Positions 1 to 36,100 of a stretch of DNA of 36,100 nt are shown here, in pieces. Position numbers and translations under genes: made by a program. The DNA is taken from the NCBI GenBank assembly GCA_001804705.1, contig MHAY01000058.1, positions 52,959-89,058 of the forward strand, given 5' to 3'. The stretch is from Ignavibacteria bacterium RIFOXYC2_FULL_35_21 (GTDB lineage: Bacteria; Bacteroidota; Ignavibacteria; Kapaibacteriales; UBA2268). The notes below the pieces were generated by a model that was not told the origin of the DNA, did not search any database, and worked only from the letters and a program-made list of their open reading frames with translations. Positions within the stretch are counted from its first letter, which is position 1. Each line of letters starts with the position of its first letter.

Positions 1-60
1 TGTCATGCTGAGCGAAGTCGAAGCATCTTTCCCCCTTTTTCAAAGGGGGATTAAGGGGGT
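1..60. repeat. Intergenic palindromic repeats
   Basis: Two short palindromes sit side by side. Positions 5-26 pair ATGCT with AGCAT, and positions 31-49 pair CCCCCTTT with AAAGGGGG. The first motif returns in variant form at 7586-7612, and in degenerate form around 32823-32850, always between genes. This looks like a dispersed intergenic repeat family; no coding potential is seen in 1-162. Confidence 0.6.
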
Positions 61-162
61 TTCAGAATCTTCGTCGTTACACTCCTCAGAATGACAGTCA
101 GGCACTTGCTTTTAGGATAATAATAAACTTCTAATGAATAATTTGGGTTTAAATTTAAATCC

Positions 163-1530
163 TCAATTCAAAATTTCTTTGGACGCTGCCTGCATACCAC
201 GAAGTTTTCTAAGCTCCATCATCAAAAAGATTACAGCAAGTATAGATGATATTCCATCTGCAATAGGAGTGGCAACCCAAACACCGTCAATCCTGAAAAA
301 ATGAGGAAGTATCAGAAGCAGCGGAATTAATATAATCACTTGCCTGAGCAATGTCAGTATAATTGCAAATTTGGCTTTTTTCACAGCCTGGAAATAACTT
401 GCTGCAATTATCATAAATCCGAGCATAGGAAGCATGAGAAAATAAATTCTCATACCATGTACACCCATTTGAATTAGCTTTGATTCCTGTGTGCTGAAGA
501 GCATCACAATCTGTTCGTCGAAAATGAAAATCACGAGAAATCCTAAAATGCAGATTGCTGAAGCAAAGAACAATCCTTTTTTGAGTGTCTGTAGTACGCG
601 CCCATATTGTTGTGCACCATAATTATATCCCACAATCGGCTGCATTCCTTGGTTTATACCAATCACAGGCATAAATATAATCATAAATATACTGTTGATT
701 ATTCCGAGCGCGGCAATAGCAAGGTCGCCTCCGTACATTGCTAAATTCCTGTTGGCAATCAAAACAACAATCGAAGATGCAATTTGCATTACAAAAGGAG
801 ACACACCTATTGAGAGCATACCAAGAACAATTTCTTTACCCGGTATTAAATTCTTCAAACGAAGTTTAATTGTGCTTCTTTTGCTGAAAAAGTATGATAA
901 AATCCATACAGAACCTATGAACTGGGATATTATAGTTGAAAGTGCCGAGCCTTTGACACCCCAATGAAAACCGAATATGAAAATAGGATTCAGAATCGTG
1001 TTTATCACTGCACTTATAACCATTGTTAGCATCGCAATTTTGGGATTACCTTCACCGCGGATAATATTATTCATTGTAAAAGCTATACCCTGGAAGACAA
1101 TGCCGAACAAAGCAATGCCTATGAAGTCTTTTGCATAATGGAATACCTGCCCGGTTGCTCCAAGCATTCTAATCAACGGGTCGAGAAAAATATAACCTAA
1201 TGCCGTGAGTGCAAGCGAAATAATAATAGCAAGTGTCAATCCGTTTCCGGCAACTTTTTCGGCTTCTTCTTTTTTCCCTTCGCCAAGTTTTATTGAGACT
1301 AATGCAGTTGCACCAATTCCAATTAACATTCCGAAAGCAATTACTACAATTATCAACGGAAATGAAATCGATATAGCAGATAATGCAAGAGGACCTACAC
1401 CTCTGCCGACAAATATTCTATCTATAACGTTATAGGATGCCATTACTATCATACCAATAATAGCAGGCACCGAGAAATCCCACAACAGTTTACCTATTTT
1501 CTCTTTACCAAGTCTTTCTGTATGTTGCAT
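163..1530 (-). CDS. MATE family efflux transporter
   Basis: This 455-residue integral membrane protein has about twelve hydrophobic segments in two similar halves, the size and layout of MATE (NorM/MepA/DinF-type) exporters, which move cationic drugs or metabolites out of the cell using a Na+ or H+ gradient. The N-terminus (GKLLWDFSVPAIIGMIVMAS, then YNVIDRIFVGRG) carries the family's opening helix and the conserved loop before helix 2. An EGNPK stretch near residue 160 and NQGMQPIVGYNYGA near residue 295 are typical of the MepA-like branch. The start is ATG at 1530. It stands alone: the hicAB pair behind it is on the same strand but 137 bp away. The substrate cannot be told from sequence. 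Confidence 0.93.
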   Translation of the reverse strand: MQHTERLGKEKIGKLLWDFSVPAIIGMIVMASYNVIDRIFVGRGVGPLALSAISISFPLIIVVIAFGMLIGIGATALVSIKLGEGKKEEAEKVAGNGLTLAIIISLALTALGYIFLDPLIRMLGATGQVFHYAKDFIGIALFGIVFQGIAFTMNNIIRGEGNPKIAMLTMVISAVINTILNPIFIFGFHWGVKGSALSTIISQFIGSVWILSYFFSKRSTIKLRLKNLIPGKEIVLGMLSIGVSPFVMQIASSIVVLIANRNLAMYGGDLAIAALGIINSIFMIIFMPVIGINQGMQPIVGYNYGAQQYGRVLQTLKKGLFFASAICILGFLVIFIFDEQIVMLFSTQESKLIQMGVHGMRIYFLMLPMLGFMIIAASYFQAVKKAKFAIILTLLRQVIILIPLLLILPHFFRIDGVWVATPIADGISSILAVIFLMMELRKLRGMQAASKEILN

Positions 1531-1667
1531 AACTCTGCTGTTTTTGAAAAAAGTTAAGTGAATAACACGTTTTTGGAAAAAAAATGTTTCAATTAATGAA
1601 GTAATTTTATAGAATTAATCTATACAATGAAAAGTAAAAAAGAAATGTGTAATATTAATTTAAGAAA

Positions 1668-1877
1668 TCATGCATATACTAATTTCCCTTTCGGTACAGG
1701 AATTTGCCTGCCTAATTCCCTAGCCGTTTCAATCCACTCTGAAATTATTATTTCAGCATTTTTCAAAGCTTCCTGATATGTTTTTCCGTCAGCCATGCAC
1801 CCTGGAAGTTCAGGTACTTCTGCAATAAAAGAATTATCTTCATCACTCCAATAAATAATTATTTCATATTTATTCAT
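1668..1877 (-). CDS. hicB: HicB-like antitoxin
   Basis: A small protein of the HicB family: a partial RNase H-like fold with the pattern YEIIIYWSDEDNSFIAEVPE then LPGCMADGKT, followed by an amphipathic helix (EALKNAEIIISEWIETA). The ATG at 1877 is chosen because GGAGAA lies 8 bases upstream. A longer reading would begin at TTG at 1892. With this start it overlaps the end of hicA by 8 bases, a usual arrangement for co-translated toxin-antitoxin pairs. HicB proteins bind and silence HicA. This one has little sequence after the helix and no obvious DNA-binding domain, so any autoregulation is uncertain. Confidence 0.85.
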   Translation of the reverse strand: MNKYEIIIYWSDEDNSFIAEVPELPGCMADGKTYQEALKNAEIIISEWIETARELGRQIPVPKGKLVYA

Positions 1878-2133
1878 ATTTAATTTCTCCAAGTTTATAT
1901 TTAATTATCATATTTCTAACTTGTTTGACTTGATAAGCCTTCGATTTATTGTTTTTATCAGGTTGTAAATTTATTATTTCTGTGATTCCTTCCTTAGAAA
2001 ATATATGGTGACTACCCTTTATCCTAATTTCAAAGTCAAGATATTCAAGAACATAAATTAAATCCATAAAATTAAAATTCCTATCAGCTTTACCACTTAA
2101 AATATTAAATAATAATTTTTGGAATTTACTCAT
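1870..2133 (-). CDS. hicA: HicA-like mRNA interferase toxin
   Basis: This 87-residue protein resembles HicA toxins, small double-stranded-RNA-binding-fold ribonucleases that cut mRNA. The catalytic-type signature GSHHIF is present about residue 40, after LIYVLEYLDFEIRIK, and is followed by a basic segment ending in RNMIIKYKLGEIKYE, matching the usual order helix, GSHH, strand, helix. It is the first gene of a toxin-antitoxin pair and overlaps the following hicB. The protein is slightly longer at the N-terminus than the shortest HicA proteins (about 60 residues). Whether the pair is active cannot be judged. Confidence 0.8.
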   Translation of the reverse strand: MSKFQKLLFNILSGKADRNFNFMDLIYVLEYLDFEIRIKGSHHIFSKEGITEIINLQPDKNNKSKAYQVKQVRNMIIKYKLGEIKYE

Positions 2134-2189
2134 TTCTGTTCAGTATTAGTTTTTACATTCATTCAAAATTAAATAATTACCTTTAATTA

Positions 2190-4409
2190 TCACTTCTTAT
2201 TCCTTGAGCTTATAATAACCACAAAAACACTCAGCAGATTCAATACTCCCAGCATTATTCCGAGATTCATTATTCCTAACCAGGGGAGAAGCACTGCGGA
2301 TATAATCAAAGCTCCCAATGCCGAACCATACAAATCAGCACTGTATGCTTCGGATACGATTGCAAAAGGAGTTGGAATTTTCCTTTTTCGTATTATCAAA
2401 TCAATTTTAATATTTCCAGTTGCCGATGAAAACTGTACTCCTACAAATGTTGCCCCGGTAAAAGTCAAAACAATAAACATAATGACTGAAACTAAATAAT
2501 TCTCTGATATTTGTTTAATAAACAAAAGAGCCAAAGGCAAGAGAGATGTATAAATTGATAACAAGAATTGACTCGATATGAATTTTTTAAGGCTGTCCGA
2601 TTTTTTGAAAGCAAAAACCCCATAAGCAACTCCCCCCATAAATGCAGTGATTATGATGCTGAGCATATAATAAATATTTCCGAAAATAAATTGGAATGCA
2701 AAAATGATTATAAGCTCTGCTCCTATTGCAGAAAATCCTCCTATAAACAAGCCTATTCCTATCGGCTTCAATCTTAGAAAAATAAAAATAAAAGGCAGGG
2801 AAAGTAAAGCAATCAACAAATAAAAGTTGATATTGAAATAGCTTAGCCAATAGAGTAACTGCTGATAGTAGGTTATCGGAAAAAAATCGCGGTTCAATCC
2901 TGCTTTCCTGTTGATTGATTTCAGGATGTTATCCGCCCTTTGCTTAATCGAGGGTTCATCATAATAATATTTATTAACATACACATTTTCAATACCTGCA
3001 GAATCAACCAGGTTACCGATTTTATATGAAAGAGCCTTATCCGATGCGATATAGAAATTCTTTCCTCCGGGGATTACGATTACATTTTTGAAAATACTTT
3101 TCATTGTATTATACACTGATGAGTTGAGGTCAGCAGCTTCCTTACTCACATAATTTTCTGTCAGAGGCAAGCTGAGAGTAACAACAGCAGATTTGCTAAG
3201 CCTCGATTTCAACTCACTGAAAAACTCATATGTATAAAATCTGTTTAACTGTGCTGTTGAAGGTTCCGGTAAATAAATAATGACTGCATCATAAAATCTA
3301 TCTGTTTTTTTAATAAACATCCTTGCATCTTCGTTGATGATGTTAACTCTATTATCTTTGTTGAAATTAGTATATTTCTTTCCTAACCTGATTAGTTCAG
3401 GGTCTATTTCGGTATAATCAATTCTTGTTGGATTGTATTTTAGAATTTCATCAATGAGTCCACAAACACCACCTGATATAAGTAGTAAGTTACTATGCTT
3501 CTTTGTCTGTACAAGAGCATAGTGAACAGCTTCCTCGGCATCAATAAGATTTCCGGTCGAAAACAAAAGTGTGCAATCCAGGAAGAAATTATTCTGTTCG
3601 GCTGTTTTTGTTATTACTATGTTCCCGTAAGGCGTGTCCTTTGTTTCGAGAATTTGCTGTCCTTTGAAAATGAACCTTTTGGTTTGTATGTCAAAATTGA
3701 ATAAAAATGGAATCCCGGCTAATAAAATCAAAATGACTGATATAATAACAATTGACTTTTGAAATACGGTTTTATCCTTCGTGTTAATTCCTTCCTGCTT
3801 TGATGAAAAAGAGAAAACAATTATTGCTATCATGTTAACAACAAACAATAAAGCAAGAGTTTGAAAAACATTTAATACAAAAATTAACAGGAAACTAAAA
3901 ATCAGCCCTCCAGCTATGCTCCCGATTGTTTCGTAGAAATAAGCTTTCGATAATTTAGAACCTTCATTTGTTAATTTGACACTAAACAAAGTGAATAAGG
4001 CACCCGAAACAATGCAAAATGGTATAAGAATTATGATTATATAAATTAATACCTCGGGTATGTTAATTTCAACTCCATAAATGGAAAACTGGAATCTCAG
4101 AAAACGAAGAAAATAAATCATTAAATAAGGAAATAATGATAAAAGGAATTGTAATAAAATAATTCTCACAAATAATTGTTTTTCCTTTGCAAGATATTTC
4201 CCAAGTCTGGCTCCAGTGGCTGTAATCGTCATCCATACTGCGAAAATCAAGCCATAAATAAGTTCATTACCATTTAATACAGATTGAAATTCCCTGATTG
4301 TAACTATTTGTGTTATTATTGCAGATAATCCCAGAATAATTACCGGAAAAGACTTTTTTAATCCTATTTTTTGCTTAAAAAACATAAGAAGTTTAAAATA
4401 AAATAACAT
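2190..4409 (-). CDS. Membrane protein with spermidine-synthase-like domain
   Basis: A 739-residue protein with three parts: roughly six transmembrane segments (20-240), a cytosolic methyltransferase-fold domain like spermidine synthase (about 250-480), and another set of membrane segments (about 525-735). In the soluble domain the S-adenosyl ligand loop ISGGVCG (311-317) and the acidic EIDPELI (334-340) are clear. Where polyamine synthases carry the Asp-rich catalytic loop, this protein has LPEPSTAQLNRFYT, so the putrescine-binding Asp appears to be missing. It is probably not a true spermidine synthase but one of the membrane-fused relatives of unknown reaction. It starts with ATG at 4409, though an internal ATG eight codons later is possible. 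It reads away from the WD40 gene. Confidence 0.85.
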   Translation of the reverse strand: MLFYFKLLMFFKQKIGLKKSFPVIILGLSAIITQIVTIREFQSVLNGNELIYGLIFAVWMTITATGARLGKYLAKEKQLFVRIILLQFLLSLFPYLMIYFLRFLRFQFSIYGVEINIPEVLIYIIIILIPFCIVSGALFTLFSVKLTNEGSKLSKAYFYETIGSIAGGLIFSFLLIFVLNVFQTLALLFVVNMIAIIVFSFSSKQEGINTKDKTVFQKSIVIISVILILLAGIPFLFNFDIQTKRFIFKGQQILETKDTPYGNIVITKTAEQNNFFLDCTLLFSTGNLIDAEEAVHYALVQTKKHSNLLLISGGVCGLIDEILKYNPTRIDYTEIDPELIRLGKKYTNFNKDNRVNIINEDARMFIKKTDRFYDAVIIYLPEPSTAQLNRFYTYEFFSELKSRLSKSAVVTLSLPLTENYVSKEAADLNSSVYNTMKSIFKNVIVIPGGKNFYIASDKALSYKIGNLVDSAGIENVYVNKYYYDEPSIKQRADNILKSINRKAGLNRDFFPITYYQQLLYWLSYFNINFYLLIALLSLPFIFIFLRLKPIGIGLFIGGFSAIGAELIIIFAFQFIFGNIYYMLSIIITAFMGGVAYGVFAFKKSDSLKKFISSQFLLSIYTSLLPLALLFIKQISENYLVSVIMFIVLTFTGATFVGVQFSSATGNIKIDLIIRKRKIPTPFAIVSEAYSADLYGSALGALIISAVLLPWLGIMNLGIMLGVLNLLSVFVVIISSRNKK

Positions 4410-4656
4410 TTATTCTAAATTTACTTCGCAATAATCCGAAATTTTTTTTAATTTAACAGACATTATTAAAAAAATTATTGATAATTCATTTATTTTAGGT
4501 TGGGAAATCAGAGTAATAATAAGCCTGCTGTTTTCGTCTTTAAGAATATGAATAGGTTATTGCTCATAGAAAAAGCAAGGCTGAGGCCTGATGAAACCTT
4601 ATTATAGGAATTCTGATATTGAAAGTAAATTATTCATTAAACTTTTGAGGTAAATT

Positions 4657-5652
4657 ATGAGGTTAGTGAAACAGTGCATTTTGTATGCTCTCATAATTAT
4701 CATTTCTGTACAATTATCATCTGCGGCTGATGATTACAATTATGAGATGAAAATTATCGGAAGGCACGACGGTGATGTTCTTGGCGTTTTTGTGAATGAA
4801 AACGACACAAAAGTTGCAACTTGCAGCCTCGATGAGACCATAAAAATCTGGAGCCTGCCCGAAGGCAAAGAACTACTGCATCTGAAAGGCCATTTCGGGG
4901 TTGTCAATAATATCTCATTCTCCGGCAACGACAAGTGGCTCTCAAGCGGTTCGGGAGATATGACCGTAAGAGTTTGGGATGCTGAAACCGGAGAACAGCT
5001 TAATATTCTTACAGGCCACACTGACCAGGTTATCGGTGTATATTTCAGCCAGGACGACAGCAGTACATTTATTGCCAGTACAAGCTTCGATAAGACAGTC
5101 AAACTTTGGGACACAAGACTTGCAAGCGAGATTAAGACTCTTAGAGGGCATACCGAACCTACAAACAATGTTGCTTACAGCTACGACGGTAAATACCTTG
5201 CCTCTTGCAGCGATGATAAAACAATCAAAATATGGTCAACTGATTTAACGACAAAAGAACCATTAAAAACTATAACAGGACACGAAGCACCCGTACTTAC
5301 GGTGCTGTACAGCTTCGACAGCAAACTCCTGATATCTTCGGATGAAGCCGGAGTTATAAAAGTTTGGGATATGCCGGATGCTAACTTGTTGCTTTCGATT
5401 CAGGCTCATAATGAATTGATACAGGACTTATCTATAGCAGAAGACAATGAAACAATTGTTTCAGCCAGCCTCGACAGCACGGTAAAACTCTGGAATGTCA
5501 AAACAGGCGAATGTTTGATGACTTTTAACGCAGGCGTCGAAGTTTGGTCTGTTGACCTGGTAAGCGATGCCAGTATTATTATTATTGGTTGCTCTGACGG
5601 AAGCGTTCGTTTCCTGAACAGGGTAATAAAGAAAAAAGATAAAATAAAATAA
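4657..5652 (+). CDS. Exported WD40-repeat beta-propeller protein
   Basis: This 331-residue protein has an N-terminal signal peptide (about residues 1-23, ending SSAADDY). The rest is about seven WD40 units of about 42 residues, each with a GH or similar dipeptide and ending in a WD-type pair (IWSLPEGKE, VWDAETGEQ, LWDTRLASE, IWSTDLTT, VWDMPDAN, LWNVKTGE). Such propellers are binding scaffolds without catalytic activity; the leader suggests a periplasmic location. GAGG lies 7 bases before the ATG. The next gene begins 11 bases after the stop with its own GGAG site, so the two are very likely co-transcribed and may act together at the cell envelope. Confidence 0.9.
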   Translation: MRLVKQCILYALIIIISVQLSSAADDYNYEMKIIGRHDGDVLGVFVNENDTKVATCSLDETIKIWSLPEGKELLHLKGHFGVVNNISFSGNDKWLSSGSGDMTVRVWDAETGEQLNILTGHTDQVIGVYFSQDDSSTFIASTSFDKTVKLWDTRLASEIKTLRGHTEPTNNVAYSYDGKYLASCSDDKTIKIWSTDLTTKEPLKTITGHEAPVLTVLYSFDSKLLISSDEAGVIKVWDMPDANLLLSIQAHNELIQDLSIAEDNETIVSASLDSTVKLWNVKTGECLMTFNAGVEVWSVDLVSDASIIIIGCSDGSVRFLNRVIKKKDKIK

Positions 5653-5663
5653 AGGAGACAAAT

Positions 5664-6383
5664 ATGCGAAGAATTGCAGTTTCGATTTTTATTGCCGCTG
5701 TGCTTACAGTGTTCGGGATTTCTCCCTGCTATTCACAATTGACAAAACTGGTAGTATCTCTCACAGGTAGTGTCTTCAACGAAATCACGCACCAGCCTAT
5801 AAATGTCAAGATGGAAGCCTTCGATGCAAACGGTAAGCGGGTTTACAGAGGTACTAGCAATGCAGAGCAAAACGGTTATTATTACATAACGGGATTGAAA
5901 CCCGGTGAAAAGTATTTTATCCGTTTTGGTGATGTGGATTACTTCAAACAGGATTTCGAAGTTGATATACCGCCAAGTGATAAATATGAGGAGTTCTCTC
6001 GTGACTTTCTTATTAAACCAAAAGCAAAAGGCTTGAGAATCCCCCTCAAGGTTCCGACTTTCGAACTCGGAAAAATGAAACTTAGGGCTGGTTCAGAATT
6101 CTTCCTGAAAAACATTCTCGAGACCATGCTGAAAAATCCGCGTGTGAGATTCCAGGTTCTCTGCTTCCCGGATAATGACCAGAATCCAAATGAGAACAAA
6201 GTCGTAACCGAAGGTAGAAGTAATTCATTAAGGGATTACTTTATTAAAAACGGTGTCGAAGCCGACAGGATTCTAACCTACGGTTCAGACCAGACAGACC
6301 CGACTCAGCCGCCGCCAACAAAGAAAATGGCTAAAGGCAAAAGATATGTCGGGCCAACTTATTTTGTTGTTGAATCATTCTGA
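5664..6383 (+). CDS. Exported protein with Cna-B-like domain and OmpA-like C-terminus
   Basis: This 239-residue protein has a signal peptide (about 1-24). A carboxypeptidase-regulatory/Cna-B-like beta-sandwich follows (about 30-115; VSLTGSVFNEITHQPINVKM, then NGYYYITGLKPGEKYFIRF). The C-terminus (about 130-239) resembles a divergent OmpA/MotB peptidoglycan-binding domain, with EGRSNSLRDYFIKNGVEADR matching the helix that usually reads xxRAxxVxxYLxxxGI. Its likely place is the periplasm, attached to cell wall or outer membrane. It directly follows the WD40 gene, spacing 11 bases, and a strong terminator closes the operon at 6406-6445. Similar architecture occurs in Bacteroidota envelope lipoproteins. 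The OmpA assignment is by pattern only. Confidence 0.75.
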   Translation: MRRIAVSIFIAAVLTVFGISPCYSQLTKLVVSLTGSVFNEITHQPINVKMEAFDANGKRVYRGTSNAEQNGYYYITGLKPGEKYFIRFGDVDYFKQDFEVDIPPSDKYEEFSRDFLIKPKAKGLRIPLKVPTFELGKMKLRAGSEFFLKNILETMLKNPRVRFQVLCFPDNDQNPNENKVVTEGRSNSLRDYFIKNGVEADRILTYGSDQTDPTQPPPTKKMAKGKRYVGPTYFVVESF

Positions 6384-6405
6384 TTTTTATTTATTTAAAA
6401 TTGGG

Positions 6406-6445
6406 GGAACCTGTAAGTCAAAGCACTGCAGGTTCCTTTTTTTTT
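6406..6445 (+). terminator. Rho-independent terminator
   Basis: GGAACCTG (6406-6413) pairs with CAGGTTCC (6429-6436), and nine T residues follow at once. It lies 22 bases past the end of the OmpA-like gene and ends the WD40 operon. Confidence 0.85.
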
Positions 6446-6532
6446 GTGATATATCCATGTCATTCTGAGTCAATGACCACCACCAAAGCGATGGTAAAAC
6501 AAAAATATAACAAATTAAATTCGTTCTTTGTT

Positions 6533-6662
6533 TGAATAGCCACTATCTTCAGATAGTGGATGTTTATTTCCATCCGATTCTGACTTTAGTCACTAATATT
6601 AAGAGGATAAATCCAGAATAGTGGTGATAACCATCCCACGACTTAAAAGTCGTGGCTATTCA
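6533..6662. mobile_element. 130-bp MITE-like element with IS200/IS605-style hairpin ends
   Basis: The element is bounded by a perfect 11-bp terminal inverted repeat, TGAATAGCCAC (6533-6543) and GTGGCTATTCA (6652-6662). Just inside each end is a hairpin: CCACTATC-TTCA-GATAGTGG (6540-6559) and CCACGACTT-AA-AAGTCGTGG (6636-6655). Subterminal hairpins of this look are typical of IS200/IS605 elements and of the short non-coding palindrome-associated elements derived from them, but those families do not normally have matching terminal inverted repeats. It has no coding capacity, so mobilisation would need a transposase elsewhere. The left end reappears at 36068-36100. Confidence 0.7.
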
Positions 6663-6727
6663 TATAATTTTTATTAATGTGTCATTAACTACTAAGTGAA
6701 GAATCTCATTTTTAATAGAAAAAATTT

Positions 6728-7525
6728 ATGATTAAAAAAATATTATTTATTTCATCCTTTTTATTGCTGCTCGGCTTTACCCAGAGCCACAGCCAGAATT
6801 TCAAGGGTGCCGCCCATGTCGAAATGGGCATTCCCGTTGATAATACATTATCGGATGACTTTTTAATCTTCAGACAGCAATATGTATTGTCATTCAACAA
6901 AGACAAATGCGTTACAAACTGGGTGTCTTGGAACCTGAACTCAAGCTGGTTCGGCGACGTTCCCAGGTACAACCGTAATTTTATAACCGACCCGAATCTT
7001 CCTATCAATTTTTGCAGAGCCAAACACAAGGACTATACCAACAGCGGATATGACCGTGGACATCTTGTCCGCTCGGATGAAAGAACTAATACAGTCGAAA
7101 ATAACAAATCAACTTTTATACTTACTAATGTAATTCCTCAAACCGGAGATTTAAACCGTGGTCCCTGGCTGGCTCTTGAACGCTACTGCGAAGATTTATG
7201 CAAAAAAAATAATAAAGAATTATATATAATAGCTGGTGGAATTTATCATTCTTCTAAAAAAGTGAATAATAAAATTACTATACCTGATTCATGTTTCAAA
7301 ATCATTGTCATACTTGACAGGGGAAAAAAATCAACTTCTATCAATAGCAAAACACAAATCATTTCAGTTGCAATGCCTAATATCGAGGGCATCAGGAAGA
7401 CTGACTGGCAAACATATATCACGACAGTTGACAGAATCGAATATTCAACCGGATATAATTTCCTGAATAAAATACCCGAATCGTTTCAATCGAAATTAGA
7501 AAAAAAGAAATGGACTTTTAAATAA
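6728..7525 (+). CDS. Secreted DNA/RNA non-specific endonuclease
   Basis: A 265-residue nuclease of the beta-beta-alpha-metal (Serratia nuclease/NUC1) family, which cuts DNA and RNA with one Mg2+ ion. A signal peptide covers about 1-22 (FTQSHSQ). The signature DRGHL lies at 109-113, with His112 as the expected general base, followed by TNVIPQTGDLNRGPWLALE (133-151), which supplies the metal-binding Asn and the conserved Glu. Size and motif order are those of complete family members. It probably acts in the periplasm or outside the cell, for nucleic-acid scavenging. It follows the MITE-like element, and no partner or inhibitor gene is adjacent. Confidence 0.93.
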   Translation: MIKKILFISSFLLLLGFTQSHSQNFKGAAHVEMGIPVDNTLSDDFLIFRQQYVLSFNKDKCVTNWVSWNLNSSWFGDVPRYNRNFITDPNLPINFCRAKHKDYTNSGYDRGHLVRSDERTNTVENNKSTFILTNVIPQTGDLNRGPWLALERYCEDLCKKNNKELYIIAGGIYHSSKKVNNKITIPDSCFKIIVILDRGKKSTSINSKTQIISVAMPNIEGIRKTDWQTYITTVDRIEYSTGYNFLNKIPESFQSKLEKKKWTFK

Positions 7526-7551
7526 CTACTAATTACTAATTACCTTTTACT

Positions 7552-7579
7552 AATGACTTGTGACTAATGACTTGTGACT
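7552..7579 (+). repeat. 14-bp tandem repeat, two copies
   Basis: AATGACTTGTGACT occurs twice in a row (7552-7565 and 7566-7579) in the spacer after the endonuclease gene. It is followed directly by a palindromic intergenic repeat. Confidence 0.7.
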
Positions 7580-7585
7580 GAAGTA

Positions 7586-7612
7586 TGTCATGCTGAACTT
7601 GTTTCAGCATCT
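7586..7612. repeat. Dispersed palindromic intergenic repeat, variant copy
   Basis: TGTCATGCTGAAC at the start and GTTTCAGCATCT at the end form a short palindrome sharing its first eleven bases with position 1 of the window. It lies between convergent genes. Confidence 0.6.
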
Positions 7613-7688
7613 ATGTCATTTTCCTCATCAATTATTAATTTACGACAAAGTGCACAAGGGAGTATACAAAAACAGGAAATGGATTCTA

Positions 7689-7901
7689 TTATAAATAAAT
7701 CTGAGAAACTCTATTTGATATTTTAGTAATCTGACTAAGAATAGATTTTCTGCTTTTTTCTTCGATTATCTGATACTTAAGAGTTTCGAGCATCATTTCA
7801 AGCTTTATTTTTTCTCTTGCAATTAAATATTTTTCTTTTATTTCAGTGTTTGAAAGTAATTCATCTCTGAATTTCTCGTGATTAGTTTTATTTTCTTTCA
7901 T
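7689..7901 (-). CDS. HigA-like antitoxin, short
   Basis: This 70-residue protein begins like XRE/HigA antitoxins that accompany Gp49-type toxins (HEKFRDELLSNTEIKEKYLI) and ends in what looks like the first part of a helix-turn-helix (LSQITKISNRVSQIYL). The protein stops straight after the recognition helix, where usual HigA proteins continue to 90-100 residues, and the turn appears one residue short. It may be a truncated but working antitoxin or a decaying one. It follows the toxin gene by 8 bases, in the higB-higA order typical of this group. Confidence 0.65.
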   Translation of the reverse strand: MKENKTNHEKFRDELLSNTEIKEKYLIAREKIKLEMMLETLKYQIIEEKSRKSILSQITKISNRVSQIYL

Positions 7902-7909
7902 GTTTCCAA

Positions 7910-8263
7910 TTACCTATTTAATAAATAATAATTTCTTAATCTCTCTGCTTTTTCAATTTCAGAATTTGGTGTTTTTTCTGTCTTTTTTACAAAACCATGT
8001 GTAAATACAATTTTTTTCCCTTCTACAAAAAAGTATAGACTTCTTGTTATTATATTTTTATGACGAACTCTCATTTCGAATATTCTATTCCTTAAATGTT
8101 TGGATTTAGAAGGGGGAAGCAACATATTGTTATTCTTCCATTCAATTAATTCATCAATAGCCGCTATTATATCCAATTTTGAATCAATGTCGAGACTATT
8201 CAAAAAATCCCTAAATGGAATCCTACCACTTCCGAGCTTAACATAATCTGCAATCCAATCCAA
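7910..8263 (-). CDS. higB: HigB/Gp49-like ribosome-dependent mRNase toxin
   Basis: A 117-residue protein of the RelE/ParE superfamily, phage-derived Gp49-like branch. The diagnostic block is in the second half: NRIFEMRVRHKNIITRSLYF, then FVEGKKIVFTHGFVKKTEKT, then EIEKAERLRNYY. In characterised relatives this fold cuts mRNA on the ribosome. Residues 1-60 form the usual strand plus two helices (FRDFLNSLDIDSKLDIIAAI). It is the first gene of the pair and is complete in length. Nothing upstream for about 390 bp on this strand suggests a larger operon. Confidence 0.87.
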   Translation of the reverse strand: MDWIADYVKLGSGRIPFRDFLNSLDIDSKLDIIAAIDELIEWKNNNMLLPPSKSKHLRNRIFEMRVRHKNIITRSLYFFVEGKKIVFTHGFVKKTEKTPNSEIEKAERLRNYYLLNR

Positions 8264-8656
8264 AATTCAATACCTGACTAATCAATACATCATCAACAAT
8301 AAGAAGAATTTGAACAAAAAACAAAATAATTTTTAAATGTAGATTTTAACCTTGTAATGAGTTACTCCCGACAAATGAATAATTTTCTTTTGCTTTTCTC
8401 AATATTCCTGATTAAGTTTGCTTGTGAAATATAAATATAGCGATTAGGCTGTATGCCTATTATAAAATTTGGAACAAAATCTACGAAGCTGTCAGGGTAT
8501 TGCAAATTGAGAATCGGCGAGTAAAAATAATTGAAAATTGATAATTAAGATAAAATAACCACCCCTCAATCCCCTCCTAAATTAAGGCGGGGAAGAAAAG
8601 GAGAGGTGAAAATAAATAATAACTATATTTCGTTATAGTTCAAAAAGGGAATTAAA
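8264..8656. other. Intergenic region (393 bp) between divergent genes
   Basis: Separates higB (leftward) from the protease gene (rightward). The only structure I see is a G/C-rich repeat copy at 8559-8613; the rest is A+T-rich without a convincing ORF. Confidence 0.6.
8559..8613 (+). repeat. Intergenic repeat, copy 1
   Basis: About 55 bp with the core AAGGCGGGGAAGAAAAGG, beginning CCACCCCTCAATCCCC and ending GAGGTGAAAATAA. A near-identical copy in the same orientation follows the protease gene at 9056-9112. The outer parts (CCTC-rich at the start, GAGG-rich at the end) can pair with each other. Confidence 0.8.
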
Positions 8657-9040
8657 ATGGGAATGTTTAAAAAGAAAGTTACAGTATATAATCTTTACGA
8701 CCAGTCACTTTTTAGCGAAGCTGATTTCTGGGTTGATACCGGAGCTTTGTACTCATTTATTCCTGAAGATTTTGTTGAAAAAATCAAGCTCGAACCAAGC
8801 GGTACACGTAATCTCGTATTTGCAGACGGCAGAACCGATAGAAGACTCTTTGGGACATGTTTGTTTGAGATTGAAGGTTTGGAAGATAAAGTTCCTTGTC
8901 CCGTAATAATTGCCCCGAAAGGCTCTTTGTTTCTACTTGGAGCTACTGCATTGGAAAACTTTGGAGTTCAGGCAGACCCTATTAATAAAAAGCTTGTACC
9001 GATATTATCTATAATCGGCGGCTTTAGAGCTTCTTCTTGA
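8657..9040 (+). CDS. Retropepsin-like (clan AA) aspartic protease
   Basis: This 127-residue single-domain protein has the active-site triplet DTGA at 27-30 (FWVDTGALYSFIP) followed by a beta-rich body. A hydrophobic-Gly segment near 95 (FLLGATALENFGVQADP) matches the second conserved block of small bacterial aspartic proteases. Retropepsin-type proteases act as homodimers, each chain giving one Asp. There is no signal peptide or membrane segment, so it is probably cytosolic. AAAGGGA lies shortly before the ATG. It is flanked on both sides by copies of the same 55-bp repeat, and no obvious substrate gene is adjacent. Confidence 0.85.
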   Translation: MGMFKKKVTVYNLYDQSLFSEADFWVDTGALYSFIPEDFVEKIKLEPSGTRNLVFADGRTDRRLFGTCLFEIEGLEDKVPCPVIIAPKGSLFLLGATALENFGVQADPINKKLVPILSIIGGFRASS

Positions 9041-9055
9041 AATCGTTGATATTAA

Positions 9056-9112
9056 CCACACCTTAATCCCCTCCTTAAATAAGGCGGGGAAGAAAAGGGG
9101 AGGTGAAAATAA
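9056..9112 (+). repeat. Intergenic repeat, copy 2
   Basis: Matches the copy at 8559-8613 over nearly its whole length, including the core AAGGCGGGGAAGAAAAGG and the end GAGGTGAAAATAA. It starts 16 bases after the protease stop codon. Confidence 0.8.
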
Positions 9113-9143
9113 TTACGAATTACGAATTACGAATTACGAATTA
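9111..9143 (+). repeat. Heptanucleotide tandem repeat (AATTACG)n
   Basis: Four complete copies of AATTACG and a partial fifth run from 9111 to 9143, directly after the 55-bp repeat. A similar array in the opposite sense lies at 22091-22124. Confidence 0.9.
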
Positions 9144-9179
9144 ATATCATAAGCCGAGAAATAAATTCAGGAGAGAAAA

Positions 9180-10004
9180 ATGAAAACAAAGCTCATGCTA
9201 ATCGTATTTGCAGGGCTGTGGCTTGTCCTGTTCAGACTACCGCTACTGGTAAAAGCACAGATAACTGATACTTGCTGGTGTATTCCAAAATATTATCCGC
9301 CAAATGGTGAATTTTTTAATGAGCATTTTAAATATGATACTTGTAATGTCGAATTTGCTTCGAGTAGTTGTGATTCTGTTTATTGGCTAAATATGAATAG
9401 AACAACTGATGGTAGAAATCGAATCTACGCAAAACATGAATGGCTTGTATGGTTTGATGTCAAAGCATTTCCGTTACCTTACTATCCTCCCGATACTTTA
9501 ATTGAAGTAACTTGGAGAGATGTTGACAGTATTAATTATCCTGAAATAAAAGATAGCTTGAGAATGATTGAAAATGAATATGGTAATAATAAAATGATCA
9601 AATTGCACCCTGACCTTAATCAACCTGGGAGTGGTCAAACATTTAGAGTTTTTTTTGATAATTATCTAATCGGAGTCGAATTAGAAAATAAGTATAATGC
9701 AATACCATTTGCTAATTGCGGTTTTAAAGCTGGTAGATTGGATATTGACAATATTGATGATTTTAGCAAAGGTCATAACACTGAAATCAATATTTCACCT
9801 AATCCGGCAAACGATTATCTATACATCCATAAACAAAATAACAATCACAATAACATCATTATTACATCAGTAACAGGAGAAGTGTTGCTCACAATAGAAA
9901 GCAACAACGAAGAAGAACAAAAAATAAATATTCAGAATCTGTCACCCGGTATTTATTTCCTCCGCATCGGAAATGTATGCAAGAAATTTATTGTTAATAG
10001 ATGA
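9180..10004 (+). CDS. Secreted protein with T9SS type A sorting domain
   Basis: This 274-residue protein has a signal peptide (about 1-26, ending LLVKAQ) and a C-terminal T9SS type A sorting domain (about 198-274). The tail shows the pattern INISPNPANDYLYI, then NLSPGIYFLRIGN and a final KFIVNR. Proteins with this tail cross the outer membrane through the type IX system, which is confined to the Bacteroidota/Chlorobiota group. The central 170 residues have several Cys and no domain I recognise. AGGAGAG lies about 8 bases before the ATG, supporting the start. Function unknown. Confidence 0.85.
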   Translation: MKTKLMLIVFAGLWLVLFRLPLLVKAQITDTCWCIPKYYPPNGEFFNEHFKYDTCNVEFASSSCDSVYWLNMNRTTDGRNRIYAKHEWLVWFDVKAFPLPYYPPDTLIEVTWRDVDSINYPEIKDSLRMIENEYGNNKMIKLHPDLNQPGSGQTFRVFFDNYLIGVELENKYNAIPFANCGFKAGRLDIDNIDDFSKGHNTEINISPNPANDYLYIHKQNNNHNNIIITSVTGEVLLTIESNNEEEQKINIQNLSPGIYFLRIGNVCKKFIVNR

Positions 10005-10020
10005 ATCCGATTTGAAAAGT

Positions 10021-10055
10021 CCCTCGCCCTCCGGGAGAGGGATTTAGGGTGAGGG
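10021..10055. repeat. Dispersed G/C-rich hairpin repeat
   Basis: CCCTCGCCCTCCGGGAGAGG followed by GATTTAGGGTGAGGG forms overlapping hairpins, of a kind often seen between genes. It lies between the convergent T9SS-tailed gene and dsrD and could act as a terminator for the former, though no T-run follows. Confidence 0.6.
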
Positions 10056-10062
10056 TGATAAA

Positions 10063-10101
10063 GGAAATAAAAGCGGATGAATATAATCTGCTCACCCGCT
10101 T
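10063..10101 (-). terminator. Terminator of the dsrABD operon
   Basis: On the minus strand AAGCGGGTGA (10101-10092) pairs with TCATCCGCTT (10080-10071) with one G-U pair, around an 11-base loop, and is followed by a T-rich stretch. It lies about 20 bases past the dsrD stop. Confidence 0.7.
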
Positions 10102-10121
10102 ATCCTTCCACTAATATAAGG

Positions 10122-10370
10122 TCAGTTTTCCGCGCCCTCTTTATGAGGGACTTCGATATAACTGCCGCCGAAATATGTATAAACAAGCCTGCCTGAATTT
10201 ACCAATTCCTTGATAGCATCCTTGCAGAGCTGTTTATCCACATTACCCTCGCCGAACATTTCAATGCTTGCTTTTTGCAAGTCAGTCGCCTTCCATTTCT
10301 TCAATCCCATCGTATCCTTCACCATTTTATACATAGCTTCAGCGAGTTCATGCACCGGTATCTGAGCCAT
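10122..10370 (-). CDS. dsrD: DsrD, sulfite reductase-associated winged-helix protein
   Basis: An 82-residue protein that matches DsrD in size, position and sequence style (KKWKATDLQKASIEMFGE, then KDAIKELVNSGRLVYTYFGG). The fold is a winged helix, and the family is known as an activator of DsrAB-type sulfite reductase rather than a DNA-binding regulator. It directly follows dsrB (16-base gap) with a strong AAGGAGG site before its ATG, and a terminator follows. dsrD is found mainly in organisms running the pathway in the reductive direction, with some disproportionators and oxidisers as exceptions, so it is the best marker in this window for the direction of the pathway. Confidence 0.92.
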   Translation of the reverse strand: MAQIPVHELAEAMYKMVKDTMGLKKWKATDLQKASIEMFGEGNVDKQLCKDAIKELVNSGRLVYTYFGGSYIEVPHKEGAEN

Positions 10371-10386
10371 TTCAGCCTCCTTCGGA

Positions 10387-11469
10387 TTAATATGTTAAAT
10401 GAGCAGAACGCTTGTAAGTTAGTCCTGCATACTTAAAGTCATCTATGTGTTCCTTTTGGAATTCTATTCCTGACATCCTGAAGAACTTGGGCCAACCAAT
10501 TCTTTCAATCCACTCACCCATTCTCTCGTGCTTATGTGCATTCTTTGCCCAGAGTTCTACAATTTTTCTTATTGCCCCGGTTACTTCGGGCCATCGCGGC
10601 GGATTATTTGGAATGAACGGAATTGCAAGCTTTGAGAACATCGGCTCATGTCTTGCGTTCGACACCTTGCCTCCAATCCAAATCGAGACACCATCGTTCA
10701 ACGGGTCTGCAAGCGGTAATGCCGGGCATACAGTAAAACAGTTTGCACAGAACATGCACTTATCTTCCAGAATTTCCACACTAGGTTTGCCGTCATAGAC
10801 CACAGGCCTGATCGCCGCAGTAGGACAGGATGCAACCACATTCGGAATTTCGCACATTTTCGGTAAGTTCACCTTGTTAATCTTTGGAGGACGCCTGTGA
10901 ATGCCAAGTATGGCTATGTCGGAGCAATGAACTGCACCGCACATGTTCAGGCAACATGCAAGGGCTATTCTGAGTTTCCCCGGAAGTACCATAGTTTTAA
11001 AATATTCTATGTTATCGTCCATTACTGCCTTAACTATACCGGATGCATCGGTTGCCGCTGAGTGGCAGTGAATCCAGCCCTGTGTATGTACAATACTTGT
11101 GATTGAATTACCCGTACCGCCGACAGGATGCCCTAAGGCATTCAAATCTGCAATGAGCGGATTAATGTTTTCTTCTTTCGTTAATAAAAATTCAACATTG
11201 TGTCGTGATGTGAACCTTAAATAACCATCACAGTACTTATCTGCCAATTCAGCATATTTCCTGATTTTAAAAGTACTGAGCAATCTCGGTGAACCAGCCC
11301 TGACCGAGTATAGCTTTGCACCATTATCCGCAACATGCATCAGCACGCCGGGACGCGGAATTTCATGGTATTTCCATTTCCCATAATTCTCCTTGATAAT
11401 CGGGGGCAAAAACTTGGAATAATGCGGCGGCCCTATGTCCGTTTTCCTTTGAAGCACTTCTTCTGCCAT
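10387..11469 (-). CDS. dsrB: Dissimilatory sulfite reductase beta subunit
   Basis: A 360-residue subunit of the alpha2beta2 siroheme enzyme that reduces sulfite, with product release through DsrC. Cofactor Cys are in place: WIHCH (Cys135) and [14 protein letters not shown] (Cys172, 173, 177) for the siroheme-coupled [4Fe-4S] cluster. The inserted ferredoxin domain has Cys206/215 ([12 protein letters not shown]) and Cys238, 241, 244, 248 ([12 protein letters not shown]). The conserved SRHNVEFLL and [16 protein letters not shown] blocks are also present. Length is close to the usual 380. It lies 50 bases after dsrA and 16 before dsrD. Nothing indicates decay. Confidence 0.97.
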
Positions 11470-11519
11470 TTTTATTTCCTTTATTTATTTATAAATTTTT
11501 TTGATTTCTAATAAAAAAA

Positions 11520-12731
11520 TTATTTCTCTACTTCTTCGCCTTCCTCGAAATATTCTTCATAGAATACGTATGGATTTTCCCTCGGATGAGCCACCATTTC
11601 AGCGATAGGCTCGAGTCCAACGGAATCGAGGAAGTTGCCCATGCCGACTCTCTGGATGAATTCTCCTATTCTTTCCCTGTTCTTGCCTTCTTCGCACCAG
11701 AGGTCCCACATGTTTTCGATAAGTTTCCAAAATTCCATTTCATCGAATGGCTCTTCTATTTTCATAAATGGAATCATTACAGACGACAGCAATGCACCTT
11801 CAACAATCGGTGCTTTTGAGCCTACCAGCACAACTGCTCCCCGGTCTTTTCCTGGTGCCAATGCTTTCGGCATAACATTTATACAGTGCATGCAGTGCAG
11901 GCAACTGCTATTGTCGATGTTTAAATCTTTTCCGTCCCATTCAATACACTTGCCGGGGCACATCATAACAATTTCTTTAACTATATCTGTACCGTTCTTT
12001 GCATACTCTCTGACTTTTTGCATATCTACCTGAATTTCATCTCTCCATGTTCCGATGATAGATATATCAGAACGTGCTACTGATGCTACACAGTCATTCG
12101 GACAGCCCGACATCTTGAACTTCATTTTATACGGGAATGCAGGCCTATGAAGTTCATCCTGGAACTTGTTCGTGATAAAATGTGTTAATGCCATAGTATC
12201 GTAGCATGCCCATTCGCATCTTGCCTTGCCACAGCAACAGCTTGGTGTCCTGACGTCGGAACCTGAACCGCCAAGGTCGAATCCTGCTGCAGTAAGTTTA
12301 TTGAAAACAGGCTCTAACTCTTCAGTCCTTGTTCCAAGGAAAATTATATCACCTGTCGAGCCATGCATATTCGTTAAGCCTGAACCATGAGCATCCCAGA
12401 TGTCACATAGTGTTCTGAGTGCTTCTGATGTGTAAAACCATCCTGAAGGCATATTAATACGCAATGTGTGAAAATGAGAAATATTCGGATATTTTTCCGG
12501 CAGGTCGGTATATCTGCCGATAATGCCACCTCCGTAACCCATCACTCCAACAATTCCTCCATGTTTCCAGTGGCCCATTTTTTCAGAATAGGACTGTTCG
12601 AGAAGTCCCAGTAAGTCATTAGACATGGCATTCCATTCGGCTGCTGCTTTGATTTCCTTAACAAAACTTGGCCATTCCCCTTTCTCGAGCTCATCGAGCA
12701 TTGGAGTGTCATATTTTTTGTCAACTGCCAT
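11520..12731 (-). CDS. dsrA: Dissimilatory sulfite reductase alpha subunit
   Basis: A 403-residue catalytic subunit, partner of DsrB. The siroheme/[4Fe-4S] ligands appear as C-x5-C in [12 protein letters not shown] (Cys166, Cys172) and C-x3-C in SGCPNDC (Cys210, Cys214). The ferredoxin domain has CPGKC (258, 262) and CLHCMHC (277, 280, 283). Siroheme-pocket residues are likely in [14 protein letters not shown] and in [14 protein letters not shown]. The protein is somewhat shorter than well-known sulfate-reducer DsrA (about 435). The ATG at 12731 is preceded by GGGAG. It is the first gene of dsrABD and has a 373-bp upstream region that must hold the promoter. Confidence 0.97.
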
Positions 12732-13104
12732 TTTTACTCCCTAAATTAGTTTAATATCTTTGTTGATTATTTTGGTTAAATCTATTTATTTAATCTATAC
12801 ATTCTGCTGAAAAATTGTGATGATTGAAAACAATTGAAAAATTACTGTTTATTAATCCTTCATCACTTAACTAATTGTAAATTACTCTATTGCTTATTTT
12901 GTTGCTACTCAAATCATTTGTCTGTAATTGCACTGTTGCATTATTGGGTTTGACGTTTATTGAATGTGAATTGGAATTATGAAAAAGGGAATAATTGTGG
13001 ATAATAACCCGAAAAAATTGTTAATAGATTAGGCATAATTTAAAAAAACACAAATCAAATGATTGGTGCTAATCTTATAAAATCAAATAATAAAAGAGTA
13101 AAAC
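12732..13104 (-). promoter_or_regulatory. dsrABD upstream region (373 bp), promoter expected
   Basis: A+T-rich spacer upstream of dsrA, downstream of the lipoprotein gene on the same strand. By position it should carry the dsrABD promoter and any redox or sulfur control. I see TTGTGA-like half sites near 12815 but no clear symmetric FNR/CRP box or riboswitch fold, so no specific site is claimed. Confidence 0.4.
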
Positions 13105-13737
13105 CTACTGTATGAATTCTTTATCAATTATTGTCAGCCTTCCCGGATAGCTGATTGGCCCTAATGGCGTTGTAACCGTTGGCTGAGCGTCAAGTTTAAG
13201 GCGTGTCGGGCTTCCGCCAACACCCCCGATGTTCAATGCGAGGTTTATTACTTTATCATATCCCTGTTTACCGAAAAATTGGTATAAATCAAGTCCCATT
13301 GACAATGGTATGATTGTGGATTGCCCTGTTCCCGGAATTTCAACTGAATTTGCTATATCGCCATTGATGGTTTTAACATCATCAATATATAAGTTCCAGT
13401 CAAGGTGATTGAGCGTAGCATTTGCCTGGCGGGCTCCACCTTTCCCGTCATTAGGATTTTTTGCGGCGACATTCAGAACAAACTCTGCGGGAAACTTCTT
13501 TGTTGCAAATGCCTGTGTGAGCTTTATTCCATCCATCATGGAAAAATCATTTATTGTCTTTTTATTTGTAACATCAATACCGGCTACCTTAAAGCCGTTA
13601 ACATTCTCAAGTTTGAACTGAAGCCTTTTCAAGTCGGCAAGAGTTTGTGAGATTTGTCTTATTGTACTGCAGCTCTGGACTATAATTAATGAAATTAAAA
13701 TAACTGCAGAAGCCATCAAATAATAAAATTTCTTCAT
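13105..13737 (-). CDS. LEA14-like lipoprotein
   Basis: About 210 residues with a lipoprotein signal: a basic start (MKKFYYLM), a hydrophobic stretch, and Cys in a lipobox-like IIVQSCST. The mature part is beta-rich and resembles LEA type 2/Water-stress-hypersensitivity domains (FKVAGIDVTNKKTINDFSMM, later FPAEFVLNVAAKNPN), small domains of unclear binding function common in Bacteroidota lipoproteins. The ATG at 13737 is preferred over 13749 because GAGGT lies 6 bases before it. It reads in the same direction as dsrA but 373 bp separate them, so it is probably its own unit. A role in sulfur metabolism is not indicated. Confidence 0.75.
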   Translation of the reverse strand: MKKFYYLMASAVILISLIIVQSCSTIRQISQTLADLKRLQFKLENVNGFKVAGIDVTNKKTINDFSMMDGIKLTQAFATKKFPAEFVLNVAAKNPNDGKGGARQANATLNHLDWNLYIDDVKTINGDIANSVEIPGTGQSTIIPLSMGLDLYQFFGKQGYDKVINLALNIGGVGGSPTRLKLDAQPTVTTPLGPISYPGRLTIIDKEFIQ

Positions 13738-13797
13738 TTTATACCTCATTTTTAATAATTGTTTTCATAATTGTCGGATAAATCGTGATTATAGTAT

Positions 13798-13826
13798 AAA
13801 AAAACCCACGGAAAAAATCGCGGGTT
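13798..13826 (-). terminator. Terminator of the response-regulator gene
   Basis: On the minus strand AACCCGCG and CGTGGGTT (13826-13803) pair with one G-U, around an 8-base loop, and run into a T tract (13804-13798). It lies 50 bases past the receiver gene and separates it from the lipoprotein gene. Confidence 0.8.
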
Positions 13827-13875
13827 AAATTATTTTTCAAATATTCTTTCAATTGAAAATATAAAATTTTTATAA

Positions 13876-14364
13876 TTAAATAACACCTTCTTTTTTTAGT
13901 ATATCATCAATAGACATTCCCGAAGCATTTAATGTACCTACGATAACTTGCTCAAGAGTTTTATACAATACATTTGATTTCTGCTGTTCCAAATTAAGGT
14001 TGGACAGTAATCTCACTTTTGCTATCAGAAGCTTTTCTTCGATTGGTTTACTTAAGAAATCATCAGCACCTGCTTCGATTGATTTAATCTGATTGGCAAC
14101 ATCATTCAAAGCCGTAACAATAACAACAGGAATATTCTTTGTTTCAGCCTTCTCTTTCAGTTTCTTAACAGTTTCGTAGCCATCGAGTCTTGGCATCATC
14201 ACATCCAATACGATTGCATCCGGCATTTTCTGCTCGACTTTTTCGAGACAGTCAATTCCGTCATATGCTTCAACTGCATCAAAACCGCTTGCTTCGAGGT
14301 ATCTTCTGAGCAGCTTGGTCGTTATTCGATTGTCATCAACAACAAGAATAAAAGGTTTTTTCAT
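13876..14364 (-). CDS. Receiver-domain response regulator without output domain
   Basis: A 162-residue protein: a complete CheY-like receiver (1-122) with the acidic pair Asp10/Asp11, phospho-acceptor Asp54 (AIVLDVMMPRLDG), a conserved Thr in VVIVTAL, and Lys in FLSKPIEEK. A 40-residue helical tail (LNLEQQKSNVLYKTLEQVIV onward) follows and is too short for a known DNA-binding output. It would be phosphorylated by a histidine kinase and act through protein contact. No kinase lies next to it; the nearest is at 28181-29608, some 14 kb away. It is a single-gene unit, with a terminator downstream and a 503-bp spacer upstream. Confidence 0.92.
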   Translation of the reverse strand: MKKPFILVVDDNRITTKLLRRYLEASGFDAVEAYDGIDCLEKVEQKMPDAIVLDVMMPRLDGYETVKKLKEKAETKNIPVVIVTALNDVANQIKSIEAGADDFLSKPIEEKLLIAKVRLLSNLNLEQQKSNVLYKTLEQVIVGTLNASGMSIDDILKKEGVI

Positions 14365-14520
14365 GATTTTTCCTTTTACACTAAATAATTTTGTTAATCT
14401 ATCTCATAATGAGAAACTCAATATAATATATAACGTTTGTAAAAACAAACATTCATATAATATAATTTATACAATTTAAAATAAAATTATTTAATTTAAA
14501 AATTTGAATTGCCAAAATGT

Positions 14521-14562
14521 CTGAACCACAGATTAAACAGATTAAAGGATTTCACTGATTTA
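14521..14562 (+). repeat. Dispersed intergenic repeat of the ACAGATTAAACAGATT type
   Basis: The stretch CTGAACCACAGATTAAACAG and then ATTAAAGGATTTCACTGATT resembles a simple intergenic repeat I associate with many bacterial genomes. It is followed by a low-complexity part built on AACAG and CTAA. Assignment is by memory of the pattern only. Confidence 0.45.
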
Positions 14563-14698
14563 AAAAACCTAACAGACTAACAGTCTAATAGCTAAACAGC
14601 AAATTGTGAATTTTTCTGAGACCTTTTCCTTTCTTTTGTGTCATTTTATTAAATAAGTTTGCAGGAAATAAAATAAAAACGACAGATAACCTTATATG

Positions 14699-14804
14699 AA
14701 CCTTAGTAACAGAACGGTATCCGGTTCGTCAAACCTTATTAGCTTATCTGAAGAAATAAGGTAATAAAGTTGATTGTGCGCTGATTGCTTTTGTTACTAA
14801 GGTT
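14699..14804. repeat. Nested inverted repeat (106 bp)
   Basis: The 13-bp arms AACCTTAGTAACA (14699-14711) and TGTTACTAAGGTT (14792-14804) are perfect inverted repeats. Inside, ACCTTATT (14733-14740) pairs with AATAAGGT (14755-14762). It could be a small non-autonomous transposable element or a folded RNA in the 5' region of the propeller gene that begins 63 bp later. Confidence 0.55.
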
Positions 14805-14867
14805 AGAGGATTTGATAAGGTTTTTAATTACATAAAAAAGTTTTATTGTCATTTAAAAGGTGATGCT

Positions 14868-17027
14868 ATGAAATACGTGTACCTGACTGCATTTCTTGCT
14901 TTTATTTTTATCATATCAAATCTCAATTCACAAAATCCGGAGTGGGTGAATTATAATTATAAACATTATATACACTCTTTGGTTGAAGAAGGCAATTATA
15001 TTTGGATAGGAATGGAATATGGATTATTAAAATTTGACAAAACTACTGAAACTTTTGAATATTATAACCATGCAAATTCAGGATTACCTGATAATTACGT
15101 TAAATCAATCGCCATAGATAAATTAGGCAACAAATGGATAGGAACCGAATATGGCGGTTTGGCAAAATTTGAAAATAGTAATTGGACTTTATATAATACA
15201 ACAAATTCAGGATTGCCTGATAATTCAATTAACACAATTTCTATTGATAGCAATAATATTAAATGGATTGGAACCGAATATGGCGGTTTGGCAAAATTTG
15301 ATGAAATAAATTGGACAGTTTACAATTCAAAAAATTCTGGTTTAAGTTGTCAAGGTGTTCATACCATTGCAATTGATGTTAATGACAATAAATGGTTAGC
15401 TTGTGATGGATTAACTAAATTTGATGGTACAGATTGGATAAGATATACTTCTGATAATTCGGACTTACCTAATAATAGTATTTGGTCTATAGCAATTGAT
15501 AGTAATGGTAATAAATGGATTGGAGCTTGGGACGGTGGATTGATAAAATTTGATGGAAGTATTTGGACTATTTATGATACTGCAAATTCAGACATACCTG
15601 ATAATAGGATTTATAATATAACAATAGATAAAGATGGAAATAAATGGATGGGTTCAGGAATTAATTTAGTCAAATTTGATAATAATAATTGGGTTATATT
15701 TGATACTTCAAATTCAAAATTATTAAAATTTGGAATTGGTAAAATAATGATTGATAACGATAATAATAAATGGATGGGTTATGATGGATTAATTAAATTT
15801 GACGGGACGAATTGGAATAGGTTCGATACGAGAACTTCCGGATTGTCTTGTGATTCTATTTTAGCTTTAGCTATTGATAAGGACAATTATAAGTGGATTG
15901 GAACTATGGGTGGTGGATTAACTAAATTTGATGGTGCAAATTGGATACAATATACTTCTGATAATTCGGACTTACCAGATAATAGAATCTGGTCCATAGC
16001 AATTGATAAAAATGAAAATAAATGGATTGGTACTAGGGGGGGGTTATTAAAATTTGATGGGACTAATTGGACTTTTTACGATCCAAGCAATTCTGATATT
16101 CCTCCACAATTGATTGAATCAATAGCTATTGATAAAAATGAAAATAAATGGATGTGTACTATGGCAGGATTAATAAAATTTGACGGAACAAATTGGACTA
16201 TTTACGATACAAGTAATTCTGATATCCCATCTAATTATATCCGGGCAATTTCAATTGATAAACAGGATAATATATGGATTGGGACAAGTGATAAAGGTTT
16301 AGCAAAATTTGATGGTACTTATTGGACTGTTTATGATATAAGCAATTCTGATATTCCATCAGATGAAATACAATCAATAGCAATTGATTCATTAGGTTTT
16401 AAATGGATTGGAACTCAATATGATGGTTTAGCAAAATATGATGGAACTAATTGGACAATATTTGATACAAGTAATTCTGATATTCCTGATAACAAGATTA
16501 CTTTCATTACTATAGATAATTATGGAAATAAATGGATTGCAACCTATTTGAATGAACTGGTTAAATATGATGGAACTAATTGGTCAGTATATAACAAAAT
16601 AAATTCTGGATTACAAGACAACTTCATTAGTTTAATTGTAGTTGATAAATATAATAACAAATGGATTGGTACTGTTGAACATGGTCTCGCTGTCTTCCGT
16701 GAAGGGGGTGTTATACTTAATGCTGAGTATGAACTACAACAACCATTGAAAGAAAAAATTATTACACAGAATTTTCCTAATCCGTTTCAATACACAACAA
16801 ATATTGAATATACAATGCCTAAAGCGGGGTGTGTTACAATCAGGATTTACGATGCTCAGGGGCAGTTGGTCAGGGATTTGTTTTCGGGTTCTATTGATGC
16901 AGGTGAACACACAGCTACTTGGGACGGCAGAACAGATACGGGAAGCGAAGCACCAAACGGTGTGTATATGTATAGAATTCAATTTGAGGGACAAACGATT
17001 TCCGGAAAAATGGTTGTGGTAAAATAA
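14868..17027 (+). CDS. Secreted propeller-repeat protein with FlgD-like/T9SS C-terminal tail
   Basis: A 719-residue protein with a signal peptide (about 1-21, ending NLNSQ), then about fourteen near-identical units of 40-45 residues. Each has IAIDxxxNKWIGT, then GLxKFDGTNW, then a YDxxNSDIPxN-type segment. These are two-component-regulator-propeller (Reg_prop) repeats that form beta-propellers. The C-terminal 90 residues (QNFPNPFQYTTNIEYTMP, WDGRTDTGSEAPNGVYMYRI, final KMVVVK) are a FlgD-like/T9SS tail seen in Ignavibacteria-type genomes. The protein is thus expected on the cell surface or outside, probably as a binding scaffold, not as a signalling kinase, since no kinase domain follows. Unit similarity also at DNA level suggests recent expansion. 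Confidence 0.88.
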   Translation: MKYVYLTAFLAFIFIISNLNSQNPEWVNYNYKHYIHSLVEEGNYIWIGMEYGLLKFDKTTETFEYYNHANSGLPDNYVKSIAIDKLGNKWIGTEYGGLAKFENSNWTLYNTTNSGLPDNSINTISIDSNNIKWIGTEYGGLAKFDEINWTVYNSKNSGLSCQGVHTIAIDVNDNKWLACDGLTKFDGTDWIRYTSDNSDLPNNSIWSIAIDSNGNKWIGAWDGGLIKFDGSIWTIYDTANSDIPDNRIYNITIDKDGNKWMGSGINLVKFDNNNWVIFDTSNSKLLKFGIGKIMIDNDNNKWMGYDGLIKFDGTNWNRFDTRTSGLSCDSILALAIDKDNYKWIGTMGGGLTKFDGANWIQYTSDNSDLPDNRIWSIAIDKNENKWIGTRGGLLKFDGTNWTFYDPSNSDIPPQLIESIAIDKNENKWMCTMAGLIKFDGTNWTIYDTSNSDIPSNYIRAISIDKQDNIWIGTSDKGLAKFDGTYWTVYDISNSDIPSDEIQSIAIDSLGFKWIGTQYDGLAKYDGTNWTIFDTSNSDIPDNKITFITIDNYGNKWIATYLNELVKYDGTNWSVYNKINSGLQDNFISLIVVDKYNNKWIGTVEHGLAVFREGGVILNAEYELQQPLKEKIITQNFPNPFQYTTNIEYTMPKAGCVTIRIYDAQGQLVRDLFSGSIDAGEHTATWDGRTDTGSEAPNGVYMYRIQFEGQTISGKMVVVK

Positions 17028-17031
17028 TAAT

Positions 17032-17053
17032 GGGGCGATTCATGAATCGCCCC
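17032..17053. repeat. 22-bp perfect palindrome between convergent genes
   Basis: GGGGCGATTCA and its exact complement TGAATCGCCCC abut with no loop. The palindrome lies 4 bases after the propeller gene and 13 before the end of dsrP, so it may stop transcription from both sides, although no T-run follows on either strand. This sequence type is a common dispersed intergenic repeat. Confidence 0.75.
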
Positions 17054-17066
17054 TACGAATTAAAAT

Positions 17067-18227
17067 CTACGTTGTTTTTAACATTCTTCTTACCGATAAG
17101 GCAACTTTATAAAGTACTGTTACAATCAGCAGTCCTATTGCATAGATAGCAACTGAAATTGTAGCCTCAACCCATGTGGGCCAATAATCAGGCACATAGC
17201 CGAGTGGCGAGGGTATGAATCCTGTTACCACCATTCCTAATCCTTTGTCAATCCAGATTGACAGAAAGACTGCGATAGCCGCAATAATCAATAATTTTTC
17301 GTTCTTCCTGTATTTCGGAATCAATAAAAGAATCAGTGATACTATTGCCAATAAAGTCGAAAGCCACATCCATGGAACCAGCCTGTAATTGCCGTCTAAC
17401 CCGAAATAAAGAAACTGGAAATGCCTTGCATGGTCAGGCATTCCGCTGTAAAGTCCTGTGAAAATTTCCATCAACAAAAAGAAAATATTCAACAGCATTG
17501 CATAAGTTGTAATTATCGCAAGTTTCTGAATCGGTTCGCTTCCTACATCAAACCTTGTCATTTTTCTTAATAACAGGCAGAGCAAAATCAACAAAGCGGG
17601 ACCTGCAGAAAATGCAGTAGCGAGAAACCTCGGTGCCATAACTGCCGATAACCAGAATGGCCTTGCCGCCAAACCCTGGTACAAGAATGCAGTAACTGTA
17701 TGGATACTGACTGCCCAGGGAATTGAAAGTATCACGACAGGCTTGAGCCACTTTGGCGGTGCAATTCCTTTCTTCTCGCAATCGAGTGTATATCTGCTGA
17801 TAATTATATTCAAAACCAGATAACCTCCAAGTGACACTGAATCCCAGAACATCAGCGAATTTGGAGATGGATAAAGAAATATATTCACAACTCTCAGTGG
17901 TTGTCCCATATCAACAAAAATAAATAACATACACATAATGACAGCTCCTATCGCGAGGAATTCCCCAAGTATCGTGATTTTTCCAAAATTCTTATAATGA
18001 TGTACATAATATGGCAGTACAACCATCACGGCAGAAGCTGCAACACCAACAAGAAACGTGAACTGAGCTATATAAAATCCCCATGTAACATCCCTGCTCA
18101 TGCCGGTTACACCTAAACCTTTATTAAATTGATAAAGATAAGCGAGGACTCCGCATCCAATCAATACGAGCAGAAAAACTACCCAAGCCCAATATTTTTT
18201 ACTACCTGAAAATGCTTGTTCTAACAT
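17067..18227 (-). CDS. dsrP: DsrP, NrfD-like membrane subunit of the DsrMKJOP complex
   Basis: A 386-residue NrfD/PsrC-type integral membrane protein with about ten hydrophobic segments. It exchanges electrons with the menaquinone pool and works with the periplasmic subunits DsrO and DsrJ. Features typical of DsrP include the short N-terminus (KKYWAWVVFLLVLIGCGVLA), GMSRDVTWGFYIAQFTFLVG, and VSLGGYLVLNIIISRYTLD. No heme-binding pattern is expected. It is the last gene of the operon, 13 bases after dsrO, with CTCC/GGAG complementarity before its ATG. Confidence 0.95.
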   Translation of the reverse strand: MLEQAFSGSKKYWAWVVFLLVLIGCGVLAYLYQFNKGLGVTGMSRDVTWGFYIAQFTFLVGVAASAVMVVLPYYVHHYKNFGKITILGEFLAIGAVIMCMLFIFVDMGQPLRVVNIFLYPSPNSLMFWDSVSLGGYLVLNIIISRYTLDCEKKGIAPPKWLKPVVILSIPWAVSIHTVTAFLYQGLAARPFWLSAVMAPRFLATAFSAGPALLILLCLLLRKMTRFDVGSEPIQKLAIITTYAMLLNIFFLLMEIFTGLYSGMPDHARHFQFLYFGLDGNYRLVPWMWLSTLLAIVSLILLLIPKYRKNEKLLIIAAIAVFLSIWIDKGLGMVVTGFIPSPLGYVPDYWPTWVEATISVAIYAIGLLIVTVLYKVALSVRRMLKTT

Positions 18228-18240
18228 AGTTCCTTCTCCC

Positions 18241-19005
18241 TCATATTATATAATAAATTTCAGGTTGCGTTCCCAATTCGGGCTTTCTTCTCATTGTGAA
18301 ATTACTTCCTAACATAACCCTAATCTCTGAATTTGGGTCTTCGAGGTCGCCGAAAATCATTGCCTTGCTTGGGCAGGCTTCGACACATGCAGGCTTCATG
18401 CCTTTTGCCAGCCTCTCGTCACAGAAAGTGCATTTCTCGACGACTCCTCTTGTTCTTGTCGGAAACTCAGGATTCAACTCTTTCAGATGAGGCCTCGGCT
18501 CTCTCCAGTTAAAGCTTCTCGAACCATAAGGACAAGCCGCCATGCAATAGCGGCATCCGATACACCTGTGCCAATCCATCATTACGATTCCATCCTTGCG
18601 TTTCCACGTTGCCTGCGTGGGACATACATTCACACATGGCGGATTCTCACAATGATTACAGAAAAGAAGAGCCGGCTTATTTTTTATATCGGAAGGAATA
18701 AACTCGTTTTCCTGCTCGATAAAAGCATGTTCAAACTTCTCTTTCCAAATCCATTTGATTTCATCTTTCTTATTATCATAGTGAGGTACGTTGTGAGCAA
18801 GGTGGCATGCATCAATACACTTGGTACAGCCTTCTGTCTCGTTGCATTTTTTCAGGTCAATCAGCATTGCCCAGCGTCTGCCTGAAAAACCTTCGGATTT
18901 TCGTGCTTCAGATTCTGCAAACACTTTCAAGGTTTGTTTTCCGGCTAATCCTGCGGCGGCGGCTCCACCTGTTATCAGTAAAAATTTTCTTCTGTCAATA
19001 CTCAT
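18241..19005 (-). CDS. dsrO: DsrO, periplasmic iron-sulfur subunit
   Basis: A 254-residue ferredoxin-like protein with a twin-arginine signal (DRRKFLLITGGAAAAGLAG), so it is exported folded. Sixteen Cys fit four [4Fe-4S] clusters: Cys54, 60, 63, 67 (CNETEGCTKCIDAC); Cys116, 119, 124, 128 (CNHCENPPCVNVC); Cys148, 151, 154, 158 (CIGCRYCMAAC); and Cys192, 195, 207, 211. It carries electrons between DsrP and DsrJ. Its ATG overlaps the dsrJ stop by 4 bases, indicating translational coupling, and dsrP follows after 13 bases. Confidence 0.96.
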   Translation of the reverse strand: MSIDRRKFLLITGGAAAAGLAGKQTLKVFAESEARKSEGFSGRRWAMLIDLKKCNETEGCTKCIDACHLAHNVPHYDNKKDEIKWIWKEKFEHAFIEQENEFIPSDIKNKPALLFCNHCENPPCVNVCPTQATWKRKDGIVMMDWHRCIGCRYCMAACPYGSRSFNWREPRPHLKELNPEFPTRTRGVVEKCTFCDERLAKGMKPACVEACPSKAMIFGDLEDPNSEIRVMLGSNFTMRRKPELGTQPEIYYII

Positions 19006-19418
19006 TTCGTAACCCCCTTCTTCGCAAGCGACGGGTCAATGTGGCAGTCCCAGCAGTATGGATTTACATCGAGGTAATTATGACATTCGTCGCAGAATTT
19101 CGCTTTATTGTCATGACAACTCATGCATGTTTTTGTCAAGCTCATTTCGGCTTTTGCACCATTCAGCATATAGTAACTCCCATCAGCTTTCTTCAGAAAT
19201 CTTATATCCTGCCTCACGACTTTATCCCTCCATATGTCCAGCATCTCCATATGGTAGCCTTTCATGTACTCCTTGCTCTCGATGCATTTTCCGCTCTGAG
19301 GCAGTACGGGATTAGCCTTCACAGATGCTTTGCCTCCAGCCATATTAATCAGTATTGGTGATGTGAATGCAAGTATAAATATTAAAATCCCAATTAAAAC
19401 TTTCCCAGTGCCGTACAT
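19002..19418 (-). CDS. dsrJ: DsrJ, triheme cytochrome c
   Basis: A 138-residue protein with one N-terminal signal/anchor helix (5-25) and three CxxCH heme-c sites: CMSCH (98-102), CDECH (109-113) and CWDCH (122-126). Cys45 (SGKCIESKEYM) sits where DsrJ proteins carry the unusual Cys ligand of one heme. This composition is specific for DsrJ. It should sit on the periplasmic side of the DsrMKJOP complex. AAAGGAGG for its start lies inside the last codons of dsrK, and only one base separates the two genes. The 3' end overlaps dsrO. Confidence 0.95.
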   Translation of the reverse strand: MYGTGKVLIGILIFILAFTSPILINMAGGKASVKANPVLPQSGKCIESKEYMKGYHMEMLDIWRDKVVRQDIRFLKKADGSYYMLNGAKAEMSLTKTCMSCHDNKAKFCDECHNYLDVNPYCWDCHIDPSLAKKGVTK

Positions 19419-19419
19419 A

Positions 19420-21030
19420 TTATATATCCTCCTTTCCGGGTGAAGGATTATTTCTCAAATCGGTCTTTCTTTCATTCTCTCCCTTCATCACAAGAGCATT
19501 TCCCACAAGCTCGTGAATACCTCCAACCTCAACTCCCGGTACCCAATACTGCAGTAGTGGCGGCAATGTGGCTTTATCAATTGCACAAATGCAAGTGAGA
19601 AGATTCACTCCATTGTTTTCAGCAACATATTTAACAGCATTTGCTCTCGGGAAACCTCCCCTCATCCTCATTTCGAAATTTTCTTCGGTGCCCAGTCCCG
19701 CACCGCTTCCACAGCAGAAAGTCTGCTCACGGATTGTATTGTCGGGCATTTCTGTGAAGTTATTCAATACACTTTTCAAAATATACCTCGGCTCTTCGAG
19801 CAGCCCCATCCCTCTTGCAGGATTGCATGAATCGTGGAATGTTGCGTGCCAATGGTCGTTCCTGCTTTTATCTAATTTTATTTTATTATTCTTAATTAAA
19901 TCGGCTGTAAACTCGGTAATATGCACCATCTTAGTTGAACGGGTATTCTCAAACACAGTCCTTGTAATTGGTGATTTAGGCACTTCGAGGAAATCAGCAG
20001 GGCCGTTAAGTGTGTCCATATATTGATGAAGTATCCGCCACATATGCCCGCACTCCCCACCAAGAATCCATTTAACTTTGAGCCTTTTAGCTTCTGCATA
20101 TATTTTAGCATTCAATACCTTCATCAATTCATGCGAAACGAATGAACCGAAATTACCTCCCTCTGAGGCATAAGTTGAAAATGTAAAATCCAGGCCTATT
20201 TCGTGGAACAGAGCCATATAACCTAATAGCGTGTAATAATGAGGTTCTGCGAAATAATCGGCAGAAGGAATAACAAATAAAATTTCAGCGCCCTTCTTAT
20301 TTATTGGAATCTCTACCCTGATGCCTGTCAAATCTTCGAGGTCGTCTCTTGCAAATTCTATCGAATCCTTGAATCCATGCGGCTGAATGCCGAGGTGATT
20401 GCCTGTCCTGTGTGAGTTTGCAACAGGTGTCATCACCCAGTCAATATTAACTCCTATAAGGTTCATCAACTCGCGTGCAATGAAAGTAATTTCTGCCGTG
20501 TCAATCCCATAAGGACAAAAGACTGAACATCTTCGGCATTGCGTACATTGATAAAAATAATAGAACCATTCTTTCAATACATCAAATGTCAGTTCAGTTG
20601 CACCTGCCATCTTTGCCATTAGCTTTCCTGCGAGTGTAAACTCTTTCCTATAAACAGCCCTGAGCAGTTCTGCTCTCAGCACAGGCATATTTTTCGGGTC
20701 GCCCGAGCCAATGAAGAAGTGGCATTTATCAGCACAGGCTCCGCATCTCACGCATATATCCATGAACAATTTCAGGGAGCGGAATTTATCAATCCTTTCA
20801 CGAAAACCTTCAAGTATAATCTCTTTCCAGTTCTCAGGCAGCTTCCAGTTTTCTTCGTATGGCTGCCATTTTCTGGGATTCGGCTGATGTACATATTTCA
20901 GGCTTTCCGGATTTCCTGCATAATTATATGAGCCTTTTTTATATTCAACCCGAACATCCATCCAGTGCTTCTTAGGAGGTTTATAGCTGATTGTCTGAGC
21001 TAATTCTTCCGGTTTCATTTTAAGAGACAT
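19420..21030 (-). CDS. dsrK: DsrK, HdrD-like cytosolic iron-sulfur catalytic subunit
   Basis: A 536-residue protein related to heterodisulfide reductase subunit D, thought to reduce the DsrC trisulfide with electrons from DsrM. Two [4Fe-4S] motifs lie at Cys93, 96, 99, 103 and Cys162, 165, 168, 172. The CCG-type domain has Cys402 (HDSCNPARG), Cys439-440 (CCGSG) and C-x2-D at 482-485 (CAID). The last Cys of the HdrD pattern is Asp here, which I recall as normal for DsrK. The N-terminal extension (about 1-80) is also DsrK-like. It overlaps dsrM by 11 bases and is followed by dsrJ after one base. Confidence 0.95.
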   Translation of the reverse strand: MSLKMKPEELAQTISYKPPKKHWMDVRVEYKKGSYNYAGNPESLKYVHQPNPRKWQPYEENWKLPENWKEIILEGFRERIDKFRSLKLFMDICVRCGACADKCHFFIGSGDPKNMPVLRAELLRAVYRKEFTLAGKLMAKMAGATELTFDVLKEWFYYFYQCTQCRRCSVFCPYGIDTAEITFIARELMNLIGVNIDWVMTPVANSHRTGNHLGIQPHGFKDSIEFARDDLEDLTGIRVEIPINKKGAEILFVIPSADYFAEPHYYTLLGYMALFHEIGLDFTFSTYASEGGNFGSFVSHELMKVLNAKIYAEAKRLKVKWILGGECGHMWRILHQYMDTLNGPADFLEVPKSPITRTVFENTRSTKMVHITEFTADLIKNNKIKLDKSRNDHWHATFHDSCNPARGMGLLEEPRYILKSVLNNFTEMPDNTIREQTFCCGSGAGLGTEENFEMRMRGGFPRANAVKYVAENNGVNLLTCICAIDKATLPPLLQYWVPGVEVGGIHELVGNALVMKGENERKTDLRNNPSPGKEDI

Positions 21031-22036
21031 GGCTTTCCTCCTTATCTAACGGCATACCCGCTCCCTTCATTACTTTCCTGAACTCATCTTCGTATTCTTC
21101 GTAAGTATGCGGCTTCATCTTTAATTCATCAATCCATGGATTAACATGTCTTCGCATCCTGTTTGTATTCGCAAGGTTTCTTGTCGGACTCATGAAAATT
21201 CCTGACATATGAACAAGCTTGCTCATAGGGAAATAAATCAAAAGTGAGCAAACAAAGAAAAGATGAAGATAGAACCACAGACTTAATCCTTCGCTTGGTG
21301 CTGATGGTGCAAAGCTTAATATACCAAGCATTAGCTCCTTCACTGCAACAAGGTCTGTCTTGAAAAAATACCTCATCAGAATTCCTGTGATTGCAATACC
21401 TGCAATAAGCAGAAGCGGGAAATAATCAGACGGTAAAGATATATACCTGATTTTTGAATCGAAAACACGCCTGAAAAACAAGTATGTGAGAGCTGCTAAA
21501 ATCACAGCATTAGTCATATAGATAAGCGGCACCCATATTTGGAAAAAGCCGTCAATGTCCTGTAAAAAAGGTACGAAGAAGGGTATCGGCTGTGTGAAAA
21601 ACCTAAAATGTCTCAGAAAAATTATTAGAAACGACCAGTGAAAAGCAAGACTGAACATCCAAAGCCATTTGTTTGCTCCGTATGTCAGAATTGGCCCTTC
21701 CTTCAGTTCTGCTTTCGTATTTCTGAACAAAGAACGGAAAAACAGCACTTCCAGAGCCATCCTGCCAAGCACGCCAAGGTATGAACTCGGATTATCGAGA
21801 CGGTTCTGCTTAATGAATGACAATGATTTTTGCTGTCCTCCTGTTGTAGGAATGCGAAAGGGAACCGGCGAGCGAGCCCATCTTACAATTCGCACAATGC
21901 TCCCAACAATAAATAATGTTATTGCAATATATGGTATCACCACTGCGAAAATGTAATTCAATCCGGACACGTTCGCTCCGAGCAAGCCGAGCAATATGAG
22001 TGCGGCTACTGCAACTAACGAAAACCAGATTCCCAT
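21020..22036 (-). CDS. dsrM: DsrM, cytochrome b (NarI-like) subunit
   Basis: A 338-residue membrane protein with about six helices related to NarI/HdrE, expected to bind two hemes b and take electrons from menaquinol for DsrK. Candidate heme ligands are His in FHWSFLIIFLRHFRF, in WFYLHLFFVCSLL and in PMSKLVHMSGIF. The last block, including MSPTRNLANTNRMRRHVNPW, is strongly conserved in DsrM. The C-terminal tail is hydrophilic and faces DsrK. It is the first structural gene of the complex; the RsbRD-like gene lies 93 bases upstream, separated by an A+T-rich tandem repeat. Confidence 0.95.
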   Translation of the reverse strand: MGIWFSLVAVAALILLGLLGANVSGLNYIFAVVIPYIAITLFIVGSIVRIVRWARSPVPFRIPTTGGQQKSLSFIKQNRLDNPSSYLGVLGRMALEVLFFRSLFRNTKAELKEGPILTYGANKWLWMFSLAFHWSFLIIFLRHFRFFTQPIPFFVPFLQDIDGFFQIWVPLIYMTNAVILAALTYLFFRRVFDSKIRYISLPSDYFPLLLIAGIAITGILMRYFFKTDLVAVKELMLGILSFAPSAPSEGLSLWFYLHLFFVCSLLIYFPMSKLVHMSGIFMSPTRNLANTNRMRRHVNPWIDELKMKPHTYEEYEDEFRKVMKGAGMPLDKEESHVS

Positions 22037-22090
22037 TAAAACTATCCTTAATTTATTCTCAATTTATTTTAGTATTTACTATTTCTCCTT

Positions 22091-22124
22091 CATTCGTAAT
22101 TCGTAATTCATAATTCGTAATTAC
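22091..22124 (+). repeat. Imperfect tandem repeat (TTCGTAA)n
   Basis: ATTCGTAATTCGTAATTCAT and then AATTCGTAATTAC lie between dsrM and the RsbRD-like gene. It is the complement-type counterpart of the AATTACG array at 9111-9143. Confidence 0.75.
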
Positions 22125-22129
22125 TTACT

Positions 22130-22636
22130 TCAATCCCCATACTTCTTATTCAGTCTCTCAACCATCTTCCCATATTGTGCCTTAGTTTCACCCGCTTTAA
22201 TCTCATAAATCTTCTCTTTCAATCCAACATATATATCAAAAGCAAGTGAAACAGCCTGGTCAATTCTCGATTCAAACTCCAGCACTTCCCTGAAAAGCAT
22301 TTGAGCATTCTCATCATGATGATATTCTTTCCTGATGATTTTCTTCAACAAAAAGAAGAACCCGACAGCTTCCGAAGGTGTGAACTCCTGTACAGCCCTG
22401 ATTTTCATTAAATCATCAATCGCAATATTTAGTTTCTGAGGTTCTGTTGGATTTATTAACTCATCCAATATTTCAGGAAGTCTTTTTGAAAAAGTATATC
22501 CAATCGGATTGCCGAACTGATTTTTATTTTCAAACAGAAATTTTCCTGCATCGCCGGGATAGGTTTCAATCACAGCCTTAAGCCATTTCTCAGCGATTTG
22601 GCTTTTGTGTTGCTCCAGTATTTCATAAAATTTCAT
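22130..22636 (-). CDS. RsbRD N-terminal-domain-like protein upstream of dsrM
   Basis: About 168 residues, all helical, soluble, matching the pattern of RsbRD N-terminal (sensor globin-like) domains: FYEILEQHKSQIAEKWLKAV, then TPSEAVGFFFLLKKIIRKEY, then FDIYVGLKEKIYEIKAGE. RsbR-type proteins are stressosome sensors, but here no STAS domain follows. Genes of this type are known next to dsrM in several sulfate reducers, so a role tied to the DsrMKJOP complex is likely though unproven. The ATG at 22636 is used; a TTG three codons upstream is possible. No good ribosome site is visible for either. Confidence 0.75.
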   Translation of the reverse strand: MKFYEILEQHKSQIAEKWLKAVIETYPGDAGKFLFENKNQFGNPIGYTFSKRLPEILDELINPTEPQKLNIAIDDLMKIRAVQEFTPSEAVGFFFLLKKIIRKEYHHDENAQMLFREVLEFESRIDQAVSLAFDIYVGLKEKIYEIKAGETKAQYGKMVERLNKKYGD

Positions 22637-22840
22637 AACAAGCAAGAAAATAAGTTCAATTCAAAAATAACATATATTATGTTTCACTCAATTATATAAT
22701 CAAAGATGAGTGCAATTATAAAATTCCCTATTTTTTCATATAAATAGAAATGTAAATTTTATACTGTAATGTGAATGTTGTAGGAATAAATATAGTTTTG
22801 ATAAAATTGTTAAGCAAAAAATTATTTTCTTAATATTATT

Positions 22841-23689
22841 CTATTTTTTTTCTGTAAGAAATAAGTCTGCTTGAGTTGCTGTATCTTGCTTCTTTTTTTT
22901 AATATGTTGTTTTTGTTTAGGTGCCTTCTTAGAAGTGTAAATTTGACTCTCTTCTGCAATTATCATTTTACTATCCTTCTTAACATAGATAGACGTTTCA
23001 TCCTTCAATGGGAAATTGACAGTATGTGAGGGGATTTTAAAATAATTTTTAAAAGGACCTCCCCAATAATTAAGAAGCCATTTGACAAAGTTTGATCTTT
23101 CATCTATTGTTCCTATTGGGTCATTGTAAAGTAGAAAATTTTTAATTTGTGGTGGCTCAACAAACAGTAATGAAAAATTGTCTTTGCTGTAAAACGCTTG
23201 TCGTAAATCCATTAGTAATCTACCCAAAGCATTTATGCCTGTAAATATTGTCCCATCTTCATCTGGAATTGCACCCCAAAAATTATCCTTTGCTGAATTT
23301 TCAACAATATTTTTTAATCCAGTTTCGTGAAGAATTGACCCAAATGAAACAAAGTTTTGAGCAAGTTTTATACTTATACACCACTTCATTATTTTAAGTC
23401 TGACTTCATACCAATCTTCTCTACTTTTCTTTTTGTTTGTACTACTTATCATCTTTACCATCATGGGGCTTTTTTGCTCAATAATTTTTTGTTGTATTTC
23501 AGGTAAGTGAGGAAATCTACAAGCTTGATATAATGCCTCAGACGTTCGTATATCAACTCCATTAATATACAAAGGAAATCCAGTTGCCATATTCGAAAGC
23601 GCTCCATAAGCTTCATTATTTTTCTTGAATATGCAGGAGTTTTCTTTTTGATAAACTCTGATATCTTTCTGGTCAACTTTATTTTTCAT
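22841..23689 (-). CDS. NADAR-domain protein (YbiA-like N-glycosidase fold)
   Basis: This 282-residue protein carries a NADAR domain at about 25-185: AYGALSNMATGFPLYINGVD, TSEALYQACRFP, SPMMVKMISSTNKKKSREDW, DNFWGAIPDEDG and GINALGRLLMDLR, matching YbiA/RibX block by block including the FWG and LG..LM motifs. NADAR enzymes cleave N-glycosidic bonds, in riboflavin intermediates or in ADP-ribosylated guanine of DNA, where they serve as antitoxins to DarT. The last about 95 residues are not recognised and end in a Lys/Gln-rich tail. It lies 51 bases downstream of a phosphoribosyltransferase-like gene, so a two-gene conflict module is likely. No DarT is seen nearby. Confidence 0.85.
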   Translation of the reverse strand: MKNKVDQKDIRVYQKENSCIFKKNNEAYGALSNMATGFPLYINGVDIRTSEALYQACRFPHLPEIQQKIIEQKSPMMVKMISSTNKKKSREDWYEVRLKIMKWCISIKLAQNFVSFGSILHETGLKNIVENSAKDNFWGAIPDEDGTIFTGINALGRLLMDLRQAFYSKDNFSLLFVEPPQIKNFLLYNDPIGTIDERSNFVKWLLNYWGGPFKNYFKIPSHTVNFPLKDETSIYVKKDSKMIIAEESQIYTSKKAPKQKQHIKKKKQDTATQADLFLTEKK

Positions 23690-23740
23690 TTTTCAAATTT
23701 CTTAAAATGGTAAATAACCCAAATCCTCTTTATTCTTGTT

Positions 23741-24856
23741 TTAAAAAAAGTCAAAGTCTTCTGAACTTTGTGTTGTAGTTGCAATATCTCCATGGCCATA
23801 ACTAACAAATTTTCTTTCGAATAATGGATGCCAATTATGAGATGAATACCAAAATACAAGTGGAGTATTAAAAGGTACATTCCTATAACTGAAGCAAAGG
23901 GTGCCAAAGCCAAAATTCTTATGGCTCGACAAACCATAACCTAATGGTCTCATTCTTGTATTGCGATTAACACCTGCAAGCTCGTATAATCTCATTCCTT
24001 GTTGGAGCATAATGTTTTCAAAGCGAATACGATTTTCTTTTGATGAAAACAAAGTTTCGGTTGCTGGACGACTCGGATCACGATAAACACCTATATCATT
24101 TTCAACATTCAAGCTCGCCGAGTAGTCAAGTATGTTTTGTTGTTGATTATCCTTAATCGGAAAGAGAAAGTCAAGTTTTGAATTATTATTATTAAAATCA
24201 TTTTCAATCAGTTTAAAATAATATTCATCATAATAATTGCTGATATCTTCTTTCAGATGATTTTTCAATCGAGATTTGAATTTATAATAATTGTGTTTGT
24301 GAATTATAAAGTATAGTATTAGAAGCTTTGCTTTGTTGTTTTTTAAATAATCAAAGTGGGTTTGATTTTTTATCTTTGTATAAAGCCATCCCTTCTTTTC
24401 TTCGCCTTCAATTTTTGCAAGTCCTTTAAACAAAGTATCACCAGTGCATAATAAATCATCCAAATAAATAAAGTAACGAGGATTTGTTGGGTTATGATAA
24501 GAAAGATTAAATTCAAATTTTGTAAGTGAAATATCTCTTAGTAAAGCAAGAAAGTCCTTTTGACTTTTGCCTTCAGGTTGATGGTCAATGAATGTTGAAA
24601 CCTTAAGAAAGTTAGAAGGCGTAGTGAATTTAAGAATTTCAGACATCTTTTTGATCATATATTCCAATCCTCGAACGATTGTCAGTTTTGAAAAATAGCG
24701 ATGAGGTAAAATAAATTTGAGTTCAGTGAGTATGAATATTCTATCAGTTTCAGGAAATTGTTTTATCCATCTGTCAATACGATTTTCTGACATTTTTCCC
24801 TCATCATGTCGATAGTCTTTGATGATCTCGTAAATGTCGTTGATTAGTTGTTCCAT
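23741..24856 (-). CDS. Phosphoribosyltransferase-like (PRTase-CE type) protein
   Basis: A 371-residue soluble protein. The key block is RYFIYLDDLLCTGDTLFKGL near 130-150, which has the form of a PRPP-binding loop of phosphoribosyltransferases (hydrophobic strand, two Asp, TGDT). N-terminal helices (about 1-75) and a C-terminal domain rich in aromatic and Gly residues (GYGLSSHKNFGFGTLCFSYR, FWYSSHNWHPLF) frame it. This fits the PRTase-CE family reported in predicted prokaryotic conflict systems; the reaction is unknown. It heads a two-gene unit with the NADAR gene downstream and is divergent from the nuclease pair. Composition is very A+T-rich compared with the dsr genes, consistent with acquisition by transfer. 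Confidence 0.7.
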   Translation of the reverse strand: MEQLINDIYEIIKDYRHDEGKMSENRIDRWIKQFPETDRIFILTELKFILPHRYFSKLTIVRGLEYMIKKMSEILKFTTPSNFLKVSTFIDHQPEGKSQKDFLALLRDISLTKFEFNLSYHNPTNPRYFIYLDDLLCTGDTLFKGLAKIEGEEKKGWLYTKIKNQTHFDYLKNNKAKLLILYFIIHKHNYYKFKSRLKNHLKEDISNYYDEYYFKLIENDFNNNNSKLDFLFPIKDNQQQNILDYSASLNVENDIGVYRDPSRPATETLFSSKENRIRFENIMLQQGMRLYELAGVNRNTRMRPLGYGLSSHKNFGFGTLCFSYRNVPFNTPLVFWYSSHNWHPLFERKFVSYGHGDIATTTQSSEDFDFF

Positions 24857-25274
24857 AGTTATAAATATAAAAGAATGTTGCTACAAAGCACGAATTAGCA
24901 TTTCACACTACTTTTTTCTATACGAAACTTATTAAATCATTGTACAATTTAATAAAATAATTATTAATGAACAATTACTTCTGGGTATTATTGTAAATAC
25001 TTATCAGTTAAATAATTAAAATTTCATATTTTCAAATATAAATAGAAATATATTTTTCTTACTGTATAGGTTTTGTTGTAATGTTATTTGTGTGAATATT
25101 GAATATTCGGCTATTTTTAATAGATTAATAATACTAAATTTAACTAATTTTGTCTTTGACTTGTAACAGGAAAAAAAATAACTTGAAAACACATCATAAA
25201 ATAATAATTGGCGATAGCAGGCACATGGCGGAACTTGAAAAAATAAATAATTTAAAATAATAACCAAGAATAAT
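24857..25274. other. Intergenic region (418 bp) between divergent defence-like genes
   Basis: A+T-rich spacer between the PRTase-like gene (leftward) and the nuclease-like gene (rightward), so it should hold both promoters. I see no RNA gene, repeat array or convincing ORF. A small G/C-richer patch around 25209-25238 (GGCGATAGCAGGCACATGGC) stands out and is unexplained. Confidence 0.5.
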
Positions 25275-26375
25275 ATGACAGAATCATTAGTACAATGGAC
25301 TCTTCTAAATAATAAAAGCTTATTAAGTGAAATATTAGATTTTAATATTTCGAATAAAATCGGTCAAGAAATAAAAACTGACTTTGGAAGAATTGATTTT
25401 GTTTTATCAAATAGACAAGGAAATCATCTCATTGTAGAATTAGAGACAATTCTGAATAATAGAAATAAATTAGAATATTGCTTCAATCAAACATTGAATT
25501 ATAAAAATGTTAAATTTTCTGAATCTACACAATATTGCATTCTCTATGCTGATGAAACCAATCAGAAGTATAAAAATAAAATTGAAGAATTTGGTTTAAC
25601 GAACGATATCTTAATAAAAACTTATTCCTTAAATAACATTAAACAACTTTATTCAAAAACAATTGAAAGATTAAGTTTAAATGTTGGTTTAGCTCTCCCC
25701 AATCCAAAAAACTATACAATTTGCTACCTGCGATGGTTAAACAAGATAATGAAAACTTTTGTTGATTTAAATAAAAGGATTTTAACTTATGATGAAATAT
25801 TTATACCATTTCAAAATCAAACGAATAGTAAAACTAATTTTAATTGTTATGAAAAAATTGCTTCGGATTTTGAATTAATTGAAATTAAAAATAATAAATA
25901 CTATTTAACTAAAAACGGTGATGATTTTATTAAGAATTTAAGCCCTTATGTATTTTTAACCTCAAACCCATCATCAATTGATTTAACGAATGAACAAAAA
26001 AGATTAATATTAAAAATTTTAACTAATGGTAACTGGGAAAATAAAGTTCATAAAATAAATATTTATTGGTTTATGAGATTTTTGGAGGTTACAAATGGTA
26101 CATGGTTACCAAAAAATCATAATATTGAAAGTGCAAAGTTGGAAATTGCTAAGGGGCTATTTAAGGTATCCTATAAGGGTAGAACGATGTTTGAATTTTT
26201 AACTTGGTGTTATAATTATTGTAATGAATTAGGTCTCGTTGAGAGAATAAAATCAACGAGTGAATATGACCAAATTATTCTAACACCTTTGGGAGTAGAA
26301 GTAAATAATATTTTTTCTTTAGATTTGACACTTAAAAAAAGTAGGATGAACTTAAATTTTCAATATTTAGAATAA
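25275..26375 (+). CDS. PD-(D/E)XK nuclease-like protein with winged-helix modules
   Basis: This 366-residue protein has an N-terminal nuclease-like core at about 1-110: IGQEIKTDFGRIDFVLSNRQ, then NHLIVELETILNNRNKLEYC. Asp39 (GRID) and the VELET strand would provide the acidic metal ligands, although the usual Lys is replaced by Thr or lies elsewhere. Residues 150-240 and 260-350 look like two winged-helix domains (YLTKNGDDFI and IILTPLGVEV are wing-type strands). This order of cleavage domain plus DNA-reading domains is that of some type II restriction enzymes, but I cannot name the family. The next gene starts inside its stop codon (TAATG). No methyltransferase is present in the window. Confidence 0.6.
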   Translation: MTESLVQWTLLNNKSLLSEILDFNISNKIGQEIKTDFGRIDFVLSNRQGNHLIVELETILNNRNKLEYCFNQTLNYKNVKFSESTQYCILYADETNQKYKNKIEEFGLTNDILIKTYSLNNIKQLYSKTIERLSLNVGLALPNPKNYTICYLRWLNKIMKTFVDLNKRILTYDEIFIPFQNQTNSKTNFNCYEKIASDFELIEIKNNKYYLTKNGDDFIKNLSPYVFLTSNPSSIDLTNEQKRLILKILTNGNWENKVHKINIYWFMRFLEVTNGTWLPKNHNIESAKLEIAKGLFKVSYKGRTMFEFLTWCYNYCNELGLVERIKSTSEYDQIILTPLGVEVNNIFSLDLTLKKSRMNLNFQYLE

Positions 26376-26893
26376 TGTTCAATTATCAAATACAAAATAT
26401 ATTAAAGGAAAATCCACGTATTCAAGAAAAACTTGGGAAAACTTTGTACAATTGTATTAATAATGATGTGAAAACAATTGCAGTTGAAGTCTCAGAACAG
26501 AACTGCATTGACTATATTCATAACCTTACAATATATAGAAACCTTGATGGATATGTTAGAAAAAAATCTGTTATTTACGATGGTTTAGCTAAACTATTTC
26601 CAGTTTTAAAGTTTGAAGAAATTGAACCAGATTATGAACATTCAATTGATATTGATTATTTAGCAAAAGTAGAAAATAAATTTGTTGGATTTCAAATAAA
26701 ACCTGTTACTGCAAAACATAGTTTCGGCAATTATTCTCCAACTGAAAGGATGAAAGCCAGTTTCAAGGATTTTGAGGAAAAATTTGGAGGAAAGGTATTC
26801 ATAATATTTAGTTTAGATGGAGAAATCGGTAACAAAGAAGTAATTGATGAAATAAAATCGGAAATTGAAAGATTGAAAATGACATCAATTTAA
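26375..26893 (+). CDS. Small PD-(D/E)XK-type restriction endonuclease-like protein
   Basis: A 172-residue protein whose core reads HSIDIDYLAKVENKFVGFQI followed by KPVTAKHSF: an Asp-rich strand, then Q-x-K on the next strand, the arrangement of a PD-(D/E)XK active site with Gln in place of Glu. Upstream DGYVRKKSVIYDGLAKLFP and downstream KASFKDFEEKFGGKVFIIFS are the flanking helices and strand. It reminds me of MjaI-type restriction enzymes, but this is not certain. It overlaps the preceding gene by one base (TAATG), so the two are co-translated. Its stop overlaps by 4 bases the stop of an opposing hicB-like gene. A+T-rich, probably transferred. Confidence 0.6.
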   Translation: MFNYQIQNILKENPRIQEKLGKTLYNCINNDVKTIAVEVSEQNCIDYIHNLTIYRNLDGYVRKKSVIYDGLAKLFPVLKFEEIEPDYEHSIDIDYLAKVENKFVGFQIKPVTAKHSFGNYSPTERMKASFKDFEEKFGGKVFIIFSLDGEIGNKEVIDEIKSEIERLKMTSI

Positions 26894-27063
26894 TTTATAC
26901 AATAATGCTTCAAATTCGATTCTACAATCATCTGGATTGCTTCCTTCAGATTTTCTTTCACTTCTTTGATTGTCCTTCCCTGTGAATTAACACCCGACAA
27001 TTCTTTAACCGTTCCGGCATACCAATCATCAGATTTTATTATTATCGCTGTATATTGTGTCAT
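26890..27063 (-). CDS. Short orphan HicB-like antitoxin
   Basis: A 57-residue reading frame with the HicB pattern: MTQYTAIIIKSDDWYAGTVK, then ELSGVNSQGRTIKEVKENLK, then EAIQMIVESN. It has a very good ribosome site, GAGGAG, 7 bases before the ATG at 27063, which argues that it is real despite its size. It lacks the usual P-x-x-P-G-C (here VKELSGVNSQG) and any C-terminal DNA-binding domain. Its coding end overlaps by 4 bases the convergent nuclease-like gene. No hicA lies directly next to it; the nearest is at 27195-27425 and has its own hicB. Confidence 0.75.
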   Translation of the reverse strand: MTQYTAIIIKSDDWYAGTVKELSGVNSQGRTIKEVKENLKEAIQMIVESNLKHYCIN

Positions 27064-27194
27064 ACATTTACTCCTCGTTTATATTTCTTTGACGTTGTGA
27101 TTTATAAATTATTAAAATAAAATCGCTATCAAGTTTTCATATCTTCAATTTCTCAACAAACTAAGTTTTTAATGGCGATTTGAAAAATTTTAGT

Positions 27195-27425
27195 TTATTT
27201 TCTTATCATATTATTAAACTCATCCAGAGTCAAACCTGCTTCTCGAATTATCCCTCTTAAAGTGCCTTTTGCTATTTCTTTATGATTAGGGATAGTTAAT
27301 CTTCTGAAAGGATGATAAGTACATCTGAGTATTATATGACTGCCGGATTGATGGTCAATTTCATAGCCTATTGATTTGAGTACCGAACATAATACCTTCC
27401 CAGACAGAACGGGGAGTTTGCCCAT
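27195..27425 (-). CDS. hicA: HicA/YcfA-like mRNA interferase toxin
   Basis: This 76-residue HicA toxin has the complete signature: LSGKVLCSVLKSIGYEIDHQ, then the catalytic SGSHIILR, then LTIPNHKEIAKGTLRGIIRE. The His in GSH is the expected catalytic residue. The fold is the double-stranded RNA-binding type that cleaves mRNA. It is preceded by its antitoxin gene with a single-base gap, and GAGG before its ATG lies inside the end of hicB. The order hicB-hicA is the reverse of the pair at 1668-2133. Confidence 0.92.
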   Translation of the reverse strand: MGKLPVLSGKVLCSVLKSIGYEIDHQSGSHIILRCTYHPFRRLTIPNHKEIAKGTLRGIIREAGLTLDEFNNMIRK

Positions 27426-27426
27426 G

Positions 27427-27633
27427 TCAAACCTCTAAAACTTCTTCATAAATCGGAGGAGGCACCGGTTCATTATGTTTTCTTAAACTTTCAATGTAAC
27501 CGGTAATAGCATCTTTGATATTCAAGAGTGCTTCACCCCGGGAATAACCTTGTGATATGCATCCTGGTAATGAAGGGCATTCAGCAACAAACACTCCATC
27601 TTCATCCTGTTCGATTAATACTCTGTATTTCAT
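27427..27633 (-). CDS. hicB: HicB-like antitoxin
   Basis: A 68-residue HicB antitoxin with the clear motif YRVLIEQDEDGVFVAECPSL then PGCISQGYSRGEAL, and an amphipathic helix (NIKDAITGYIESLRKHNEPV). It is complete for the short class that has no separate DNA-binding domain. It is the first gene of the pair with hicA and lies between the defence-like island and the response-regulator gene. It should bind and block HicA. Confidence 0.9.
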   Translation of the reverse strand: MKYRVLIEQDEDGVFVAECPSLPGCISQGYSRGEALLNIKDAITGYIESLRKHNEPVPPPIYEEVLEV

Positions 27634-27691
27634 AATATAATCCCGATTATTTTCTTCTTTTGACGAAATGATTGTAGAATTATTAAAATCA

Positions 27692-27781
27692 CTAAATTAA
27701 ATTCCTCTTCAGCTTCACCACAAACTTTGCTCCCTGTCCAAGTTCAGATTCGACTATGTTTTCGGCGCCATGCTCTTTATC
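27692..27781 (-). pseudogene. Remnant of a histidine kinase C-terminus
   Basis: Directly after the receiver gene, in a shifted frame overlapping its stop codon, about 29 codons read DKEHGAENIVESELGQGAKF followed by VVKLKRNLI and a stop. This is the last part of a histidine-kinase ATPase domain (compare AAHGGKIEIQSELKKGSEFT in the neighbouring kinase). No start or other kinase parts remain in any frame, so it appears to be the tail of a deleted or recombined kinase gene. Confidence 0.65.
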
Positions 27782-28160
27782 AATCACCTAATAGTTTTTT
27801 TACTAAGTTAATTAATTCACTTCCCTCTACCGGTTTTGATATATAACCCTCAGGAGGAGGGACTTGCTTTCGTGATGAAATGAAAGTCTGGAATTCATCT
27901 GAAATTCCTGTTATAATAATAATTGGAATCGATTTCCATTTCTCATTCCCCTTAATAGTCCGATAATATTTCACTCCCGACATCTCGGGCATTGTAATAT
28001 CGAGAGTAATAAGGTCGGGAATTGTTTCGTTTAGCTTTTCTAAACCTGTCTCACCGTTATCGGCTGTTATGGTATTGTATCCGTTGTCCTCAAGTATGTT
28101 TGAGAAGAATGTGAGTGTGTCGGGCTCATCGTCGATAATAAGAATTGATTTTTTACTCAT
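27780..28160 (-). CDS. Receiver-only response regulator, partner of the adjacent kinase
   Basis: A 126-residue CheY-like protein with Asp10/Asp11, phospho-acceptor Asp54 (LITLDITMPEMSG), Thr in IIIITGIS, and Lys in YISKPVEG. Before the Lys it carries an insertion, SSRKQVPPPEGYISKP. The receiver fused to the iron-sulfur protein upstream has the matching YDRPVPMPEGYLDKP, so the two receivers are close relatives and probably served by the same kinase. It lies 20 bases after the kinase gene and is the last intact gene of the operon. No DNA-binding output domain is present. Confidence 0.93.
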   Translation of the reverse strand: MSKKSILIIDDEPDTLTFFSNILEDNGYNTITADNGETGLEKLNETIPDLITLDITMPEMSGVKYYRTIKGNEKWKSIPIIIITGISDEFQTFISSRKQVPPPEGYISKPVEGSELINLVKKLLGD

Positions 28161-28180
28161 TTCGGTATCCCTCCAATAAT

Positions 28181-29608
28181 TTATTTAATATCAATTGATG
28201 ACAAATCAATGCTTCGCTTTGGTATTGTAACTGTAAACTCGCTGCCCTTCTTCAATTCGGATTGAATTTCAATTTTTCCCCCATGTGCGGCAGTAATTTT
28301 ATTGGCAATAAATAATCCTAATCCCGTTCCTTCGCCCCCTTTGGATGAGAAAAACAGGCTGAAAGCTTTTTCGCGGGTTTCCCTGTCCATGCCAATTCCA
28401 TTATCAATAATTTTAAAGATAATATTTTCATCATTTCCGAATAATTGAAATTTTACAGTATGGTTTTCCTTACTTTTATCAATCCGGCAGGCATCTATCG
28501 AATTTTCAATCAGGTTAATCAATAATGCCCTGACAGCCTTTCTGTCACAATCAAAATCACCTGCATTATCATCCAATTCACAGATAAACCCGATTTTCAA
28601 CTCTATGGCTTTGTCCTTTACTGATTCACAAGCCTGATTGGCTAACTCAAGAGCAGAAACCTGTTCCCAAAATGGTTCGCGGTCTTTAGCATAATAAAGA
28701 ATATCCATAACCATGCTTTTAATTCTGTTGATGTTTCTGAGAACGATTTCCCAGCCTTGTGTCAATCGTTCTTTGTTGTCGTTTTCTATTCCCTTGTTCA
28801 CAAGGTAAATACCGCCGTTAAGCCCGTTTAAAAGTCCTTTGATGCCATGCGAAATAGAACTAATGAGTAATCCTATTGACGTTAATTGGTCTTGCAATTC
28901 CCTAAGCTCCGTAATATCCAGGCTCATTTCAATCACATGACTAATTTTACCGTTTGCATCCCTGATAGGAGCAGTATGAACCATACAATTAATTGTTCTG
29001 CCGTCTAAAGTGGTTACCACTTCTTCGTGTCTATGAATTGTCCCGTCTTCAAAAGTTCTTCTAACAGTGCATGGGTAGCATTCTTCTTTGCGGTGTTTAT
29101 AAACTTCATAGCATTTGCATCCGAGGTAACATCCAAAAGTCTCACGATGAAGTCTGTTAGCATTAATTATATTAAAATCTTTATCTTGAATAGAAATAAA
29201 ACATGGTACTTCTTCAAAGAGCATTTTATAACGCTCCTGGTTCTCTTTGAATTCCCGCTGTAAATCCTTAATGTCAGTAACGTCGGTTGACATTTCCATG
29301 ACTGCAACTATGTCTCCATCATCATCTCTGATAGCTGTTGTATTGATTATAACAGACACCTTCCTGCCATTGAGACATTGAACCAGCTCTTCACTCGAAA
29401 GGGAGACTCCATCCCTGAAGGTCTTTTCGACAGCACAATACTCACATTTATCAGCCCTATGCTTATAAACCTGATAGCAATACCGGTCTTTGTAATTCCC
29501 AAAATCCGTAACAAATTTATTGTTTGCCAGGATAACTTTCAAATCCCTGTTCTGTACTGTCAGGTAACAGGGCATGGATTCGAAATACTGTTGAAATGGA
29601 AATTCCAT
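28181..29608 (-). CDS. Soluble histidine kinase with two Cys/His-motif PAS domains
   Basis: A 475-residue kinase without membrane segments. PAS 1 (about 1-115) and PAS 2 (about 125-240) each contain C-x5-H-x4-C-x2-C followed by TF-x-DG: Cys44, His50, Cys55, Cys58 and Cys166, His172, Cys177, Cys180. These could bind a metal, Fe-S cluster or heme, or form disulfides. The kinase core has His254 in SISHGIKGLLNGLNGG and an ATPase domain with LINLIENSIDACR, DNGIGMD and GGEGTGLGLFIANKI, all intact. It starts 13 bases after the Fe-S/receiver fusion gene and is followed by a receiver gene, so it is very likely the kinase for both receivers. Confidence 0.92.
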   Translation of the reverse strand: MEFPFQQYFESMPCYLTVQNRDLKVILANNKFVTDFGNYKDRYCYQVYKHRADKCEYCAVEKTFRDGVSLSSEELVQCLNGRKVSVIINTTAIRDDDGDIVAVMEMSTDVTDIKDLQREFKENQERYKMLFEEVPCFISIQDKDFNIINANRLHRETFGCYLGCKCYEVYKHRKEECYPCTVRRTFEDGTIHRHEEVVTTLDGRTINCMVHTAPIRDANGKISHVIEMSLDITELRELQDQLTSIGLLISSISHGIKGLLNGLNGGIYLVNKGIENDNKERLTQGWEIVLRNINRIKSMVMDILYYAKDREPFWEQVSALELANQACESVKDKAIELKIGFICELDDNAGDFDCDRKAVRALLINLIENSIDACRIDKSKENHTVKFQLFGNDENIIFKIIDNGIGMDRETREKAFSLFFSSKGGEGTGLGLFIANKITAAHGGKIEIQSELKKGSEFTVTIPKRSIDLSSIDIK

Positions 29609-29621
29609 TGTAATACCTGAA

Positions 29622-31346
29622 TTATCCTACTTCTAAAATTTTTCTTACATTAAATAGCAAAGTATCCGGATCAACCGGTTTATCAAGATAGCCTTCCGGC
29701 ATTGGAACCGGGCGATCATAAATCAACCTTCTTAACTCCGGCCTTCCGGTGATAATACACACTTTTGTAGAAGCAATTTCGGGATTTCTCCTCAAATTTT
29801 CAAATACCCAACCACCATCCTTACCCGGCATGTTGATATCTAATGTCATCAATTCCGGTTTCTCTTTTAGGGCTATACTGATAGCATCTTCTCCATTTGA
29901 GGCTTCGAATACAATAGCACCATTATCTTCCAGAACGGATTTAAAGAATACAAGTATATCCGGTTCATCATCCACAACAAGTATTTTTCTTCCGGCTAAT
30001 GGAGCTTTTTTGATTTCGACAGTTGGTACCTCAGGAGCTGTGATTTTTTCAGGTATCACAAGAGCATTTGCAACAAGATTCACTAATTGTTTTACCTCCA
30101 TTTTTAAATCATAGTGTTTTATCAAATCTGTCAATCCATCAACGCAGTTGTGGCAAGAAGTAACGACAATATTAGCTCCGGTTGCCTTCAACTGATCTGC
30201 TTTAACTTTTGCAGATTTTAATCTCCTTGAAGTATATTCGGACATAGACATTGCTCCGCCACCACCCGTACAACAGTAATTTTCATTTCTGTTTGGGTAC
30301 ATCTCACGGAAATCGCTGACAACTAAATTTAACAATTCTCTTGGTTCTTCATATAGCCCGCAGCTACGGGCATTGTTGCAGGAATCATGGAATGTATAAG
30401 AACCAGTATTTTTAGATTTATCAACTTTAATCTTGCCTTCTTTGATGTAATTAAGCATTGTAAATACTGAACTTTCCATAATGAAATCCTGGTCTATTCC
30501 TGCCCAATTTGGACCTTCACATCTTGTAGAGCGATATCCATGGCCGCATTCTGAAATAACAAGCTTTTTCCCTCGTAATTCTTTTAATTTTTCATATACT
30601 CTGATAGCGACGGCGCCTCCAAGTGCATCATCGCCTGAAAATAATCCAAAGTTAGTCATATCCCATCCTTCGCTGGGCATAGTCCAGTTTTCTCCGGCTA
30701 TATGGAATATTTTAGCGGCATCAGATATAGTTCTCGGGTCATATTTTACTTCCCTTGGATTAATAGTATAAACAATATCAGCATCTAATTTATCAATTGG
30801 AATAACAGCAGTTTCATCGTCGAATTCAGATTGCATTTCCTCACTCAACCAATCTAAAGTATCTATATAATCTTCCGGCAGCACTCCCATTTGATTACCT
30901 ATTTCCCATTGGTCTTTACTAACAACTGCTACCCCTTCAGGCATGACACCAACTGAAACAAGTAATCCGCGTAAGGCACGGTTAAATGTAGCGAAATCAA
31001 CTCCCATAGGGCAGTTGATTGAACATCTTCTGCAATTTGTACATTTACCAAATGATATATCTTTAAGTTCTTCAAGTTCTTCGTCAGTGAATATGCTTTT
31101 TGCTCCTACCCACCATGGGAATACTCTGCCTGTCCAGTCGTAATGACGTTTAAAAATCTTCCTCATCCTGTCGGCTTTGTATGCCGGCGCATAAGTAGGG
31201 TCATCGGGATTTGTAAGTACGTAGTGACAGCTTTCCGTACACATTCCGCAGTGCACACATGCAACAAGTGAACCGACCATCTGCCTGTTTAATTTTTTTG
31301 CCATTCCTTCTATTAACAAATTGGCTTTATACGATCTTTCTTTCAT
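29622..31346 (-). CDS. HdrD/DsrK/TmcB-like iron-sulfur protein fused to a receiver domain
   Basis: This 574-residue protein has two parts. Residues 1-430 are an HdrD-like oxidoreductase: [4Fe-4S] motifs at Cys30, 33, 36, 40 and Cys102, 105, 108, 112, then a full CCG-type motif of Cys323, Cys358-359 and C-x2-C at 398-401, the kind that binds the non-cubane disulfide-cleaving cluster in HdrB/HdrD. Residues 452-574 are a response-regulator receiver with Asp459/460, phospho-acceptor Asp503 (MTLDINMPGKDG), Thr in CIITGRP, and Lys in YLDKPVD. The link (431-451) is Pro/Glu/Lys-rich. The reading frame is continuous, so the fusion is real unless the assembly is wrong. A cytochrome b gene lies upstream and a kinase downstream. 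Confidence 0.93.
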   Translation of the reverse strand: MKERSYKANLLIEGMAKKLNRQMVGSLVACVHCGMCTESCHYVLTNPDDPTYAPAYKADRMRKIFKRHYDWTGRVFPWWVGAKSIFTDEELEELKDISFGKCTNCRRCSINCPMGVDFATFNRALRGLLVSVGVMPEGVAVVSKDQWEIGNQMGVLPEDYIDTLDWLSEEMQSEFDDETAVIPIDKLDADIVYTINPREVKYDPRTISDAAKIFHIAGENWTMPSEGWDMTNFGLFSGDDALGGAVAIRVYEKLKELRGKKLVISECGHGYRSTRCEGPNWAGIDQDFIMESSVFTMLNYIKEGKIKVDKSKNTGSYTFHDSCNNARSCGLYEEPRELLNLVVSDFREMYPNRNENYCCTGGGGAMSMSEYTSRRLKSAKVKADQLKATGANIVVTSCHNCVDGLTDLIKHYDLKMEVKQLVNLVANALVIPEKITAPEVPTVEIKKAPLAGRKILVVDDEPDILVFFKSVLEDNGAIVFEASNGEDAISIALKEKPELMTLDINMPGKDGGWVFENLRRNPEIASTKVCIITGRPELRRLIYDRPVPMPEGYLDKPVDPDTLLFNVRKILEVG

Positions 31347-31443
31347 TGAATTTTCCTTTTTTTTCTCAAATTAAATACAAAAATTTTTCGACCCAATAAA
31401 TTAATATACTACTTTTCTCATTACTTTTATCAGTTTTAAGTCA

Positions 31444-32124
31444 TTACTTAGATTGTCTTGACCCTCTTAACGGGAAGACTCCGCGATGTCCCATAGTCCG
31501 TCCAAGATAATACCTTGTAAATGGATAATACAAATAATGTGATATTTTACTGAAGGGTACATATATTAAGAAAAATGCAGTGAGCCAAAAGTAAATTATC
31601 ATTATTGTTTCTCCGTTTTCGGGTTTATTTGGAACAGATAGAAAAGCCGTTAAGAACCAAGTGGTAATTAAAATAAGTGAGAAATAATCATCAGGTGTGC
31701 TTATAGCACGCATGACTTTTTTTGAAAATCTACGGATTATCCTGAAAATACCGACAATAAATGCGGCACCTATAACGACCTGAAAGAGGTATATGACCCA
31801 AACAGGTTTCATAGTATCAGGAGCATAAGGGATAAGAAAAGACATTAGAATTGCGAAAGTAACACCCAAATGAAAAACAATGAATTGTGAGTAAATAATA
31901 AAGTGCTTTCGTGTACTTTCCATTGCCCAAGGCATCATGATATTCATTAACGAATATAAGATACCTTTTTTCTTATTCGTATCAGGAGGTCCGGTCGGCA
32001 TTTGCCTGTCTCTGCCGGCTTTATATCTTGTCAGCCAGAAAATTCGTATTGCATAGACACAAGCCATCACTAATAATGCAATTTCCTGTAATCTGTGTTC
32101 TGCGAAATGTAAACTTTCACTCAT
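31444..32124 (-). CDS. DsrM/TmcC-like cytochrome b membrane protein
   Basis: A 226-residue membrane protein with about five helices, related to the NarI-like subunits DsrM, TmcC and HdrE. Candidate heme ligands are His in RKHFIIYSQFIVFHLGV and in FSKISHYLYYPFTRYYLG; the latter parallels PMSKLVHMSGIF of DsrM at 21020-22036. It is over 100 residues shorter than that DsrM. It should link the quinone pool to the cytosolic Fe-S/receiver protein encoded 97 bases downstream. It lies 13 bases after the macro-domain gene, so all five genes probably form one operon. Confidence 0.85.
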   Translation of the reverse strand: MSESLHFAEHRLQEIALLVMACVYAIRIFWLTRYKAGRDRQMPTGPPDTNKKKGILYSLMNIMMPWAMESTRKHFIIYSQFIVFHLGVTFAILMSFLIPYAPDTMKPVWVIYLFQVVIGAAFIVGIFRIIRRFSKKVMRAISTPDDYFSLILITTWFLTAFLSVPNKPENGETIMIIYFWLTAFFLIYVPFSKISHYLYYPFTRYYLGRTMGHRGVFPLRGSRQSK

Positions 32125-32137
32125 AATTCATTTCTCC

Positions 32138-32668
32138 TCATCCTTTATTTTCAAGAATATTTGAAAAAGCATTATATTCCCGGTTATCATTTGCACATAT
32201 TATGATTTCTTGAATCCCGGTTGAGTTTGTCAGATATTTTGTAAAGGATTCAATCATAATTGAAGAGCAGACATCTAAAGGAATTCCATAAAAACCGGTT
32301 CCCATCAAAGGAAAAGCTATTTGCTTTATTCCATTTTCGTCAGCGCATTTAAGGGTATTTTCTATAGTATTCAATAATTTATTTTTTAGATCTGGCTCCT
32401 GGAATTCAGGTCCTATGGCATGAATAATATGTTTAGCTTTTAATTCACCGGCCTTTGTTAATACTGCATCTGATGTTTTAGCTCCACCGATTTTATCGAG
32501 TTCAGCTTTTATTGTAGGTCCTCCCCTCGTAGAAATTGCAGTTCCATACCCGGCTCCTAAAACCAAATCTTTCCTTGCATAAAATACAAATGCCTCGACT
32601 TCCATCGCTGATAAATCATCCTTGAGGAGTTTCGCAGGAATACTATTAATATTAAAATTCAAAGACAT
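32138..32668 (-). CDS. Macro-domain (ADP-ribose-binding) protein
   Basis: A 176-residue single macro domain. Typical parts are VEAFVFYARKDLVLGAGYGT with a Gly-rich loop at the ADP-ribose site, GELKAKHIIHAIGPEF, and QIAFPLMGTGFYGIPLD. The usual N-A-A/N-N-x-x-L of the first loop is replaced by Y-A-R-K-D, so hydrolase activity is uncertain though ligand binding is likely. Macro domains bind or remove ADP-ribose and related nucleotides. It is the first gene of the redox-signalling operon, with AAAGGAA before the ATG and 634 bp of spacer upstream. Confidence 0.9.
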   Translation of the reverse strand: MSLNFNINSIPAKLLKDDLSAMEVEAFVFYARKDLVLGAGYGTAISTRGGPTIKAELDKIGGAKTSDAVLTKAGELKAKHIIHAIGPEFQEPDLKNKLLNTIENTLKCADENGIKQIAFPLMGTGFYGIPLDVCSSIMIESFTKYLTNSTGIQEIIICANDNREYNAFSNILENKG

Positions 32669-33302
32669 AACTATATTCCTTTAAATATTTATTATTAAAA
32701 TTTTTCTTTGTTTTTTCTAAATCTCATTTGATTCTTACTTAGTCAATAGATCCTTGATTATCCATTTCCCGAAAATCCATCACACTGATTATATAAACTA
32801 AATCCCTAATAGATAAAGCGACATACTGAACTTCATGCTTCAGCAACTCTATAATACCAACCTCAATGTTTGTTTTTCATTTATTTTGTGTTGTTTTTTT
32901 CAAAAAAAAATAAACCGAAAACATTAGGATTCTACATAAGTATCTTCATTTTAAGCTATTTTAATCCTTTGAATTCTTAATACAAACTTAATATAAAAAT
33001 ATGCGAAAAAAAGGCGGTTATTAGTTTTTTTTAATCTTTTAATTAATTCGCTTAAATATGAAATGTTATCATTGCTTTATTCAATGTAAAATCAAAGAAG
33101 TATGTCAATCAACCTAATGAATACAAAAATTATTATTATTATGCTCTTTGCTTCTACTAATCATCCAAATTATAACATTACCCAAAAATTTGTGATAATT
33201 TGTAACAATTTTAAATAAATTGTGTTATTATTTAAAAATGATGAAATAAAATATATTGATTAAATTTAAGAATTAATTATTAGCATTTATTTCGGAGTTA
33301 TT
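32669..33302. other. Intergenic region (634 bp) between divergent genes
   Basis: A+T-rich spacer between the macro-domain gene (leftward) and the T9SS-tailed protein (rightward). Apart from a degenerate copy of the palindromic repeat near 32823-32850 and short ATT runs near 33130, I see no ORF, RNA gene or clear promoter. Both flanking transcription units must start here. Confidence 0.55.
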
Positions 33303-36032
33303 ATGAAGTCATACATACTTTTGTTTATCATTTTATTTTTTTATACAAATGTAAATGCTCAGTGGGAGCCCGACCGTAAACTGTCCACAGGAACTGATCC
33401 GGCAAGTTTGAATGAAAATATGGGGAAGTGCATTGCCGTTTACGGGAATGTAATTCATGTGGTATGGTATCAATCCACCAGTGGCAGCGGGATATATTAT
33501 AAACGCTCATCGGATGCAGGTATAACCTGGGGCTCCGACATACGTCTTACCGCTGTTCCGAGTTCATCAGATTACCCTTCTATTGCAGTATCGGGTAATA
33601 TGCTCCATATTGCTTACCGGGACAGTACAACAAGTGATAGAACTTCTAATTATATCCGCTCGACAAATGGCGGCAATACATGGGAATCTCCCGTTTCTCT
33701 TGGAAATTATCTGTTTGGGCCTTCTATTTCTGTTTCCGGAACTATTGTTTATGTTGCTCTTAACAGCTATTCCACAGGAAACTCCGAGATTTGGTTCCGC
33801 CGTTCTACTAATAACGGAACAACATGGGAACCTGCTTTTCAAATATCGAATGCTTCCGGACGCTCCGAAATGCCATCAATTGCCGCCGGTGGAGCATTAG
33901 TTCATATTGCTTGGAACGACACCCGTACCGACACAATGCAGACTTTTTACAGGCGTTCTACTGATGAAGGTGTAACATGGGAATCTGAAGTGCAAAGAAC
34001 CAATAGCACTGTTTCAGCTCATAGTCCTTCTCTTTCACTTACCGGCTCCGATGTTGACCTTGTTTGGGCTGACTTGCGTAACGGCAATAATGAAATTTAC
34101 CACTTACATTCGACCGATTTCGGTTCAAGTTGGGGAGCAGAAGAGAGGCTTTCAAATGACCTTTCAACTTCGCTCAATCCCAACATTATCAGAAGCGGTT
34201 CAAACGTACACCTGATTTGGGCAGGCTTAGGATTGTTATTCAGGTTCTCCGGCAATAGTGGAGTAACGTGGAACAACCAGGTTAAGTTAGTAAATGAATC
34301 TTCATCACCAATTTTACCCTTTGTTGCTGTTACAGGGCAGGTAGTCCACTTAATCTGGACTGACCATAGAGATGGTTATAATGCTGTTTATTACAAAAGG
34401 AATCCGACAGGTAATGCAGGTTCACAGGATAATTCCATCACAGTTATTTCGGTACCGTTACAATTATGTTCAGGTGCAGACTTTGTAATACAATATCAAA
34501 CCTCGGGAACATTTTTTGGGGATAATGTCTTCACTGCTCAAATAAGCGATGGATTAGGTAATTTTTCAAACCCGATTGATATTGGAACAATCAATGCGAC
34601 AAGCTCGGGAACGATGACTTCAACCTTACCATCTTATTTAATTCCTGCAGCCGGTTACAGGATTCGTATAAACAGTTCTTCACCTACGGCAATTGGAACC
34701 AAAAATGCTTCGGATATAACTATTAATGTCTTGCCTTCACCTGTTATACATGGCACATCAGAAGTTTGCAGGAATTCATCTCTTATATTTACGACTGATA
34801 CTATTACAGGCCATACTTACAAATGGACAGCAACAGGAGGCATTATACAAGGTGCGGATAACCAACAAAGTGTTACTGTAAACTGGACATCATCGAATTT
34901 GACAGGCACAATTAATCTGACAGAAACCACAATTACAACAGGATGCAGTAATGTCATCTCAAAAGAAATAACCATAAATTCACTTCCGGATGTAAATATA
35001 CAAGGTTCGCAAAACGGGTGCAGAAATCAATTGCAAACTTTTTCAGCTACAAGTTCACCTGTCCTATCTTATAAATGGAGTGTAACAGGAGGAACTATCA
35101 TGGGTGCCGATAATGAGAATAACTTAACAGTGGATTGGAATACACCAGATTCTACAGGAACAGTTTCACTATCCGTAACAAATAATGTAACAGGCTGCAT
35201 AAATTCCGGAAATAAAATAATAGCAATTAATTCCCTGCCTTTACCATCAATAACAGGCTCATCTGATGTATGCTATAACAGCACTAATACATATTTTGCT
35301 CCCCCCGGATTCGGCAATTCATACCTCTGGAGAATTGAGGGTGGGAGTATTGACGGTGCTGACAATCTGCAAGATGTCAGGATTAATTGGAATAGTCCTG
35401 ATTCAATCGGAACAATCACTTTAATACAAACAATTGATTCTACAGGATGCTCGGATTCGGTTTCAAAAAATATAGTTATTAATCCTTTGCCTGTTCCTGC
35501 TATTTCCGGGCCACTAACTTCATTAAAAAATATGAATCAACATTATTCTGTCGTTAATAATACAGGCTCATCATATAAATGGTATGTTGAAGGAGGAATT
35601 TTTGTTGCTGATGATGATTTATCAGAAGTAGATATTCACTGGGGAGATGGAAGTTCAGGGAATCTGAAAATTATTGAAACTAACTCTGATGGCTGCACTG
35701 ATTCATCGGAAATAACGGTAACCCTGTTAATCAGTTCTGTTGATGATATTGAGAAAAACAATTATTCAATTAAAGTGTATCCCAATCCATCTTCAGGTAT
35801 AATCAATTTAGAAGTATTCAATAATGAGCCGGAAAATTTTGAAATTGAAATAACAAATGTTTATGGAATGACTGTTAGAAAAATCTACTCCGGAATAATT
35901 GCTGATGGAATATTTAAGACAGTGTGGGATGGCACAGATTCCAATTCCAATCAAGTGTTTTCAGGCATATACTTTGCAAAAATTAAAAGTAATTCAATTA
36001 ATTTGACCGCAAAATTTGTGCTTATTAAATAG
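33303..36032 (+). CDS. Large secreted BNR/sialidase-fold and PKD-like protein with T9SS tail
   Basis: A 909-residue protein with a signal peptide (about 1-19, ending NVNAQ). Residues 20-375 form a sialidase-type beta-propeller with repeated Asp-box-like motifs (SSDAGITWGS, STNGGNTWES, STNNGTTWEP, STDEGVTWES, STDFGSSWGA, SGNSGVTWNN). Residues about 380-480 are a separate beta domain. Three to four PKD-like repeats follow (each with a Cys near the start, YKWxxxGGxIxGADN and an NW/DW strand). The last about 80 residues (KVYPNPSSGIINLEVFN, later GIYFAKI) are a T9SS type A sorting domain. Sialidase catalytic Arg/Tyr residues are not obvious, so a binding or adhesion role is more likely. Confidence 0.87.
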   Translation: MKSYILLFIILFFYTNVNAQWEPDRKLSTGTDPASLNENMGKCIAVYGNVIHVVWYQSTSGSGIYYKRSSDAGITWGSDIRLTAVPSSSDYPSIAVSGNMLHIAYRDSTTSDRTSNYIRSTNGGNTWESPVSLGNYLFGPSISVSGTIVYVALNSYSTGNSEIWFRRSTNNGTTWEPAFQISNASGRSEMPSIAAGGALVHIAWNDTRTDTMQTFYRRSTDEGVTWESEVQRTNSTVSAHSPSLSLTGSDVDLVWADLRNGNNEIYHLHSTDFGSSWGAEERLSNDLSTSLNPNIIRSGSNVHLIWAGLGLLFRFSGNSGVTWNNQVKLVNESSSPILPFVAVTGQVVHLIWTDHRDGYNAVYYKRNPTGNAGSQDNSITVISVPLQLCSGADFVIQYQTSGTFFGDNVFTAQISDGLGNFSNPIDIGTINATSSGTMTSTLPSYLIPAAGYRIRINSSSPTAIGTKNASDITINVLPSPVIHGTSEVCRNSSLIFTTDTITGHTYKWTATGGIIQGADNQQSVTVNWTSSNLTGTINLTETTITTGCSNVISKEITINSLPDVNIQGSQNGCRNQLQTFSATSSPVLSYKWSVTGGTIMGADNENNLTVDWNTPDSTGTVSLSVTNNVTGCINSGNKIIAINSLPLPSITGSSDVCYNSTNTYFAPPGFGNSYLWRIEGGSIDGADNLQDVRINWNSPDSIGTITLIQTIDSTGCSDSVSKNIVINPLPVPAISGPLTSLKNMNQHYSVVNNTGSSYKWYVEGGIFVADDDLSEVDIHWGDGSSGNLKIIETNSDGCTDSSEITVTLLISSVDDIEKNNYSIKVYPNPSSGIINLEVFNNEPENFEIEITNVYGMTVRKIYSGIIADGIFKTVWDGTDSNSNQVFSGIYFAKIKSNSINLTAKFVLIK

Positions 36033-36067
36033 GAAATTTTATTTATTGATTTATTAGTAAATTTTTT

Positions 36068-36100
36068 TGAATAGCCACTATCTTCAGATAGTGGAATTAT
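36068..36100 (+). mobile_element. Left end of an IS200/IS605-like or MITE element, cut by window edge
   Basis: TGAATAG followed by the hairpin CCACTATC-TTCA-GATAGTGG (36075-36094) is identical to the left end of the element at 6533-6662. The sequence after GTGGA differs (ATTAT against TGTTT), so the inner part is probably not the same 130-bp version. It lies 35 bases past the T9SS-tailed gene; the rest is outside the window. Confidence 0.65.

Follow-up and report, generated by a model that had tools for sequence, protein, structure and literature searches.

Two-component systems are usually viewed as controlling genes or flagella. The locus described here raises the question of what a receiver domain with an intact phosphorylation site does when it is joined covalently to an iron-sulfur protein of a respiratory type, and in which direction a signal would pass between the two parts. 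We analyzed a stretch of 36,100 nt from Ignavibacteria bacterium RIFOXYC2_FULL_35_21 (contig MHAY01000058.1; hereafter, the window), whose host genome has a size of 4.15 Mb and is 97.75% complete. The fusion gene lies third in a cassette of five genes (macro, anchor, fusion, kinase, and free receiver), which are separated, in the same order, by intergenic gaps of 13, 97, 13, and 20 nt:

32138..32668, minus strand: macro-domain protein, 176 aa (PF01661 at 84.7 bits; synteny)
31444..32124, minus strand: membrane anchor, 226 aa, TmcC/HmcE-like and NarI-like (TmcC score, invariant histidines, structural model)
29622..31346, minus strand: fusion protein, 574 aa (ATG start, no internal stop; Pfam, curated families, alignment)
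28181..29608, minus strand: PAS-PAS histidine kinase, 475 aa (Pfam matches above cut-off for PAS_4 and HATPase_c)
27780..28160, minus strand: free receiver, 126 aa, DVU0259-like (Response_reg at 80.6 bits; DVU0259 at 99.7 of 160 bits)

The original prediction for this DNA concerned the fusion and its kinase; the macro gene, the anchor, the second receiver, the link with dsr genes, and the unfused relatives with a receiver in their operon go beyond it.

The fusion is encoded by a single uninterrupted frame that joins an iron-sulfur module to a receiver, as originally claimed, and this coding frame exists on the minus strand only, the plus strand over 29622-31346 being riddled with stops. The protein starts with a 4Fe-4S dicluster (residues ~28-117; motif cysteines C30/33/36/40 and C102/105/108/112), followed by a CCG domain (residues 317-401; C323, CC358-359, and C398/C401), a variable linker (residues ~431-452), and the receiver (residues 453-572), in which D503 is the phospho-acceptor; the residue numbers first given for the 4Fe-4S and CCG motifs and for Asp503 were all correct. 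Pfam searches matched Fer4_8 at residues 28-116 (42.0 bits, cut-off 27) as well as the two profiles named in the original prediction, CCG at residues 317-401 (45.0 bits, cut-off 20.6) and Response_reg at residues 455-564 (63.3 bits, cut-off 30.2), all above the curated cut-offs. With these scores and the cysteines in place, the iron-sulfur part belongs to the broad CCG or HdrD-DsrK-like superfamily, and the acidic pair, the Asp, the T/S, and the Lys likewise make the C-terminal part a member of the receiver family. The proposed HdrD/DsrK/TmcB-like nature can be specified further as HmcF/TmcB/DsrK-like, since the nearest curated families are HmcF (NF045711; 349.3 of the 750 bits needed), TmcB (NF045724; 311.3 of 735 bits), and DsrK (NF045796; 245.0 of 400 bits); the fusion scores below the cut-off of each and is a member of none. 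An AlphaFold2 model of the whole protein (mean pLDDT 78.3, pTM 0.60) has a confident receiver, but the placement of the receiver relative to the iron-sulfur part is unreliable because of the pTM and of linker residues 436-446, which fall below pLDDT 50. The best structural match of the iron-sulfur part is EtfD of Mycobacterium smegmatis (PDB 9ojn, E 1.3e-11).

To survey genomes for the same fusion, as had been suggested, we scanned contigs from one genome per species and found 305 stretches encoding relatives. In the best 80 of these 305, which were retained, every match extends beyond residue 539, in a sample that is biased to full-length fused copies because the best scores were kept. The aligned set comprises 85 fused rows, namely the window, L009, L010-L014, and 78 of the best 80 scan loci, and omits L022 (same contig as L009) and L091 (which has no continuous frame). 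We found D503 in 85/85 rows and D459, D460, and K556 in all 84 rows having a letter at those positions, so that no homologue lacking the Asp or the Lys occurs among the aligned rows covering them. Position 533 is T or S in 85/85 rows and position 553 is Y or F in 84/84; these two positions form the usual receiver switch pair. Fourteen cluster-type cysteines are likewise present in all fused rows that cover them. Mean identity to the window over the 79 main-family rows is 79% for the iron-sulfur part and 62% for the receiver, and the linker varies between 11 and 58 residues.

By the titles of their metagenome-derived genomes, the fused homologues bear the labels of more than ten phyla (Kapaibacterium, Zixiibacteriota, Deltaproteobacteria, Syntrophaceae, Acidobacteria, Calditrichaeota, Planctomycetota, Gemmatimonadota, Poribacteria, Elusimicrobia, Myxococcota, Riflebacteria, LCP-89, and others). 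A less biased sample was provided by 132 genomes from the phylum of a Zixiibacteriota record (G061), in which 31 genomes matched at E <= 1e-150, with 29 of the 31 matches extending to residue 572 or beyond. Among 247 genomes in the phylum of a Syntrophus record (G060), an open frame as long as the fusion occurs in 10, nine of which were confirmed as fused in the fetched loci (G066 excepted), and a close but unfused relative in 7. The original observation is confirmed, extends further than first reported, and is no local accident.

Clustering of neighboring genes without prior choice returned four families at fixed positions around the fusion. Based on domain coordinates over 80 main-family loci, and with contig-end cases excluded, the partners occur at 79/79 (anchor), 77/77 (macro), 74/76 (kinase), and 59/68 (free receiver) testable loci, counts which show only homology of the neighbors because the profiles came from neighbors at the same loci. 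They supersede an earlier count based on ORF starts (anchor 74/79, macro 76/76, kinase 73/76, receiver 59/69). The kinase at 28181-29608, originally put forward as the likely partner of the fused receiver, is supported in this role. A kinase beside the fusion is missing at 2/76 testable loci; for one of them, L071, which lies on the same contig as L175, there is a kinase match further along on the opposite strand. ORFs of 791-937 aa raised the possibility that the anchor is sometimes fused into the same polypeptide, but they gave no anchor match and their extra N-termini are out-of-frame extensions. Neighbor clusters 7, 11, and 12, which overlap or replace cassette genes on the opposite strand, were judged by eye to be antisense artefacts of simple gene calling.

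The anchor has no Pfam match, and its best curated family is TmcC, at 52 of the 240 bits needed. Foldseek searches with its structural model returned NarI as the top eight matches (prob 1.00, E 4e-3 to 9e-3), with modest E-values, a TM of about 0.5, and an rmsd of about 10, and EtfD as the ninth (E 0.19, prob 0.97). EtfD matches both the anchor and the iron-sulfur part and therefore constitutes a structural precedent for such a pairing. NarI-type anchors carry two pairs of haem-ligating histidines. Judging from the alignment, the two invariant histidines of the cassette anchor, H85 (83/83) and H196 (84/84), would be enough for one haem at most.

The macro protein resembles macro-domain proteins of the MacroD type in its macro fold with a phosphate loop and in an Asp18 that is mostly kept (69/75 rows having a letter). 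It differs from them at what we take to be the MacroD catalytic positions, located via an alignment to MACROD2: the Asn column holds no N among the 75 rows with a letter, and the Asp column holds Gly in 75/75. With both catalytic residues replaced, it would not qualify as a MacroD ADP-ribosyl hydrolase. In the kinase, HisKA stays below its Pfam cut-off (16.7 of 26.9 bits), and H254 is conserved in 76/76 rows. Conserved cysteines occur in both PAS domains (C44 and C55 in 79/79, C58 in 78/78, C136 in 77/78, and C166, C177, and C180 in 78/78) and suggest binding of a metal or an iron-sulfur cluster.

We tentatively favor the reading in which the fusion supplies the cytosolic part of a two-subunit, membrane-anchored, menaquinone-linked thiol/disulfide module that works beside sulfite reduction, with phosphorylation of the built-in receiver acting as the gate; we regard this function as a well-supported hypothesis and not as a demonstration. 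In such a module, the NarI-like anchor (31444-32124) would exchange electrons with the quinone pool, and the pair of 4Fe-4S clusters would link it to the CCG cluster, at which a sulfur partner in the cytosol, most probably DsrC, would be reduced or oxidized. Through its cysteine-bearing PAS domains, the cytosolic kinase (28181-29608) would sense redox or sulfur state, and it would phosphorylate the free receiver (27780-28160) as well as the fused one. Once Asp503 is phosphorylated, the alpha4-beta5-alpha5 face would engage or leave the iron-sulfur part or the anchor and would in this way gate electron flow, with a sign that could be positive or negative. The free receiver would relay this signal to another target, and the macro protein may add a nucleotide input such as ADP-ribose or NAD status. 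Support for this reading comes from the retention of all switch residues in the 85 fused homologues, the NarI-like and EtfD-like folds, the receiver comparison and the association with dsrA described below, the DsrK-family genes in some flanks, and the cassette counts; it is weakened by a macro gene that was not found in the fetched stretches of the diverged and unfused forms, by testable loci without the free receiver or the kinase, by an alpha1 likeness that is not strongly tied to the locus, by carriers without dsrA and non-carriers with it, by the modest NarI matches and the merely two invariant histidines of the anchor, and by a fusion model (pTM 0.60) that does not position the two parts reliably. 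More doubtful is a bolder version, in which the kinase would set the flux between menaquinone and DsrC/sulfite within seconds, with the second receiver broadcasting and a non-catalytic macro protein feeding in ADP-ribose/NAD status.

If the favored reading is true, two-component phosphorylation acts here directly on a respiratory enzyme and not on transcription, and a receiver on a respiratory iron-sulfur subunit is a direct, fast control point of anaerobic electron flow. In many bacterial groups, a kinase may then turn part of respiration up or down, and the cassette provides a testable handle on the control of sulfur respiration outside the Desulfovibrio model. Its macro partner, constant at all testable main-family loci, is an unexpected second clue, which may tie nucleotide status to this electron branch.

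The direction of signaling can be approached by comparing the two receivers. DVU0259 (NF045717) is the best curated family for both, and neither belongs to it (73.8 bits for the fused and 99.7 bits for the free receiver, against 160). The free receiver retains D54 (59/59) and K109 (58/58). In known complexes, receivers touch their kinases chiefly through helix alpha1. Over 58 pairs, fused and free receivers from the same locus share 0.54 identity in alpha1, compared with 0.37 against 52 other receivers, and outside alpha1 they are no closer to each other (0.33) than to other receivers (0.32). In alpha1, the likeness between the two kinds (0.54) equals that among free receivers (0.53). Part of it is inheritance, since it is weakly locus-specific (0.54 versus 0.50 for fused and free receivers from different loci) and shared with a related receiver elsewhere in the window's genome (L006; 0.47 with the fused one). 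The output face behaves differently: alpha4 plus loop reaches 0.70 identity among fused receivers and 0.29 between fused and free ones. The simplest reading of these comparisons is that one kinase serves two targets with two outputs. Since the fused receiver keeps its switch residues and a well conserved output face but lacks any further output domain, its target is probably the iron-sulfur part or the anchor.

The similar docking helix in both receivers would also be expected if information flowed the opposite way, with the anchor and the iron-sulfur part reading the quinone or thiol pool, the fused receiver tuning the kinase/phosphatase balance, and the free receiver serving as the output. 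Such a redox sensor would give the kinase, which is soluble by domain content, the membrane input that it otherwise lacks, and it fits with the unfused form, in which a receiver and a PAS-kinase gene remain in the operon. We nevertheless consider it rather unlikely. At 9/68 testable loci the free receiver is absent beside the kinase, which would leave a sensor without an output; the complete set of clusters and the high mean identity of the iron-sulfur part exceed the apparent needs of a sensor; and the PAS cysteines already provide a redox input. The original prediction allowed for both directions and is partly supported: taken together, the retained switch residues, the likeness in the docking helix, and the conserved output face lean towards a signal passing from the kinase to the enzyme, as in the gated module, over one passing from the enzyme to the kinase.

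The link of the gated module with sulfite reduction is a genomic association. Besides the cassette, the window encodes dsrA and dsrMKJOP, above curated cut-offs (DsrMK/DsrMKJOP at 17067-22036), and a further sulfite-reductase-type protein in it is probably dsrB. Among 60 relatives of the window, dsrA was found in 7/7 fusion carriers (G000-G003, G018, G022, and G028, from four genera) versus 3/53 non-carriers. The phylum of G061 gave a similar picture, with dsrA in 26/31 carriers versus 21/101 non-carriers, and in both comparisons the counts treat related genomes as independent. The Fisher values for them and the p-value of the alpha1 comparison do so too and are not taken as probabilities. A search of 50 carrier genomes drawn from 79 loci found dsrA in 41; 13 of the 50 overlap the 31 above, and the remaining 37 give 31/37 with dsrA. 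The carriers found are metagenome-derived genomes, mostly with sulfite reductase genes. In the fetched flanks, DsrK-family genes occur at 16/79 loci, and each of the DsrK-like proteins checked (19/19) hits the DsrK family with E <= 1e-60.

The association is not complete in either direction. Carriers without dsrA (5/31 and 9/50) may be incomplete bins or real exceptions, and the 21 non-carriers with dsrA imply that sulfite reduction does not need the cassette. Both figures, along with the majority of fetched flanks that hold no dsr genes, could indicate that transfer is gated to some other cytosolic disulfide or electron carrier and that the dsr link reflects a shared anaerobic life style. The structural neighbor EtfD, which serves electron-transfer flavoprotein, gives a precedent for another pathway. 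This alternative is unlikely in view of the strong dsrA association in two separate samples and in the further carriers, and because the closest curated families come from complexes of sulfate respiration. For Hmc and Tmc, a passage of PMC4215793 describes the cytosolic partner as not known and notes DsrC and ferredoxin as suggestions that have been made.

The nearest precedent for the cassette is the hmc operon, in which a receiver encoded by its own gene can be found close to hmcF. The Hmc system of Desulfovibrio vulgaris (HmcE/HmcF with Rrf1/Rrf2) likewise combines a NarI-related anchor and a cytosolic CCG protein (PMC10924467) with a receiver gene in the operon. In contrast to the cassette, the Hmc receiver is separate, Hmc has the extra periplasmic and membrane subunits HmcA-D, and the passages on Hmc report neither a macro gene nor a dedicated kinase. 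In a table of D. hydrothermalis genes (PMC4162548), a CheY-like receiver and a UspA protein adjoin hmcF and are changed in the same two comparisons. In 7/16 loci over the HmcF cut-off (L140, L141, and L145-L149, among L137-L152), the 1.5 kb flanks that were fetched include a receiver match, so that a receiver near HmcF is frequent but not constant. The cassette bears on an old loose end, the role of the hmc operon's receiver gene.

Precedent from hmc can also be turned against gating. Passages of PMC10924467 and PMC13344952 term rrf1 and rrf2 regulators of hmc expression, and Rrf1 (DVU_0530) influences the regulation of the hmc operon in the relevant part of PMC13344952. By analogy, electron transfer through the fusion might be constitutive and its regulation transcriptional, with the fused receiver merely tethering, dimerizing, or sinking phosphate. 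The existence of unfused relatives and the variable length of the linker agree with such a role, as do transcription-factor genes in the fetched stretches of 53/85 loci, not all of them directly upstream. By cluster, these comprise HTH (19), Rrf2 (16), sigma-54 (12), and MerR (8), with one member of each cluster verified by Pfam. Rrf2 is named after the hmc operon, and Rrf2-type genes near the cassette are a further likeness to hmc surroundings. We consider a mere tether or sink distinctly unlikely, as neither receiver has a DNA-binding part in the translated frames or by Pfam, and the output face is among the best conserved regions of the fused receiver, which is unexpected for a sink. Finally, chance or an assembly artefact joining two neighboring genes is ruled out by the 85 fused frames with conserved receiver residues, three of them in records titled chromosome (L067, L070, and L089), the breaks in frame being few: L091, where the frame passes from the iron-sulfur part into an apparent kinase end followed by a frame-shifted receiver, and two of the 31 matches in the phylum of G061 (G434 and G461), which are broken in or before the receiver.

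Other known systems share parts of the gated module as we envisage it. TmcB is the second-best curated family of the iron-sulfur part and TmcC the best of the anchor, and DVU0259 is presumably located near tmc; the scores set the cassette proteins apart from these families (311 of 735 bits for TmcB, 52 of 240 for TmcC, and 74 and 100 of 160 for DVU0259). DsrMK of DsrMKJOP also pairs a membrane subunit with a CCG iron-sulfur subunit, but it has no receiver, and the fusion falls in a different clade and short of the DsrK cut-off. EtfD, the closest structural match, has no receiver either. A full-text search of open-licence papers found no description of the fusion or the cassette, which agrees with the initial statement that no characterized protein has this design. 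Term searches of text from PMC6338057, PMC10591310, and PMC7509429, which deal with Kapabacteria sulfate reduction and dsrAB genomes, gave no mention of a response regulator, Hmc, or Tmc, and a term search of text from PMC3333781 gave no occurrences. The parts are known, and the open literature searched contains no description of their covalent linkage, of one kinase accompanied by two receivers, or of a macro protein as invariable partner.

The fusion also has relatives outside its main family. A diverged version of the fusion is present in five genomes of the same family as the window, with an iron-sulfur part 57-59% and a receiver 32-42% identical to those of the window; anchor and kinase are present, and a macro match was found in 0/5 fetched stretches. 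The unfused form occurs in the seven genomes from the phylum of G060, and in the five where gene order was readable it runs anchor, iron-sulfur protein, Usp-like, HEAT-repeat, receiver, and PAS-kinase-type gene, with the Usp and HEAT assignments verified for one locus and no macro gene found in the fetched stretch. A quick tree built from the iron-sulfur part (94 rows, with 18 main fused rows chosen and long-branch warnings) unites fused and unfused forms in one clade (support 96), apart from a clade of HmcF and HmcF-like proteins (support 99), so that the fusion does not lie inside the HmcF clade in this tree. The unfused form is placed beside the main fused form (support 99). In a receiver tree, main-form receivers and L176 form one clade (support 97), and the separate receivers and the five diverged-form receivers fall elsewhere with weak support. 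The idea that the receiver of the unfused form is a cut-off fused receiver is unsupported, as it groups elsewhere in this weak tree. Both one early fusion followed by a later loss and two independent fusions are possible histories, the iron-sulfur tree requiring two changes. The genome of the window itself holds two further CCG-type loci, unfused, with receivers and PAS proteins nearby, one of which adjoins DsrC and a flavoprotein that scores above the PRK12771 cut-off.

Sigma-54 activators were found in 12 of the 85 fetched loci around fused homologues. At one locus, L117, the activator lies upstream of the macro gene and has an N-terminal part that is arsenate-reductase-like (99 of 174 bits):
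9627-11375, minus strand, sigma-54 activator

The genome that carries the fusion of the iron-sulfur protein and the receiver also holds two loci with unfused CCG-type proteins:
L006, 4124-10865, plus strand, gene row
L005, 6698-11184, unfused CCG protein locus

The L006 row is made up of genes for a flavoprotein of the PRK12771 type, DsrC, a membrane protein, a protein resembling DsrK, a PAS protein in which no kinase domain was recognised, and a receiver of the DVU0259-like kind. At L005, a receiver is directly upstream of the unfused CCG protein, a divergent PAS kinase and receiver are also present, and HmcB/TmcC-like genes adjoin the locus. At the loci of the unfused sister form (L167-L173), Usp-like and HEAT-repeat genes separate the iron-sulfur protein from its stand-alone receiver.

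Several other genes share the window with the cassette:
10122-10370, minus strand, 82-aa ORF directly after probable dsrB
10387-12731, minus strand, dsrA and probable dsrB
17067-22036, minus strand, dsrMKJOP
22841-24856, minus strand, NADAR-domain gene adjoining a PRTase-CE gene
25275-26893, plus strand, MjaI-type restriction endonuclease gene and one unassigned gene before it
27195-27633, minus strand, HicA toxin and HicB-like antitoxin pair

The dissimilatory sulfite reduction genes probably sit in a member of the Kapabacteria. T9SS-type sorting domains are present in the same genome as dsrA, probable dsrB and dsrMKJOP. Searches of Pfam and NCBIfam gave no match for the 82-aa ORF. The NADAR and PRTase-CE genes, about 3 kb away from the cassette, possibly constitute a nucleotide-linked conflict system. 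The HicA/HicB-like pair is positioned directly after the cassette. As for the restriction endonuclease gene and the unassigned gene before it, a related 169-aa ORF was spotted by eye near the diverged fusion at L112.
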